Assembly: GCF_003752415.1 (NCBI RefSeq)
Contig: NZ_RKHG01000001.1
Coordinates: 1,736,001 to 1,800,000 of the forward strand
Source: Luteococcus japonicus
Lineage (GTDB): Bacteria > Actinomycetota > Actinomycetes > Propionibacteriales > Propionibacteriaceae
Length of the DNA stretch: 64,000 nucleotides
Reading direction: 5' to 3'
Below, in pieces: positions 1 to 64,000 of the stretch (the first letter of the stretch is position 1; each line of letters opens with the position of its first letter). Below the pieces are notes generated by a model. It was not told the DNA's origin. It was given only the letters and a program-made list of their open reading frames with translations, and did no database searches. The position numbers were made by a program, and so were the translations under genes.

Positions 1-305
1 ATGCCGAGAATGGCCGGTGCGGCGAAGGGCGCCGCCCAGGACGCGGCACCGACGGCGGCCCATCCCACGTCGACCGTGGTGAATCCACCGCCCTGGATCC
101 CCTTGTAGTACTCGATGGCCGGTGAGACGGCGGCCATCATGGCACCGATCACCAGCACCAGACCGGCGAAGCCGATGCCGATCATCAGGCCAGCCTTGAT
201 GGACTTGCCAAGTGACATGCGGAAGACGAGGCACAGGATCGTCATCACGACGGGTAGCAGCACTGCCGCGCCTACATCCATGATGCTCTTGAGGAAATCA
301 ACCAT
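1..305 (-). CDS. PTS galactitol-type transporter, IIC component (N-terminal part, cut by window edge)
   Basis: This is the membrane channel of a phosphoenolpyruvate-dependent sugar/polyol phosphotransferase system of the galactitol (GatC) family. Only about 101 N-terminal residues lie in the window; the rest continues beyond base 1. The visible part begins MVDFLKSIMDVGAAVLLPVV, then has the positively charged turn FRMSLGKSIKAGL and a glycine-rich membrane segment (GIGFAGLVLVIGAMM), the arrangement seen at the start of GatC proteins. The start is the ATG at 305-303, 45 bases after the IIB gene, which lies upstream on the same strand. Sugar specificity cannot be read from this fragment; galactitol is the family name, not proof of substrate. 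Confidence 0.8.
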   Translation of the reverse strand, partial: MVDFLKSIMDVGAAVLLPVVMTILCLVFRMSLGKSIKAGLMIGIGFAGLVLVIGAMMAAVSPAIEYYKGIQGGGFTTVDVGWAAVGAASWAAPFAAPAILG

Positions 306-350
306 TGGGATTCTCCAGTCGGGAGTCGTTGAGGATCAGGGGCAGCAGGA

Positions 351-656
351 TCAGGAGCACTGTCCGAGGACCTTGCGCGCTTCGTCGACGATCTGCTGGG
401 CGACGGCATCCTCGTTGATCCCCGAGATCAACCCGAAGACCTGGATCACCGGCTTGTCGATCTGCTTGGCGTACCGCGCAGTGACCATGATGATGTCGAC
501 GCTGTCGGCCATTGCCGGCACCTGCGAGACAGTGCCCTTGGAGATCTTCGCCGGGATCTTGGCATCCGCCAGGATCTGCTTGACCTTCTCCTGGGCCACC
601 GTCGACGTGGCGATGCCGCTGCCGCAGGCGATGAAGATGCGAACCTCGTTGCTCAT
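351..656 (-). CDS. PTS galactitol-type IIB component
   Basis: A 101-residue cytoplasmic IIB protein that accepts phosphate from IIA and passes it to the sugar bound by IIC. The phosphorylated cysteine lies in the loop IFIACGSGIATST (Cys11), as in GatB-family IIB proteins. I start it at the ATG at 656-654 because AAAGGAGAG lies just upstream; a longer in-frame ORF would begin in the regulatory region. It precedes the IIC gene on the same strand and is divergent from the PRD regulator at 885. No free-standing IIA gene is visible, although the regulator carries a IIA-like domain, so a IIA may lie beyond the window or elsewhere. Confidence 0.88.
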   Translation of the reverse strand: MSNEVRIFIACGSGIATSTVAQEKVKQILADAKIPAKISKGTVSQVPAMADSVDIIMVTARYAKQIDKPVIQVFGLISGINEDAVAQQIVDEARKVLGQCS

Positions 657-782
657 GTGACTCTCCTTTGGGTCGTTCTGACCCCATGCTCGATCCGGGT
701 CAGGGTGCCTCCGGCGCAAGAAGTGTGGCCAGCAAGGCACACCGAGACTGCTCCTTCGGCCTGGCTCCCGTCACTTGTCCCA

Positions 783-826
783 TTGCCGCCGTGGTGGCAA
801 CCACCCGTTGCCGCCACGGCGGCAAC
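783..826. promoter_or_regulatory. Two tandem operator-like palindromes in the PTS/regulator divergent region
   Basis: Two inverted repeats sit side by side between the IIB gene and the PRD regulator. The first (783-800) is TTGCCGCC-GT-GGTGGCAA with one mismatch. The second (807-826) is a perfect 9-bp inverted repeat, GTTGCCGCC-AC-GGCGGCAAC. Their centres are 25 bp apart, a little over two helical turns, so both would face the same side of the DNA. This is seen directly. That the PRD protein binds here is an inference from location. Confidence 0.6.
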
Positions 827-884
827 GGCGCGGGAGTTCTTCCTAGTGAGAGCAAAGTAGGCTGTACGGGAGAGAAGGTGGACC

Positions 885-2792
885 ATGATTTCCTTCACAG
901 AACGCCAGAGACTTCTGGTCCAGCTCCTGGGAGAACTGGAGGGCGCCATCTCGGGCGCCGATCTGGCGGCGCTGCTCGGCGTCAGTGTCCGGACAGTGCG
1001 TTACGACGTGCAGCGCATCAATCGGGGTGCGCGCACCGAGCTCGTGGTGGCAGACAATTCCGGCTACCGCCTGGCCCGCGTCGCCTTTCGTGACTACCTG
1101 GCACAGGCCAGCGAGGTCAGGGCCCCCATCAGCAATGCTGAACGCATCCTGCTCTACCTCACGACCCATCCCGTCACGGATGTCTACGATGTGATGCGCG
1201 ATTGCTACGTGAGTGAGACGGTGGCCCGTAGTGAGCTGGCGCGGATCTCCTCCGAACTCACGGGCAAGGGCCTTTCGCTGAGTGTGACTGGGGCTCGGGT
1301 CCAACTCGCGGGGAGCGAGTTGGCCCTGCGCAAGCTGATCGGTCAGATGGTGCGTCAGGCGATGGACACCGTCGTCGGCCGCAACCAACGCATAGCCGTT
1401 CATTTCCCCGATATCGATGTCACGAGCGTGCATGGCACCGTTGCGAAGGTGCTGGCCAAGAGCCGGATCGAGCCGAACGACATCCACCTCGAGAATGCCG
1501 TCATTACCCTCGCCATCTGTCTGCAGCGCAGGAACTCGCCCCTAACCCAAGGCGAATACAGCCCCAGCCGCTGGTCCCCCTCCGTTGACAAGATCACCCT
1601 CGAGGTCCTTGAGGCGCTGGTCGACCTGTACCCCGACCGACCCTTGGCAGCCGTCGACCGAGCCTACGCACGAGACGTCTTGGCAGTGACGCTCAGCGGG
1701 CACCTCCAGATCGATGAGGTTCCCTCCGAGGTGGACCAACAGCTCGAGAATGCCGTCCGGCAGGCTCTCACCCTCACCATCGAGAAGTTCAACCTGCCGA
1801 TCCCCGCGGACAAGCAGGCCAAGCTCTTCCGCGGTCTGTCGGAACACACCGCTAGACTCGTGGCCCGCAACAAGCTGATGCCCTACTTCCACAATGGGCT
1901 CAGGGAATCGTTGAAGTCACGCTCCCCGCTCATCTACGATGCCGCCGTCTACATGGCTGACAGGCTCTTCCGGGGTCTTGGCCTGCCCCTCCCCGACGAC
2001 GAGATCGGTCTGCTGGCCATCTATCTGGGCCTGTACTCCGAAGCGACGACGTTCGGGGACGGGAAAATCACGGCCGTGTTGGTCTGCCCCCGCTACGGAA
2101 CCTTGCGTGACTGGCTGTTGTCTGGCCTGATGCATCGGTTCGGGGAGAGATTGCGCATCGTCGATATGGTGGCGACCAATCGAGAGGCCATCGGGTGCGA
2201 CGCGGACCTCGTCATCTCGACCCTCGGCGAGCAGGAGATGGGACCCGACACCGTGCGGATCAGCGCCCTTCTCTCGGAGGAGGACCTCAGCTGTCTGGAG
2301 AATGCCCTGACCGTCGCGGCCACCCGTCGCAGCCGGCGTTGCATGGCGCAGGCCATGGCACGATTCATGAACCCGTCGCTCTATTTCGCCGACTCCGACG
2401 TGACGACCTCGCACGAGGCGATCAGATTCCTGTGTGGCCAGCTCTACGAGACCGGGGCCGTCCCGGAGGACTTCGAGGAGAGCGTCCGATTGCGGGAGGC
2501 CTACTCGTCGACGGCTTTCGCACGCCGCTTCGCGGTACCTCACTCGATGGACTTCATGGCCCACCAGACCAGCGTCTGCATCCTGATCCCCAGACGACCC
2601 ATCCCCTGGGGCGAGGCCGAGGCTTCGCTCGTCATGCTGCTGGCAGTCAATTCCGCCGACTACGACGAGTTTGAGCGCTTCTACCAGCCGCTGATCAACC
2701 TGCTGATGGACCCCCAGCGCTTCGCCGAGGTGCAGAAGATGAAGACCTTTCGGGACTTCTCCAACTACTTGGTGCAGAAGCTGAGCGCCTGA
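885..2792 (+). CDS. PRD-domain transcriptional regulator with HTH, EIIB-like and EIIA-like domains (BglG/MtlR type)
   Basis: A 635-residue regulator whose activity is set by PTS phosphorylation. The N-terminus has a winged helix-turn-helix (about residues 1-60, with SVRTVRYDVQRIN as recognition region), so it should bind DNA rather than antiterminate. Two PRD regions follow (roughly 160-290 and 300-390). The second PRD ends DDEIGLLAIYLGLY, where many family members have a histidine in place of the tyrosine, so one phospho-acceptor appears missing. Then comes a IIB-like domain with AVLVCPRYGT (about 400-480) and a C-terminal IIA-like domain with the probable phospho-histidine in FAVPHSMDF (about His553). 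The ATG at 885 follows GGGAGAGAAGG. It is divergent from the galactitol-type PTS genes and probably controls them. Confidence 0.88.
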   Translation: MISFTERQRLLVQLLGELEGAISGADLAALLGVSVRTVRYDVQRINRGARTELVVADNSGYRLARVAFRDYLAQASEVRAPISNAERILLYLTTHPVTDVYDVMRDCYVSETVARSELARISSELTGKGLSLSVTGARVQLAGSELALRKLIGQMVRQAMDTVVGRNQRIAVHFPDIDVTSVHGTVAKVLAKSRIEPNDIHLENAVITLAICLQRRNSPLTQGEYSPSRWSPSVDKITLEVLEALVDLYPDRPLAAVDRAYARDVLAVTLSGHLQIDEVPSEVDQQLENAVRQALTLTIEKFNLPIPADKQAKLFRGLSEHTARLVARNKLMPYFHNGLRESLKSRSPLIYDAAVYMADRLFRGLGLPLPDDEIGLLAIYLGLYSEATTFGDGKITAVLVCPRYGTLRDWLLSGLMHRFGERLRIVDMVATNREAIGCDADLVISTLGEQEMGPDTVRISALLSEEDLSCLENALTVAATRRSRRCMAQAMARFMNPSLYFADSDVTTSHEAIRFLCGQLYETGAVPEDFEESVRLREAYSSTAFARRFAVPHSMDFMAHQTSVCILIPRRPIPWGEAEASLVMLLAVNSADYDEFERFYQPLINLLMDPQRFAEVQKMKTFRDFSNYLVQKLSA

Positions 2793-2874
2793 ACTGACCC
2801 AAAGAATGAACTGCCTGCGCCTCCCCCGGACAAGGTCGAGTCAGGTACGGGCGCGCCGCTCAAGCCAATCCGGA

Positions 2875-3012
2875 TCAGTCGTCCTTCTCGCCCCGGTCAT
2901 CGTCCTTGTCGTGAGCACCGTCATCCTTGTCGTCAGTGTCCGGGTCGCTGTGCTCGTCCCGTTCATCCGCGGAAGCCGTGGCATCGTCGGACTCCGCCTG
3001 GCTGTCCTGCAT
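2875..3012 (-). CDS. Small, highly acidic 45-residue ORF downstream of poxB
   Basis: The ATG at 3012-3010 opens a 45-residue frame, 14 bases after the poxB stop on the same strand, preceded by GAAGGGGAGG (unusually close to the start). The product is almost entirely Asp, Glu, Ser, Ala, Lys, His and Arg: it opens MQDSQAESDDATASADE and closes DKDDDRGEKDD. It has no hydrophobic segment and would be soluble and disordered. I recognise no family. Position and ribosome site favour a real, co-transcribed gene; the biased composition means it could also be chance coding from a repetitive stretch. Confidence 0.4.
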   Translation of the reverse strand: MQDSQAESDDATASADERDEHSDPDTDDKDDGAHDKDDDRGEKDD

Positions 3013-3026
3013 GACCTCCCCTTCGG

Positions 3027-4769
3027 TCAGCTGCGCGGGATGTTGCGCAGGTTGGACCGGGCCATCTTCACCACCTCGCCGGCACCTCCGTTGAGCACGG
3101 TGCGGCTCATGGCCGTGGCGAAGCCATAGACCTGGTCCAGGGTGATCTCCGGCGGGATGGACAGCGCATTCGGATCGGTGACCACCTCCACCAGGACGGG
3201 GCCGGGGTGGTCCAGCGCCTCGCGGTAGGCCTTCTCCAGGTCCTTGCCGTCCTCGACCCTGATCCCCTTGATCCCGACAGCATTGGCCACGGCCGCATAG
3301 TTCGCGTCGGGCACGTCGGTTCCGGAGCTGGGCAGCCCGTTGACCAGCATCTCCAGCTTCACCATGCCCAGCGTCGAGTTGTTGAAGCAGACCACCTTCA
3401 CCGGCAGCTGGTATGCGGCGATGGTGAGCAGTTCACCCAGCAGCATCGACAGTCCGCCGTCGCCACTGACGCTGATCACCTGGCGCTCCGGGTAGGCGAA
3501 CTGGGCGCCGATGGCGTGCGGCAGCGCATTGGCCATGGAGCCGTGCAGGAAGGACCCGATCAGCCGCCGACGGCCATTGGGCGTCACGTAGCGCGCGGTC
3601 CAGACATTGCACATGCCGGTGTCGGCGGTGAAGACGGCATCGTCACTGGCCATGTCGTCCAGCACCGCCATGGCGTACTCCGGGTGGATGGGCGTCAGCT
3701 TCCTGGCATTGCGGGTGTAGGCATTGGTGCCCTTGTCCACGATCCTGTGGTGCTTCTTGAGCATCTCCTTGAGGAACTTGTCCTTGCGCTTGTTCTTCAC
3801 CAGAGGCATCAAGGCCCTCAGCGTGGGCAACACGTCACCGTGCACCGCGACATCCACGTCGGTGCGACGGCCCAGATGCTCGGCGCGCCGGTCCACCTGC
3901 GCGGTGCGCACGTCGGGCAGGAACTGGTCATAGGGGAAGTCCGTGCCGAGCAGCACCAGCAGGTCCGCGCCCTCCATGCCGTCGGCCGCCGCGCCATAGC
4001 CCAGCAGGCCGGTCATCCCGACGTCGTAGGGATTGTCGTACTGGATGAAGTCCTTGCCACGCAGGGAATGGCCGACGGGGGCATTGATCCTGCCGGCCAG
4101 ATCCACCACCTCGTCGTGGGCGCCCTGGACGCCGGCTCCCGCGAAGATCGCGACCTTCTCCGCCGCATTGATGGCGTCGGCCAGCTGCTGCACCGCGGCC
4201 GAGGAGGGGTGGAGTTCTCCGCGCTCGACAGGCGTGTGCAGCGGCGCGTCGTCCGTGGCTTCCTGATCCGTCACATCAGCGGGGATGGTGACCACCGCGA
4301 CGCCCTGCAGCGTGACGGCGTGCTGGATGGCCGCCTGCACCACCCTCGGGGACTGCTGCGGGGTGCTGACCATCTCGCAGTAGACGCTGCACTCGGTGAA
4401 CAGCCGGTCCGGGTGGGTCTCCTGGAAGTAGCCCTGACCGATTTGCGAGCTGGGGATGTGGGAGGCGATCGCCAAGACCGGGGCACCGGAGCGGTTTGCG
4501 TCGTAGAGACCATTGATCAGGTGCAGGTTGCCCGGCCCGCAGGACCCCGCGCACACCGCCAATTCACCAGTCAGCTGGGCATCCGCGGCTGCAGCGAAGG
4601 CGGCAGCCTCCTCGTGCCGGACGTGGACCCAGTCGATGCCGCCCTTGCCCGAACCGCCGGTGCGGCGCACGGCGTCGACGATCGGATTCAGGGAATCGCC
4701 CACGATGCCGTAGACCCGCCGGACTCCGGCGGCCTGGAGTTGAGCGACGATCTGGTCAGCGAGCTTCAT
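3027..4769 (-). CDS. poxB: Pyruvate dehydrogenase (quinone) / pyruvate oxidase
   Basis: A thiamine diphosphate and FAD enzyme of 580 residues that decarboxylates pyruvate to acetate and CO2 and passes electrons to membrane quinone. The N-terminal domain carries GIVGDSLNPI, the conserved glutamate in VRHEEAAAFAA (about residue 53) and AGSCGPGNLHLINGLYDA, a PoxB-type signature. The C-terminal domain has the ThDP motif starting GDGGLSMLLGELL and ending CFNNSTLG (about 435-465). The tail GEVVKMARSNLRNI resembles the lipid-binding peptide that attaches PoxB to the membrane. Length fits the family (about 570-580), and the quinone enzyme fits better than the peroxide-forming oxidase or acetolactate synthase. 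It is monocistronic apart from the small acidic ORF behind it. Confidence 0.92.
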   Translation of the reverse strand: MKLADQIVAQLQAAGVRRVYGIVGDSLNPIVDAVRRTGGSGKGGIDWVHVRHEEAAAFAAAADAQLTGELAVCAGSCGPGNLHLINGLYDANRSGAPVLAIASHIPSSQIGQGYFQETHPDRLFTECSVYCEMVSTPQQSPRVVQAAIQHAVTLQGVAVVTIPADVTDQEATDDAPLHTPVERGELHPSSAAVQQLADAINAAEKVAIFAGAGVQGAHDEVVDLAGRINAPVGHSLRGKDFIQYDNPYDVGMTGLLGYGAAADGMEGADLLVLLGTDFPYDQFLPDVRTAQVDRRAEHLGRRTDVDVAVHGDVLPTLRALMPLVKNKRKDKFLKEMLKKHHRIVDKGTNAYTRNARKLTPIHPEYAMAVLDDMASDDAVFTADTGMCNVWTARYVTPNGRRRLIGSFLHGSMANALPHAIGAQFAYPERQVISVSGDGGLSMLLGELLTIAAYQLPVKVVCFNNSTLGMVKLEMLVNGLPSSGTDVPDANYAAVANAVGIKGIRVEDGKDLEKAYREALDHPGPVLVEVVTDPNALSIPPEITLDQVYGFATAMSRTVLNGGAGEVVKMARSNLRNIPRS

Positions 4770-4929
4770 GGAGGGTGCCTTCCGTACCTGACGGGGACTC
4801 TTGGCGCCCCCACCTACGTCGCCACGATACGTCGCCGAATTTCACCATCTCGAGTCTTTCGGCCAGCGGCGAACGTGGAGCCCGGCCACTCGTGGAAACC
4901 GAGCTCGACGCGACATCCGGTCCCTAGTG

Positions 4930-5129
4930 CGGGTCATCGCCCCGGCGACTTCGGTCCCCGACGCCTTCGGTGTCCCTACTGCTTCTGGACCTGGGGCGGT
5001 TTCCCGCCGGAGCAGCCGCCGATTGCCAACCACAATCCCCGGTTCGCGCCCGCCATCCACCCCACCCTGGAGGTGGGCACCCGCGCCCTGCTGTCCGCCA
5101 CCCTCGCCTGTCTTGATGGTGCGCGATGA
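4930..5129 (+). pseudogene. 3' remnant of an M20-type amidohydrolase gene
   Basis: The frame ending at the stop 5127-5129 encodes CPYCFWTWGGFPPE followed by ANHNPRFAPAIHPTLEVGTR and LLSATLACLDG. This matches the end of M20-family aminoacyl/hippurate-type amidohydrolases, where an Asn-His-x-Pro-x-Phe-Ala-Pro element precedes the last helix. Upstream the frame loses similarity within about 60 codons and no start region or metal-binding core is present, so only the tail is left. Its stop overlaps the ATG of the broken MFS gene (ATGA at 5126-5129), indicating the two were once an operon. The left boundary is approximate. Confidence 0.5.
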
Positions 5130-6038
5130 CTGCTACTGCCGCCGGTGGGGTGCTGTTGGCGGCCGGCAAGGTGGCGCTTCCGCTGATGCTGGTCGGCCGT
5201 GCCGTGTCCATGTGGTCCATCGGCACCTTCGGCTGATCCAGCATGGCGGCACTGTTCGGAGACTTCCTGGCCACCAATCTTGGCTGGCACTACATCTTCT
5301 GGACCTCGATCATCGCGTCGGCGCTGTCCTTCGTGATGATCTGGGGCACCTCGGAGAGCAAGGCGGAGCAGACCGCGACCACCCGCTTCGACATCGTCGG
5401 CCTGTTGGTCTTCATGATCACGGGTGCGCTGCTGTCCAACTTCGCCGTCAACATGACCATCGGCATGCTCATCGTCAGCCAGCAGATGCTGCAACTGGCC
5501 CGTCCGGAGCGCTTCGACGCCTGGCACGCGGGGCTGCTGACGCTGGGCTTCGCGATTGCCGTGATCAGCTGCATCCGGATTGGCGAGAAGTTGCTGCAGC
5601 GCTTCGGCCCGCAAGCCGATGATGTGGGGCGCGATGATCCTGGGCCTCTGCGCCCTGCTGCTGATGCAGACGCAGGTGCTGGTGGGCACCTATGTGGTGC
5701 TGGCCGTGATCGCCTATGTGCTGTTCGGCCTGGGGCTGGCCTTCTACGCGATGCCCTCCACGGACGCGGCCCTGTCCAACCTGCCACCCGCTCAGTCCGG
5801 CGCCGGTGCCGGCATCTACAAGATGGCCTCGAGCCTGGGCGCAGCGATCGCGGTGCTGCCCGAAGAGGCGCTGCTCGGCGGCCGTGCCGGGGTGACTACC
5901 GGCGTCGGGACCGGCGTCGGTTCAGGATCCTGGCAGCCGGCCAGTGACACGAGCATCCCCACGCCGCAGACGATGGCGCAGGTTCTGGTGAACGAACTCA
6001 TCGTGCTCCCTCCCGCGACGTGCCCCGCATGCCGATGA
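5126..6038 (+). pseudogene. Broken MFS drug/solute exporter (DHA2-like)
   Basis: The gene starts MTATAAGGVLLAAGKVALP at the ATG overlapping the amidohydrolase stop, but the first membrane helices are missing and the frame meets a TGA at 5234-5236. The same frame then continues DFLATNLGWHYIFWTSII and further helices. Near 5610 it shifts by +1 into the frame encoding RKPMMWGAMILGLCALLLM. The block IRIGEKLLQRFG plus RKPMM and the later SGAGAGIYKMASSLGAAI are typical of 14-helix DHA2 transporters. The C-terminus also ends early. One nonsense codon, one frameshift and lost 5' sequence make this a pseudogene whichever single change might be a sequencing error. Confidence 0.8.
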
Positions 6039-6089
6039 CCTCATCCCAGCACAAGACCATTCCGCTGACGCCCATCCATGCCCAAGGAA

Positions 6090-6141
6090 CCTCATCCGCA
6101 TCCACGGGGCCCAATCCGCACGGTCGACCATGCGGATGAGG
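6090..6141. terminator. Inverted repeat between convergent genes (possible bidirectional terminator)
   Basis: A perfect 12-bp inverted repeat, CCTCATCCGCAT at 6090-6101 and its complement at 6130-6141, with a 28-base loop. It lies between the MFS pseudogene (plus strand) and the ABC exporter operon (minus strand), where a shared terminator is expected. There is no strong T-run on either side, so rho-independent function is uncertain. Confidence 0.45.
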
Positions 6142-6191
6142 CCCCCACGGTGCGGATCGCGAGAGCTGCCGAGGCCCTGTCGCGCGGCCGG

Positions 6192-8126
6192 TCAGCTGGT
6201 CCAGGCGCGCCAGAGGCTGGCGTACTGGCCCTCGAGGGCCATCAGCTCGTCGTGGCTGCCCAGCTCCGCAATCCGACCGTCGATCACCACCGCGATCCGG
6301 TCAGCGTCGTGGGCGGTGTGCAGCCGGTGAGCGATGGCCACCACGGTGCGGCCGTCGAGCAGGCTCGCCATGGAGCCCTCCAGGTGCCGTGCCGTCTTGG
6401 GGTCGATGAGGCTGGTCGCCTCGTCCAGCACCAGGGTGTGCGGATCGGCCACCACCAGCCGGGCCAGGGCGACCTGTTGTGCCTGCGCCGGGGTGAGCAC
6501 CTGCTTGCCGGAACCCACCAGGGTGTCCAGCCCTTCGGGCATCCGCTCCACCCATTCGACGGCGTCGACGGCGCGCAGCGCGTCCCAGACCTGCTCGTCG
6601 GTGGCCGTGTCCTCCCTGGCCAGGACGATGTTGTCCCGCAGCGAACCGACGAAGACGTGGTGCTCCTGGGTGACCAGGGCCACCTGGGTGCGCAGCTCGG
6701 CAAGAGGCAGCTCCATCACGTCGACACCGCCGACGCTCACCTTCCCCTCACGCGGTGCATTGATGCCACTCAGCAGCCGCGCCAAGGTCGACTTCCCGGA
6801 ACCGGACGGCCCGACGATGGCCAGCCGCTCGCCGGGACGCAGGTCCAGGTTGACCCCGTGCAGCACGTCGTGCCCCTCGCGGTAGGCGAAGCGCAGGTCC
6901 TTGGCCAACAGGTGGTCACCGACGGGCTGCTCACCGGTCGCCTCGCGGTCCTGTGGTACCGCCGCGATGCCCAGCAGGCGGGTGGTGGAGGCCATGCCCA
7001 CCTGCAGCCGGTCCAGCGTCTGGATCAGCCGGTCCATCGGCTCGATCAGCTGCTGCACGTAGATGGCGGCCGCGGTGATCTGGCCGAGGCTGACCAGGCC
7101 GTGGGAGTGACCCCAGGCCCCCAGCAGCACGATGAAGACCAGCGGCCCCTGGTAGGCGTAGTCGACGGTGAGGAACATCTGGTTGCGCAGCGTCATCGTG
7201 TAGCGCTCCGCCTGGGCGGAGACCTCCACGTCCTCGTCGGTGCGCCCGGTGCGGTGGTCCTGCAGCCGCAGGGCCTCGACGGTCCGGGCGCCCTCCACCG
7301 TCTCGGTGAGGCCGGTGTTGATCTGCGAGTAGGTGCCGCCCTCGGTGATGTAGCCCATCGGGGCCTTGCGCAGGTAGCCGCGCGCAACGATGCCCAGCAG
7401 GAGCATGGAGGCAACGCTGGGCAGCGCCAGCAGCCATGAGTTGAGGAACATCGCCACCATGGTCAGCACGGTCATCACCGACGCGATCACCAACTGCGGC
7501 AGCGCCCAGCGAACCGCCCCGGACATCGTGGACACGTCACGCGTCACGCGGGTGACCAGATCACCGCTGGAGGCGCGTTCCACAGTCGACAGGGGAAGGC
7601 GAAGCACGAAACGCACCACGTACTCGCGTGCCTCGGCCAGCATGTCCTGGCCGAAGACGGCGCTGATCCGTCGCGCGCCGAAGGTCAGCAGCGTCTGCAC
7701 CAGCACGACACCGACCACCATCAGGGCGATCCCGTCCAACTCCTCGGCCAGACTTGCACCGCCGGCTGTGGCGCGGTCCACCAGCCCACCGAGCAGCCGC
7801 GGGACCAGCAGGCCGGCGACGGCCGCGAGCGCATTGAAGGCCACCAGCCCGACGGCCACGGCTCGACGCTTGCCGAGCATTGCGCGGATGAAGGCGACGA
7901 CGTCCGAGTCAGGGGCGACGGGCAGGCCACGCTCCGGGGAGCGGGAGGCCTGGTAGAAGTCCCGGGCGCGTGCGGCCCGCAGGTCACGGCGGTGCCGCCA
8001 GCCGCGCAGCCGCAGGGCAAGCGGCACGCTGGTGTCCACCCGCAGCACGTCGGGGATGTCGGGGTTGGGCGCGCCATGCTCCCGCCAGGTGCTCGCCGAG
8101 CTGGCGAGCAGGTCCTCGGTGCTCAT
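6192..8126 (-). CDS. ABC exporter half-transporter, catalytic subunit of a heterodimer
   Basis: A 644-residue exporter subunit: six-helix membrane domain (about 80-370) fused to an ATPase domain (about 395-644). The ATPase has an intact Walker A (GPSGSGKST), Q-loop region (ALVTQEHHVFVGSLRDNI), Walker B (HTLVLDEATS) and H-loop (VAIAHRL). Its signature motif is changed: LTPAQAQQVALAR instead of LSGGQ. The start ATG overlaps the stop of the preceding ABC gene by four bases (ATGA), so the two products are probably made in equal amounts and pair. In known heterodimeric exporters such as TM287/288 one of the two ATP sites is degenerate; this pair fits, with this subunit giving the working Walker motifs. 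Substrate unknown. Confidence 0.9.
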   Translation of the reverse strand: MSTEDLLASSASTWREHGAPNPDIPDVLRVDTSVPLALRLRGWRHRRDLRAARARDFYQASRSPERGLPVAPDSDVVAFIRAMLGKRRAVAVGLVAFNALAAVAGLLVPRLLGGLVDRATAGGASLAEELDGIALMVVGVVLVQTLLTFGARRISAVFGQDMLAEAREYVVRFVLRLPLSTVERASSGDLVTRVTRDVSTMSGAVRWALPQLVIASVMTVLTMVAMFLNSWLLALPSVASMLLLGIVARGYLRKAPMGYITEGGTYSQINTGLTETVEGARTVEALRLQDHRTGRTDEDVEVSAQAERYTMTLRNQMFLTVDYAYQGPLVFIVLLGAWGHSHGLVSLGQITAAAIYVQQLIEPMDRLIQTLDRLQVGMASTTRLLGIAAVPQDREATGEQPVGDHLLAKDLRFAYREGHDVLHGVNLDLRPGERLAIVGPSGSGKSTLARLLSGINAPREGKVSVGGVDVMELPLAELRTQVALVTQEHHVFVGSLRDNIVLAREDTATDEQVWDALRAVDAVEWVERMPEGLDTLVGSGKQVLTPAQAQQVALARLVVADPHTLVLDEATSLIDPKTARHLEGSMASLLDGRTVVAIAHRLHTAHDADRIAVVIDGRIAELGSHDELMALEGQYASLWRAWTS

Positions 8127-10057
8127 CGGGTGCCTCCTTCCTGGGATGCCTCGTCCTCCATGCCGCGCGCGACGACTGCGCGGTAGTCAGCACTGCTTGT
8201 CAACAGCTGGGCGTGGCTGCCCCGCACTGTGGCCCTGCCCTCCACCAGCAGCACCACGTCATCCGCGTGGTGCAGGAGCAGCGGCGAGACGGTGGCGACG
8301 ATCGTCGTGTGTCCGCGGCGGTGCTGCGCCAAGCGCTCCGCGATCCGCGCCTCGGTGTGCGCATCGACCGCGGAGGTGGGTTCCACCAGCACCAGCACCT
8401 CCGGGTCCGCGAGCAGTGCGCGGGCCAGCACCAGACGCTGCCGCTGACCGCCGGACAGGCCGCGTCCGCGCTCGTCGAGCACGCCCTGCCATCCCCCGGG
8501 AAGCGCGTCGTAGACATCCTCCGCATTGGCGGTGCGCAGCGCCCGCTCCGCCTGCTGGCGCGTGGCGCGGCCATGGGGATCCACCAACTGCTGCAGGCTT
8601 CCGGCAAAGACCTGGGCCCCGGTGTCGGCCACCAGCACCCGGGAGCGCAGCTCGTCGAGCCGCACCTGGGAGAGGTCGACGTCGCCGAAGCTGACGCCCC
8701 AGTGCTCGCTGGCTCGCTTCTCGTCGGCGGCCACCAGCGCGGCGCGCTCCGCCTCGCGTTCGGCCCGCGCCTTCTTGGCGGCCTTGCCCTTGAGCCCCTC
8801 GTCGATGGACAGCGGCACCGGGTCGGTCTGGCTGGGCAGGTAGCGCCCGATCCGGTCAGCCAGGGCCGCCGAATCGTCAGGCACGGCGCTGACCACGACG
8901 GTCATCCGCCCCGGGTGGGCGACGAAGCCCGTCTGTTCGTCGGTGATCACGGCGTCGGCCGGCAGCGGCTGCGCCTCGGCAGGGTCCTGCCACGGCGGCT
9001 GCTGGGCCATCACGGCGATGGTCTTGCGCGCGGCCACCAGGCCCTGCACCCACTTCTGCACGAACTCGAAGAAGGTGCTGATGGGCCAGACCATGAAGAT
9101 GGCGTAGCCGAAGAAGCTGACCAACTGCCCGATACTCAGCTGCCCGGCGAGCATCTCCCGGGTGCCCAGCCAGGTGAGCACCACCAGCAGCAGCCCGGAG
9201 AGCAGCACGCTGAGGGCGTCGACGGAGGCCTGCCAGGTGCCGGCGCGTACGCCGGCGCGGCGGACCCGCTGCGACTGGGTGGCGTAGTTGTCCCCGAAGG
9301 TCTGCTCGCCGCCGATGCCGCGCAGGATCCGCAGGCCCGCGACGATGTCGGTGGCCATGCCGGTCAGTTCGCTGGAGCGGCTGCGCTCGGAGGCCTGGGC
9401 GCGCTGCAGCGGCTTGAGCAAGGGCGATGCGGCGCCCACCAGCAGGGGGGCGGCGATCAGCGTGACCAGCCCGAGCTTGGTGGACTCACCCAGCACCAGG
9501 ATGGCGACGAAGATGAAGGCGGCCAGCGCGGCGATGGCGCGGCCCACCACCTCGAAGACCATGCCGAAGGTCTCAGCGTCGCCACCGGCGATGGACAGCA
9601 TCTCCCCGGACGGCGTGCGACGGGTGGCGACGTGACCCAGCTGGGTGCCCTTGCGCAGCACCAGCTTCATGGTCCGGTACATCATCACCAGGAATCCGGT
9701 GACGGCGCTGGTGTGCATCAGGGTGCCGCCCACCACGCCGATGGTGATGCTCAGCATCATCAGGCCCGCCCACGGAAGAGTCGCGACCACGCTGCCCTTG
9801 CTCACGCCCTCGTCGATGGCGCGGCCCAGCAGCCACGGGTTCACCGCACTGGGCAGGAACCACAGACCGCCGACGAAGGCGCTGGCCAGCACGAGGTCCA
9901 GCTGTTGGCGCAGCATCCAGCGCAGGAAACGCGCGGGGCTCCGGGTGTCGGGCTCGTCGGCGGACGCGACGCTGTCCGCGGCGGCCTGGCCAGTGCTGGT
10001 CAGGGCGTCACGGGTGCGTTGGCTGAAGGCCTGGGTGGCCGGAGGAAAGGTCTGCAT
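8123..10057 (-). CDS. ABC exporter half-transporter, degenerate-ATPase subunit of a heterodimer
   Basis: A 644-residue partner of the adjacent exporter subunit, with a six-helix membrane domain and a C-terminal ATPase-like domain. Its signature is canonical (GLSGGQRQRLVLAR), but the other nucleotide motifs are damaged. The Walker A region reads VVVSAVPDDSAALADR with no G-x-x-G-K-S, Walker B reads LVLVEPTSA (Val for the conserved Asp), the Q-loop position reads LVADTGAQVFAGSL, and the H-loop histidine is absent (IVATVSPLLLHH). It should be unable to bind ATP normally while supplying LSGGQ to its partner. I start it at the ATG at 10057 (MQTFPPATQAF); the longer frame upstream runs into the DUF4921 gene and has no family-like sequence. 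Confidence 0.85.
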   Translation of the reverse strand: MQTFPPATQAFSQRTRDALTSTGQAAADSVASADEPDTRSPARFLRWMLRQQLDLVLASAFVGGLWFLPSAVNPWLLGRAIDEGVSKGSVVATLPWAGLMMLSITIGVVGGTLMHTSAVTGFLVMMYRTMKLVLRKGTQLGHVATRRTPSGEMLSIAGGDAETFGMVFEVVGRAIAALAAFIFVAILVLGESTKLGLVTLIAAPLLVGAASPLLKPLQRAQASERSRSSELTGMATDIVAGLRILRGIGGEQTFGDNYATQSQRVRRAGVRAGTWQASVDALSVLLSGLLLVVLTWLGTREMLAGQLSIGQLVSFFGYAIFMVWPISTFFEFVQKWVQGLVAARKTIAVMAQQPPWQDPAEAQPLPADAVITDEQTGFVAHPGRMTVVVSAVPDDSAALADRIGRYLPSQTDPVPLSIDEGLKGKAAKKARAEREAERAALVAADEKRASEHWGVSFGDVDLSQVRLDELRSRVLVADTGAQVFAGSLQQLVDPHGRATRQQAERALRTANAEDVYDALPGGWQGVLDERGRGLSGGQRQRLVLARALLADPEVLVLVEPTSAVDAHTEARIAERLAQHRRGHTTIVATVSPLLLHHADDVVLLVEGRATVRGSHAQLLTSSADYRAVVARGMEDEASQEGGTR

Positions 10058-10124
10058 GGCAGGAATGACACTAGGGGCTGCCGCTGACAGTTTCACCCGA
10101 ATTTTTGGACCCCGCAAACACGGA

Positions 10125-11441
10125 TCAGGTGGGGATGCTCCCGGATTCGACATCGCACTCGTCACCGATCTGCACAGGCGCAATGTGCCCCTGCTCGCGG
10201 AGCTTGAGCAGCTCGGGCAGCACCCTGTCCCGGACATCCCACGGAGAGAGCGTGTTGAGGTAGATCTTCGTGTCACCCTCGAAGCCGGCCAGCGTGGAGA
10301 TGCGCCACTTGAGCACGATCCGCCATGGGATCGTCTCCTCTCCCACCGACCCGACGCCGTCCTCCAGTGCCGGAGGCCGGTGGTGCCACTCCTCATTGCA
10401 GGACAGCTTGCGGCCGCCGGCCGCGTGGATGGCGTGCAGGATGTCGGCCATGCCGTCGCGCTCCTCGTCGGACAGCAGCCAGGGCTCCCGCCGCGGGGAC
10501 AGCGAGTAGATCTCCACCGACGGATAGCGGTGTCCGAAGCCGGCGAAGGCGACGGCGTGGTCATTGGCGGCCAGCATCAGGCCGTGCCGCAGGGCCATGT
10601 CCAGGCCGAACTCGTTGAAGGCGTTGGGATTGCGGGCGAGAGCCCGGGCGGAGGACGCGACGTGCTCCCCCACCTCGTCGATCGCGACGACCTGCCGATG
10701 CAGGTGCTCGAAGGACGCCCCGGCCGGCTTGAGCCAGTTCTGGAAGACCGAGACATAGCGCGCCGCGCGATTGGCCGCATAGAGGTCCGCCATGGCCTGC
10801 ACCGTGAAGGCGACGTAGGCGCGATGTTCGTCGACGGACAGCCGCCCCGATGAGGCCAGGTCACTGCTCTGCGTCGCGCCCTCGACGTGGTGTCTGCGGG
10901 GAATGACCAGTTCGTGAGTGGTGCCGAACCAGCCCAGGGCAGCCTGCCGCAGGTCGTCGACGGAGGGCACTGCGCCTCCGGTGAAGCGGGAGCGCAGCAT
11001 CCAGACCCGACGCAGGTGCTCACGCCCCGCCTCCTCGGACAGGTACTGCTCGACGCGTTCGACCACCTCCTTGCCCGGCTCCACCCCGTGGTTGAGCCGC
11101 CAGTAGTCCAGGGAGCAGATCTCGAAGAGGTTCGGGACACGACGGAAGCAGGCCTGCGTGGCGTCGAGCTCGTCGGCCGACAGCCCCGTCAGGGTCCGCC
11201 ACCCCCGTCCCTCTCGCACCAGGCGGGCGCGCTCGGGCGGATTGTCCAGGTGGTGCCCCGGGCAGAAGGCGCAGCCGGGAACACCACCATCCGGCGGCAG
11301 TGGCGTGGGCTCGTCGAGGCTCGCCGGCAAGGGACGCTTGCCACGCCCCGGCATGGTCCAGACCTGCGTCCCCGTGAAGGGATTGCGCTGCTTCACGGTG
11401 CCGTCGGGAAGCCGCTGCAGGAGCTCGTCGTGTGCACTCAC
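10125..11441 (-). CDS. DUF4921 / galactose-1-phosphate uridylyltransferase-like protein (HIT superfamily)
   Basis: A 438-residue protein of the group annotated DUF4921, distantly related to GalT and other HIT-superfamily nucleotidyl transferases. It has the N-terminal zinc-type CAFCPGHH and, near residue 240, GASFEHLHRQVVA, equivalent to the H-x-H active-site region of GalT. A second block, CNEEWHHRPPALEDGVG and KWRISTLAGFEG, is also GalT-like. It opens with MSAHDELLQRLPDGTVKQRNPFTG, which fits the family. Function is unproven: it could transfer a nucleotide between sugar phosphates, but it is far from galK in this window and should not be named galT. It lies upstream of the ABC exporter genes on the same strand, 67 bases away. 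Confidence 0.75.
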   Translation of the reverse strand: MSAHDELLQRLPDGTVKQRNPFTGTQVWTMPGRGKRPLPASLDEPTPLPPDGGVPGCAFCPGHHLDNPPERARLVREGRGWRTLTGLSADELDATQACFRRVPNLFEICSLDYWRLNHGVEPGKEVVERVEQYLSEEAGREHLRRVWMLRSRFTGGAVPSVDDLRQAALGWFGTTHELVIPRRHHVEGATQSSDLASSGRLSVDEHRAYVAFTVQAMADLYAANRAARYVSVFQNWLKPAGASFEHLHRQVVAIDEVGEHVASSARALARNPNAFNEFGLDMALRHGLMLAANDHAVAFAGFGHRYPSVEIYSLSPRREPWLLSDEERDGMADILHAIHAAGGRKLSCNEEWHHRPPALEDGVGSVGEETIPWRIVLKWRISTLAGFEGDTKIYLNTLSPWDVRDRVLPELLKLREQGHIAPVQIGDECDVESGSIPT

Positions 11442-12040
11442 CCAGACAGACTATTCAGCCACGGTGCTCACACCCGGAGCACAGTGCCGCCCATCGGCGC
11501 GGAAGGCCCGTGATCGACACGGATCATGAAGGTGAACCCCACGTTGCGCAACAATGAACGGCGGCCGACAAATCATCCACGAATTCCCACGAGAAGATCC
11601 ACGGTCATCATTTCCAGAATTACGCATGTCACATGATTGCGTGACACACGAATACGTCTCACAGTGAAGACAAATGGTCACTCAATGACCCCCGCACATG
11701 GCAACATCTGGTTCAGGAGATCGCCAGCTTGATCGCGCCGCCACACGGACTACTCAACATGGTCTTTTCATTGTGGAACAGGGATCGCGGAGACCTTATT
11801 CCAAGGTTCAAGCAGAATTCCGCGAGAAGTTGAGTACGGGTACTCAGCTTCCATGAGTAGACCCACACACGTGATTTGGGTATTTCGCACCCCCGCTGGA
11901 GACTTTCCCCCATTGTCAATGCTGACAGTCTTGGGATGCGCCGCACAGACGACCATTCCCACGGGAACCCACATGGCCATCACCGCGTCGCAGGGAAAGT
12001 TCACCCGCTCATCCCGCACCTGAAAGTTGCAGCGAAAGAC
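11442..12040. other. Long intergenic region, relatively AT-rich, with small palindromes
   Basis: About 600 bases with no convincing gene between the DUF4921 gene and the WhiB-like gene, transcribed away from each other. Base composition is clearly lower in G+C than in flanking genes. It contains TGTCAC-N8-GTGACA (11627-11646), similar in layout to a CRP-type site, and the palindrome at 11831-11846. Short ORFs here have no ribosome site or protein-like composition. It probably holds both divergent promoters and a long leader. Confidence 0.6.
11831..11846. promoter_or_regulatory. Perfect 16-bp palindrome upstream of the WhiB-like gene
   Basis: TGAGTAC-GG-GTACTCA, a perfect inverted repeat with 7-bp arms, about 195 bases before the chosen start of the WhiB-like gene. 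Arm length and spacing fit a dimeric repressor site. No candidate binder can be named from sequence. Confidence 0.4.
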
Positions 12041-12607
12041 ATGACACTCCAGACCAGTTCCGTCACCCCGGCCCAGGCCTGCGTCGCGCTTGCATCCGTC
12101 TTCCAGCACCCCCTCCTCGAGGACCAGGCCCCGGCCACCACCGCCGAACAGCGCCACCTCCAGGCCAGCCTGATCCGTCAGGCAGACCAGGCCTGCATGA
12201 GCTGCCCGCTGCTGGAACGATGCTTGTACAGCGCCGTCGTCGAACACGATGTGGCAGGGCACGTCGCCGGGACCTCCCCGGCACAGCGCCAGGCCATTCG
12301 AGCCCGCCTCGGGATCCGCGTGAAGCCCGAGGACCTCGACTCCTTCGCCGGCGTCGTGGCGCCCAATCGCCAGATCGACCCGCACGAGGTCGTCAGGATG
12401 CGGGCCGCGAACCCGCACGACTCGCTCGAGAGCATTGCCCAGCGCCTGGGCTGCAGCCTCTCGACGGTCAAGAGGCACCTGCGCCGGGCGCGCAACAATC
12501 CCCTCCCCAGCCGTCCCTTGCACAGCGTGCGGCCCAGCATGGAGCAGGTCCTGCAGGCCGCACGCGAGGTGCTCCGACGCCCCGGAAGCCGACGTCGAGC
12601 CGCGTGA
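12041..12607 (+). CDS. WhiB-like iron-sulfur regulator with C-terminal helix-turn-helix
   Basis: A protein of about 188 residues with four cysteines arranged as in WhiB proteins: Cys14, then CMSCPLLERC (Cys52, 55, 61; C-x2-C-x5-C). These should hold a [4Fe-4S] cluster that senses redox state or nitric oxide. After the cluster, HDVAGHVAGTSPAQR stands where WhiB proteins have the G-[VI]-W-G-G turn, so that motif is altered. Unlike short WhiB proteins it carries a C-terminal helix-turn-helix, ESIAQRLGCSLSTVKRHLRR (about 128-147), so it may bind DNA itself. I chose the ATG at 12041 (MTLQTSSVTPAQAC); an in-frame extension to 11876 has non-family sequence. No strong Shine-Dalgarno is visible. The long AT-rich leader suggests complex regulation. 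Confidence 0.75.
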   Translation: MTLQTSSVTPAQACVALASVFQHPLLEDQAPATTAEQRHLQASLIRQADQACMSCPLLERCLYSAVVEHDVAGHVAGTSPAQRQAIRARLGIRVKPEDLDSFAGVVAPNRQIDPHEVVRMRAANPHDSLESIAQRLGCSLSTVKRHLRRARNNPLPSRPLHSVRPSMEQVLQAAREVLRRPGSRRRAA

Positions 12608-12711
12608 GCCGAGCTTCCCAGACAGCGTCGACAAGCACGGGAGCCGCAGCATCCACGCTGCGGCCACCCGTGCTTAACCATCTGGTCACCAGTGGCTGGC
12701 ATCCTCGTCAC

Positions 12712-13494
12712 ATGAGCTGGCAACCACACATGGTGGCCCTGGACATCGACGGGACGCTCGTCGACCACGAGGGACATCTGCCCGATCCCATCCGCGAGGC
12801 CGTCGACCGCATCAAGGCCGCCGGCATTCCCGTCGTGCTGGCCACCGGCCGCGCCTGGGCGGACACCGAACCCATCTTCGAAGCACTCGACCTGCCTCCA
12901 GGCCCGGCCGTCACCTCAAATGGCGCCGTCGTGATCGACTTCCCGCCCTACCGGCTGCGCAAGCAGGTCACCTTTGACCCGGGCCCCGCAATCCAGAAGG
13001 TGCTTGCCAAGCATCCCCACATGCGGGTGGCCGTCGAGGATCCGCGCGGGGGATACCGCCTCAACGAGCTCTTCCCCGACGGGGACCTCACCGGCGAGAT
13101 GCGGCTGCAGACCGTCGAGGAGCTGTGCGCCGAACCCGTCACCCGCGTGATCATCCGCGACCCCAACTCCTCCAGCGAGGACTTCAAGAAGATCGCCCGC
13201 GGCCTGGGCATGCGGGGCGTGAGCTACTTCATCGGCTGGTCCGCATGGCTGGACATCGCGCCCGTCGGGGTCAACAAGGCAACCGGTCTCAAGGAGGTCT
13301 GCGCGGAGTTCGGCGTCAAGCGCAAGCACGTCCTGGCCCTGGGCGACGGCCGCAATGACACGCACATGCTCAAGTGGGCCGGCCGCGGCGTGGCCCTCGG
13401 CGACGCCCCCGACGAGGTCAAGGAGTGCGCGGACCACGTCACCGGCAGGTTCGCCGACGGCGGCACCGGGGAGGAACTGTCCCGCTGGTTCTGA
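12712..13494 (+). CDS. HAD-superfamily hydrolase, Cof/IIB type
   Basis: A 260-residue phosphatase of the HAD subfamily with a C2b cap (Cof/YbiV/SupH group), acting on sugar phosphates or related small molecules. Motif I is VALDIDGTL with both catalytic aspartates, motif II is VVLATGRAW, the cap lies at about 85-185, and motifs III/IV are ...NKATGLKEVC... and LALGDGRNDTHML. The start is the ATG at 12712 (MSWQPHMVALDIDGT); the much longer open frame upstream overlaps the WhiB-like gene and is not family-like. The specific substrate cannot be predicted. Confidence 0.88.
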   Translation: MSWQPHMVALDIDGTLVDHEGHLPDPIREAVDRIKAAGIPVVLATGRAWADTEPIFEALDLPPGPAVTSNGAVVIDFPPYRLRKQVTFDPGPAIQKVLAKHPHMRVAVEDPRGGYRLNELFPDGDLTGEMRLQTVEELCAEPVTRVIIRDPNSSSEDFKKIARGLGMRGVSYFIGWSAWLDIAPVGVNKATGLKEVCAEFGVKRKHVLALGDGRNDTHMLKWAGRGVALGDAPDEVKECADHVTGRFADGGTGEELSRWF

Positions 13495-13529
13495 CCCTCG
13501 ACGGGGCCGTGACCGTGGGAGGACGTGCA

Positions 13530-14887
13530 CGGCGACTGGGACGGACCGTGCCAGGGGAGCATGAGGCGGGAAACCTGGTCGAGGCCGATGCTGACGAAGG
13601 TGTCGTCGGCCAGGCTTCCCACGGCCACCACCTCCTCGCCCTTCAACTGGCCCAGCCGCGACGGCACGCTGGCGCTCGTTGCACCAGATGCGTTGGCCGT
13701 CGTCGTACATGCGGGAGCAGCGGGGCACCCGACGCACCTTCCCGTCGGCCAGATTGATGAAGGCCGTCGGGCCTGCCCCCCACGGCGCCAGCATCGAGTC
13801 CGCCTGCCGGAACCGCACCTTCTGCAGGGCAAGGCCGTCGGGCGGTGACAGGTCCGGCCGGTACACGAAGCGGTTTTGGCTGAAGAAGCCCAGGTGGAGG
13901 GCCTGCTGGGCCAGGCCACCCGCCACACCGGCGTGAGCGACGAGGAATAACCGCTGACCACCAGGCGGGGCGCGGGCTGGCGCTGTTCCACCAGCACGAG
14001 GCGATCCTGGCGGACCGTCAGCATGGCGAGCCACGCGTCGACGTCGCGCTGGGCGAGGATCTTGCCGGTGGCCGGGTCCAGCAGTTGCAGCCGCCACGGG
14101 GTGGGCAGGCCGGTGCGGTCGTCGCTGGCCAGCGAGGAGGCGCAGGCCAGCCTGTCGCCCAAGAGCTGGGTGGCGCACAACCCGAAGGGCATCTCACGGT
14201 GCCAGAGCTGCGGCCGGTGCCGGCGTCGCGGCCGTGGACCCGCACCTTGGCATCCGGAACCCGTGGCTTGGCGGCGATCCCCGTCTGGCCGGTCATCACC
14301 ACCCAGACGCCCTTGGCTTGTGGGGTCGCGGCGCCATCGGCGGACCCATCCGGGGAGAACAACAATCGTGGGGCGTCGAGCTCCGGGCGCAAGACCTTGG
14401 CCCGCACGGACCAGCGGTACTCGGCGATCTCCTGTGCCGGTGGTGCGGGCGCCATGGCCGAGGAGGGCAGGGGCGAGGGCAGATAGGGCCGCGGCGTGTT
14501 CACGGGACCGCCCAGTGTCGGGGCATTGGAGGGCACCCAAGGTCCGGCACATCCTCCGGTTCGGGAGCCTGGGGGCGCACCAGCCAGCCCACCATCAGCG
14601 AGGCCGTGAGGGCCACTGCGGCCATCCAGGCGGCCATCCGCAGCGGAGCGGGGCGCCTTCGACGAGGCGGTTCCGACGGGGAACTCGGCAAATCGGACCG
14701 GGGCGCTTGTCCCCACTCCAGGATCCACGCGGGGCTCGACGCCCGGGTCAACTGCCCCGGTCCACTTCCCCGAGTTGGATCCAGAAGAGCCCTCCGCCCC
14801 AGACGCAATCGAGCCCGGTTCGCCCAGCGGCCGCAACCCGTGGGGACGGGTGAAGCTGGAGGGTTCGCCGGGCTCGTGCTGGCTCAC
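13530..14887 (-). pseudogene. Frameshifted membrane-anchored protein gene with PQQ/beta-propeller-like repeats
   Basis: Protein-like sequence runs through three frames on the minus strand. From 14887 the frame opens MSQHEPGEPSSFTRPHG. By about 14690 the good frame is another one, encoding a Pro/Arg stretch and a membrane anchor (MAAWMAAVALTASLMVGWLV). The first frame returns with EYRWSVRAKVL and GVWVVMTGQTGIAAKPRVP. It shifts near 14240 to QLLDPATGKILAQRDVDAWL, shifts again near 13950 to FFSQNRFVYRPDL and FINLADGKVRRVPRC, and near 13640 to DDTFVSIGLDQVSRL. LLDPATGKIL and similar strands resemble PQQ-like/BamB beta-propeller blades. At least four frame changes mean it cannot make its protein. 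It starts 7 bases after the serS stop. The right boundary near 13530 is approximate. Confidence 0.75.
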
Positions 14888-14894
14888 AGGGCCA

Positions 14895-16175
14895 TCAGGC
14901 CTTCGGGGTCATCTTCTCCATGCCGCCCATGTAGGGGCGAAGGGCCGGCGGGACGTACACCGAGCCATCGGCCTGCTGGTGGTTCTCCAGCAGCATGATG
15001 ATCATCCGGGTCATCGCGCACAGGGTGCCGTTCAGCGTGGCCAGCGGGCTGACCTCGCCGTCCTTGCGCTGGCGGATGTTGAGACGACGGGCCTGGAACT
15101 CGGTGCAGTTGGAGGTGGAGGTGATCTCGCGGTACCGGTCCTGAGTCGGCAACCACGCGTAGCAGTCGTACTTGCGGGCGGCGCTCAGACCCAGGTCACC
15201 GGAGGCGACGTCGAGCACCTGGAAGGGCAGCTCGAGGGCCGTGATGAACTCCTTCTCAAAGCCCAGCAGCTTCTGGTGCTCCGCCTCGGCATCGGCCGGG
15301 TCGCAGTAGACGAACATCTCCCACTTGTCGAACCAGTGCACACGGAAGATGCCGCGGGTGTCCTTGCCATAGCTGCCGGCCTCACGACGGAAGGCGGGGC
15401 TGTAGCCGGCATAGTGCAGCGGCAGTTTGTCGGCGTCGATGATCTCGTCGGAGTGGTAGGCGGCCAGCGGGACCTCGGCGGTGCCGACCAGGTACAGGTC
15501 GTCGGCCTCCAGTCGGTAGACGTCGGCGGCGGCCTGGCCCAGGAAGCCGGTGCCCTCCATGGCCGACGGCTTGACCAGCGACGGCGGGATCATCGGGGTG
15601 AAGCCCCATTCCAGGGCCTTGGCCATGGCGAACTGGCTCAGCGCGAACTCCAGCTGCGCGCCGACGCCGGTGAGGAAGTAGAAGCGGCTGCCGGAGACCT
15701 TGGCGCCGCGCTCCATGTCGAGGGCGCCGAGCATCTCGCCCAGCTCCAGGTGGTCGCGGGGCTCGAATCCCTCCGCGGCGAAGTCACGCGGGGTGCCGAT
15801 GGTCTCGACGATGGTGCCCTCGTCCTCACCGCCGGTGGGGACGCCGTCGATGACGAGGTTGCCGAGCTGCTTCATCAGCTCCTCGAACTTGACGCCGGCC
15901 TCATCCGCCGCGGCCTGGGCGGCCTTCACGTTGGCGGACAGCTCCTTGGTGCGGGCCAGAAGCTGCTGCTTCTCCTCGCCCTGGGCCTTTGCCACCTGCT
16001 TGCCGAGGTCCTTCTGCTCGGCACGCATGGTCTCGAAGGCCTGGATGTTGCCGCGACGGGCCTCGTCGGCGGCCAGCAGCTCGTCGACGACCTCACCAGA
16101 ACCGCCGCGCGCAATCTCGCTGCGTCGGATGCGGTCAGGGTCGGTGCGCAGGAGCTTCGGATCGATCATGGGCAC
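14895..16175 (-). CDS. serS: Seryl-tRNA synthetase
   Basis: A 426-residue class II aminoacyl-tRNA synthetase that charges tRNA-Ser (and tRNA-Sec where present). The N-terminal coiled-coil arm spans about 30-105 ([35 protein letters not shown]) and reaches the long variable arm of tRNA-Ser. Motif 2 is [19 protein letters not shown] and motif 3 is [19 protein letters not shown]. Both ATGs near the start (MPMIDPKLL or MIDPKLL, six bases apart) are plausible. It is divergent from the PAP2/DAG-kinase gene, with a 70-base gap. Length and motif order are complete. Confidence 0.97.
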
Positions 16176-16245
16176 AGCCTACCCACCGTCGGCCCGCGAG
16201 GGCTCGCGGGTTCTGGGCCTCCGGACAGCGTGGCAGAATCGGCCC

Positions 16246-17826
16246 ATGCCCAGCCCTCGGAGGATCGCGATCCGCGTGCGTCGCCACTTCGCGCCGCACG
16301 TGCTGGGCGCGGCACTGGCGCTCTTCGTGCTGTGGACCTGGCTGGCCCTGGGCACCAGCCTGCTGCAGCCGCTGGATGACCTGTCCCGCACGCACTACCT
16401 GGCAGCGGGTTCGGGCGCCGCGCAGATCTGGTCCGCCATCGCCGTCGTGACGCTGCCGGGCGTGCTGGCGACGGTCCTGGTCATTGTCGCCGGCTGGGCG
16501 TGGCGACGCCGGCTGCGCAACCTGACTGCGGCCCTGGTGCTGTCCGTGCTCTTCTCCTGGGGCGGCAACTTCCTGCTCAAGCACCTGTTCACCCGGCCAC
16601 GGCCCAGTTCCCCGCTGGCCGACGTGATCACCCACTCCGGCTGGTCCTACCCCAGCGGCCACATGACGATGGCCACCACCGCGGCCCTGATGGTGATCGC
16701 CACCACGACCACCACCCGCCAGCCCTCAGACGTGCGTTACCTGGCGCGGGTGCTGGGTGGGCTTGGCGTCGCGCTGGTGGCCTGCGACCGCTTCGTGATG
16801 AATGCCCACTGGCCCACCGACATCGTGGCCGGCTTCCTGATGGGCCTGGTCTGCGCCAGCCTGGCGAGCATCGTGGCGCGGGTGCACATGCTGCCCATCC
16901 CCCGTCGACGGATCGACCAGCCGCAGCCCCGCACCTGCGCGATCGTGTGGAACCCGTCGAAGGTGATCGACCGCGCGAGTTTCCGCCGCACGGTGGAGTA
17001 CGAGTTGGAGCACGGGGGCTGGGAGGACCCGCTGTGGATGCAGACCCGTCCCGATGACCCGGGCTACTCCATGACCCGCACCGCCATCGAGCGCGGAGTG
17101 GACCTGGTGCTGGTGGCCGGCGGCGACGGGACCGTGCGCATCGTGTGCTCCGAGCTGGCCGGCAGCGGCATCCCGCTGGGGATCATCCCCGCCGGCACCG
17201 GCAACCTGCTGGCCCGTAACCTGGACATCCCCCTGGACGAGGTGGCCGCCGCCCGTGTCGCATTCGGCGGCATCGCGAAGCCCATCGACCTGGTGAAGGT
17301 CACCATTGACGGCGACGACTCCACCGCGGAGCACTTCGCGGTGATGGCCGGCATCGGGATCGATGCCCGGATCATGGAGAACACCCGGCCGGAGCTGAAG
17401 AAGACCGTCGGGTCCGCCGCCTACTTCCTGGCCGCCGCGCAGGAGATCAATGCCGAACCGATGGACCTCACCTTCCAGGTGGACGGCCAGCCGCCCGAGC
17501 GTCGACGGGCGATGATGGCGGTCGTCGGCAATGTGGGCATCCTGCAGGGCGGGCTCCAGCTGATCCCCCGCGCGTCGGCCACCGACGGACTGCTGGACCT
17601 GTCCATCGCCTCCCCCCGCAACCACATCGACTGGGCCGCGATGGCCACCCGGGTGATGGCGCTGCGCAGCGAGCGGGTGAACCGGGTGGACCAGATCCAG
17701 GCCCAGCGGGTGCGGATCAGCGTCGCCGAGGAGATGCCCTATGAACTCGACGGGGACACTGCCGGGCGCGCCACGGTCTTCGAGGCCGAGGTGGTTCCCC
17801 AGGCGCTGCTCCTGATGCAGCCCTGA
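16246..17826 (+). CDS. Fusion of PAP2-type phosphatase and diacylglycerol/lipid kinase
   Basis: A 526-residue protein joining two lipid enzymes. Residues about 1-215 form a six-helix PAP2 phosphatase with all three signature blocks: KHLFTRPRP, YPSGHMTMA and RFVMNAHWPTDIVAG. Residues about 225-526 form a cytoplasmic lipid kinase of the DAGK/YegS family with LVAGGDGTVR, GIIPAGTGNLLARNL and the late VGNVGILQGGLQLIP block. A phosphatase and kinase in one chain suggests local interconversion of phosphatidate-like and diacylglycerol-like lipids. Such fusions are known in Actinobacteria; the exact substrate is not. The ATG at 16246 follows CAGAAT by only a few bases, so the mRNA may be leaderless. 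The much longer open frame upstream overlaps serS and is not coding. Confidence 0.88.
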   Translation: MPSPRRIAIRVRRHFAPHVLGAALALFVLWTWLALGTSLLQPLDDLSRTHYLAAGSGAAQIWSAIAVVTLPGVLATVLVIVAGWAWRRRLRNLTAALVLSVLFSWGGNFLLKHLFTRPRPSSPLADVITHSGWSYPSGHMTMATTAALMVIATTTTTRQPSDVRYLARVLGGLGVALVACDRFVMNAHWPTDIVAGFLMGLVCASLASIVARVHMLPIPRRRIDQPQPRTCAIVWNPSKVIDRASFRRTVEYELEHGGWEDPLWMQTRPDDPGYSMTRTAIERGVDLVLVAGGDGTVRIVCSELAGSGIPLGIIPAGTGNLLARNLDIPLDEVAAARVAFGGIAKPIDLVKVTIDGDDSTAEHFAVMAGIGIDARIMENTRPELKKTVGSAAYFLAAAQEINAEPMDLTFQVDGQPPERRRAMMAVVGNVGILQGGLQLIPRASATDGLLDLSIASPRNHIDWAAMATRVMALRSERVNRVDQIQAQRVRISVAEEMPYELDGDTAGRATVFEAEVVPQALLLMQP

Positions 17827-17844
17827 GGTCTGGACGGCGCTGAC

Positions 17845-18213
17845 TCAGTCACGCACCCTCGCGCCTTCGGAGGCCGGGCGACCCAACGCCAGTCCGGCCG
17901 GAACCATCACCGCGAGACCCACCACAGCCAGCACCACCAGCGCCAAGGACGGCAGCAGCAGCACCCGCGACGGGGCGGCGGCGTGGCCGGCGAGCACCTC
18001 GTCGGGCACGATCGCCTGCCCCAGGCCGAGCCCTCGGGAGTAGGTGAAGGCAAGCCGCAGCCGGCCGGTGGTGCCGTCGCCCAGCACGAAGTCCCCCTCG
18101 TCCCTGGGGTCGAGCCCCAGCACCCGGGCCTGGCAGTCCTCCAGCGCGATCGCCTGCCCCGTCAACTGGCGGGCCTGACCCCGCTGCACATCCGGGTCGA
18201 TGGCGCGGTCCAC
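17845..18213 (-). CDS. Hypothetical protein with one C-terminal membrane helix (possible remnant)
   Basis: A frame of 122 residues from a GTG at 18213. The last third is a strong membrane helix (SLALVVLAVVGLAVMVPAGL) followed by a short charged tail. The rest is soluble-looking (AIALEDCQARVLGLDPRDEG, LGDGTTGRLRLAF). I recognise no family. It ends 18 bases from the PAP2/kinase gene on the opposite strand and begins against the response-regulator remnant, so it may itself be the surviving end of a larger membrane protein. Codon pattern is compatible with coding. Treat it as hypothetical. Confidence 0.4.
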   Translation of the reverse strand: MDRAIDPDVQRGQARQLTGQAIALEDCQARVLGLDPRDEGDFVLGDGTTGRLRLAFTYSRGLGLGQAIVPDEVLAGHAAAPSRVLLLPSLALVVLAVVGLAVMVPAGLALGRPASEGARVRD

Positions 18214-18230
18214 AGGGCCGTCAGCGTACG

Positions 18231-18636
18231 GTGCCCGCGGTCGGGGCCGTCGACCCCTTCCGGGCGGCGCTTCGCGAGCACCGGTCTGACCTGGTGATCC
18301 TGGATGTGCGGATGCCGCCGACCTTCACCGACGAGGGGATCCGGGCCGCCGTCGAGGCCCGCCGCCTGCACCCCGGGCTGCCGGTGCTGGTGCTCTCTGC
18401 CTGGGTGGAGCAGTCCTTCGCGACGCAGCTGATGGCCGACGGAGCGCATGGCATCGGGCAACCAGGCCATCGCCGCCCGTCTGGTCGTCACCGACGGGGC
18501 GGTGCACGAACACATCCGCAGCATCTTCAACAAGCTGGACCTGCCTCCCGACCACGAGTCCGACCGTCGTGTGGTGTCGGTACTGAGTCATCTCCGGGCG
18601 ACGGGGGTGGGACGCGGAGGCAAAGCTCTCCCCTGA
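18231..18636 (+). pseudogene. Response-regulator (NarL/LuxR) gene collapsed by an internal deletion
   Basis: Two pieces of one response regulator remain. The first gives the receiver domain from its second helix on: AALREHRSDLVILDVRMPPT (phospho-acceptor Asp in ILDVRMPP) to LVLSAWVEQSFATQLMADGA. Then, in another frame, comes the end of the LuxR-type DNA-binding domain: NQAIAARLVVTDGAVHEHIR and SIFNKLDLPPDHESDRRVV. The end of the receiver, the linker and the first half of the helix-turn-helix, normally about 60-70 residues, are missing. The first 20-25 receiver residues are also missing. The deletion cannot be a simple read error. No cognate kinase lies beside it. Confidence 0.8.
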
Positions 18637-18686
18637 CGAGGGCATCTGCGCAAGAATGAGCCCAAGCGCCACACCGAGGAGGCATC

Positions 18687-19352
18687 GTGACACCGACGTC
18701 CCGACCCGAGATCCCCGCCTCCGAACTTGCCCAGCGCATCGGCGACGCCATCCGCCCCGCCGTGCAGAAGGCCTGGACCAGTGACCGGGTGCAGATGCTG
18801 CGCCGGGTCATCCAGGGCGCGCACATGCCGAATGCGTCGGGCCAGAAGCTGCTGACCGCCCATCACGAAGTGGTGGTGGCCAACCGTGCCGAGCGGTCCG
18901 CGACGACGACGCTGGTGGTGGAGGCCACCGCCGAGGACGTGCGCGGCTGGTCCATCTCCGTGGACCTGGCCCAGCAGCAGGTCAGCGCAGAAGCGCTGCT
19001 GGGCTGCCGTTTGGGGCGCGTCATCCCCGTCGACGAGGGCGCCCAGGTCTACGAATTCCTCTTCGAGCCGCCGTTGGCCAAGAGTGACAACCGCCGCACC
19101 CAGCACCGGCTCACCTTCACCGGCGACGCCGAGTGCACCACGACCGGATACTCCCTGAGCCGCCCCGCGCAGTTGCTGACCCTGACCGTGAATTTCGAGG
19201 GTGAGCAGCCGAAGAAGGTCTGGCAGACCACCAAGGGCGCGCAGGAGGACGCCGAGACCAAGGTGGTGCAGGAGTTGTCCGTCGCCCCCATGGTGGAGGT
19301 GGTGCTGTCCAACCCCGGCCCCGGCCTGCACGCCCTCGAGTGGGAGTGGTGA
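18687..19352 (+). CDS. Conserved-looking hypothetical protein
   Basis: A 221-residue soluble protein from a GTG start at 18687 with a strong ribosome site (GAGGAGG, 4 bases before GTG). It has no signal peptide, membrane helix or motif I can assign. The N-terminal part is helical (ASELAQRIGDAIRPAVQKAW). The rest alternates in beta-rich fashion (TTTLVVEATAEDVRGWSISV, LTLTVNFEGEQPKKVW) and ends HALEWEW. Codon use and the ribosome site make it a credible gene. Its 3' end is convergent with the truncated TetR gene. I recognise no family, so no function is proposed. Confidence 0.65.
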   Translation: MTPTSRPEIPASELAQRIGDAIRPAVQKAWTSDRVQMLRRVIQGAHMPNASGQKLLTAHHEVVVANRAERSATTTLVVEATAEDVRGWSISVDLAQQQVSAEALLGCRLGRVIPVDEGAQVYEFLFEPPLAKSDNRRTQHRLTFTGDAECTTTGYSLSRPAQLLTLTVNFEGEQPKKVWQTTKGAQEDAETKVVQELSVAPMVEVVLSNPGPGLHALEWEW

Positions 19353-19409
19353 ACCGGGGCCGCGGGTGATGCCAGCGGACCTCAGGAGGCGATGGCGCTC
19401 CAGTCCTGG

Positions 19410-19710
19410 CGCTTGCCACCAGGTCATCGCGCAGCACGCCCGAGGAGGGCTCCGGTACGGGCGCCGGGAGCATGATGGACTCCAGTGCGTCGGCCACCAG
19501 GTCCTCTCGCGAGGCCCAGCGACGATAGACCGTCGCCTTCCCCACCCCGGCGCGCGCCGCGATGGCCCCCATCGTGAGGTCCGGATAGCCACCCTCCACG
19601 ATCAGGTCCAGCGCCGCCTCGATGATCCGCACGTCGCGCGCCACGTCCCGGGCCGGACCCGACGATCCACCCGGCCGCTGGCGTGGTGTGGCCAGTGATG
19701 ACCTGGACAT
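19410..19710 (-). pseudogene. TetR-family regulator, 3'-truncated remnant
   Basis: The minus strand from the ATG at 19710 encodes MSRSSLATPRQRPGG, then a clear TetR DNA-binding domain: RIIEAALDLIVEGGYPDLTM and IAARAGVGKATVYRRWASRE, ending LVADALESIMLPAPVPE. After about residue 100 the frame becomes Pro/Arg-rich (SPPEVRWHHPRPRF) and runs antisense through the gene at 18687, so the ligand-binding domain is gone. The frame stays open to 19117, but that part is not family-like. A truncated protein could still bind DNA. The four-copy motif at 19763-19834 lies directly upstream, where a TetR regulator would have its operator. Confidence 0.7.
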
Positions 19711-19762
19711 GCGCCCGACCGTACCCCACGAACCACGGCACGGGTTCGACCACCATCCGACG

Positions 19763-19834
19763 CACATTGAGGTACTCACGGACACATTGAGGTAGCTGTG
19801 GACACCTCAATGTGTCCGTGTGTGCCTCAATGTG
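19763..19834. repeat. Large inverted repeat carrying four copies of an 11-bp motif
   Basis: Two 31-bp arms (19763-19793 and 19804-19834) match at 29 of 31 positions around a 10-base loop. Each arm has two copies of CACATTGAGG(T/C), so the motif occurs four times, twice in each orientation. The right arm includes the stop codon and last codons of the response regulator at 19827-20498. The TetR remnant starts 53 bases to the left on the minus strand, so the repeat covers its promoter region. It may be a multi-site TetR operator, or an RNA hairpin ending the two-component transcript. Confidence 0.75.
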
Positions 19835-20498
19835 CTGCCGGCAGGTTGCCCGTCAGCCGGGCGCGCTCGACGAGCAGGGCCAACTGGACCCGGGAGTCGG
19901 CGCCGGTCTTGTCGAAGATCCGGTTGAGGTAGGTCTTCACCGTCGCCAGGGACAGGAAGAGCCCCTCCGCGATCTCCGCATTCGCCAGCCCGTCGGCGAC
20001 GCCGAGCGCCACCTGCAGCTCCCGTTCGCTGAGCTCGGCCAGCACCGAGGCCTCGTGCCGGGGCTGGCTGGTGCGGGCGGCCAGCCCCACCACTCGTCGC
20101 AGCACTCCCGGGGTGAAGTGCAGTTCCCCGCGGGCGGCGGCGTGCACCGCGTCGACGAGTTCGGCCGGCGGCGCACTCTTCAGCAGGAAGCCCTGTGCGC
20201 CGGCGTCCAGGGCGTCGGCGACGAAGTCCTCGGTGTCGAAGGCGGTGAGCATCACGACGGCCGGGGCCTGCGGCAGCGCGCTGATCCGGCCGGCCGCCTC
20301 AATGCCATCCATCCCGGGCATCCGGATGTCCATCAGGACGACGTCGGGCCGCAGCGCCTCGACGGCCTGCACCGCGGCCAGGCCGTCGCCGGCCTCACCG
20401 ACGACGCTGATCCCCTGGTTGCCGTCCAGCACCATCTTCAGGCCGGCGCGCACCAGCATCTCGTCGTCGACGAGCAGCAGCGTCATGGTCACGTCCAT
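19827..20498 (-). CDS. Two-component response regulator, NarL/LuxR type
   Basis: A 223-residue regulator. The receiver domain (about 5-125) has TLLLVDDEMLVRAGL, the phospho-acceptor Asp in VVLMDIRMPGMDG, Thr in VVMLTAFDTE and Lys in GFLLKSAPP. The C-terminal LuxR helix-turn-helix (about 155-215) has LSERELQVALGVADGLANAE and LFLSLATVKTYLNRIFDKTG. The start chosen is the ATG at 20498 (MDVTMTLLLVDDE), which overlaps the end of the kinase gene by 10 bases; the ATG at 20486 is an alternative. It forms an operon with the kinase just upstream. The target genes are unknown. Confidence 0.92.
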   Translation of the reverse strand: MDVTMTLLLVDDEMLVRAGLKMVLDGNQGISVVGEAGDGLAAVQAVEALRPDVVLMDIRMPGMDGIEAAGRISALPQAPAVVMLTAFDTEDFVADALDAGAQGFLLKSAPPAELVDAVHAAARGELHFTPGVLRRVVGLAARTSQPRHEASVLAELSERELQVALGVADGLANAEIAEGLFLSLATVKTYLNRIFDKTGADSRVQLALLVERARLTGNLPAAH

Positions 20499-21676
20499 GG
20501 CACCCATGCTTCCAGTTCGTGCCTCCCGCCGACGACGCCATGCCGCATGCGCCCGCGAGCCAGCCGCAGCCGTTCGTCCAGACCCACCAGTCCGTGCCCG
20601 CCGGCCAGGCCGCTGTCCCGCTGGGAGATGTTGTTGCGGACCAGGACCGTCGCCCCGGTCTGGTCCGCGGTGATCGTGACGGTCACGGGCTGGTCCGGAG
20701 CGTGCTTGATGCAGTTGGCCAACCCTTCGCGGACGGTCTGACCCAGGGCCGCGGAGCAGCGCGTCGGCAGGCTGTCCAGCCGGGCACGCACCTCCTCGTC
20801 GAGGTCCGCATCCACGCGCAGACCCGCAGCCCTGGCTCCGACGAGGATCGCGTCGAGGTCGGCGAGTGTCGTCGGGAGCGCCCGGTCCGAGGTGTCGTCG
20901 CGCAGCAGGGTGAGCAGGTCGCGGAGCTCCTCGCTGGCGGTCTGGGCGGTGTTCTGGATCAGTCGCGCCGTGTCCGTGATCCGCTCGGCGGGCAGGTCCG
21001 GGCGCACCGACAGTCCTCCGGCATGTAGGGAGATCACGGCCAGCCGATGGCTGAGGGTGTCGTGCATCTCCCGGGCAATGGTGGTGCGTTCCTCGGCCCT
21101 CGCCATCGCCACCGTCGCGGCCTGTTCCCGACGCAGGGTCTCCGCCTGCTGCCGGTAGGAGTCCACCAGCACAGACTTCTGACCCCGATACATCCCCCAC
21201 AGGTTCAGCCCGGCGACCACGCCCAGCATGACGGCGACATCCGGCAGCGCCAGCCGCGAGCCCGGCATCACCAGCATGGACACCAGCCCCGCCGCGATGG
21301 CCAGGGCGTCGACGCCCACCAGCCACCGCCGGTCACGCCAGGAGGAGATGGTGACCAGGGCGTGCACCACCGAGGCGAAGGACCATGCCGACAGCGCGCT
21401 GCAGGCCACCACCACCAGACCGGCCCCACCCGCAACCCGTCGGCGACGGCTGCGCACCAGGGGAACCAGCAGGCAGGTCAGCTGACCGAGCAGGGTGTCG
21501 ATGCTGAGCAGGGCGGACTCCCGGGGCGGAATGTTCTCCATGTCCGGGTAGAGGTCGTTCACCGTGAAGAAGAAGAGCCCCGCACCCACGATCCAGAAGA
21601 GCAGCACCATCGCCACGGACTCGACGTGATGCGGCCAGCGTCGGGGCGTCGACGGGGGCAGGGCGACGGTGGACAT
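20489..21676 (-). CDS. Two-component sensor histidine kinase (HisKA_3 type)
   Basis: A 395-residue membrane kinase partnered with the LuxR-type regulator that overlaps its 3' end. It has several membrane helices in the first 190 residues (VAMVLLFWIVGAGLFFFTV, GGAGLVVVACSALSAW, VGVDALAIAAGLVSMLVM) and no large external loop, so the signal is likely sensed within or near the membrane. The phospho-histidine is in TIAREMHDTLSHRLAVISLH. The ATP-binding domain has REGLANCIKHAPDQPVTV and GGHGLVGLDERLRLARG. The start is the ATG at 21676 (MSTVALPPSTPRRW); the longer frame upstream enters the CPBP remnant. Such kinases often sense cell-envelope stress or antimicrobials; here the stimulus is unknown. 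Confidence 0.9.
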   Translation of the reverse strand: MSTVALPPSTPRRWPHHVESVAMVLLFWIVGAGLFFFTVNDLYPDMENIPPRESALLSIDTLLGQLTCLLVPLVRSRRRRVAGGAGLVVVACSALSAWSFASVVHALVTISSWRDRRWLVGVDALAIAAGLVSMLVMPGSRLALPDVAVMLGVVAGLNLWGMYRGQKSVLVDSYRQQAETLRREQAATVAMARAEERTTIAREMHDTLSHRLAVISLHAGGLSVRPDLPAERITDTARLIQNTAQTASEELRDLLTLLRDDTSDRALPTTLADLDAILVGARAAGLRVDADLDEEVRARLDSLPTRCSAALGQTVREGLANCIKHAPDQPVTVTITADQTGATVLVRNNISQRDSGLAGGHGLVGLDERLRLARGRMRHGVVGGRHELEAWVPWT

Positions 21677-21809
21677 GACCACCAACCTAGGGCTCGTCGG
21701 CCCCCGTGGCTGTCGGCCGAAGGTTGACCCACAGACCAACTGCTCGGCTGGACGGTCGTCGTCGCCCGGCTGCCCATGTGCCGCGCGCCCCGAGGCGAGG
21801 CTGGATGCC

Positions 21810-22230
21810 ATGACGAAAAGCCCTGGCACCCTGCGCCCTGAACCCCTGCGCTACCACCGCCTCGCCCGTACCTCCCCCGGGCTGGTGGAGGCCACTGACC
21901 GCGCTGTGGCTGGCCGTGGTCGCCTACATCGGGCTGGTCGTCACCGCGGTGGTGGTCAGCGTGCTGGTGGGGATGGCACGTCCCGAGTGGGAACGTGCGA
22001 TGGACCGGGCCATGAACGATCGCCTGGCATGCCGTCAACAACCTGTTCGCCTTCGGGTACCAGACGCTGGGCCTGGTGGACCCGGCTGCGCCGATCACCG
22101 CCATCGCCGGACTGACGGACCTGGCGATGAGCCTGGCCATCGTCGGGATGCTGGAGTGGCTGTGGCGCAGCCGTTGGTCGGCTCGATTCCACGCGGTGCG
22201 TCCGGCCGTCGAGGCGCCCACTACGGTGAA
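21810..22230 (+). pseudogene. 5' remnant of a CPBP intramembrane protease gene
   Basis: From the ATG at 21810 the sequence encodes an N-terminus resembling actinobacterial CPBP (Abi) proteases: LRYHRLARTSPG, then in another frame WRPLTALWLAVVAYIGLVV with a membrane helix and ARPEWERAMDRAMND. In a third frame it continues AVNNLFAFGYQTLGLVDPAA and LAMSLAIVGMLEWLWRSRWS. The Tyr-His-Arg-Leu-Ala opening followed by a Trp-Arg-Pro helix is typical of that family. The catalytic half with the E-E-x3-R motif is missing: sequence similarity stops before the start of the next gene. Two frame changes and a missing 3' half make it nonfunctional. Confidence 0.6.
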
Positions 22231-22233
22231 GGC

Positions 22234-22911
22234 ATGTACGTCCCCAACCACTTCCGCCTGCCCGACGAGTACACCAGTCACCTCCTGACCACCGCCCGGG
22301 CCGGCAACCTGGTGACCTGCCATGACGACGGCCCCGACGCCACGCTGGTGCCCTTCTTCCACGACGCCGAGCGCGACGTGCTGGTCACCCACCTGGTGCG
22401 GAACAACCCGCAGGCGGTTCGTCCGGTGAATGGCCCGGCGATGGTGGTCCTCGACGAGGCCGACGCCTATGTCTCGCCTCTGTGGTACGCCACCAATGAG
22501 AAGCTGCCGAATGTGCCCACCTGGGACTACATCACGGTGCATGTCTGGGGCACGATGCGCGTCGATCCCAGCCCGGCCGCGGCACTGGAGGCCGCCCGTC
22601 GGCTCACCGGACAGTTCGAGGGCGGCGACGTGCTGGACATGGTGGGGCAGCAGAAGCTGGAGCGAATGGCGCGTTCCATCGTCGCGGTGGAGGTGTCCGT
22701 CGAACGCATCGAGGGCAAGGCGAAGATGAGCCAGAACCGGCACCCCGACGACATCCGCAGCCTGGCCGAGGCCCTGGAGGCCAGCGGTGAAAGCGAGCTG
22801 GTGAACTACCTGCGCACCGTCAGCCTCCCGCACGCCGAAGAACGCTACGCCCTGATCTCGGAGCTGCGGGGCGGCAAGGCCGTCGACGTCCGGCTGAGCC
22901 CCGCCGACTGA
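22234..22911 (+). CDS. FMN-binding protein, PaiB-like
   Basis: A 225-residue protein of the PaiB/FMN-binding split-barrel family. The N-terminus MYVPNHFRLPDE is the family signature, and PAMVVLDEADAYVSPLWYAT and VPTWDYITVHVWG are the conserved core. In Bacillus subtilis PaiB was described as a negative regulator of sporulation and protease genes; most homologues are uncharacterised flavin-binding proteins, so a regulatory role here is not assured. The ATG at 22234 fits the family N-terminus; the open frame upstream belongs to the CPBP remnant. It is convergent with the SRPBCC/pheA operon, with a terminator-like repeat between. Confidence 0.85.
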   Translation: MYVPNHFRLPDEYTSHLLTTARAGNLVTCHDDGPDATLVPFFHDAERDVLVTHLVRNNPQAVRPVNGPAMVVLDEADAYVSPLWYATNEKLPNVPTWDYITVHVWGTMRVDPSPAAALEAARRLTGQFEGGDVLDMVGQQKLERMARSIVAVEVSVERIEGKAKMSQNRHPDDIRSLAEALEASGESELVNYLRTVSLPHAEERYALISELRGGKAVDVRLSPAD

Positions 22912-22946
22912 CGTCTCCCCCCGGCGATTGCGGGGGCGGGCTGGGC

Positions 22947-23014
22947 AAACTGAGAGCCCAGAGGGGACCAGGACGGGATTGGAACGTGCCAACCGCGATT
23001 CTGGCTCTCAGTTT
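22947..23014. terminator. Inverted repeat between convergent genes, probable bidirectional terminator
   Basis: A perfect 12-bp stem, AAACTGAGAGCC at 22947-22958 and its complement at 23003-23014, encloses a 44-base loop. On the plus strand the right arm ends in a TTTT run; on the minus strand the left flank gives only a short run. It sits between the PaiB-like gene and the SRPBCC gene, which converge. Confidence 0.5.
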
Positions 23015-23031
23015 TGGGACCCACCCCCAGA

Positions 23032-23475
23032 TCAGGCGTTGGCCTCGCACCAGGCCTTGAAGGTCTCCATCGAGCGCTGGGTATTGGTCCGGAAGCCGGT
23101 CTGCCCCTGCTCCCCGATGCCTTCCACCATCCCGGGCGGCAGGTGGAAGATGTGCTCCGCGGTCCACTGAGTCCTGCCATCGGGCAGCTCGACGAAGCGG
23201 TTGTGCACCACATTGCGCACCGGCCCCAGCAGGTAGACGACGTCGAGGTGCTCCTCGTCGCGGCGCTCCACCTTCTCGATCATCTCCCCGGACCCGGGAA
23301 CCCCGTCGAAGCGCAGCTCGCTCACCGAACCGGGCCGGCCTCGTTCGCCCTCGACGGCCCGGTAACTCGCCAGGCCGGGCATCCATTCGGCGGCACGGTT
23401 CCCGTCGGCCATCAGCTCGACGACCCGCGCGCGAGCCACGGCAATCTCCACCTCACAGGTGTACTGCATGGTCAT
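23032..23475 (-). CDS. SRPBCC-family protein (polyketide cyclase/START-like fold)
   Basis: A 147-residue protein with the helix-grip pattern of SRPBCC proteins. It starts MTMQYTCEVEIAVARARVVE, followed by WMPGLASYRAVEG, a beta-rich centre (LDVVYLLGPVRNVVHNRF) and the long C-terminal helix RSMETFKAWCEANA. Members bind small hydrophobic molecules or act as cyclases or toxin-like proteins; no catalytic residues can be assigned here. The ATG at 23475 shares a base with the pheA stop (TGATG), so it is translationally coupled to prephenate dehydratase. The reason for that pairing is not known. Confidence 0.8.
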   Translation of the reverse strand: MTMQYTCEVEIAVARARVVELMADGNRAAEWMPGLASYRAVEGERGRPGSVSELRFDGVPGSGEMIEKVERRDEEHLDVVYLLGPVRNVVHNRFVELPDGRTQWTAEHIFHLPPGMVEGIGEQGQTGFRTNTQRSMETFKAWCEANA

Positions 23476-24392
23476 CAGTCGTCCTTCCCGGTGGCGCGCA
23501 GGGTCTCCAACCAGCTGGCCGCCGCCTCGTGGTCGGCGTCGGTGCACCCCGCGGGAACCCGCGGCTTCACCCGGTCCGCGCGGGCATAGGAGCCCAGGAA
23601 GACCACCTTCTTGCACACCCGGTGGAGACCCATCAGCGCCTCGGCCATCCGGGAATCCAGCAGGTGCCCCTCAGCGTCGATGCTGAAGCAGTAGTTGCCG
23701 AGCGTGGTCTTGGTGGGACGCGACTCGATCCGGCTCAGGTTCACCCCGCGCATCGTGAACTGGTCCAGGATCTCCTGCAACGCACCGGGGTGGTCCTCAC
23801 GCATGTAGGCCACCAACGTCGTCTTGTCCGCGCCGGTCCGCTCGGTGGGCGGCCCCTGCCTTGCCACCAGCACGAAGCGGGTCACCGCGGCCTCATTGTC
23901 CGCAATGCCCGAAGCCAGCGACTCCAGCCCGTACAGATCCCCGGCGACGGCCGCGCAGATGGCGGCATCGTGCCGGGAGCCAGGGTTGGCGACGTCTGCC
24001 GCGGCCGCCGCCGTCGAGCCGCCTTCCGTGACGTGGGCGCACGGACAGTTGGCCGCCACCCAGTCCCGGGTCTGGTTGTAGGCGTGCGGGTGGGTGAGGA
24101 TCTGGCGCACGTCGGCCAACGAGGTTCCTGGCCGCGCATAGAGGCCGAACTGCACCGGCAGCAGCACCTCCCGGATGATCATCAGCCGGTCCCCGGCGGC
24201 CAGGTTGTCCAGTGTTGCGGAGACCCCACCCTCTACCGAGTTCTCGATGGGAACCAACGCCGCACTCACCTCACCGGCGCGGACGGCGTCGAGCGCCTGG
24301 GCCACAGTGCCGAAGGGGCGCGCCTCGTCGGTGCTGACGCTCAACAGCGCCTGATGGGTGAAGGTTCCGGCTGGGCCGAAGTATCCGAGCAT
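23475..24392 (-). CDS. pheA: Prephenate dehydratase
   Basis: A 305-residue enzyme that converts prephenate to phenylpyruvate in phenylalanine synthesis. The dehydratase domain (about 1-190) begins MLGYFGPAGTFTHQALL and includes VPIENSVEGGVSATLD and the catalytic Thr-Arg-Phe in AAVTRFVLVAR. The C-terminal ACT domain (about 200-285), with MREDHPGALQEIL and the ESRP motif in RIESRPTKTTLG, is the site of feedback inhibition by phenylalanine. No chorismate mutase domain is fused, the usual actinobacterial arrangement. The ATG at 24392 fits the family; a longer frame upstream is not conserved. It is the first gene of a two-gene operon with the SRPBCC protein. Confidence 0.95.
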   Translation of the reverse strand: MLGYFGPAGTFTHQALLSVSTDEARPFGTVAQALDAVRAGEVSAALVPIENSVEGGVSATLDNLAAGDRLMIIREVLLPVQFGLYARPGTSLADVRQILTHPHAYNQTRDWVAANCPCAHVTEGGSTAAAAADVANPGSRHDAAICAAVAGDLYGLESLASGIADNEAAVTRFVLVARQGPPTERTGADKTTLVAYMREDHPGALQEILDQFTMRGVNLSRIESRPTKTTLGNYCFSIDAEGHLLDSRMAEALMGLHRVCKKVVFLGSYARADRVKPRVPAGCTDADHEAAASWLETLRATGKDD

Positions 24393-24512
24393 GACCGGGA
24401 TTCTAGGCCGCGTTGACCCGCCAGGAGATTTTCGACGGATGGCGGGAACCATTCGGCCCCGGGCCACGACAGGTGGGGAGTAGTCGTCCTCCCACTTTCA
24501 GGAGCCCAACCC

Positions 24513-25175
24513 ATGTTCACCCTGTCCGCAGTCCCCGTGAAGTTCGTCGCTCTGCTGATCCTGTTCGCCTTCACGACGGTCTTCGAGACCTACCGCGTGG
24601 TGCGCGCCACCAACGGCACCCAGCGCACCTCGCACCTGCTGCACCTGGTGATGAGCGTGATCATGCTGCTGATGGTGCCCAAGAGCTGGTGGGTCCCCTT
24701 CCGCAATGTGGTTCCGGTTCCCGTCTCGATCTTCCTGATGGTGCTGGGCGTGCTCTGGTTCGGCTACCTGGCGGTGACCGCAAAGCCCGGGCACCGCGCA
24801 CACCCCACGGGCTGCGCCCTGATGTTCGCCGCGATGGTCTGGCACCTGGCCGCGATGATGGTCAAGATGCACAACATGGCCGGCATACAGCACGGGTCCA
24901 ACCAGATGGGTGGCATGAACCACGGCTCGATGGGCGGAATGCAGCCGCAGATGGCCTCCGGTGGCCACGGCACCCTGTGGTGGATGGCAGTGCTCGGCCT
25001 GCCGCTGATGGCCTACCTTCTCTACGCCTCGGTCCGGGCCCTGGCGGTGGCCTTCCGTCAGCCGGCGGCACGCCTGTCCTCGCTCAGCGACTTCGCGATG
25101 AACTTCGGCATGTTTTGGATGAGCACCGGGTTGCTCGTGCCGGTGCTTCCCTTCTTCTCCCACCTGGCCTTCTGA
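24513..25175 (+). CDS. DUF5134 membrane protein with Met/His-rich loop
   Basis: A 220-residue membrane protein with about five or six helices (KFVALLILFAFTTVFETY, VPVSIFLMVLGVLWFGYLAV, LPLMAYLLYASVRAL). Its arrangement matches actinobacterial DUF5134 proteins. A methionine/histidine-rich loop at about 120-150 (MVKMHNMAGIQHG, MGGMNHGSMGGMQ) resembles copper-binding segments, so a role in copper handling is possible but unproven. Start ATG at 24513 follows CAGGAGCCC. It is divergent from pheA. No other copper genes lie beside it. Confidence 0.75.
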   Translation: MFTLSAVPVKFVALLILFAFTTVFETYRVVRATNGTQRTSHLLHLVMSVIMLLMVPKSWWVPFRNVVPVPVSIFLMVLGVLWFGYLAVTAKPGHRAHPTGCALMFAAMVWHLAAMMVKMHNMAGIQHGSNQMGGMNHGSMGGMQPQMASGGHGTLWWMAVLGLPLMAYLLYASVRALAVAFRQPAARLSSLSDFAMNFGMFWMSTGLLVPVLPFFSHLAF

Positions 25176-25273
25176 GGCGTCTCGCACACAGGAGGCGATC
25201 GAGCGGTGGGGGTCGTGGTGGTGCCCTGGGGCGAGCCCGGGGCGCCACCACGAGCCCCACCGCGTCCGTCGAG

Positions 25274-26137
25274 CTACTTGAGCAACTTGCTCAGGCGGCG
25301 GTCCGCGAGCACCTTGCCGCCGGTCTGGCAGCCCGGGCAGTACTGCAGTGACGAGTCGGCGAAGCTCACCTGGGCGATCGTCGTGCCGCACACCTCACAG
25401 GCCTCGCCGGCGCGGCCGTGCACCCGCAGGTGGCTGCGCTTGTCGTCCTTGAGCTCCTTCGCCGCCAGCCCAGAGGCCCGCTCGACGGCTCCGGCCAAGG
25501 TGCTGCGCAGCGCCGCGTACAGGGTGGCGCGTTCCTCGTCGTCCAGGCTGGCGACGGGTTTGAAGGGGCTCAGCCGGGCGACGTGCAGGATCTCGTCGGA
25601 ATAGGCATTGCCGATCCCCGCGATGGTGCGCTGGTCCCGCAACACCCCCTTGATCTGGGCCTTGCCGGCGGCGTCCAGGATCTGGCCGAAGACCTCCCGG
25701 GTGAAGGCCTCCGAGAGTGGGTCCGGACCCAGTGTCGCAATGGCCGGTACATCCTGCGGATCCGCGACGACGTGCAGGGCCAGCTTGCGCTGGGTGCCGG
25801 CCTCGGTCAGGTCGAAGCCCGCGTCGTCGTCGAGCACCACACGCAGGCTCAATGGGCCCTTGCCCGGCTTCGGGATCCCGGTGGGCGCCACGTCGTGCCA
25901 CTTCACCCAGCCCGCCCGGGCCAGGTGGAAGCACAGATGGGTGCCCTGCGCGTCGACGTCGAGGAACTTCCCGTGCCGGGAGACCGCGCTGATCTCCAGA
26001 CCCAGTAGGGATTCCAGGGGCATCTCGAAGGTCTTCAGGGCGCTGAAGGCCGTCAGGTGGATGCGGGCCGCACCACGCCCCACCAGCCTCTCTTCCAGGA
26101 AACCGCGCAGGGCCTCCACCTCGGGCAGCTCAGGCAT
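25274..26137 (-). CDS. Fpg/Nei-family DNA glycosylase
   Basis: A 287-residue base-excision repair enzyme that removes oxidised bases and cuts the abasic site by beta elimination. The catalytic N-terminus is MPELPEVEALRGFLEE (Pro2, Glu3 after Met removal). The H2TH region holds GVLRDQRTIAGIGNAYSDEI, and the C-terminal zinc finger is CEVCGTTIAQ followed by YCPGCQTGG. Overall it is closer to the actinobacterial Fpg-like/Nei group than to canonical MutM, so 8-oxoguanine specificity is not certain. The ATG at 26137 lies inside the end of aat (8-base overlap), so the two are co-translated. Length is normal. Confidence 0.92.
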   Translation of the reverse strand: MPELPEVEALRGFLEERLVGRGAARIHLTAFSALKTFEMPLESLLGLEISAVSRHGKFLDVDAQGTHLCFHLARAGWVKWHDVAPTGIPKPGKGPLSLRVVLDDDAGFDLTEAGTQRKLALHVVADPQDVPAIATLGPDPLSEAFTREVFGQILDAAGKAQIKGVLRDQRTIAGIGNAYSDEILHVARLSPFKPVASLDDEERATLYAALRSTLAGAVERASGLAAKELKDDKRSHLRVHGRAGEACEVCGTTIAQVSFADSSLQYCPGCQTGGKVLADRRLSKLLK

Positions 26138-26957
26138 CGTCGTCCTCCCGTGTCTGCTTGGTCTGCAGGGGCTCGGTCTGCAAGGCATGCAGGGCCAGGA
26201 GCTCATCGCCGGTCATCGGGGAGGCGGCCCGAGCACCATCCCAGTCGACGGGCGGCAGGTCCAGGGCCTGGTCCACCAGCCCCAGGTAGGCCACACGCTC
26301 CACCTCCGTGACGCCCAGGCTGGCCAGGTGGTCCGTGCGCCACTGCACGTCCAGCACCCGCGGCTCCATCCCGGCACGCAGTTCGGTGACCAGCCTGACC
26401 AGCGCCACCTTGGACGCGTCACGCCCCCACTGCGGGTGGTGGAACATCGACTCCCCGGCGAACAATCCGCCGATCGCGACACCGTAGAGACCCCCCACCA
26501 GGCGCCCCAGCTCGTCCCAGACCTCGACGGAGTGCACCAGGCCCTGCGCGTGGAGGTTGGTGTAGACGCCGCGGATCGCTTCGTCGATCCAGCCGTCGGG
26601 ACGGTCAGGGTCCGAACAACCTGCCAGCACCGCGTCGAAGTCCGCATCGACGGTGGTGGTGTAGCGCCGCGCCATCTTGCGCAAGCTGCGCGGCACCCGC
26701 AACGCATCCAGCGGCAGGAGGCCCCGCTGCATGGGTGACCACCAGCCCATCTCCCCCTCGAAGCCCGTCTCGTGCAGGGGCATGGGAAAGACGCCGGAAC
26801 AGTAGGCCGCGAGCGCCAGCTTCTCGTCGAACTCGTCGGAGAAGGCGATCAGGTCCTGTTCCGGCCATTGGGTCCAGGGACCGAAGACATGGGCCAGCAC
26901 ATCTCCGAGTGTGGCACTCGGGTCCGACAATTTCGCGTCGCGTGCCGCCCGGTCCAC
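26130..26957 (-). CDS. aat: Leucyl/phenylalanyl-tRNA--protein transferase
   Basis: This enzyme adds Leu or Phe from tRNA to N-terminal Lys or Arg, marking proteins for ClpS/ClpAP degradation by the N-end rule. The conserved blocks are present: YCSGVFPMPL, GWWSPMQRGLLPLDALRVPR, GWIDEAIRGVYTNLHAQG, HSVEVWDELGRLVGGLYGVA and FAGESMF. The start is uncertain: no ATG fits, so I use the GTG at 26957 (about 275 residues); the TTG at 26930 would give 266. The frame stays open further but runs into intergenic repeats. It overlaps the glycosylase gene by 8 bases. Confidence 0.9.
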   Translation of the reverse strand: MDRAARDAKLSDPSATLGDVLAHVFGPWTQWPEQDLIAFSDEFDEKLALAAYCSGVFPMPLHETGFEGEMGWWSPMQRGLLPLDALRVPRSLRKMARRYTTTVDADFDAVLAGCSDPDRPDGWIDEAIRGVYTNLHAQGLVHSVEVWDELGRLVGGLYGVAIGGLFAGESMFHHPQWGRDASKVALVRLVTELRAGMEPRVLDVQWRTDHLASLGVTEVERVAYLGLVDQALDLPPVDWDGARAASPMTGDELLALHALQTEPLQTKQTREDDDA

Positions 26958-27001
26958 GGCGCTCGAGGTGGTGGATCCGCTCGGGTTCTTCACCCCCGAG
27001 T

Positions 27002-27051
27002 GGGTTTGTGGGATCCGAGTGGGTTGCAACACACGCGGACCGCACAAACCC
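27002..27051. repeat. Dispersed palindromic element, copy 1
   Basis: A 50-base imperfect palindrome centred on GTTGCAAC (27023-27030). It runs from GGGTTTGTG to CACAAACCC with four mismatched positions per arm. A related copy lies at 58361-58418 with the same centre, the same GGGTTTGTGGGATCCG left arm and the same ACCCGAGCG right edge. Two copies in 64 kb, one intergenic and one inside a dead gene, suggest a REP-like mobile palindrome. Confidence 0.7.
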
Positions 27052-27078
27052 GAGCGTCCTTCGGGCGGCCCCTCGACA

Positions 27079-27133
27079 AGCTCGGGGAACGTGGAGACCA
27101 CAGCTCGGGGAACGTGGGGACCGCAGCTCGGGA
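27079..27133. repeat. Short tandem repeat, 23-bp unit
   Basis: Two head-to-tail copies of a 23-base unit beginning AGCTCGGGGAACGTGG (27079-27101 and 27102-27124) differ at two positions. A partial third copy (AGCTCGGGA) follows at 27125. It lies between gltA and aat, next to the dispersed palindrome. Confidence 0.75.
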
Positions 27134-27148
27134 GTCCCGCGTTGAACG

Positions 27149-28435
27149 TCACCGCTGGTCGCGGGGCACCCACTCCACCTCGTCGGGGCCGACGTAAACC
27201 TGGCGCGGGCGGTAGATGCGGCCCGCGGGGTCCTCGGTGGCCTCCTTCCAGTTGGCGATCCAGCCGGGCATCCGGCCAATCGCGAACATCACCGTGTACA
27301 TGTTCAGCGGGATCCCGACGGCGCGCAGCAGGATGCCGGAGTAGAAGTCGACGTTGGGGTACAGCTTGCGCTCCACGAAGTAGGGATCGTTGAGGGCGAC
27401 GTCCTCCAGCTCCAGGGCGATGTCCAGCAGCGGGTCGTGCACGCCCTGGGCCTGGAGCAGCTCGTCGACGGCCGTCTTGAGGATGCGGGAGCGCGGGTCG
27501 AAGTTGCGGTAGACCCGGTGCCCGAAGCCCTGCAGCTTGATGCCGGTGGACTTGTCCTTGACCTGCGCCACGTACTCCGCGGTGCTCATCCCGGAACGGT
27601 GGATCTGCTGCAGCATCTGCACCGCGGCCATGTTGGCGCCGCCGTGCCGCGGGCCCCAGAGCGCGGCCACGCCTGCGGAGCAGGCCGTGTAGAGGTTGGC
27701 CTGGGAGCTGGCCACCATCCGCACCGTCGAGGTGGAGCAGTTCTGCTCGTGGTCGGCGTGCAGCACGAAGAACAGGTTGAGCGCGCGCTGCACCTCGGGC
27801 GTCGACTCGTAGTTCCTGTAGGGCAGAGAGAACATCATGTGCAGCAGGTTCTCGACGTACTTCAGGTCGTGCCGGGGGTAGATCAGTGGCTCGCCCTTGT
27901 GCGTCTTGTACGAGGCGGCGGCGATGGTGCGCACCTTGCTCATCAGGTGCGCGGTGGCGTGCAGGAAGCTCTCACCGTCGGTGATCCGCGGGCGCGTGTG
28001 GGTGCTCATCGCGTTGATCATCGAGTTCATGATGGCCATCGGGTGGCCGCTCTCGTGGAAGGCCTCGAAGTGCTTGCTCATGTCCGGGTGCAGTGCGGAG
28101 GACTCGCTGAGCAGCTCCGAGAAGTGGTCACGTTCGGCCTGGGTGGGGAGTTTGCCGAAGATCACCAGCCAGGCGGTCTCGACGAAGGAGGACTTGCCCG
28201 CGGCCAGCTGCTCGATCGGAATGCCTCGATAGCGAAGGATGCCTCGCTCTCCGTCGATGAAGCTGATGGCCGACGAGCAGGACCCGGTGTTGCCGTAGCC
28301 GTCGTCGAGCGTGATCAGGCCGGTGGTGGCCCGCAGCTTCGAGATGTCCAGGGCGCGCTCGCCCATGGTCCCCGTCACGACGGGCAGTTCGTAGGTCTTC
28401 CCGTCGATGGTCAGGGTTGCGGTCTGGCTGGTCAT
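27149..28435 (-). CDS. gltA: Citrate synthase (type II)
   Basis: A 428-residue enzyme that condenses acetyl-CoA and oxaloacetate to citrate, the first step of the TCA cycle. Catalytic histidines lie in FFVLHADHEQNCSTSTVR and GFGHRVYRNFDPR, with GPRHGGANMAAVQML between and the family N-terminal block RATTGLITLDDGYGNTG. Length (about 430) and the N-terminal extension mark the hexameric Gram-negative/actinobacterial type. The ATG at 28435 (MTSQTATLTIDGK) is the conserved start; an upstream extension in the same frame has no similarity. It is divergent from the EcsC-family gene. Downstream lie the repeats before aat. Confidence 0.96.
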   Translation of the reverse strand: MTSQTATLTIDGKTYELPVVTGTMGERALDISKLRATTGLITLDDGYGNTGSCSSAISFIDGERGILRYRGIPIEQLAAGKSSFVETAWLVIFGKLPTQAERDHFSELLSESSALHPDMSKHFEAFHESGHPMAIMNSMINAMSTHTRPRITDGESFLHATAHLMSKVRTIAAASYKTHKGEPLIYPRHDLKYVENLLHMMFSLPYRNYESTPEVQRALNLFFVLHADHEQNCSTSTVRMVASSQANLYTACSAGVAALWGPRHGGANMAAVQMLQQIHRSGMSTAEYVAQVKDKSTGIKLQGFGHRVYRNFDPRSRILKTAVDELLQAQGVHDPLLDIALELEDVALNDPYFVERKLYPNVDFYSGILLRAVGIPLNMYTVMFAIGRMPGWIANWKEATEDPAGRIYRPRQVYVGPDEVEWVPRDQR

Positions 28436-28643
28436 GGCAGGCTCCGTCTCCGTACCGGTGGTGGCACCGTCCCATCGTCCGTCCGCCGACGGATCCTGAG
28501 ACTGAAGGACCACATCGTGGGCCTCCATTGCGCCGACGGCGAATGGGGACCGTTCAGGGCAGGCACGCCTTCTGACGCCACCACGCAGCGACTACCGTTG
28601 GTGGGAGCAGCATCAGGCCCCGTGCACGACCTCTGGAGGAACC

Positions 28644-29318
28644 ATGGCCACCGCGAAGGACATCGGCAAGACAATCCTTGCCCAGGCGCCGAACATCGCC
28701 CCGGGGGCCGCCTCCACCGCCCTGCGCAAGGCACTCGACCTGGCCATCGACGGGGTGGGCAAGGTTCCCGGCGCCAAGCAGACCGCCGCCAATGCCCTGC
28801 AGCGGACCGGATCCGCCGAACTGGCCGTCAACCAGATCGTCAAGCAGCACGTCGCCATGGCCGGCGCCCAGGGCTTCATCACCAACCTCGGCGGCCTCGC
28901 GACGCTAGCCGTCAGCATCCCCGCCAATGTCTCCGGCGTCGCCATCGTGCAGTGCCGGATGGTGGCCGCCGTCGCACACCTGCGCGGCTATGACATCGAG
29001 GACCCGCGGGTCCGTTCGGCCATCCTGATGTGCCTGCTGGGTGAGGGCAATGCCCGGGAGGCCGTGCAGCGCCAGGAACTGCCGAGTTCGGCGCTGGCGA
29101 TTGCCACCGCGCCCGTGCACGACCCGCAGCTGGACAACACCATCAGCGAGAAGGTGCTGGCCAACCTGATGGGACAGGTGGGCGGAAAGCGGGTCACCCT
29201 GCTGGCCGGCAAGAAGATCCCCGTCGTCGGCGGTGGCGTGGGTGCCGCGACCGACGGTTGGGCCACCTGGTCCACGGGCGCCTTCGCCAAGGCGCAGTTC
29301 ATCAACCGTCGACGCTGA
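28644..29318 (+). CDS. EcsC-family protein
   Basis: A 224-residue protein of the EcsC family (PF12787 type). The core is ITNLGGLATLAVSIPANVS, then VAIVQCRMVAAVAHLRGYD and ILMCLLGEGNAREAVQ, with a glycine-rich end VVGGGVGAATDGWATWSTG. The central part could associate with membrane. In Bacillus EcsC is encoded beside the EcsAB transporter, but its activity is unknown and no EcsAB genes are near here. The ATG at 28644 follows GGAGGAACC. It converges with alr, with a 37-base gap. Confidence 0.85.
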   Translation: MATAKDIGKTILAQAPNIAPGAASTALRKALDLAIDGVGKVPGAKQTAANALQRTGSAELAVNQIVKQHVAMAGAQGFITNLGGLATLAVSIPANVSGVAIVQCRMVAAVAHLRGYDIEDPRVRSAILMCLLGEGNAREAVQRQELPSSALAIATAPVHDPQLDNTISEKVLANLMGQVGGKRVTLLAGKKIPVVGGGVGAATDGWATWSTGAFAKAQFINRRR

Positions 29319-29355
29319 CCCCTCGACAGCCTCGGGCCCACGGCTTCGTCTGGTC

Positions 29356-30480
29356 TCAGCTGTCGTAGTAGACGCGCGGAACCCGGGGCGTGATGAGGCA
29401 GGTGACCTCGTAGCTGATGGTGCCCATGATCCGGGCCAGGTCATCGGCGGTGATCCGCTCGTCGCCCTGGGCACCCATCAGGACCACCTCGTCCCCCACC
29501 TGCACGGTCGGGTCGTCGGGGCCCAGGTCCACCATCGTCTGGTCCATGCAGACCCGGCCGGCGACGGGGTACGCCTTCCCGCCGATCAACATCGTCCCGG
29601 CATTGCTGTTGGCGCGGCTGAACCCATCGGCATAACCCACCGGAACGGTCGCGATCCAGCTGGGACGGCTGGGAGCCCAGGTGCGGCCATAGCCCACCGT
29701 CTCCCCCGCGTCGACGCGCTTGATGAAGGAGACCCGGCTGACCAGCGACATCACGGGTTCCAGTGGCACGGTACGGGGCGTACTCGCGTCCGGGTAGTAG
29801 CCGTAGGCCATGACCCCGGCGCGCACCAGCGTCATCCCGGTCAGGTCGTGACCCAGGATCACCCCCGACGGGGCACCGTGGACCAGCTCGATGGGTCCGC
29901 GTTCCGCCTCGATCCCGGCGACGAGCTCCCGGAAGCCCTGCAGCTCGGCGACGGTCCAGTCATGACAGTCGGCCATGTCACTGACCGGCGGATGGGTGAA
30001 GATGCCCTCCAGGTGGAGGTTCGGGCTGTCGTCGACCAGACGGACGAGCTCGGCCGCCTCTTCCGGTTCTGCGCCGATGCGTCGCATGCCCGTGTCCACC
30101 TTGAGGTGCACCGGTGTCGTGACGCCGGCAGCCTCGGCGGCGGCCTGGGCCTGCCGGATGGTCGTCTCGTCGACGACGGTCAGCGAGAGCTCCATCCGGA
30201 CGGCCTGGGGCAGCTCCTCGGCGAAGCAGTGGGAGAGCTTGAGGATGGGCAGTGTCACACCGGCCTCGCGCAGCTCGGAGGCCTCCGGGACGGTGGCGAC
30301 GGCCAGCCGGTCCGCGCAGCCGGAACGCTGCACCATGAGAGCCACGTCCACTGCACCGTGCCCGTAGGCATTCCCCTTGACCGCCAGCAGCACCTGCCGC
30401 TCCCCTGCCAGGGAGCGCACGGCGAGCAGGTTGCGCCGCAAGGCGGCCAGGTCGACGGGGGCTTGGGTGGCATACAACAC
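29356..30480 (-). CDS. alr: Alanine racemase
   Basis: A 374-residue PLP enzyme that makes D-alanine for peptidoglycan. The PLP lysine is in VLLAVKGNAYGHGA (about residue 35), and the second catalytic base, a tyrosine, is in the C-terminal domain region around ETVGYGRTWAP. Other family blocks are HLKVDTGMRRIG, EGIFTHPP and VAGRVCMDQTMVDLG. I chose the GTG at 30480 (VLYATQAPVDLAAL). The frame is open for 33 codons more, but that part (with many Trp, Arg and Gly) is not family-like. An adjacent TTG could also be used. The gene is divergent from the orphan LuxR regulator. Confidence 0.94.
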   Translation of the reverse strand: MLYATQAPVDLAALRRNLLAVRSLAGERQVLLAVKGNAYGHGAVDVALMVQRSGCADRLAVATVPEASELREAGVTLPILKLSHCFAEELPQAVRMELSLTVVDETTIRQAQAAAEAAGVTTPVHLKVDTGMRRIGAEPEEAAELVRLVDDSPNLHLEGIFTHPPVSDMADCHDWTVAELQGFRELVAGIEAERGPIELVHGAPSGVILGHDLTGMTLVRAGVMAYGYYPDASTPRTVPLEPVMSLVSRVSFIKRVDAGETVGYGRTWAPSRPSWIATVPVGYADGFSRANSNAGTMLIGGKAYPVAGRVCMDQTMVDLGPDDPTVQVGDEVVLMGAQGDERITADDLARIMGTISYEVTCLITPRVPRVYYDS

Positions 30481-30680
30481 GGCGCAATCCTGCCACCGTG
30501 ACGAAGCCCAAGGGGGCATTGTCCCAAGCCGCCCCGCCCACTGATGAAATTCAGCCACTCGGCGAAGCCCGGCAGTCACGCGCCTGTCGCCCGCGCCTCC
30601 GAATCCAGAACCACACCCTTACGGGTGTAGCTCCGCAGGGTAGTGAATTTATCCCGTTGGACAGTGCCATAATCACCTGA

Positions 30681-31373
30681 GTGAACTCCTCATCCCCTCT
30701 CCGGATTGCGCTGGTCAATGACTACGAGATCGTCCTCGCGGGCATCCGGGAGATGCTGGCCCCCTTCTCCGACGAGGTGGAAGTGGTGGAGGTCGACGCC
30801 ACTGCGGATGTCGCCAGCGAGGTGGACATCGCGCTCTACGACACCTATGGCCAGAACGAGACGACCCTGACGGCCATCTGCCAGCCGCTGCGCGCGGACC
30901 GGGTGGACAAGGTGGTGCTGTTCACCTGGAACCACAGCCAGACCCTTACGGATGCCGCGATCGCCGCAGGAGTCAACGGCCTGCTGAGCAAGAAGATGGG
31001 CGCCCACGAGCTGGTCGCCAGCCTCAAGCGGATCGCCGACGGCGAGACCGTGATCACCGCTCACACCTCCACACCCCAGGACGTGACGGCACTGGCTCCG
31101 CGCGGGAACCAGTGGCCAGGCCGGGAGGCCGGACTCACGATGCGCGAGTCGGAGATGATCTCCCTGATCACCCAGGGCCTCAGCAATGCCGAGATCGCGG
31201 AGCACACCAATCTGAGCCCCAACTCGGTCAAGTCCTACATCCGCGCCGCCTATCGCAAGATCGGTGTGGCGCGACGCTCCCAGGCGGTCGTCTGGGGGAT
31301 TGCGCACGCGATGGTGCCGGACCGGTCCCGCCAGATCGTCGCCACCCCGAGGAGCAGCACCCCCGTCGAATAA
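30681..31373 (+). CDS. Orphan response regulator, LuxR/NarL type
   Basis: A 230-residue regulator with an N-terminal receiver-like domain and a C-terminal LuxR helix-turn-helix. The receiver begins PLRIALVNDYEIVLAGIREM and has an aspartate in DIALYDTYGQ at the phospho-acceptor place, but one of the paired N-terminal acidic residues is replaced (VNDYE). The DNA-binding end has LTMRESEMISLITQGLSNAE and LSPNSVKSYIRAAYRKIGV. No sensor kinase is adjacent, so it may be an orphan or respond without phosphorylation. The GTG at 30681 lies shortly after CATAAT, a -10-like box, so the transcript may be leaderless. Target unknown; hemY lies 45 bases downstream on the same strand. Confidence 0.85.
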   Translation: MNSSSPLRIALVNDYEIVLAGIREMLAPFSDEVEVVEVDATADVASEVDIALYDTYGQNETTLTAICQPLRADRVDKVVLFTWNHSQTLTDAAIAAGVNGLLSKKMGAHELVASLKRIADGETVITAHTSTPQDVTALAPRGNQWPGREAGLTMRESEMISLITQGLSNAEIAEHTNLSPNSVKSYIRAAYRKIGVARRSQAVVWGIAHAMVPDRSRQIVATPRSSTPVE

Positions 31374-31418
31374 TCACGGTCCACGCCGGGTAGAGTCACG
31401 CGAACAGGAGGTGTCAGC

Positions 31419-32867
31419 GTGACGGTGTGTCGTGTCGTGGTGGTCGGTGCAGGGGTCAGCGGACTCGTGGCGGCCCGAGAACTGACCAAGCACCCGGAGC
31501 TGGAGGTCATCTGCCTGGAGGGCAGTGATCGCGTCGGGGGGCAGCTGCACACCCTGGAGATCGACGGGGCAGCCGTCGATGTGGGCGCTGAGGCCATCCA
31601 CCTCGGAGCGCCACATGTCGCCGCCCTGGTGCGTGAGCTGGGCCTGGCCGAACGCGTCGTCGGGGCCGCACGAGGCGCCAGCGTGATGGGGACCCGCAAG
31701 GGCCTTCGCCCGCTGCCCGCCGGCGTCGGACCCACCGGCCCCACCAAGATCTGGCCGGTCCTCAAGTCCGGCATCCTCACCCCCCGCGGCCTGCTCCGCG
31801 CCGGGCTGGAACCCCTGATGGCCCGACGACGCGTCCCCGAGGACGTCACGGTGGGCAGCTTCACCCAGGGCCGTTTCGGCAAGGAGGTCACCGACACCTT
31901 CGTCGACCCCTTGCTGGGCAACCTGCACGGTGGGGACGTGCACCGGCTCTCCCTGCAGGCCACCGCACCGCAGCTCGTGGCCGATGCCAGCAATGGCACC
32001 TCGATGCTGCTCAAGAACCTGCACCTGCCCGCCCCGCTGGCGGGTCTGGCCGCACGGGTCCGTCGCACGCCCGCGCTCGGGAGTCCACGGCCCGGTGCCT
32101 CACGCGGCGGCTCCGCGCTCCCCATGTTCGCCACCTGGCCCGGCGGCCTGCAGGAGCTGACCGCCGCGCTGGCCGCCGAGGTCGATGTCCGCACCGACGC
32201 GCGTGTCACCGGTCTGGAGCGCGAGGGGCAGGGCTGGCGGGTCCTGGTGGAGGGCCAGGAGCCATTGCTGGCCGACCACGTGCTGCTCACCGCGCCCGGT
32301 GCCGCCTCCGCTGAGCTGCTGCGGGAGCACTGCCCCCAGGCCGCCGCACTCTACGACCATGTGCCGATGGCCTCGGTGGCCACCGTGGTGCTCGGCTACG
32401 AGCCGGCCGCCGCCACCGCCAATCCGACGCTGCGCGACCACAACGGCATCCTGCTGCCCAGCAATCTTGTGCGCACCTTCAAGGCCGCCACCAACCTGAG
32501 CCGCAAGTGGCCCGGTCTGGGCGCGCGGCACCACCTCATGCGAGCCTCCGTCGGACGTTTCGGCAGCAGTCTGGCCGAGGAACTGACCGACGAGCAGATG
32601 ACCCGTCGCGTCGCCGACGAGATCAGCGACCTGACCGGTCTGGCCGCGCGGCCCGAGCTCGCCCAGGTGCACCGCTGGCCCGCGTCGATGCCGCAGCTGC
32701 AGCCCGGGCACAAGGACCGCGTCGAGGCCGCCCGTGACGCCCTCGCCACGGTCGGCGGGATCACCATCGCTGGATGCAGCGTCGACGGCCTGGGCATCGG
32801 GTCCACCGTGAAGTCGGGCCAACAGGCGGCCCGCGAGATCATCACCACCTGCAAGGACAAGGACTGA
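31419..32867 (+). CDS. hemY: Protoporphyrinogen/coproporphyrinogen III oxidase (HemY/CgoX)
   Basis: A 482-residue FAD enzyme of haem synthesis. The dinucleotide-binding start is RVVVVGAGVSGLVAARELT, followed by EGSDRVGGQLHT and IDGAAVDVGAEAIHL. The C-terminal FAD block is GITIAGCSVDGLGIGSTVKS. In Actinobacteria this protein usually oxidises coproporphyrinogen III to coproporphyrin III in the coproporphyrin-dependent pathway, so cgoX may be the better name; the sequence alone does not settle that. The GTG at 31419 has AGGAGG 6 bases upstream. It is followed after two bases by the radical SAM gene, so the two form an operon. Confidence 0.9.
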   Translation: MTVCRVVVVGAGVSGLVAARELTKHPELEVICLEGSDRVGGQLHTLEIDGAAVDVGAEAIHLGAPHVAALVRELGLAERVVGAARGASVMGTRKGLRPLPAGVGPTGPTKIWPVLKSGILTPRGLLRAGLEPLMARRRVPEDVTVGSFTQGRFGKEVTDTFVDPLLGNLHGGDVHRLSLQATAPQLVADASNGTSMLLKNLHLPAPLAGLAARVRRTPALGSPRPGASRGGSALPMFATWPGGLQELTAALAAEVDVRTDARVTGLEREGQGWRVLVEGQEPLLADHVLLTAPGAASAELLREHCPQAAALYDHVPMASVATVVLGYEPAAATANPTLRDHNGILLPSNLVRTFKAATNLSRKWPGLGARHHLMRASVGRFGSSLAEELTDEQMTRRVADEISDLTGLAARPELAQVHRWPASMPQLQPGHKDRVEAARDALATVGGITIAGCSVDGLGIGSTVKSGQQAAREIITTCKDKD

Positions 32868-32869
32868 CC

Positions 32870-34123
32870 GTGACCGCCACCCATCCGCACGTCGCACAGG
32901 ATCCACACGGCGAGACCCCGTCACACCCGCACCACGCACCCGCCGTGCGCACCATTCGCCACGACATCAACACCAAGCCCTTCATCGTCATCTGGGAGAC
33001 CACCCGGGCGTGCCAGCTGGTGTGCAAGCACTGCCGCGCCGATGCGCAGCACCGCGCCCACCCGGAACAGTTGACCACCGAGCAGGGCAAGGCACTGCTG
33101 GATGACCTGGCCGCCTACGAGGCGCCACGGCCCCTGGTGGTCTTCACCGGAGGCGACGCCTTCGAGCGCGAGGACCTTGCCGAGCTGTGCCGCTACGGCA
33201 CCGAGAAGGGCCTGAGCATCTCCCTGAGCCCGTCGATCACGCCCCTCGTCACGCCGGAGCGCCTGCATGAGATGCGCGAGGCCGGCGGCAAGGCGATCAG
33301 CCTCAGCCTGGATGGCGCCACCGCCGAGACCCACGACTCCTTCCGCGGTTTCCCCGGCACCTTCGACGCATCGATCGAGGCGTCGCAGTGGATGCGCGAG
33401 GAGGGCTTCCGGCTGCAGGTGAACTCGGTCTTCACCAAGGGCAACATCAAGGAGGCCCCGGCACTGCTGAAGACCGTCATGGGAATGGGTGCCTTCATGT
33501 GGTACACCTTCATGCTCGTGCCCACCGGCCGTGGCGCAGACCTCAACGCCCTCAATCCCGAGGAGCGCGAAGACGTCCTGAACTGGCTGCACGACATCAG
33601 CGACCGCATCGCCATCAAGACCACCGAGGCGCCGCAGTACCGCCGCATCGCCATCCAGCGCGAGCGCGCCCGGGAGCAGGGCATCCCGATCCCCTACCAG
33701 GTGGCCCACCGCGGTGAGCTGTACCACTACCTCACCGAGGAGACCACGCGCCTGCTGGGCGACCACCCCGAGAAGCCGCGCCGTCCTCGTGCGCCGATGG
33801 CCGTGAACTCCGGTTCGGGCTTCGCCTTCATCGACCACCTGGGCGACGTGTACCCCAACGGCTTCCTGCCCAAGCACTGCGGCAACGTGAAGCAGACCCC
33901 CTTCCACGAGATCTACACCGATTCGCCCGTCTTCCAGGCGCTGCGCAAGCCCGACGAGTTCAAGGGCAAGTGCGGCGTGTGCGAGTTCAACAAGCTGTGT
34001 GGCGGTTCGCGCTCCACCGCCTACGCCATGACCGGCGACTACCTGGCCAGCGACCCCACCTGCCTGTGGGTGCCCCCGGCCTGGACCGAGCAGATGGAGG
34101 GCAGCCCCCGCCACATGGGCTGA
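32870..34123 (+). CDS. Radical SAM/SPASM protein, AhbD-like (haem-associated)
   Basis: A 417-residue radical SAM enzyme. The cluster motif is TRACQLVCKHCRAD (C-x3-C-x2-C, about residues 49-56), SAM-binding elements are VVFTGGDAFERED and ISLSLDGATAETHD, and the SPASM-type C-terminal cluster cysteines appear in KHCGNVKQ, KCGVCEFNKLCGGSR and DPTCLW. The N-terminus is rich in histidine (TATHPHVAQ, SHPHHAP). Proteins of this type are often beside hemY, and the relative AhbD oxidatively decarboxylates an iron porphyrin to haem. A final haem-forming role here is therefore inferred from similarity and neighbourhood. The GTG at 32870 is two bases after the hemY stop. Confidence 0.85.
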   Translation: MTATHPHVAQDPHGETPSHPHHAPAVRTIRHDINTKPFIVIWETTRACQLVCKHCRADAQHRAHPEQLTTEQGKALLDDLAAYEAPRPLVVFTGGDAFEREDLAELCRYGTEKGLSISLSPSITPLVTPERLHEMREAGGKAISLSLDGATAETHDSFRGFPGTFDASIEASQWMREEGFRLQVNSVFTKGNIKEAPALLKTVMGMGAFMWYTFMLVPTGRGADLNALNPEEREDVLNWLHDISDRIAIKTTEAPQYRRIAIQRERAREQGIPIPYQVAHRGELYHYLTEETTRLLGDHPEKPRRPRAPMAVNSGSGFAFIDHLGDVYPNGFLPKHCGNVKQTPFHEIYTDSPVFQALRKPDEFKGKCGVCEFNKLCGGSRSTAYAMTGDYLASDPTCLWVPPAWTEQMEGSPRHMG

Positions 34124-34193
34124 GCCCGGCGGAGCCCTGCACGACGGCTGAACCCGTCGAAGTCCCAATTCTCGGTCCCGCTAGGCTCTGGTC

Positions 34194-34793
34194 ATGCAGA
34201 GGATCATCGTGGATCTGGGCGGCGTGCTGGTGCACGAGACGACGCAGGTGCGCGACGCCGCGAAGCTGTTGGGCGTGGCGCCGCACGAGATCACGCGTCG
34301 CTACTGGTCCGAGCGTGACGCCTGGGACCGGGGCGACGACGACCTCACCTACTGGGGTGCCGTGGCGCAGGGTGCTGGCATCACGATCGACGCGGCGATC
34401 GCCGACCATCTGGCTCGTCAGGACGCGAAGCTGTGGACCACGCTTCGCCCCACTGCGCTGGACCTGCTCGTCGATCTGGCGATGAGCCCGCACGAGGTGT
34501 GGGTGCTGAGCAATGCCGCCAGCTGCTTCGAGCGATCGATCGCCGAATCGGACTGGGGTGAGCTGGTCAACGGCTGGTTCGTCTCCGGAAAGCTCGGCAT
34601 GGCCAAGCCCGAGGCCGCGATCTATGAGCACGTCGAGCAGGCGCTGGGCTGCAGCCCTGACGAGCTGTGGTTCGTCGACGACAAGCCCCAGAACCTGGAG
34701 GTGCCACAAGGGCGCGGCTGGCACACCCACCTGTGGCAGGACGACGCCGACACCCGCTCGTGGCTGGTGGAGTCGGGCGCGCTGGAGCCGTGA
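34194..34793 (+). CDS. HAD-superfamily hydrolase, subfamily IA
   Basis: A 199-residue phosphatase-like protein. Motif I is RIIVDLGGVLVHE, where the second acidic residue of the usual D-x-D is Gly, as in some family members. Motif II is VWVLSNAASC, motif III is GKLGMAKPEAAIYEHV and motif IV is ELWFVDDKPQNLE. Missing the second Asp suggests it may not be a regular phosphatase; relatives include epoxide-hydrolase-like and alpha-glucose-1-phosphatase-like proteins. TAGGCT stands 6 bases before the ATG at 34194, consistent with a leaderless promoter. It is convergent with the pyrophosphorylase gene, leaving 9 bases between them. Confidence 0.82.
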   Translation: MQRIIVDLGGVLVHETTQVRDAAKLLGVAPHEITRRYWSERDAWDRGDDDLTYWGAVAQGAGITIDAAIADHLARQDAKLWTTLRPTALDLLVDLAMSPHEVWVLSNAASCFERSIAESDWGELVNGWFVSGKLGMAKPEAAIYEHVEQALGCSPDELWFVDDKPQNLEVPQGRGWHTHLWQDDADTRSWLVESGALEP

Positions 34794-34802
34794 TGCTGCC
34801 GC

Positions 34803-36170
34803 TCAGCCCAGTACGGTGCCATCCTCGATCATGCGCGGCTCGTCGGGGCTGACCTCCACATCGCCGACCACCTGGACGTCGCGGCCAAAGCCCACCTCGC
34901 CGTTGACACGCAGCGAGGTGGCCTTGCGCAGCCCCAGCGGATGCGGCACCAGCCGGGAGAAGTCCTGCACCAGCTTGTAGTGGCCGTCCAGCTCCACCCG
35001 AGGCGTCTCCGCCTGTGCCACCAGCAGCCCGTCCTCGTCGAGCTCGTAGAGGTCGCTGCGCAGCAGGAGCAGTTCATTGGTGGTCTTCACCGGCAGAAAA
35101 CGTTCACGTCCGACGCAGATGGCGGTGGCGCCCTCGAAGACCTCGATCGCGGCACCCATGGCGCTCTCCATCTGGAAAACCGGGGTGGAGTCGGGGTCGG
35201 TGGGATCGACGGTCTTCTGGTTGCGAATCAGCGGCAGGCCAAGCACCCCGTCGCGCTCGGACATGACGCGATGCAGCACCCGCAGGTCAAGCCACAGGTT
35301 GTTGGTGTGGAAGTACGGGTGATGGTCGGGGTCGGTGAAGAAGTGCATCTCGTGGGGCAGGGTCTGCGCCGTGTCGCGCAGGATCAGCTGACCGTCGCTG
35401 CGACGCGCCGCCAGATGACCGCCCTTGCGGTCGTTGACGGTGCGGCGGCACAACTCGGCGGCATAGGACGCCCCGGAGGCAGCGAACCAGCCGGCCATGG
35501 TGGCGTCGGGGCTGGCACCCAGGTTGTCGCCATTGGTGAGCAGCAGCCGTTCGTGGCCCAGGTCGATGAGCTGTTGCAGCAGCCCGCTGCCGTAGAGGGC
35601 GACGTAGACGTCGCCGTGACCGGGCGGGCACCACTCCAGCGACGGGTTGGAGGGCCATTCGACGGGCGTCAGGTCGTCGACGCGCAGCTTGGGTTCCTGG
35701 TTCTGCAAGAAGCCGAGCGGCAGCCCGTCGACGGCCAGTTCCGGGTAGCGGGCCAGGGCGGTGAGGGTGTCGTCGTGGGTGCGGAAGGAGTTCATGAACA
35801 TCAACGGCAGCCGCGCGCAGTGCTTGGCTCGGGCGGCGAGCACCTGCTGGACGATGATGTCCAGGAAGGTCTTGCCGTCACGCACCTCCAGCAGGTTCTT
35901 GGCCTTGTCCAGCCCCATCGATGTGCCCAGCCCGCCGTTGAGCTTGATCACGACGGTGCGGTCGAGCGCCTCGCGCGCCGCCTCGGGGTCGACGTCCAGA
36001 TCGGCCAGGTGCACCGGGCGGGGCATCGGCTCGATGGTCTCCTCGCGGATGAAACCGGCGGCCCCGGCCTCCAGCTGCGCGTACTGCGACTGGAAGGTGC
36101 GGATGGCCGCGGGCATCACGCCGGCCGCCTGCATCTTGGCGACGGCCTGCTCTAGTCCTGCTGCGCTCAT
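34803..36170 (-). CDS. UTP-(glucose/hexose)-1-phosphate uridylyltransferase, eukaryotic type
   Basis: A 455-residue nucleotidyltransferase of the eukaryote-like UGP family, which makes UDP-sugar from UTP and sugar 1-phosphate. The nucleotide loop is VIKLNGGLGTSMGLDKAK, followed by FMNSFRTHDDT, EWCPPGHGDVYVALYGSG and LLLTNGDNLGASPD, and the C-terminal left-handed helix region VNGEVGFGRDVQVVGDVEV. The ATG at 36170 (MSAAGLEQAVAKMQ) is chosen; the longer frame runs into galK. It follows galK by 46 bases on the same strand. In bifidobacteria related enzymes act on galactose 1-phosphate as well as glucose 1-phosphate, so here it may replace galT. That specificity is inferred. Confidence 0.9.
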   Translation of the reverse strand: MSAAGLEQAVAKMQAAGVMPAAIRTFQSQYAQLEAGAAGFIREETIEPMPRPVHLADLDVDPEAAREALDRTVVIKLNGGLGTSMGLDKAKNLLEVRDGKTFLDIIVQQVLAARAKHCARLPLMFMNSFRTHDDTLTALARYPELAVDGLPLGFLQNQEPKLRVDDLTPVEWPSNPSLEWCPPGHGDVYVALYGSGLLQQLIDLGHERLLLTNGDNLGASPDATMAGWFAASGASYAAELCRRTVNDRKGGHLAARRSDGQLILRDTAQTLPHEMHFFTDPDHHPYFHTNNLWLDLRVLHRVMSERDGVLGLPLIRNQKTVDPTDPDSTPVFQMESAMGAAIEVFEGATAICVGRERFLPVKTTNELLLLRSDLYELDEDGLLVAQAETPRVELDGHYKLVQDFSRLVPHPLGLRKATSLRVNGEVGFGRDVQVVGDVEVSPDEPRMIEDGTVLG

Positions 36171-36216
36171 GGTGGGACTCCTGCTGCTCTGGATCGGCTG
36201 CTCTGGATGGACTGGT

Positions 36217-37428
36217 TCAGGACAACCGCTGGCCGGGGCCGGCCGCGATCGCCAGGTGGAGCTGCGGTTCGGGCGTGCCGGCCTGCCGGGTGGCATCGAG
36301 CATGGCCTGGGCGATGCGTTCGGCATCGGCGTCGCGCACCAGGGCGATGATGCTGCCACCGAAGCCACCGCCGGTGATGCGGGCCCCCAGCGCTCCCCCC
36401 GCCAGGGCGGCATCCACCAGCACGTCGGTCTCGCGGACGCTGGTCTCGTAGTCGTCACGCAGTGAGGCGTGCGACGCGGTGAGCAGCTCGCCGGCTACCT
36501 CGAACTGGCCCTCGCGCAGGACGGCGACGAAGCCCTGCACGCGCCAGGTCTCGGTGAGAACGTGGCGCAGACGGCGGCGCAGCACGTCCTCGGGCATGCG
36601 GTCCAGCACGGAGTCGAGGTCGGCGGGGTCAGTGGCGTCGGCCACCTCGCGCAGGCTGGTGACGCCCAGGATCTGGGCGGCTTGGTCACAGTGGGCACGA
36701 CGGGCGCCGTACTGGCCGTCACCCAACGAGTGGGCCGCACGGCTGTCGGCCACCAGCAGGCTCATGCCCTGCGCGGCCAGGTCGAAGGAGACGTGCTCGA
36801 CGGTGTTGGCGGCGCAGTCCAGCAGCAGCGCGTGCCCCTCCTGGGTGCGCAGCGAGGCGGCCTGGTCCAGGCCCCCGGTGGGGGCATTCGCGACGAGGTT
36901 CTCTGCCTGTACGCACAGCGCCGCGAGCCGGGCGCGGTCCTCGGAGGTGGCGTCCATGGGCTGGCCGGCCAGATCGGCGAGCGCCAGCCCGACGGCGCAC
37001 TCGATGGCGGCCGACGAGGACAGCCCGGCACCGACCGGCACACAGGAGGCGACGGCGGCGTCGAAGCCGGGCACCTGGATGCCAGCCTCGCGCAGCGCCC
37101 AGGCCGGGCCACCGCAGTAGGCCACCCAGCCCTCCACCCGGCCGGGGGCGAGTTCGTCGAGGCTCCCCTGCCAGGGCCCGTCCGCCGCGAAGTCGGTGAC
37201 CATGCGAACCCGGCCGTCGTCGCGGGACGCCACGGCAACATAGGTACGGTGCGGCAGCGCGATGGGCAGACAGAAGCCGCCGTTGTAGTCGATGTGCTCA
37301 CCGATCACGTTGACCCGTCCGGGCGAGGCCCACACACCGGCGGGTTCGCTGCCGAAGGTCTGGGTGAAAAGCTCGGTGGCACGCGTGATGCCCTCATCGG
37401 TGCTCCAGGCGGCGTCCAGGTGGAACAT
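36217..37428 (-). CDS. galK: Galactokinase
   Basis: A 403-residue GHMP kinase that phosphorylates galactose at C1. The N-terminal galactokinase signature is SPGRVNVIGEHIDYNGGFCL, the ATP-binding GHMP motif is VPVGAGLSSSAAIECAV, and the C-terminal motif is GARITGGGFGGSIIAL. The catalytic aspartate lies in APTGGLDQAASL. It is the first gene of a two-gene unit with the UDP-sugar pyrophosphorylase. Upstream is a 200-base divergent region shared with the dead alpha-galactosidase gene, with an operator-like site. ATG at 37428 (MFHLDAAWSTDE) fits the family. Confidence 0.95.
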   Translation of the reverse strand: MFHLDAAWSTDEGITRATELFTQTFGSEPAGVWASPGRVNVIGEHIDYNGGFCLPIALPHRTYVAVASRDDGRVRMVTDFAADGPWQGSLDELAPGRVEGWVAYCGGPAWALREAGIQVPGFDAAVASCVPVGAGLSSSAAIECAVGLALADLAGQPMDATSEDRARLAALCVQAENLVANAPTGGLDQAASLRTQEGHALLLDCAANTVEHVSFDLAAQGMSLLVADSRAAHSLGDGQYGARRAHCDQAAQILGVTSLREVADATDPADLDSVLDRMPEDVLRRRLRHVLTETWRVQGFVAVLREGQFEVAGELLTASHASLRDDYETSVRETDVLVDAALAGGALGARITGGGFGGSIIALVRDADAERIAQAMLDATRQAGTPEPQLHLAIAAGPGQRLS

Positions 37429-37600
37429 GTCATCTCCAGTGATGGTGGTGGCGCACCCAGTGCGGGCGCGGCCGGGTTCCCGTGTTTCGATTCAAGCAGG
37501 CGGTCGGCAGGCTGGCCACACCAACCCCGGTGCAGCGGCCAGGTCGGGGCCCTCCCCCCCCTCTGGCCCTGTGCCTGCCCCGCGTCTAGACTACGACCTA

Positions 37601-37621
37601 TTAGTTTCGCCGCAACAGTAA
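37601..37621. promoter_or_regulatory. Operator-like imperfect palindrome in the galK / alpha-galactosidase divergent region
   Basis: TTAGTTTCGC and CGCAACAGTAA form an imperfect inverted repeat with 7 of 10 positions paired. The TTAGTTT half resembles sites bound by ROK-family repressors in Actinobacteria, and a ROK regulator gene lies 10 kb away at 47449. It lies 8 bases before the ATG of the alpha-galactosidase pseudogene. The match is by eye, so this is only a candidate site. Confidence 0.35.
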
Positions 37622-37628
37622 GCATCCA

Positions 37629-39772
37629 ATGGAGGATGCCGTGACTGTGACCACCCAGATCCTGCTGCAAGCACCCCAGACCTGCCTCGTGCTCGAATCC
37701 CCCGACGGTGGACTTCCGGGAGTGCTCCACTGGGGCGCCCCGCTCGGCGAGATGGACTCCGCCGCCGTCACCCAGCTCAGCACCGCGCACTCCCACGCCG
37801 GTATCCACAATGGCCTACCCGGCGAGGGTTACCGCCTGGCTGTGCTGCCCGAGCAGTGAAATGGCTGGTACGGCCACCCCGGCCTGTCGGGCTCCCGCCA
37901 CGGCGCCGCCTGGGCGCCCCGTTTCACCGTCACCAGCGTGACCGTTGATGGCTCCGCCGTCACCGGATTCCACAGCGGCGGCCCCGCGACCACCATCTGG
38001 ACCGCCAGCGATGAGCAGACCGGACTCGAACTGGAACTGACCATCGAGCTCACCGCCCAGAGCCTGGTGCGCACCCGCGCCGCCCTCACCAATACCGGCG
38101 AGGACGGCTATCAGCTCGAGCAGCTGCTGCTGGCCCTGCCCGTGCCGGAACGAGCCACAGAGATCCTCGACTTCGCCGGCCGCTGGGGCAAGGAGCGCGT
38201 GCCGTAGCGCACCCCTCTGGGCGTCGGAACCCACTGGCGCGAGGGCCGCCACGGCCGCACCGGCGCCGATTCGGCCTTCGTGCTGCACCTGGGCGAACAG
38301 GGCTTCGACTTCGGCTCACGCGAGATCTGGAGCGTGCACACCGCATGGAGCGGCAACCACGTCCACTACGCCGAACGCACGTTGACCGGAGACCAGGTGA
38401 TCGGTGGCGGCGAGCTGCTGCTGCCCGGAGAGGTGGTGCTGGCCAATGGCCAGAGCTACACGAGCCCATGGCTGGTCTTCGGCCACGGCACCGGTCTGGA
38501 CTCGATTGCCCACGCCCACCACGACTTCCTGCGGGCCACCCATCCCGTCGACGCCGAGCGCCCGGTCACGTTGAACGTGTGGGAGGCCGTCTACTTCGAC
38601 CACGACGCCGACCGCCTGCTGGATCTGGCCCGTCGCGCCGCAGACCTAGGCATCGAGCGCTATGTGCTGGACGACGGCTGGTTCGGCGCCCGTCGCGATG
38701 ACCGTGCGGGCCTGGGCGACTGGACGGTGAGCCCTGACGCGTGGCCAGGGGGCCTGCACCCACTGGTGGACGAGGTGACTCGCCTCGGGATGCAGTTCGG
38801 CCTGTGGTTCGAGCCCGAGATGGTGAACCCTGATTCCGATCTGGCCCGCGAGCATCCCGATTGGGTCCTCCAGGTGCCCGGACGCATGCCGCTGGAGGCG
38901 CGTCACCAGTGGGTGCTGAACCTGGGGATCCCCGAGGCCTACACCCATGTGCGCGACCAGATGATGGCGCTGCTCGAGGAGTACGAGATCGGCTACATCA
39001 AGTGGGACCACAACCGCGATCTGCTGGATCCCGGCACGCATCCCGACGGCCGGCCCGGGGTCCGCGAGCAGACTCTGGCCTTCTACCGACTGGTGGACGA
39101 ACTGAAGGCCGCCCACCCCGGACTGGAGATCGAGTCGTGCAGCTCGGGCGGTGCGCGCATCGATCTGGAGGTGATGCAGCACTGCGATCGCGTCTGGGTG
39201 AGCGACAACATCGATCCCACGGATCGTCAGCAGATGACGCGCTGAACCACCCAGCTACTGCCGCCGGAGATGCTGGGATCGCACATCGCGTCGGGCGCCT
39301 CGCACACCACGGGCCGACACCACGACATTGCCTACCCGCCGCGACGGCCGTCTTCGGCCATCTGGGGGTGGAGTGGGACCTGGCGAAGGCCAGCGACGAG
39401 GAGATCGCCCAGCTGAAGGCGTGGATCGCTTGGTACAAGCAGATCCGGGCGCTGCTCAATCGCGGACGCCTGGTGCGCGTGGACCCGCCGCAGCCCGGCG
39501 CCTTCCTGCACGGCGTCGTGGGTGAGGACCGTGCCATCTTCGCGTTGACGCTGCTGGAGCTGCCCGGAACGTGGAGCATCGGCAGCATCCAGTTGCCCGG
39601 CCTGGCCCCGGATGCCACCTGGCGGATGAGCCACCTCGATCTCACCGCCGGCGGCCGCGAGTTGCCCGCGACGGTGGAGCTGACGGGACGGGCACTGGCG
39701 ACGGCCGGGGTGCGAGCGCCCGTGATCCTGCCCGAGCGCACCCGGATCCTGGTGCTGGACAAGCTCTCCTGA
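37629..39772 (+). pseudogene. Alpha-galactosidase (GH36) gene inactivated by three nonsense codons and a frameshift
   Basis: The frame encodes a GH36 alpha-galactosidase of about 710 residues, broken at four points. TGA at 37857 interrupts LAVLPEQ*NGWYGHPGLSG. TAG at 38205 interrupts GKERVP*RTPLGVGTHWREG, where relatives have Gln. TGA at 39243 interrupts RQQMTR*TTQLLPPE, where relatives have Trp. Near 39330 one base is lost, so the rest (AATAVFGHLGVEWDLAK) lies in another frame. The reading frame is otherwise preserved and the active-site region is intact (EIGYIKWDHNRDLLDP with the nucleophile Asp; the acid/base region is around RVWVSDNIDP), so inactivation is recent. It is divergent from galK and convergent with lacZ. 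Confidence 0.88.
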
Positions 39773-39782
39773 CCACCGCAAC

Positions 39783-39841
39783 CACTACGGGCTCGCACGG
39801 CCCCACCCATGATCCAAGTGGGGCCGTGCGAGCCCGTAGTG
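39783..39841. terminator. Perfect 24-bp inverted repeat, probable bidirectional terminator
   Basis: Arms 39783-39806 and 39818-39841 are perfect complements of 24 bp around an 11-base loop (CCATGATCCAA). The stem is GC-rich (CACTACGGGCTCGCACGG...). It lies between the convergent alpha-galactosidase pseudogene and lacZ, starting 11 bases after the former and ending 29 bases from the latter. There is no T-run. Termination or transcript protection in both directions is likely. Confidence 0.7.
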
Positions 39842-39870
39842 CCTGACGCCAGCCTCACAGGCCGGGCACT

Positions 39871-43942
<4,072 letters not shown>

Positions 43943-43946
<4 letters not shown>

Positions 43947-44854
43947 CGCGCCTCCTCCCTCATGACGATTCTCAGATAGATCAAGATGAATACGCTGGAC
44001 ATCCCCAACATGATCGTGGCCAAGGCGGATCCGAACCCGATTCGCTGTGCCTCCCCCACGATGTTGCGGGTGACCTCCGTGGCCAGTAGCTCGAGGCCGT
44101 TACGACCTCGGTTGATCACCCAGACCAGGTCGAACGCGCGCAGGGAATCGATGAAAGTGATCACCAGCACCACCACGTTGATGGGAAACATCACGGGAAA
44201 GGTGACGTGGAAGAAGGTCTTGATCTCAGACGCCCCGTCGATGCCGGCCGCCTCCTTCAGCGCTGGATCAACACCCTTCAAACCAGCAAGATAGAGGAGC
44301 ATGACGTAACCCACATGTCGCCAGCTGGTGGCAATCAGCGCAGCCCACAGATTATACCGGGAATCGCCGTACCAGTCGATGGAAGTCCCCAATACTGCGT
44401 TAATGAGTCCTTGATCCCGACTGAACATGAGCTGCCAGACGAAGCCAATTAGAGCCATCGACAGCACCACTGGTAGGTACAGCGAAGTCTGGTAGAGCTT
44501 CGTGCCACTGGCTTCACGGTCGATCAGCACGGCGCAAAGCAACCCGATCGGAGTCGCGACAAAGAACATCGCTGCCAGCCAGATCAGGTTGTGCTGCACG
44601 GCAGGCCAGAAGGCGGGATAGATCGTGACGGCCTCTTCATACCAGCGGAGCCCGACTGGTTCTGCCTCCGACAGCGGCCCGAAACCATCCCAGTCGAAAA
44701 AGGACAGCACCACCGAAGCGATAGCGGGTAGCCAGACCAGTGAGGCCGCCACCAGCGTCGGGATCCCCATCATCAGAGAGACGGTCACTTTGTCGCGTGT
44801 CGAGAGTCGGCCTCCCCCACGCCCCCGCTGGCGGGGCTCAGCAACGGCACTCAT
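43943..44854 (-). CDS. Sugar ABC transporter permease (MalF-like)
   Basis: A 303-residue permease forming the second half of the CUT1 transport channel. It has six helices (VTVSLMMGIPTLVAASLVW, LIWLAAMFFVATPIGLLCAV and others) and the EAA loop LKEAAGIDGASEIKTFFHVTF. The final helices include ALATIMLGMSSVFILIYL. The start ATG overlaps the stop of the binding-protein gene (ATGA), and its own stop overlaps the next permease, so all three are translationally coupled. Confidence 0.92.
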
Positions 44855-46176
44855 GATCCGAAGATCGACTTTCGCTGAGACTCCACGTTGGCCAGCATCG
44901 ACGTGATGTCATTGGGATTCTTGATGAAGCTCTGGATCGCCGGGCCCATCACGGTCGAGGCGAAGTCTGGGCGGGAGTCACGGTCCAGGAACTGGGCCAC
45001 ATCGGTGGCGCCCTTCATGACCTCGAGCATGCGCTTCTGTAGAGAGGTGTACTTGGTCGGATCGGCGTTCTCGTTGACTGCGATCGCCGACGGATCGGCG
45101 GCCACATTGGCCATCTGGGCATCAGCACTGCCCAGATAGGACAGGAAGGCCTTTGCGCCCTTCTCGTTCTTGGGGCGCTTGCTCAGCATGAAACCATCGG
45201 TCGGCGCCTCGATGGCACCGGAACCGATCGTGCTGTCCACCTCGGGGAACACGAAGAAGTCCAAGTCGTCCTGTTCAGCGCCGGTCTTGAACTGCTGGGC
45301 CATGAAGGTGCCCAAGTAGTACATACCGGACTTCCCCTGCTGCAGACTCTGCGCCGCCTCCTGCCAGGTGCGGCCCAGCGCATCCTTCTGGTGATAGGGA
45401 AGCAGTCCCTTCCACAGGTCGAATACCTTGGCCACCTTGGCCTGCGACCAATCCTCCTTGCCAGACATCAGGTCGACATGGAACTGGTAGCCGTTTGCGC
45501 GAAGGTTAAGGATGTCAAACATGCCCATCGCTTCCCAACCGTCCTTGTCGGCGAAGGCCATCGGGGTCAGACCGTCCTTCTGCATCTTCTTGGACAGCTC
45601 AGTGAACTGATCAATGGTCTTGGGGATCTCGTAACCGTGCTTCTTCCAGACGCTCTTTCGGTACTGGACAACCCACGGGTAGTAGGTGGCGGGCATGACG
45701 ATCTGCTTGCCATCAGCCGTGGAACAAGCGTTCTTGAGCGAGGCGGGAATCCCCTTGGTCTCACCGAAAACGTCAGAGATGTCGCCAACCATGCCCTTCT
45801 CGGCAAAGAACCGAGCACGGTATCCGGCAAACCAGGCGAAGACATCGTCCGGAGCGCCCTGCAGATAGTTGTTGATGTTCTCCTGGAAGGTGGTGTGTGC
45901 CACCGTGTTCATCTTGATCTTGTAGTCGGGGTGCGCTTTCTCAAAACCGGCAACATTGGCCTTGATCGCCTTGAGGGGAGCTTCATCTGCCTGATTGTTA
46001 CCGAAGGACACCTCCCCGGAGGCCGAACCACCACCCCCTCCACTACCGCCACAACCAACCAAGCCAACAGCGCCCACAGAGAGCGCTCCAGCCAGCACTG
46101 CACGACGGGAGACGCCCGAAATGGGAGCGGTGCGGAAACGCGCGAGGTACTCGAGTTCAGATTGGGGACGAGACAT
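44851..46176 (-). CDS. Sugar ABC transporter substrate-binding lipoprotein
   Basis: A 441-residue binding protein of the SBP family 1. The N-terminus has a twin-arginine-like SRRAVLAGALS and a lipobox ending GLVGC (Cys42), then a Gly/Ser linker, so it is a lipid-anchored surface protein. The mature part resembles maltose/lactose-type binding proteins (GDISDVFGETKGIP, MPATYYPWVVQYRKSVWKKH, GTFMAQQFK). Being first in the operon with lacZ, its ligand is probably lactose or another beta-galactoside; this is inferred from context. Operator-like repeats lie just upstream at 46214-46258. Confidence 0.92.
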   Translation of the reverse strand: MSRPQSELEYLARFRTAPISGVSRRAVLAGALSVGAVGLVGCGGSGGGGGSASGEVSFGNNQADEAPLKAIKANVAGFEKAHPDYKIKMNTVAHTTFQENINNYLQGAPDDVFAWFAGYRARFFAEKGMVGDISDVFGETKGIPASLKNACSTADGKQIVMPATYYPWVVQYRKSVWKKHGYEIPKTIDQFTELSKKMQKDGLTPMAFADKDGWEAMGMFDILNLRANGYQFHVDLMSGKEDWSQAKVAKVFDLWKGLLPYHQKDALGRTWQEAAQSLQQGKSGMYYLGTFMAQQFKTGAEQDDLDFFVFPEVDSTIGSGAIEAPTDGFMLSKRPKNEKGAKAFLSYLGSADAQMANVAADPSAIAVNENADPTKYTSLQKRMLEVMKGATDVAQFLDRDSRPDFASTVMGPAIQSFIKNPNDITSMLANVESQRKSIFGS

Positions 46177-46213
46177 GGGTGACCTACTTCCTCCGTTGGA
46201 ATAACCGGCGGTC

Positions 46214-46258
46214 TGTTACCGGTAAAAGCATGATACACGGTAACTGTTATCGGTAACA
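46214..46258. promoter_or_regulatory. Two LacI-type operator palindromes upstream of the sugar ABC/lacZ operon
   Basis: TGTTACCGGTAAAA (46214-46227) and TGTTATCGGTAACA (46245-46258) are both one base from the perfect palindrome TGTTACCGGTAACA, with the central CG expected for LacI-family proteins. Their centres are 31 bp apart, about three helical turns. They start 38 bases upstream of the binding-protein start codon, and the LacI-family gene lies directly upstream. Repression of the operon by that regulator is the likely purpose. Confidence 0.75.
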
Positions 46259-46287
46259 AGAGGGAGACACCCTAGTTTTTCTGTCCC

Positions 46288-47304
46288 TCAGCGCGCCGGT
46301 GGCGCGCTCGATCTGCGGGGGACGAGCTCACCGGCGAAACAGTAGCCCTCAAGTTCGGGTGCGCCGCCGAGCCCCGTCCCCGCAAGAAGAGAGTTCACCG
46401 CCCGGCGACCCATCCCCACGAAGTCGATCGCCACCGTGGTCAATGGCGGAGCGTAGAAGGCTGCATCCTTGAGCCCGTCAAAGCCGGTGATGCTGACGTG
46501 ACCCGGGACGCTAATGCCACTCTTGTGCAACCGAGCGATGGCGCCCAGGGCGATCTGGTCGCTCGCCGCGACGATGGCGGTGGGCATCTGGTCTAGGGGA
46601 AGGTGGTCCACCGCCGCGTAACCGTTGACGGCCCCCCATGGGCCATGGGTGCGACCGCAGTCGACCAAGCCCAGATCTTCAACGCAGGTACCGTAAGCCG
46701 TCTCACGATTCCACGCTGAGGGCCACCCGCGCGGACCCCCCAGATAGAAAAATCTCTGATGCCCCAGTTCCGCCAGATGCCTCACGGCCTTTGCTATCGG
46801 ATGCTCCAGCGACGCCGGATGCCCCCGAGGGATCCTTGGCTCTGCCTCGATCAGCCACGGGGTCTGCAAGGAACTAAAATCCATCGCCTCGAGCACGAAG
46901 TCTGGAGGCGAAAGCACCACCACACCCGCCAGCGAAGCGCGGTTCATCATGTGTAGGGCCTGCTTGATTGACGCAGGGTCATCCATGTCGGCCCGGATCG
47001 TCTCCAAGATGTGTCCGCTCGCACGGGCCGCCTCTCCAGCACCTGCTAGAACTCTCTGCGGGGCCCAGTCATCAACATCGAAAACCAACGCTCCGATGCG
47101 GCGCGGCTGTTGTGTGGCCAGCTCACTCGCGGTGTCGTTGAACCGGTAACCAAGCTCATCAATAGCCTGCCGCACCCGTTCTTGATTCTCAGGCCTCAGC
47201 TTCTCGCCGCGGAGATACCGAGCGACCGTCTGGTGACTGACTCCCGCTCTCTCGGCCACCGTCCAGATGGTCGCTCCTTGCCGCCGATGCCCCTGCCGCG
47301 CCAT
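46288..47304 (-). CDS. LacI-family transcriptional regulator of the lac operon
   Basis: A 338-residue repressor. The DNA-binding head is TIWTVAERAGVSHQTVARYL followed by the hinge region ending FNDTASELATQQPRRIGAL. The sugar-binding core is periplasmic-binding-protein-like (GHILETIRADMDDP, AIVAASDQIALGAIARLHK, HVSITGFDGLKDAAF). I chose the ATG at 47304 (MARQGHRRQGATIW), preceded by AGGAG; an in-frame ATG lies 13 codons upstream. It is transcribed toward the ABC operon, with the two palindromes in between, so it very likely represses that operon and is relieved by a galactoside. Confidence 0.92.
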   Translation of the reverse strand: MARQGHRRQGATIWTVAERAGVSHQTVARYLRGEKLRPENQERVRQAIDELGYRFNDTASELATQQPRRIGALVFDVDDWAPQRVLAGAGEAARASGHILETIRADMDDPASIKQALHMMNRASLAGVVVLSPPDFVLEAMDFSSLQTPWLIEAEPRIPRGHPASLEHPIAKAVRHLAELGHQRFFYLGGPRGWPSAWNRETAYGTCVEDLGLVDCGRTHGPWGAVNGYAAVDHLPLDQMPTAIVAASDQIALGAIARLHKSGISVPGHVSITGFDGLKDAAFYAPPLTTVAIDFVGMGRRAVNSLLAGTGLGGAPELEGYCFAGELVPRRSSAPPAR

Positions 47305-47448
47305 GGGAGCAACTCCTGTCTGGATCTGGACAATGCGACGCACACCGCGCCACCCGCACAGTGTACGTGGGCCTCGTCAACGAACCAGATTCGGATGCCA
47401 CGTCAATCAAGCACCCACACAAGATCACCGCGAAGTAGGGTCTGGGCC

Positions 47449-48552
47449 GTGAACGACTTCGACGGCCTGGACTCCACCTCGAAGCGCGTGGCCCTGGCGG
47501 TGCTCCGCCAAGGCCCCGTCTCCCGGGCCGATCTTGGGCGCATGCTGGGGCTCTCGGCCCCCAGCCTCACCCGGTTGACCAAGCCGCTGGTGGCCCGACG
47601 GTTGCTGGTGGAGGGCGAGCCGGTGGCGCAGAACTCCACCGGCCGCCCGTCGGTACCACTGGACGTCAACGCGTCACGGGCCCACGTCGTCGGCGCCAAG
47701 TTCGTCACCGACGCCCTGTTCGCCGTGGTCACCGATCTCAAGGGCACGGTGGTGGCCAGCCACAAGGTGCAGCAGGAGTTCCCCTCCCCCGAATCCGCCG
47801 TGGCTACGCTGGAAGAGTTGGTGCTCGGCTGGGCCGCTCCCTGGCACCCGGTGGGGCTGGGCGTGAGCCTGGGCGCCAATGTGGACGCCGACGGCAACAT
47901 CAGCCGGGTCTCCTTCCTGGGCTGGCCAGACTCTCCCTTCCGGGATCTGCTGGCCGGGGCGACCAGGCTGCCGTGCGTGGTCGCCAATGACGTGCATGCC
48001 TTCGCGCTGGCCGAACACTGGTTCGGTTTCGGACGGGGCTGCACTGACTTCGCGGTGGCCACGCTGGGTGCCGGTGTCGGTGTCGCGCTGGTCTGCAATG
48101 ACGAGCTGGTGCTGGGTCAGGCCGGGCGCGCGGGCCGGGTGGGCGACGTGACGCTCGACGACGGGCGTCGGCTGCGTGATGTGGTCGTCACCAGCGTGGT
48201 GAGCCAGCACGTCGAAGCGGCGCTGGGCAGTGCGCTGCCCACGCACGCCAGCAGTGAGGACCTGGCGCGTTTCTCCCATGATCCCCGGGTGCAGGTGGTG
48301 CTCGACGACGTGGCCCGGGCCATGGGGCAGCTGGTCGGGCAGGTGTGCCTGTACACCGCACCGGAGAAGGTACTGATCTCAGGCGAGGACGCGGGTTTGC
48401 TGCGCAACCATCAGACCGCCCTGCACGACGGGATCCGACGCTATGTCCAGCTGCGCCCCGAGCAGATCGGCATCGAGAGCCTGGGCTTCGACGAATGGGC
48501 CCGCGGATCGGCCGCCATGGCGATCCGCGCCCACATGACTCCGCGCTCATAA
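47449..48552 (+). CDS. ROK-family transcriptional regulator
   Basis: A 367-residue protein with an N-terminal winged helix (SKRVALAVLRQGPVSRADLG, LSAPSLTRLTKPLVARRLLV) and a C-terminal ROK sugar-kinase-like domain (LGVSLGANVDADGNI, VVANDVHAFALAEHWFGFG, VATLGAGVGVALVCNDELV). The ROK zinc motif (C-x-C-G-x2-G-C) is absent: the region after GQAGRAGRVGDVTL has no cysteines. It is therefore a regulator rather than an active kinase. The GTG at 47449 follows TAGGGT closely, suggesting a leaderless mRNA. It is divergent from the LacI gene. A ROK-like site lies upstream of galK, so it may control the galK/alpha-galactosidase region. Confidence 0.88.
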   Translation: MNDFDGLDSTSKRVALAVLRQGPVSRADLGRMLGLSAPSLTRLTKPLVARRLLVEGEPVAQNSTGRPSVPLDVNASRAHVVGAKFVTDALFAVVTDLKGTVVASHKVQQEFPSPESAVATLEELVLGWAAPWHPVGLGVSLGANVDADGNISRVSFLGWPDSPFRDLLAGATRLPCVVANDVHAFALAEHWFGFGRGCTDFAVATLGAGVGVALVCNDELVLGQAGRAGRVGDVTLDDGRRLRDVVVTSVVSQHVEAALGSALPTHASSEDLARFSHDPRVQVVLDDVARAMGQLVGQVCLYTAPEKVLISGEDAGLLRNHQTALHDGIRRYVQLRPEQIGIESLGFDEWARGSAAMAIRAHMTPRS

Positions 48553-48649
48553 TCCTCCGACACATCTGACCCCAAGGCGAAACAGAGTGCCGGCGAAGCG
48601 CGGTGAGTCCCGCCACATCGTGCAGCGGGACCCACCGCGTGGTGCGGGA

Positions 48650-48880
48650 TCAGTGCGCCTTCTGCACCGTGATGACCCAGCCGAAGTCGGGTGCCTTGAC
48701 GAACTCGGTCACGGGATAACCGGACTCCGCGGCCCACTCGGGGATCGACTCGGTGGCCTGGGTGCAGTCGAAGTTGATGACCAGCTCGTCGCCGACGGGC
48801 AGATCGGCCATCGCCTTCTTGGCCTCGATCAGCCGGAAGGGGCAGACCTCGCCGACGGTTTCCAGAACGTGCTTTGCCAT
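48650..48880 (-). CDS. TusA/SirA-like sulfur carrier protein
   Basis: A 76-residue protein of the TusA/YedF/SirA family. The sulfur-carrying cysteine is in ETVGEVCPFRLIEAKKAM (Cys13). The typical C-P-x-P reads C-P-F-R, so the second proline is lost. The rest keeps the two-layer fold (LVINFDCTQATESIPEWA, GWVITVQKAH). It lies 37 bases after the YedE-type membrane gene, the same pair as TsuA/TsuB thiosulfate uptake, in which the small protein accepts sulfur brought in by the channel. The ATG at 48880 follows GAAGGGGAAA. Confidence 0.82.
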   Translation of the reverse strand: MAKHVLETVGEVCPFRLIEAKKAMADLPVGDELVINFDCTQATESIPEWAAESGYPVTEFVKAPDFGWVITVQKAH

Positions 48881-48917
48881 GGTGTTTCCCCTTCTGTGGT
48901 GGTGATTGTGTGGTGGT

Positions 48918-49760
48918 TCAGGCCGGGATGGCCACGGCGACGGGACGTCGCGAGGGGGCGGACTTGCGGCCCACAGGAAGGAAGATCTTGGCGCCGATGC
49001 CCAGCACCAGCATCACGCCCCAGTCGACACGCTCGGTGTTGCCGGTCACCAGGTAGCTGCTGAGATTGGCCGACGCAGTGGTGATGCCCAGAGCGGACTT
49101 GCGGCCGGAGGCGAAGCTCAGCGGGTAGGCGGCGCTCGCGATCAGGCCGATGATGACGCCCGCGACGAAGGGACGCCAGCGCTTCTCGAAGAGCACGTGC
49201 GCCAGGCCGGTCCTCTGGGGCGGGAGCGTGTCCATCGGTGCGGTGGAGCGCTTCAGCTCCCGACGCACCAGCACCACAGTGAGGGCCATCAGCAGTGCCA
49301 CCAGCACCCAGCTGGAGATGCCCAGTGCGTCGTGGATGGGGTGACGGGGGCGGTGACACCACGCACGGCATCGTTCATGGGCTTCAGGGCGCCGTACTTG
49401 ATCATGGCCGCGGCGGCGGCATAGCCGACCAGTGCGATCCATGAGCCGACCAGGCTCTCGCCGGCGCGGTACCAGGTGCCGGTGGCGCAGCCGCCCGCCG
49501 CGACGATGGAGACACCGAAGATGAGCGATCCCACGATGACGGCCAGCCACGGCAGCTCCTCGAAGCTGCGCGTGATTGCGCCGGTGCTCTGCAGCGCGGC
49601 GACGCCGACGGCCTGGACTCCGATGGTGATCAGGAAGGCCACCATCCAACGAGCCTTGTGGGCGATACACACGTCTCGGAGGGCGCCGGTGACGCAGAAG
49701 CGGCCGCGCCGCAGAACGAAGCCGAAGAGCAGACAGGGCAAGAGTCCGGTGATGATCATG
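48918..49760 (-). pseudogene. YeeE/YedE (thiosulfate importer-like) gene with a single frameshift
   Basis: The gene starts at the ATG 49760 (MIITGLLPCLLFGFVLRRGR) with GGAAAA upstream. It keeps the conserved cysteine blocks RGRFCVTGALRDVC and AAGGCATGTWYRAGE used for thiosulfate conduction in TsuA. Near 49335 the frame breaks at VRGVTAPVTP; the correct continuation, HDALGISSWVLVALLMALTV, lies one base away. The break is a run of C that is one base short. The second half continues through RTGLAHVLFEKRWRPFVAGV to IGAKIFLPVGRKSAPSRR at 48918. With one restored base it would be an intact 280-residue protein. It may be a true mutation, a phase-variable tract or a sequencing error. Confidence 0.8.
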
Positions 49761-50216
49761 AGTTTTCCTTCTGGGGTGGTGAATGCCCGCGTATCCCGGG
49801 GGTGTGACGCAGTGACCCATCGACGATGACCGAGGGCCAGGGGGTGAGTTGGAATGCCCGAATGGGCAGGGGCGTACCCCACGAGGAGGGGTAGGCGCTA
49901 CGCGTAAGCCCTCACGCAGAGGTGAGGCAGGGGCCAACCAAACCCTTGTCCTTGGACGGACGCGGGGGCTGGAGACGGCGCAGGAGGTCCGTGACAGGCG
50001 CAGCGTTCGGGGCAACGACACAGCAGGTGGCATATGCACGTCGGCGTACCGATGACGGCATGCCGAGTGGTGGCGGTGTCACGCTGGATGACCACGACGC
50101 TTTTCCTTCCCTGCTGAGGCTTTCCTGACCTTGTTCGTGGGCAACCCCACCCCACCACCCCGCAGGATGAGGCACCGTCTCTCCTGCTGGGGCAGGATGG
50201 ACGGGAAGGGAGCCGC
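49761..50216. other. Long divergent region with hairpins, leader of the YedE/TusA operon
   Basis: 456 bases between the YedE gene (minus) and the LacI/GH32 pseudogene (plus). On the minus strand, towards yedE, it contains several short stems: GCCTCAC-N6-GTGAGG near 49910-49930, TACCCC-N7-GGGGTA near 49878-49897, and GCCC-ATTC-GGGC near 49857-49869. A possible cysteine-containing leader peptide lies upstream of these. This layout suits attenuation of sulfur genes. I could not match it to a named riboswitch. The LacI promoter must lie at the right end. Confidence 0.5.
49912..50061 (-). CDS. Possible leader peptide upstream of YedE/TusA genes
   Basis: An ATG at 50061 opens 49 codons (MPSSVRRRAYATCCVVAPN ... 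GLVGPCLTSA) on the same strand as yedE, ending about 150 bases before it. It has adjacent Cys-Cys codons early, then a final Cys. Cysteine-bearing upstream ORFs are known to attenuate sulfur genes in Actinobacteria. A second frame over the same bases is even richer in cysteine (CICHLLCRCPERCAC) but has no start codon. There is no good ribosome site, so confidence is limited. Confidence 0.35.
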   Translation of the reverse strand: MPSSVRRRAYATCCVVAPNAAPVTDLLRRLQPPRPSKDKGLVGPCLTSA

Positions 50217-51328
50217 ATGAATCCGCAACGTGAACCACGCCTGGCCGAGGTGGCCGAGAGGGCCGGGGTCTCGGTGACCACCGTCTCGCGCGTGCTGAAC
50301 AATCGCGGCTACCTCAGCCAGCAGACCAAGGACAAGGTGGCGCAGGCCATCGACGAGCTGAACTACCACCCCAACCAGGTGGCGCGATCGCTGCTGGGGC
50401 ACCGCACCAACACCATCGGGCTGGTGCTGCCGACGGTCGCACTCCCCTTCTACGGCGAGGTGGCCGTCGAGGTGGAGAATGCCCTGGCCGAGCACCAGTG
50501 CCAGCTGCTGTTGTGCAACAGCTTCGGCCGCTCCGACCGGGAACGGGCGGTGCTCGACATGCTGGTGGCCAATCGCGTCGACGGCATCATCTCGGGCGCC
50601 CACAACGATCCCGTGGACGACTACTCACGGTTGCGTCAACCGGTGGTCACAATTGACCGTGAGCTGGCACCCCACATTCCCAATGTGCGTGCCCAGAACG
50701 AGACCGGCGGCAGGCTCGCCACCGAGCTGCTGCTGAAGCGTGGCGCGCGCCGCCCCGCACTGGTCACCTCACGCTCGCACTCCCGCAATCTCCGTGAGCG
50801 TGGCTATCGCGACGTGTTGGCCGCCGCCGGGATCGATCCGACCGTGGTGACGGTGGACTTCCACCTGCCCGAGGCCGAACGGGCTCGCACCATGGAGGCC
50901 AAGCTGGACGCGCTGACGCCGCAGGCCGATGCCGTCTTCGCCACCGACGACCTGCTGGCCGCCGGGGTGCTCGACTGGACGCGTCGGCGTGGCCTGGAGG
51001 TGCCCGGCCAGTTCAAGGTGGTGGGCTTCGACGGCACGCTGGCTGCCACGTCGGCTTCCGGATTGCCGACGGGGTGCTCACTGTCGATCGTTCCACCACG
51101 CGTTATCCGCACGGGGATCGACGCAGCGTCACCCTGCCCGAAGCCAGCGCCGACGGCCTGCTGCGCCTGCAGCTGGCGCGCGACCGCTCGGTGGACGAGC
51201 TCTTCCTGGCCGACGGTCTGGTCAGTTTCACGATGCGCAGCTATCTGGCGCCGGATGCGGCGGGGATCACCGTGGAGCAGACGGGCTCACTGCGCGTGGT
51301 CTCCTGTCGTGTGCTGTCGCTGGACTGA
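50217..51328 (+). pseudogene. LacI-family regulator fused by deletion to the 3' end of a GH32 (sucrase/levanase) gene
   Basis: The first 280 codons are a good LacI regulator: RLAEVAERAGVSVTTVSRVL, YHPNQVARSLLGHRTNTIGL, ADAVFATDDLLAAGVLDW and FKVVGFDGTLAA. The last 70 or so residues of the family are missing. From about 51055, in another frame, the sequence instead encodes RIADGVLTVDRSTTRYPHG and RDRSVDELFLADGLVSFTMR, closing SLRVVSCRVLSLD at the stop 51326-51328. That matches the C-terminal beta-sandwich of GH32 enzymes. A deletion therefore removed the end of lacI, everything between, and most of the GH32 gene. The LacI frame itself runs on to 51380 with unrelated residues. Confidence 0.78.
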
Positions 51329-52050
51329 GGTCCTCCCCACCAGGCGCGGGTGGTCTCCGTCGGACCGTCGAGTTCGGTGAAACCGGCGTCGACCACCTGC
51401 ACCCGGCCGGGATTGCTGGCCCACCGCTCGGCGTCGACCACCTCGACGCGGAGCCGGAAGTAATCGGCCTGCCAGGCCTGACGGGTGGGTTCGTCCATCG
51501 CCTCCCATGCCAGCTGGGCGGCGTGCGCGCACTGGGCGGCCGCCTTGCCCGTGGTCATCGTGATGTGAGGGCTGACACCGACCGTGACCACCGCCCCCTC
51601 GGTGCGACTGGGGTGAAGATCGGGCAGTTCGGTGCCCTCCACCTGCAGCTTCTTCAGCACCGGGCCGAGCGGACGCACCGGGGCGGGGACGAAGGCGCGG
51701 GCGCCCGCCACACCTTCATCGCCGGGCTCACCGTCGGGGGCGCCACCACCCTGTTCGACGGTGACTCCGGGAACGGTCTGCACCTCGGCCCAGCGGGTCT
51801 GGCCGCGAGCTCGGCGCACCAGCTTGCGGATCCTTCCGTCGCGCCAGAAGTCGACGGCCTGGCGCCACTCCCCCTCGAGCGCCTCGGGGGAACTGATCAG
51901 CGCCACCGCGGCCCGGGCGACGGCCTCGCAGGTGTCCACATGGCTGGCTGGCCGCTTCTTGTCATAACGGATGGCAAACTGCATCGCCCACGGAATCTCG
52001 TCGTCCAGGTGACCGTCGATGGGTGAGGCGTCGGGCTGCGGGCTGTCCAT
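51241..52050 (-). CDS. Peptidyl-tRNA hydrolase, PTH2-type domain protein
   Basis: A frame of 269 residues with a PTH2-like domain near the C-terminus: VTVGVSPHITMTTGKAAAQC continuing AHAAQLAWEAMDEPTR, and RVQVVDAGFTELDGPT. The G-K-x-A-A-Q-x-x-H-A block is the PTH2 active-site region. The N-terminal part (HLDDEIPWAMQFAIRYDKKR, ALISSPEALEGEWRQAVDFW) matches the longer actinobacterial form. The enzyme would release peptides from peptidyl-tRNA. The C-terminus after GPTETTRAWWG runs antisense into the GH32 remnant and looks foreign, so the original stop may have been lost with the deletion there. ATG at 52050; divergent from the nucleotidase gene. Confidence 0.78.
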   Translation of the reverse strand: MDSPQPDASPIDGHLDDEIPWAMQFAIRYDKKRPASHVDTCEAVARAAVALISSPEALEGEWRQAVDFWRDGRIRKLVRRARGQTRWAEVQTVPGVTVEQGGGAPDGEPGDEGVAGARAFVPAPVRPLGPVLKKLQVEGTELPDLHPSRTEGAVVTVGVSPHITMTTGKAAAQCAHAAQLAWEAMDEPTRQAWQADYFRLRVEVVDAERWASNPGRVQVVDAGFTELDGPTETTRAWWGGPQSSDSTRQETTRSEPVCSTVIPAASGAR

Positions 52051-52293
52051 GGAAACCCACTGTAGAGGGGATCGCGGGCTGCCCGGCCACGTCGGGGCGA
52101 CTCCCCCAAGAGGTGACCTGCCTTGTCACGGGCTCGACGGCCCAGCAATGGACGGGTGAACAGTTCAGGAACTGCTCGAAACACCCCTTGCGCCGAGCGG
52201 TCCGAATTCAGGAAGCTGGGCGGTGCAGCGCCCCACACGGACCCGTCCGCACCCCAGCGCACCACCCATCGGAACCCCCACACAGGAGCATCC

Positions 52294-54360
52294 ATGAACA
52301 CGACCGGTCTGGCGCGAGCCGCCGCCACGGGCATCGCCGCCCTCACCCTCGTCGCTGGAAGCGCTGGCTTCGCCGACGCCGGCAAGAAGGCCCCCAAGCC
52401 GAAGCCGTCGGAAGCCGTCGCCTGCCAGCAGGAGACGAACCAGCTGTCGATCTTCGCCTTCAACGACTTCCACGGCCGGCTGGCCGCCTCGAGCCCCGAC
52501 ACCGTCGCCTTCTTCGGCACCCTGGAGGACGCCCGCCAGACCGCCGGCGAGGACCACTCCATGGTGGTCTCCAGCGGTGACAATGTGGGCGCCTCGCTCT
52601 TCCCGTCGGCCGTGCAGGAGGACAATCCCACCGTCGACGTCCTCAATGCGATGGACATCCAGTCCTCCACCGTCGGCAACCACGAGCTGGACCGCGGATG
52701 GAGGGACCTGACCGGCCGCCTCACCGAACGCTCGGAATTCCCCTACCTGGCGGCCAACCTGTACACCAAGGGCACCACCACCCCGGCGCTCAAGCCCTAC
52801 GAGATCGTCGAGCGCGACGGACTGAAGATCGCCGTCGTGGGTGCCATCACCGCAGACCTGAAGAGCCTGGTGGGCACCGAGGTCTTCAACAATGTGGACC
52901 TGGGCGATCCGGTGGCCGCGGTCAATGCGCAGACCGAGGCCCTGACCGACGGCAACCAGGCCAATGGCGAGGCCGACGTCGTGGTGGCCAGCTACCACGA
53001 GGGTGCCGCCGTCAGCACCCCGAAGACGCTCGACGAGGCGCTGACCAGCAAGCCCTTCGCCAGCATCGTCAACGAGACCTCCCCGAAGGTCGCGGCCATC
53101 CTCACCGGCCACACCCACCAGAACTACACCTGGCAGGCACCGGTTCCGGGCACCGACCGCACCCGTCCCGTGGTCGAGTCCGGCAGCTACGGCGCCTTCG
53201 TCGGCAAGGTCAGCCTGACACTGGACAACACCCAGCCGATGAGGCCCGGCAACAACAAGGGCAGGGGGAAGGGGGCCGTCAAGGATCCGGGCGCTGAACT
53301 GCGCGGCACCGTCTGCGCCGCCTCCGCGGAGAACCTGGCCGTCAAGCCGTCGGCCGAGGTGCCCGCCCTGGTGGCCAAGTACCCGCGCGTGGCCGAGGTG
53401 CAGAAGATCACCACCGACGCCCTGTCCCAGGCCAAGATCATCGGCTCCCGCGTGATCGCCAAGTCCACCGCCCCCGCGAGCCGAGGCCTCAAGGCCGATG
53501 GCACTCCCGACAACCGCGCCGTCGAGAGCACCATGAGCAACATGGTGGCCCAGATGTTCTTCGACACCCTGGGCAAGGGCGACGCGGACTTCATCGGCGT
53601 CCAGAACCCGGGCGGTACCCGCGCGGACCTGGCAGCCGGCGACATCACCTACGCCCAGGCCGCGGCCATCCTGCCCTTCGCCAACACGCTGATGACCACC
53701 CAGATCACCGGCGCCCAGGTGAAGACCATGCTCGAGCAGCAGTGGCAGACCAATGCCGACGGCTCCATCCCCAGCCGCGCCTACCTGCAGCTGGGGCTGA
53801 GCAAGAACGTCACCTACACCTACGACGAGTCACGTCCGATGGGTGACCGAATCACGTCGATCGCGGTCAACGGCAAGGCCATCGATCCGGCCAAGCTGTA
53901 CACCGTCGGTTCGGGCAACTTCCTGATCACCGGTGGCGACAACTTCCGCGTGCTCGCCGAGGGCCAGAACAGCCGCGACACCGGCGCCAGCGATCTGGCC
54001 GCCTGGGTGGAGTGGCTGACCGCGAACAAGACGGTCTCGCCGAGCTTCGCCCGCGGTGCCGTCAGCGTCAAGGAGACCCCGAAGACCCTGACCGCTGGCC
54101 AGGCCACCACCTTCACCGTCGGCGCCCCGCAGGGTGCGCTGCAGACCGACACCCTGGACATGAAGTCGGCCGGTGCCGTGGCCAACACCTCGCTGGTGGC
54201 CAGCATCGGCGACGTGCAGGTGGGTACCGCGACGGTCAGCGACGGCAAGGCCACCCTCACGGTGACCGTGCCCGAGAGTGTCGCCAAGGGTGCCGCCGTC
54301 CTGACCCTGAAGGCCGCCCCTTCCGGCACCGTGGTGAGCATCCCGGTCACCATCGCCTGA
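52294..54360 (+). CDS. Secreted 5'-nucleotidase / metallophosphatase
   Basis: A 688-residue extracellular enzyme of the UshA/5'-nucleotidase family. A signal peptide spans about 1-29 (GIAALTLVAGSAGFADA). The metal-binding motifs are IFAFNDFHGRL, VVSSGDNVGAS, TVGNHELDRGW and ILTGHTHQNYTW. The C-terminal substrate domain has FIGVQNPGGTRADLAAG and YTVGSGNFLITGGDNFRV. A further beta-rich domain of about 100 residues (ATFTV-like repeats, KAAPSGTVVSIPVTIA) closes the protein; no LPXTG or membrane anchor is visible, so it is released or held by other means. It would cleave nucleotides outside the cell for phosphate or nucleoside supply. The ATG at 52294 has CAGGAG upstream. Confidence 0.92.
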   Translation: MNTTGLARAAATGIAALTLVAGSAGFADAGKKAPKPKPSEAVACQQETNQLSIFAFNDFHGRLAASSPDTVAFFGTLEDARQTAGEDHSMVVSSGDNVGASLFPSAVQEDNPTVDVLNAMDIQSSTVGNHELDRGWRDLTGRLTERSEFPYLAANLYTKGTTTPALKPYEIVERDGLKIAVVGAITADLKSLVGTEVFNNVDLGDPVAAVNAQTEALTDGNQANGEADVVVASYHEGAAVSTPKTLDEALTSKPFASIVNETSPKVAAILTGHTHQNYTWQAPVPGTDRTRPVVESGSYGAFVGKVSLTLDNTQPMRPGNNKGRGKGAVKDPGAELRGTVCAASAENLAVKPSAEVPALVAKYPRVAEVQKITTDALSQAKIIGSRVIAKSTAPASRGLKADGTPDNRAVESTMSNMVAQMFFDTLGKGDADFIGVQNPGGTRADLAAGDITYAQAAAILPFANTLMTTQITGAQVKTMLEQQWQTNADGSIPSRAYLQLGLSKNVTYTYDESRPMGDRITSIAVNGKAIDPAKLYTVGSGNFLITGGDNFRVLAEGQNSRDTGASDLAAWVEWLTANKTVSPSFARGAVSVKETPKTLTAGQATTFTVGAPQGALQTDTLDMKSAGAVANTSLVASIGDVQVGTATVSDGKATLTVTVPESVAKGAAVLTLKAAPSGTVVSIPVTIA

Positions 54361-54588
54361 TCCGCTCGGCACCGTTCGCACGAAAGGGGCTCGGGCCACG
54401 GCAGGATGTGCGGACGAGTGAACATGCCCTGGACGACGGGTTCGGCCAGTGAACCGGCGGGCACCACCAACCTCGCCACGGTTCCGACGAGGTCTGCCCG
54501 ACGCGCCAGCGCCCCAATCGGCCCCAGCACTCCGGCCTCGTCCGACCCCAGGCCACGGGCCTCGACGGGCTCGGCCACCGTGGATGCG

Positions 54589-57500
54589 TCAGTAGACCTC
54601 CACCTGGCTGAGCCGGCAGGGTGCGGTAGCCACCAGGCGCAGCCCGTCGATCGGCTCGGAACCCACCCGGTAGGCGGCCGTCTGGTCCGGGTGCGGGGTG
54701 GAGCGGGTGACCACGGCGGCGTCGGCCCACTCCCCGTCGCAACGGACCTCGACGCGCAGACCGGGTGCGGCCGCTTCGGGGCTGGTCACGGTGAGGTAGA
54801 GCGGCGTGAAGGGCTGCTCCCAGGTGAAGCTGACCACGTCACCGGCCGAGAGGTCCGCATGATTCTCGCCCCGGTCGTCCACCAGGCACTCGGGTCCGTC
54901 GTAGCTGGCCGCCGGGGTACGGTCCGGCTGCCAGCGTCGGGCCTTTCCGGTGGCCGTCGACGCACTCCACGGGCGCGTTCCTGCACCCCAGCTGGACGGC
55001 TCGGGGCCCAGCTCGAACTCCAGCAGCGCATTGCCGCGGACCAGCTCGGCCGGAATGGTGACGGCATTCCACAGCTCCCCGTTGACCCGCAGGGACTGGA
55101 TGTAGCGGTGCTCGATGCCCGTCGCACGGATCTCCAGCCGGGTTCCGTCGGTGCGGTTCCACGCCATCTTCGCGAACAGGGGCGCGGTGATCGCCAACTC
55201 TCCCCCGCCGACGAAGACCGGGTAGAGGCCCATGGCCAGCAGCAGCCAGTAGCCGCTCATCTCGCCGTTGTCCTCGTCGCCCGGGTAGCCTTGGCCGATC
55301 TCCGAGCCGACGAACTTCTTGTCCAGCAGCTCCCGCGTCAACCACTGCGTCTTGTGCGGCTGTCCGGCGAACAGGTACATGAACGGAATGTGGTGCGCCG
55401 GCTGGTTGCTGATGGCCAGCTGCCCGATGCCGTCGGCCTGGGCCTCGTTCATCTCCTGCGTGTTGTAGGTGTAGCTGCCCCACATCGCCGGGCTGGTCAC
55501 CGCCGGGGTCCGCAACATCTCGTCGAGCTTGTCCGCCAAGGCGTGTTCCCCACCCAACAGCTTGGCCAGCAGGGCGCCGTCGTGCGGGGCGTGGAAGGCC
55601 TGCCCCCAGGCATTGGTCTCGGTGTAGTCGTGGCCCCAGTGGCGCGGGTCGAAGTCCTTGGGCTCCACGCGCCAGCCACCGTCGGGCCGACGGCCCTGGT
55701 AGAAACCGATCCCGGCGTCGAACATCTCTGCGTGGGCCAGGGCGCGGTTGGCGAACCAGACCTCATTGGCCTCCAGCTCCTCACGCCTGCCGGCCAGGCG
55801 CGGATCGTTCGTCGCGCGGACCGCCAGCCGCCCGGACCACAGGGAGATGGCTGCATCGCAGGAGGCGTTGTCCATGGTCCAGGCCAGCCCCTCCTCCGTG
55901 TCGGTGTCGATCCATCCGACGAAACGTCCCTTGCCGATCCCCTTGCGGCCGGTCAGCACTGAGTCCGACGGTCCGGTGGCATTGCGGAGCGCCGAGTCGT
56001 AGGCGGCCAGCTCGTCGGAGCCCGAGGCGAAGGTGTGCGCCAGCGAGGCGTCGGCGAAGATGGCGTCCGAGCTGGTGCCGGGCATGCAGTCGACGTAGCC
56101 GGGGGCGGACCAGCGCGCCATCCAGCCGCCGTCGCGGTACTGCTGCAGGATGCCGCCCAGCAGCTCGGGGGCCTTCTCCGGCGTGAGCAGCGAGTACAGC
56201 GGCCAGCAGGTTCGGAAGGTGTCCCAGTAGCCGTTGTTGACGCTCAGCTGCCCGTCGACCACCTGGCAGCCGGTGTGGTCAGGGGTGTGTGCTCCAGCCG
56301 GACGGAAGGGCGAGGCGTAGGCCCAGCGGGGCTCTTCTGGGCTGCCGACGTTCTCGTGGTGGTCATTGGGCCACGAGTACAGGCAGGCCAGGTTGGACCA
56401 GGCCGTGATCCGCTGGTCCAGCGTCCCGCCGTCGATCTCCAGGCGCCCCAGCAGCTCGGTCCAGGTGGCGTGGGCACGGCCGGCGATGTCGTCGAAGCTG
56501 GCCTGCCCCACCTCCATCTCCAGGTTCCGGCGCGCCTGCTCGACGCCGAGGAAACTCATCGCCGCGCGTACTTCCAGCACGTCGGCCTCGGTCTCCAGGA
56601 TGGCGGCCTGCGGGCGCGGCAGCGGAACGGTCAGCTTGCCGAACCAGGACTTGTGCAGCCGCTTGCCGTTGATGACGACGATGCCCTCCAGCGGGCTGCG
56701 ACGTTCGCGAGCGCGGTGCACGGCGGCGGGTGCATTGGTCTCGCCGTAGACATAGGCCGGTGGACTGGGCCGGTGCAGGCCGACGGTCCATCCTTCGGCC
56801 GGAGCGATGGAGGCGTGGAAGGCCACCCGCCCGTCGTCGAGTGTCTCGGTGTGCATGGTGCCGACGAAGGGCTGGTCCAGCACGACGCCGTGCCGGGCGG
56901 ACTCGGTGAAGGTGAACTTGAAGACCCCGGCGCGCGACGTGGGCGTCATCTCCGCCCGGATCCCCCCGTCGAGGTCCACCCGGTAGTAGTGCGGGCGGTC
57001 GATCTCGTCGTCATGGCTGAAGGCGCGGGCCCGCTTGGTCGGCGACGCCGTCATGTGACCTTGCCAGGGCATGATCTGGAAGGCGGAACGGTCCGCGATC
57101 CACGGGCTGGGCTGGTGACAGAAGGCCAGCGCGGACAGCTTGGGAACCGGGCCCCCGTCGCGGTGCCAGCCGTAGAGCCAGTTGCGATCCCGACTCTCCG
57201 TGAGCGGGACGAGGAAGTTGAAGCCCTGCGGCACGCAGGTCAGCGGCAGCGCATTGCCCCGGGAGTAGAGGAAGGCCGAGTGGGTGCCGCGGGTGGTGCG
57301 CACCCGGTCGACGACGTCGGGCTCCTCCACGGGGCGGGGCCGCATCCCGAAGACCTGCAGCCAGCCGGAACCCACCAGTCCTGCGCGGCTGGCCAGCAGC
57401 ACCTGCTCCACCCGCTGGCCGACCAGCTCGTCGAGGGAGAGCTGCAAGAGGTTCCAGTTGTCCGCCACCAGGCACTGCCTGCTGCCGTCGATGACGTGTT

Positions 57501-57831
57501 CGTGCTGGTCGCGCAGGGTGACAGAGCCCGTTTCCGTGATGAACTCGACGCCCAGCGAGCAGCCGTCGAAGTTGGGGTCCGGGGAGTCATTGCGGGTGGG
57601 GTCGTGCTCCAGGTCCGGGAAGACGGCCAGCTCGAAGACGGTGCCGGGCCGGACCCTGAACCCGCCGCCGATCCGGGTGGATCCGCCTGCCACCTGCTGC
57701 CGGAAGTGGTGCACCGTGCCATGCTTCAGACCGGCCCGGGGCATCGAGGCCATCGGGTTGGTGGGGCCGGGCGAAGGAGTCAGGACGGGGCCGTGGCCCT
57801 GGACGTCGTCGGTGGCGCTGGTCTGGGGCAT
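54589..57831 (-). CDS. GH92-family alpha-mannosidase
   Basis: A 1080-residue glycoside hydrolase of family 92, mostly exo-acting alpha-1,2-(and other) mannosidases dependent on calcium. The catalytic domain shows VNNGYWDTFRTCWPLYSLLT, MPGTSSDAIFADA, QLAISNQPAHHIPFMYLFAG and the block GQGYPGDEDNGEMSGYWLL with the general acid/base residues. An N-terminal beta domain (about 40-330) and C-terminal galactose-binding-like module (about 950-1080) flank it. There is no signal peptide, so it acts in the cytoplasm unless exported otherwise. No transporter or regulator lies next to it. The substrate may be mannose-bearing glycan fragments of host or own cell-wall origin. Confidence 0.9.
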   Translation of the reverse strand: MPQTSATDDVQGHGPVLTPSPGPTNPMASMPRAGLKHGTVHHFRQQVAGGSTRIGGGFRVRPGTVFELAVFPDLEHDPTRNDSPDPNFDGCSLGVEFITETGSVTLRDQHEHVIDGSRQCLVADNWNLLQLSLDELVGQRVEQVLLASRAGLVGSGWLQVFGMRPRPVEEPDVVDRVRTTRGTHSAFLYSRGNALPLTCVPQGFNFLVPLTESRDRNWLYGWHRDGGPVPKLSALAFCHQPSPWIADRSAFQIMPWQGHMTASPTKRARAFSHDDEIDRPHYYRVDLDGGIRAEMTPTSRAGVFKFTFTESARHGVVLDQPFVGTMHTETLDDGRVAFHASIAPAEGWTVGLHRPSPPAYVYGETNAPAAVHRARERRSPLEGIVVINGKRLHKSWFGKLTVPLPRPQAAILETEADVLEVRAAMSFLGVEQARRNLEMEVGQASFDDIAGRAHATWTELLGRLEIDGGTLDQRITAWSNLACLYSWPNDHHENVGSPEEPRWAYASPFRPAGAHTPDHTGCQVVDGQLSVNNGYWDTFRTCWPLYSLLTPEKAPELLGGILQQYRDGGWMARWSAPGYVDCMPGTSSDAIFADASLAHTFASGSDELAAYDSALRNATGPSDSVLTGRKGIGKGRFVGWIDTDTEEGLAWTMDNASCDAAISLWSGRLAVRATNDPRLAGRREELEANEVWFANRALAHAEMFDAGIGFYQGRRPDGGWRVEPKDFDPRHWGHDYTETNAWGQAFHAPHDGALLAKLLGGEHALADKLDEMLRTPAVTSPAMWGSYTYNTQEMNEAQADGIGQLAISNQPAHHIPFMYLFAGQPHKTQWLTRELLDKKFVGSEIGQGYPGDEDNGEMSGYWLLLAMGLYPVFVGGGELAITAPLFAKMAWNRTDGTRLEIRATGIEHRYIQSLRVNGELWNAVTIPAELVRGNALLEFELGPEPSSWGAGTRPWSASTATGKARRWQPDRTPAASYDGPECLVDDRGENHADLSAGDVVSFTWEQPFTPLYLTVTSPEAAAPGLRVEVRCDGEWADAAVVTRSTPHPDQTAAYRVGSEPIDGLRLVATAPCRLSQVEVY

Positions 57832-57859
57832 CGGCTCTCCTGGAAGGGCTTGTCAGGGT

Positions 57860-58640
57860 GCGTCGGGGGCCGCACCCGGCACTGGGTCCAGCGTAGCCGG
57901 GGCGTTGCCAGACATTGATGGCTCCCTCGCTGGCAATCCGCAGATAGCCCGTGGCCACGATCCGCCGCTCCACCTCCTGAGGGCTGGGCAGCGGGTCGCC
58001 GACCTCCTTCTGGCTCATGTCCAGCACGACGAAGTCGCTGGGGATCTTGGTGAGCGTCGGAAGTGTCACGAGATTGCTGCGGGTCAGGTGGGCGGCCAGC
58101 CGGTTGTCGACCTCCAGGCAGGTGCCGGCCGGCAGGTGGCGCAGCACCGCCTGCTGGTGCACCATCAACGGCTTGGTCTGCCAGGCGTTGTGGAAGAGGC
58201 GCACCAGGGCGTAGTTGCGACCCTGCACAGCCAGGTCGAAGACCGGGGTGAACACCAGCACCTGTTGATCGCCAGGAAGAAGACGACGGTGCCCAGCAGC
58301 ACCAGAGCGCCACACATCGCCAGCGTCCGGTGCAGGGGCTTGGGCGCGGCCCGGGAAGGCGCTCGGGTTTGTGGGATCCGCTCGTGTTGCAACCCACGCG
58401 GATCGTGCGAACCCGAGCGGCTGCCGCCCCGCGAGCGGGGCCAGCGTCGCGATGATGGGGTGCCGGCCGTAAGGAATTGTGGGTAGCGGCTGAGGCAGTG
58501 GATGCCGTAGACCAGCCAGCTGGCCAGTATGAACCACCAGATGGCCCGGGGCGAGGAGAGTTCACGGTGCACGCGTCCGCGCGCTGCCACGGGGACGACG
58601 GGATGGGCCATGGCGGCAGTGCAGAGCGCCATCAGGGGGT
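57860..58640 (-). pseudogene. DUF2079 membrane protein gene, collapsed, with a dispersed palindrome at the deletion
   Basis: Two ends of a DUF2079 protein remain. The N-terminal end gives one helix (SSPRAIWWFILASWLVYGIH, then CLSRYPQFLTAG). The C-terminal end gives another helix (MCGALVLLGTVVFFLAI) and, after a frameshift near 58255, the extracellular end: VHQQAVLRHLPAGTCLEVDN, RSNLVTLPTLTKIPSDFVVL and YLRIASEGAINVWQRPG. The long central part with most of the helices is missing, and the dispersed palindrome at 58361-58418 lies exactly between the two pieces. No proper stop follows; the frame runs on into the GH92 gene. Boundaries are approximate. Confidence 0.7.
58361..58418. repeat. Dispersed palindromic element, copy 2
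   Basis: An imperfect 58-base palindrome centred on GTTGCAAC (58386-58393), opening GCTCGGGTTTGTGGGATCCG and closing GAACCCGAGC. It shares its left arm, centre and right edge with the copy at 27002-27051. It lies at the join of the two surviving ends of the DUF2079 gene. Confidence 0.7.
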
Positions 58641-58947
58641 GGTTCCGCCGCCATGGGGGCGCCCCCAGCACACCCGTCGGGTGACTTGTTCGTTCAAATG
58701 GGTGGGCTCCTCCGCGCGTCTTCCCGCCAGTGGCGCAAAGGGGCTCCGAAGGGTTTGGCCTGACCGTCATGCCGTGTACTGTGGAGACAGTTGTTGAAGT
58801 TCTAGTACCTCGTATGACAAGCGGTTTTCGGCCTCGACCCCCATCCAGGGCGTCCGTGCCAAAACTGTTTTCTGGACGGTTCACAAGGCATCACAGCTAG
58901 GAGCACCCGAAAGCCGGAGTGCTCAGCACCCAGAAAGCAGAAATGAC
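58641..58947. other. Intergenic region with the cold-shock gene leader
   Basis: About 300 bases without a gene, between the DUF2079 remnant and csp. TTGGCC and TACTGT near 58755-58785 could be -35/-10 boxes, giving a leader of about 150 bases, typical for cold-shock genes. GAGCAC-N12-GTGCTC near 58900-58925 can form a hairpin just before the csp start. The promoter call is by eye. Confidence 0.4.
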
Positions 58948-59154
58948 ATGACTACTGGCATCGTGAAGTGGTTCAACGCCGAAAAGGGCTTCGGCTTCAT
59001 CGCCCCCGAGGACGGCTCCGCCGACGTGTTCGCGCACTTCAGCGCCATCCAGGGCTCGGGCTTCAAGAGCCTCAACGAGAACGACCGCGTGGAGTTCGAG
59101 GTTGTCCAGGGCCCCAAGGGCGCCCAGGCCGCCGACATCCACGTGATCAGCTGA
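58948..59154 (+). CDS. Cold-shock protein (CspA family)
   Basis: A 68-residue single-domain RNA chaperone that melts RNA structure at low temperature and often in normal growth. The RNA-binding motifs are KGFGFI (RNP1) and VFAHF (RNP2), and the start [17 protein letters not shown] is the family norm. A leader of about 150 bases precedes it and a strong hairpin terminator follows, so it is transcribed alone. Its ribosome site is weak (CAGAAAGCAGAA), possibly exposed only when the leader refolds. Confidence 0.95.
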
Positions 59155-59169
59155 CACCAGGTCTTCAAG

Positions 59170-59203
59170 AACCGCCCGTCCTGCTCCGGCAGGGCGGGCG
59201 GTT
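59170..59203 (+). terminator. Terminator hairpin after the cold-shock gene
   Basis: A 15-bp GC-rich stem (59170-59184 with 59189-59203, one G-T pair) and a four-base TCCG loop, 16 bases after the csp stop. The following bases are CTGCGTCT, only partly T-rich. Placement and stem strength support a terminator. Confidence 0.7.
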
Positions 59204-59323
59204 CTGCGTCTCCGGACGGAGGCCCCCTGCCCGTCGGTCAGTCCTACGGCACCCTCCGCACACAGGGCGAGTGACCCCGCCCCTGACGGGGCCGGGTCCC
59301 TCGCCGCACCACTGGCCCGTGCC

Positions 59324-60311
59324 TCAGAACTGGCCTGCCTCCACCAAGCGGGTCCGCTCGTCGCGCAGCGCGACGTCCTTGGGGTGGAAGCGAAGACGAA
59401 CCAGAAGGCGGCGTTCATCAGGTAGGGGATGGTCACGAAGTGGAGCAGCGTGCGCTGCAGGCCGAAGCTCACCGACATCCAGCCGGTGGCCAGGCTCATC
59501 AGGGCCGTCAGGCAGCCCTGCACCAGGCTGAACAGGACGGCGAAACCGGTGGCGGACAGCTGCGTCGGGACCACGCTGGCCACCATCGGCAGCACACACC
59601 CGGAGAATCCGATCGAGAAGACCAGGCCCAGCATGAAGGCCACCACGTAGTACTGGCCCAGGCTGAACTCCACCGGGAAGGCGATGAAGGTCATCGCGGC
59701 AAAGGCGACACAGTAGATCTGGAAGAGGTCGATGCGGCCCTTGTCCCCGAAGCGACGCTGGAAGAAGTCGCCCAGGAAGCCGCCGATGAAGGAGGACAGG
59801 AACTGCCCCAGCTGGAGGATGGTGCACAGGTAGGCGGCGTTCTTGATGCCCCAGCCCAGGTCCTTGGCCCAGAACTTGGCCCGGAAGCCGAACATCACCA
59901 GCGAGGTGAGCATGGGGAGTATCGCCAGCCATTCGGGTTGTCACCGAACTGCCCCAGCGCCGGGGTGAGCAGCATGCCCAGGCCGGCCGAGATGCCGCGC
60001 ACCGTACCGAAGGCCTTGCCACGCTCGGACTTGGCGTAGAGCGAGTTGATCAGGCCCAGGGCCGCGTCATTGACCGCGAAGGCGTTCATGATCTGCGGGA
60101 AGAAGACCTTGGAGACACCGCCCTCGGAGTTGTCGATGGACATCGGCGCTCCCAGGGCGACCGTCGCCCCCATCCGGCCCTTGGGCTTCACGAACTCCGC
60201 GTCCTCATTGACGGGGACGTAGGTGGGGCCGTAGCCGGGAACATTGGCGACGAGGTCCTCCCGTCCGGGGACCTGGGTGATGGACGAATTGTCCGGGTGT
60301 TGCGTGGTCAA
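59324..60311 (-). pseudogene. Broken MFS transporter gene
   Basis: The frame opens at a TTG (60311) with LTTQHPDNSSITQVPG, then IDNSEGGVSKVFFPQIMNAF and VNDAALGLINSL. It passes directly to YAKSERGKAFGTVRGISAGL; in related transporters about 60 residues with two helices lie between these, so there is an internal deletion. Near 59935 one frameshift leads to LAILPMLTSLVMFGFRAKFW and the remaining helices (LGQFLSSFIGGFLGDFFQRR, ALMSLATGWMSVSFG). Near 59395 a second shift precedes the end, KDVALRDERTRLVEAGQF. Deletion plus two shifts make it nonfunctional. Confidence 0.75.
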
Positions 60312-60465
60312 CTGAGGCCTTTCATGTGCTTCATCGAGCAGTGAGCCGTGATGCGTCAACTGTGGAGCCAGCACCGATGCGTCGTGACCCTGTTGCCGGA
60401 TCTTGCCGTCGGTCACCCACCGGGCAGTGCCCGGTGATGTCAGTGCCATGGGGCAGGATCGGGGC

Positions 60466-61641
60466 ATGACCAATTTCGACGCACTCACCCCAGAAGCCCT
60501 GCGTGCCCGTGGATCCATGAAGTGGAACCGTCGCGGCCCGGAGGTCCTGCCCATGTGGGTGGCGGAGATGGACTACCCGCTGGCCGATCCGGTCGCCGCC
60601 GCCATCGACGAGGTGGTGGCGCGCCAGGGCTTCGGCTACGCGGAGGTGGATGACCGGGTCCCCCGTGCCTTCGCGGACTTCGCGGCCCGTCGGCTGGGCA
60701 TGACGGTCAACCCGGGGTGGACCACCGTCGTGCCGCATGTCCTGGCAGGCATCGAGATCGCCGTCGAGGTATTCACGCCGAAGGATGCCGGCGTGGTGGT
60801 CACCACCCCCGCCTACATGCACTTCCTGGTCATCCCCGGGCTGACCGGGCGCGAGGCCGTCGAGGTGCCGCTCCTGGAGACCAGGGGCGCGGCCAGCGTC
60901 GACGAGCAGTGGCACCTGGACCTGGAGGGCATCGAGCGCGCCTTCGCCAATGGCGCCCGCTCGCTGATCCTGTGCCAGCCCTACAACCCGGTCGGCAAGG
61001 TCTTTTCCCGTGAGGAACTGGCCGAGCTGGCCCGGATCGTCGCCAGGTACGACGGTTGGGTGATCAGCGACGAGATCCATGCCCCGCTGACCCTGCCCGC
61101 CATCCGGCACCTGGCCTACTCGGAGGTGGACGAGACGGCCGCCAGCCACTGCGTCACCATCACCAGCGCGTCGAAGAGCTTCTCCATGCCCGGCCTGCCC
61201 TGTGCCACGGTGAGCCTGCACACCCAGGCGGGCCACGATCGCTTCGTCACCAATGCCCATCCGGACCACCTCTACGGCGCCACGACGCTGGGGATCGAGG
61301 CCAATGTGGCGGCCTTCACCGGGGGCGACGAATGGTTGGACGGCGCCCTGGCCAAGATCGCCCAGAACGTGGCGCGGACCAAGGCCTTCGTCGACGCGGA
61401 ACTGCCCGACGTGCGCTATGTGCCCGGTGATGCCACCTACTTCGCCTGGCTGGACCTGCGCGAGGCGGGCCTGGGCGATGACCCGGCCGCCTGGGTCTTG
61501 GATAAGGGCAAGCTGTGGATGAATCCCGGAGGAGACTTCGGGGCCAATGGCAAGGGATTCTGCCGCCTCAACCTGGCCACCACCAGCGCCATCCTGGACG
61601 ACGGTCTGGGCCGGTTGAAGGCCGCGCTGGACGCCCGCTGA
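60466..61641 (+). CDS. PLP-dependent C-S lyase / aminotransferase, PatB/MalY type
   Basis: A 391-residue fold-type I PLP enzyme of the cystathionine beta-lyase PatB/MalY group. The N-terminal block is MKWNRRGPEVLPMWVAEMDY, characteristic of the group. The PLP region has LCQPYNPVGKVF and WVISDEIHAPLT, and the PLP lysine is in SASKSFSMPGLPCA. The C-terminus FCRLNLATTSAILDDGL holds the arginine for the carboxylate. It should split cystathionine or other cysteine S-conjugates to homocysteine or thiols, pyruvate and ammonia; PatB and MalY also have regulatory roles in other bacteria. ATG at 60466. Confidence 0.9.
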   Translation: MTNFDALTPEALRARGSMKWNRRGPEVLPMWVAEMDYPLADPVAAAIDEVVARQGFGYAEVDDRVPRAFADFAARRLGMTVNPGWTTVVPHVLAGIEIAVEVFTPKDAGVVVTTPAYMHFLVIPGLTGREAVEVPLLETRGAASVDEQWHLDLEGIERAFANGARSLILCQPYNPVGKVFSREELAELARIVARYDGWVISDEIHAPLTLPAIRHLAYSEVDETAASHCVTITSASKSFSMPGLPCATVSLHTQAGHDRFVTNAHPDHLYGATTLGIEANVAAFTGGDEWLDGALAKIAQNVARTKAFVDAELPDVRYVPGDATYFAWLDLREAGLGDDPAAWVLDKGKLWMNPGGDFGANGKGFCRLNLATTSAILDDGLGRLKAALDAR

Positions 61642-61648
61642 CGCGCCT

Positions 61649-62218
61649 TCAGGGGGCGAGGATCCCCGCCGCGCGAGCCGCCCCCGCATAGGCCGCCGCC
61701 AGGCTGTCGACGGTCTCGTGGGCGTTCAGCCCCGATGGGTTGGGCAGCACGAAGAGCCTCGCGCCCGCCAACGCTTCGGGCTGCTCGCCCAGCGCGGCGC
61801 TTGGCATGGCGAAGGACTGCCGGTAGGCGGTCACCCCCAGCACGGCCACCAACCGGGGCCGGCGCTGACGCACCGGTACCTCCAGGCGCACCGCTCCCCG
61901 GCGCAGTTCCTCGCGGCTCAGTTCGTCGGCGCGCGCGGTGGCCCGGGCGACGAGATTGGTGTTCCCGATGCCCAGCCGGTGCAGCTCCGCCAGGTCCTCC
62001 GGCCGATAGCCGTCGGCGGCATCGAAGGGGTGGCTGATGATCCCGGCCCGTGCCAGCGCCGGGTAGAAGCGGTTTCCGGGGCGGGCGAAATGGGCGCCCG
62101 TCGCGGCGGTCCACAGCGACGGGTTGATGCCGCAGACCAGCAGGCGCAGGTCCTCAGGCAGCAGGTCGGGAACCTCACGGCCCGCGAAGGCCAGCAATTC
62201 GTCCTTGCTCCATCCCAT
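61649..62218 (-). CDS. mug: Mismatch-specific (G/U, G/T) DNA glycosylase, Mug/TDG family
   Basis: A 189-residue uracil-DNA-glycosylase-superfamily enzyme of the Mug/TDG family. The active-site motif is LLVCGINPSLWTAATGAHF followed by ARPGNRFYPAL, and the second motif, contacting the widowed guanine, is LPNPSGLNAHE. It removes uracil and related bases mispaired with G. The ATG at 62218 (MGWSKDELLAFAG) is chosen; an upstream extension has no similarity. It is convergent with the PatB gene, 7 bases apart. Confidence 0.88.
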   Translation of the reverse strand: MGWSKDELLAFAGREVPDLLPEDLRLLVCGINPSLWTAATGAHFARPGNRFYPALARAGIISHPFDAADGYRPEDLAELHRLGIGNTNLVARATARADELSREELRRGAVRLEVPVRQRRPRLVAVLGVTAYRQSFAMPSAALGEQPEALAGARLFVLPNPSGLNAHETVDSLAAAYAGAARAAGILAP

Positions 62219-62385
62219 GACAGGAAGCCTGCCAGAGGGGCGCAACCGGCACCGTCGCGGCGGCCCTTGGCCACGAATGGCCGAACGTCGAGCGGACTGC
62301 GAGTGAACCACTGTCCAAGGGACCCGTGGCGGTCCTACGCTCGTGGCAGGACGGCGCAGCATGCGCCACGACGACGAGGTGAGAG

Positions 62386-63108
62386 ATGCCCCTGTACGGA
62401 CCCCTGTTCAATGACTACGCGGAGAAGAACTCCGAGCACCAGTTCAGCCTGCAGAACAAGAAGCTGCTCAAGGTCGAGATGGGCTTCGGCCCGGTCTGGG
62501 CACGCACCGGATCCATGGTGGCCTACCAGGGCAAGATCAACTTCACCAACAAGGGATCCGGCGGGATCGGCAAGTTCCTCAAGCAGGCTGCCACCGGCGA
62601 GGGCGTGCAGCTGATGGAGTGCACCGGCAGCGGCGAGCTCTTCCTGGCCGAAGAGGCTGCCGACGTCCAGGTGATCTACCTGGAGAACGACACGATCAGC
62701 GTCAATGGCGGCAATGTGCTGGCCTTCAGCCAGTCGATCCAGTGGGATGTGCGACGCATCCAGGCCCGTGGCGCGGCGATGACCGGCGGCCTGTACAACG
62801 TGGTCCTGCAAGGCACCGGCTTCGTCGCCATCACCACCAAGGGTGAGCCGGTGGCCCTCGACGTCGCCCAGGCGCCGACCTTCGCCGACGCGCAGGCCGT
62901 GGTGCTGTGGACCGGCGGCGTGCAGATGGACATCAAGATGGACACCGGCGGCCTGAAGTCGATGGTGCGTGGCGGCACCGGCGAGATGCTGCAGATGGCC
63001 TTCCGCGGTCAGGGCCACGTCGTGGTCCAGCCCTGCGAGAACGTCGTCGCCACACCCAATGGCAGTGGCGGGGCCGGCGGCATGCTCGGCGGCCTGCTCG
63101 ACGGGTAG
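62386..63108 (+). CDS. AIM24-family protein
   Basis: A 240-residue protein of the AIM24/TIGR00266 family, named after a yeast mitochondrial protein; bacterial members are of unknown function. It is a beta-rich fold with repeated strands: SLQNKKLLKVEMGFGPVW, GSMVAYQGKINFTNKGSGG, GGNVLAFSQSIQWDVRRI and GFVAITTKGEPVALDV. The C-terminus is glycine-rich (GSGGAGGMLGGLLDG). No signal peptide is visible. ATG at 62386 follows GAGGTGAGAG. It is convergent with the ornithine carbamoyltransferase gene. Confidence 0.85.
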   Translation: MPLYGPLFNDYAEKNSEHQFSLQNKKLLKVEMGFGPVWARTGSMVAYQGKINFTNKGSGGIGKFLKQAATGEGVQLMECTGSGELFLAEEAADVQVIYLENDTISVNGGNVLAFSQSIQWDVRRIQARGAAMTGGLYNVVLQGTGFVAITTKGEPVALDVAQAPTFADAQAVVLWTGGVQMDIKMDTGGLKSMVRGGTGEMLQMAFRGQGHVVVQPCENVVATPNGSGGAGGMLGGLLDG

Positions 63109-63161
63109 ACGACGGGTTCCGCCCGCCGCCATCCGATTCCCTACGCGGCCCTCCAGAGCTG

Positions 63162-64000
63162 TCAGTCCCCCAGCGTCGCCACCATGACGGCCTTGATGGT
63201 GTGCATCCGGTTCTCGGCCTGGTCGAAGACGACGGACTGCGGCCCCTCGAAGACCTCGTCGGTGACCTCGAGCGCCTCCATCCCGAACTGCTCGTGGACC
63301 TGGCGTCCGACGGTGGTCTCCAGGTCATGGAAGGCCGGCAGGCAGTGCAGGAACTTCGCCTCGGGGTTGCCGGTGGTGGCCATCACCTCGGCATTGACCT
63401 GGTAGGGCTTGAGCACCTCGATCCGATCGGCCCAGACGTCCTTGGACTCGCCCATGCTCACCCACACGTCGGTGGAGATGAAGTCACAGCCCGCGACGCC
63501 GGCGGCGACGTCGTCGGTGATGGTGATCCGGGCCCCGGTCTGCTCGGCGAGGCCGCGGGCCAGACCGACCACCCACTCCTCGGGCTGGTACTCGACGGGC
63601 GCGACGATCCGGATGTCCATGCCCACCAGGGCACCGGAGACGAGGCAGGAATTGCCCATGTTGTAGCGCGCATCACCCAGGTAGGCGTGCGCCACCTGGT
63701 CCAGGGGCTTGCTGCAGTGCTCACGCATGGTGAGCTGGTCGGCCAACATCTGGGTGGGGTGCCACTCGTTGGTCAGGCCATTCCAGACGGGGACGCCGGC
63801 CTTGGCGGCGAGCACCTCGACGCCGTCGGTGCCGAAACCGCGGTACTCAATCCCGTCGAACATCCGGCCCAGCACGCGGGCAGTGTCCGCCATCGACTCC
63901 TTGTGCCCGATCTGGCTTCCGGTGGGTTCGAGGTAGGTGGTGTGGGCGCCCTGGTCGAAGGCGGCCACCTCGAAGGAGCACCGGGTGCGGGTGGAGGTCT
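63162..64000 (-). CDS. Ornithine carbamoyltransferase (partial, N-terminus beyond the window)
   Basis: About 279 C-terminal residues of an OTCase. The carbamoyl-phosphate motif S-T-R-T-R is at the edge ([19 protein letters not shown]), followed by [20 protein letters not shown] and the ornithine-binding [10 protein letters not shown]. The sequence, including [19 protein letters not shown] and DARYNMGNS, resembles catabolic ArcB more than the short anabolic ArgF of Actinobacteria. It may thus serve the arginine deiminase pathway (citrulline to ornithine and carbamoyl phosphate). No arc genes are in the window, so the name is left open. Confidence 0.92.

Follow-up and report, generated by a model that had tools for sequence, protein, structure and literature searches.

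Structure of the locus

The window analysed here, a stretch of 64,000 nucleotides from the Luteococcus japonicus genome, carries two gene fragments fused out of frame, a LacI-family regulator (scrR') and the C-terminal end of a GH32 enzyme ('scrB), which abut a Pth2-like gene read from the opposite strand. The locus is a pseudogene scar, real but ordinary, left by a sucrose operon, and what it adds is small: a scrB remnant that appears to be inverted and a neighbouring gene that has lost its stop codon. Its features are the following:

50217..51040, plus strand: scrR', residues 1 to ~275 of a LacI-family regulator (Pfam LacI and Peripla_BP; 62-71% identity to the regulators of scr clusters)
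51039..51044, no strand: junction 1 between scrR and scrB, with a change of frame (bases 51039-51043 uncertain, cautiously to 51071; placed by alignments with relatives)
51044..51328, plus strand: 'scrB, the last ~94 codons of a sucrose-6-phosphate hydrolase with its natural stop (PF08244; 44-53% identity to the GH32 proteins of scr clusters)
51329..51336, no strand: junction 2 between the end of scrB and the 3' end of the Pth2-like gene (former stop position 51334-51336, now GGA)
51241..52050, minus strand: Pth2-like gene with an extended frame (open reading frame of 269 aa; PF01981, 24.4 bits against a cut-off of 23)
34794..51336: 16.5 kb of mostly sugar and sulfur genes between a HAD-hydrolase-like gene and the Pth2-like gene, with the scar as its right-hand edge

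Pfam profile searches established that the open reading frame at 50217-51380 opens as a LacI-family regulator, with the helix-turn-helix intact at residues 9-53 (PF00356, 76 bits). The sugar-binding and dimerisation core is incomplete, as the PF00532 match (74.8 bits) stops at 225 of 281 profile positions and the PF13377 match at 117 of 167, and the core lacks some 60 residues at its end. This missing 3' end of scrR was not found within the window, where the matches at 46.3-46.5 kb belong to a second LacI gene. From ~51044 onward, in another frame and up to a stop codon at 51326-51328, the sequence instead matches PF08244 (Glyco_hydro_32C; 30.7 bits, cut-off 21.9, E 3.8e-7), the C-terminal domain of GH32 enzymes, with partial coverage (positions 66-156 of 158). 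The C-terminal end of 'scrB aligns with the GH32 proteins of relatives, and the tail scores up to 73 bits against their genes. The catalytic N-terminal domain PF00251 is absent from 'scrB; the only two places in the genome that match it lie elsewhere and are 34-36% identical to scrB. Given the profile scores and the scores against relatives for both parts, neither half is due to chance.

In alignments with relatives, LacI homology is firm as far as ...VVGFDGT, whose T occupies 51036-51038, and GH32 homology begins at CHV (51044-51052), so that the best alignment would place junction 1 at 51039-51044, or cautiously within 51039-51071. Codon-position GC confirms a switch of coding frame at this junction: it is 0.73/0.44/0.87 for the LacI part and 0.72/0.50/0.82 for the GH32 part, each in its own frame, but 0.52/0.81/0.72 where the LacI frame is continued to 51380. 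Local alignments run wider, those of the LacI proteins of 10 relatives ending at 51056-51071 (6/10) or extending to 51116-51149 (L077, L079, L080 and L083), and those of the GH32 proteins beginning left of 51044 in 7 of 11 cases, furthest at 50819. These wide ends are read as low-scoring overrun, because the DNA that they cover clearly matches the other gene in the other frame. The first-pass annotation had described a LacI gene passing out of frame into a GH32 C-terminal domain at about 51055, a description that profiles, alignments and codon-position GC uphold, GH32 match of the tail included, with the breakpoint itself moved slightly to the left.

Short repeats at the junction had been proposed by that annotation as something to look for. 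The stretch 50900-51500 contains only short, imperfect repeats; a 22-bp similarity between lacI and GH32 sequence (50951/51058) does not coincide with the junction, and 34700-34900 contains no repeats. As no repeat of at least 9 bases is shared among 121-base stretches around junction 1, junction 2 and the left edge of the 16.5-kb island, no repeat-mediated mechanism is indicated.

A DNA search of the whole region against 57 genomes (own included) returned, beyond the window itself, short matches only, and no match spans the join of scrR' and 'scrB in the other genomes searched. The lack of a match across the join, together with the frame-shifted appearance of some neighbouring genes, could also be taken as a sign of an assembly or sequencing artefact that brought two places together. 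Such an artefact is very improbable, however, since a misjoin needs an intact source of scrR or scrB, neither of which was found in the genome, and the assembly is a single contig, 99.96% complete with 0.94% contamination.

Origin of both fragments in a sucrose PTS operon

Relatives identify the cluster from which the two halves came. Within a family set of 198 genomes (own included), an orthologous regulator (E <= 1e-60, 63-71% identical) is present in 9 of the 197 other genomes, and a class-level draw of 394 genomes (own included) yielded one further, weaker case at 47%. All of the regulator loci fetched carry a sucrose PTS gene alongside, and all except L077 a GH32 gene. Approached from the other half, the GH32 tail alone matched ten genes at 49-73 bits, spread over nine of the 198 genomes, with the next best reaching 27.8 bits; of these ten GH32 genes, eight have both scrA and the regulator next to them, that of L150 has scrA only, and that of L151 has neither. 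NCBIfam models name the neighbours: the GH32 gene of L079 matches sucrose-6-phosphate hydrolase (TIGR01322, 361 bits, cut-off 356) and the PTS gene of L029 sucrose PTS IIBC (TIGR01996, 578 bits, cut-off 559). Of the 25 loci from the search that gave the Buchananella and Micropruina regulators described below, gene order was read for L028 and L029, the other 23 (27-49% identity) being left out, and L029 and L085, with three proteins 100% identical, are evidently one genome and were counted once. The neighbours of the regulator and the matches of the tail thus assign both halves to one cluster type, the sucrose PTS operon scrR/scrA/scrB, and by its sequence matches the enzyme is better described as ScrB than as a levanase.

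The closest intact counterparts compared are the actinobacterial scrR-scrA-scrB clusters of Micropruina sp. SSC1 (CP059261.1; evidently genome G148 of the family set) and a Buchananella MAG (JAUMWR010000007.1), whose regulators are 62% and 64% identical to that of the window and whose GH32 tails are 48-53% identical. Compared with these, the window lacks scrA, the catalytic domain of scrB and the end of scrR, and its scrB tail lies in the opposite orientation. A Latilactobacillus curvatus plasmid (L155) also carries a regulator, 44% identical, beside genes for sucrose-6-phosphate hydrolase and a sucrose PTS, but the gene order of this lactic acid bacterial type (scrA / scrB-scrR) differs from that of the window, and its genes are intact as annotated. 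No relatives of scrR' were found among viral contigs, and every best place among 383 plasmid records falls below 60% identity.

The remainder of the operon was sought in the genome itself. PTS matches to scrA reach only 29-39% identity, the search brought up neither an scrA orthologue nor the scrB catalytic domain, and none of the candidate leftover reciprocal pieces (the scrB 5' end, scrA) is orthologous; within the window no scrA piece was detected (best E 0.41). The residual sucrose-transport genes that the first-pass annotation had suggested seeking therefore did not turn up as orthologues in either genome or window. Its view that the two halves are the ends of one lost sucrose operon holds in so far as they belong to the same cluster type and the rest was not found in the genome. 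The isolate is predicted to be without sucrose PTS uptake via the scr route; another sucrose or fructan route in the genome is possible.

Bacterial pseudogenes left by the loss of catabolic operons typically show truncated ends, out-of-frame fusion and missing operon genes. The locus shares these traits and differs in the apparently inverted piece and the stop codon lost by the neighbour. It is a clear record of the disappearance of a catabolic operon. Among titles and the opening lines of abstracts, a literature search found nothing on scr genes in connection with Propionibacterium and nothing on this locus, which leaves absence in print unproven.

Incomplete scr clusters also occur in the family, as judged from the stretches read: a regulator and PTS gene without GH32 (L077/L152, genome G159), PTS and GH32 genes without a regulator (L150, G108) and a GH32 gene alone (L151, G163 contig 47).

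Orientation of the fragments and a proposed history

The first-pass annotation attributed the scar to one deletion that removed the operon and left its two ends. The gene order of the relatives does not agree with this. In all 10 relative loci found with both genes (L078-L085, L028 and L154; in L078 the contig ends within the GH32 gene), scrR and the other two genes converge (scrR> <scrA <scrB), and L077, with regulator and PTS gene only, is likewise convergent. With that order, a plain deletion would leave scrR' joined to the 5' part of scrB in reverse orientation. The window has the 3' part of scrB on the same strand as the regulator, so that the two ends do not keep the order and orientation of the intact clusters; explaining this takes one inversion or more in addition to the loss.

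A single deletion would require an ancestor in which scrR and scrB shared a strand and scrB was last, adjoining the Pth2-like gene. It involves the fewest events and agrees with a GH32 tail that retains its natural stop right beside the next gene. It is nevertheless unlikely, in view of the 10 convergent loci and of the Pth2-like stop codon, which is gone too. In the one same-strand arrangement, a single distant locus (L155), scrB precedes the regulator; this is the wrong order, and a deletion there would not yield the scar. Two observations bear on how far the relatives can be relied upon: the tail is only 44-53% identical to theirs, which leaves room for a type of cluster in which scrR and scrB share a strand, and the incomplete clusters L077, L150 and L151 indicate that scr gene order can change. 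The comparisons covered one genome per species and showed no intermediate stage. No orthologous regulator was found in the single congener (G001, 79% complete), where the best match is 37% identical, and the ancestral order assigned to the L. japonicus lineage is presumably that of the other genera from which it is drawn.

The history judged probable from these comparisons is one of inversion and loss. The ancestral arrangement would have been scrR> <scrA <scrB; at least one inversion would have placed the 3' end of scrB behind scrR', and the losses would comprise scrA, the greater part of scrB and the final section of scrR. The event or events would have reached as far as the final sense codon of the Pth2-like gene and would have removed the stop codon that followed it. 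In one variant, an inversion with its ends in scrR and scrB yields the exact junction and the DNA behind it is then lost; in another, scrB alone is inverted and a deletion follows. The order of these events is likewise conjectural. More generally, a "deletion scar" described from one genome may conceal an inversion that becomes visible only through the gene order of relatives.

The Pth2-like gene and the adjoining interval

A distance of 8 bp separates the stop codon of the GH32 fragment from the last codon common to the Pth2-like gene, on the opposite strand, and its relatives. Such relatives were detected in 31 of the 197 further genomes of the family (E <= 1e-10). Of 15 relatives compared, eight (7/14 and the congener, L129) have their stop directly after this last common codon and the other seven have 2-17 additional residues. 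The window has GGA at the stop position, and the frame continues for 31 more codons antisense to the GH32 tail. Codon-position GC of this extension (0.58/0.74/0.74) is unlike that of nearby coding frames and fits a recent extension, as expected. Two of the three bases of the former stop codon agree between congener and window, and the change from TGA to GGA could have come about either through the rearrangement or through a point mutation. The protein is presumably made with its 31-residue tail, and since relatives end 0 to 17 residues past the same point, a longer tail may be tolerated. That the rearrangement itself supplied this new C-terminus, recruiting coding sequence from the antisense strand of the neighbouring pseudogene, is a tentative suggestion, somewhat short of an even chance.

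In the congener G001 (contig L129), a radical-SAM-like gene and a HAD-hydrolase-like gene are followed after 22 bp by the Pth2-like gene, which is read from the opposite strand. The window has the same genes at 32774-34123, 34194-34793 and 51331-52050, its HAD-like gene being paired with that of the congener by a DNA match, and 16.5 kb separate the latter two. With one congener compared, the absence of this stretch there may reflect either a gain in the window or a loss in the congener. In a genome of another genus (G127), the radical-SAM-like and Pth2-like genes are 5.6 kb apart, with a different set of genes in between. The names radical-SAM and HAD hydrolase, like beta-galactosidase and ABC transporter below, are ones that we assume from the appearance of the sequences, without a family match.

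The interval from the radical-SAM-like to the Pth2-like gene (34124-51336 in the window; L129, L117) holds differing gene sets of 0.6 kb, 5.6 kb and 17 kb, and is possibly a region of frequent gene turnover.

Fate of the truncated regulator and its operators

In LacI-family structures, the C-terminal end contributes to both subdomains of the core. The stretch missing from scrR' would thus include parts of both; the sensor domain, cut short, is not likely to fold, and the fragment is most likely dead. An annotation of this locus as a LacI regulator is accordingly not to be trusted.

The first-pass annotation had allowed that the truncated repressor may still bind its old operators. A candidate ScrR operator, chosen by eye from the stretches before the scrA and scrB genes of relatives, is the palindrome TGTCAATCGATTGACA, which recurs with variants mostly before scrA or scrB (L078-L085, L028, L151 and L154; one site in L154 lies before the regulator). 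Its degenerate form TGTYMAWCGWTKRACA, with <=2 mismatches, is present in 10 of 11 relative loci with a regulator and PTS gene, L077 being the exception. L151 has one copy and L150 has none, and the 13 control loci, 203 kb in all, are free of it. This contrast is not independent, as the pattern was derived from some of the same loci. In the L. japonicus genome the pattern has no site at 0 or 1 mismatch; at 2 mismatches it has 11, against 2 for a reversed control pattern. One of the 11 is in the window, at 10825, and the window has no copy of the strict form even with as many as 3 mismatches allowed. The sucrose genes and operators that would adjoin a ScrR-type regulator were not found with scrR'. 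With the candidate sites mostly before the lost scrA and scrB, and none at 0-1 mismatch in the genome, the proposal of continued binding to the old operators is not supported, and a surviving regulon is unlikely.

The open helix-turn-helix and ~275 codons might nonetheless allow a 387-residue hybrid to be made that works as an orphan repressor or as a dominant-negative partner of another LacI protein. We consider this highly implausible: ~111 frame-shifted codons replace the end of the core domain, the genome has 11 two-mismatch places and no closer candidate operator, and genes that the regulator would control were not found.

Neighbouring genes in the window

Further genes of the window are split over two frames. 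A GH36 alpha-galactosidase gene (Melibiase; 38280-39772, plus strand) has profile positions 1-270 in one open reading frame and 305-346 in another, the result of either a frameshift or a sequencing indel. A YeeE-type sulfur transporter gene (48918-49882, minus strand) that adjoins a TusA gene matches Sulf_transp over positions 1-128 and 125-237 of 310 in its two parts. A possible transporter gene at 58897-60554 (minus strand) was recognised by eye, one piece scoring 22.8 bits with MFS, below the cut-off of 33.4, and the other having no match. Together the three split genes are a hint either of gene decay or of indels introduced by the assembly. Finally, the stretch 39871-47000, with genes for a beta-galactosidase, an ABC sugar transporter (by eye) and a LacI regulator, has a GC content of 55-63%, compared with ~67-69% beside it, and was perhaps acquired separately.
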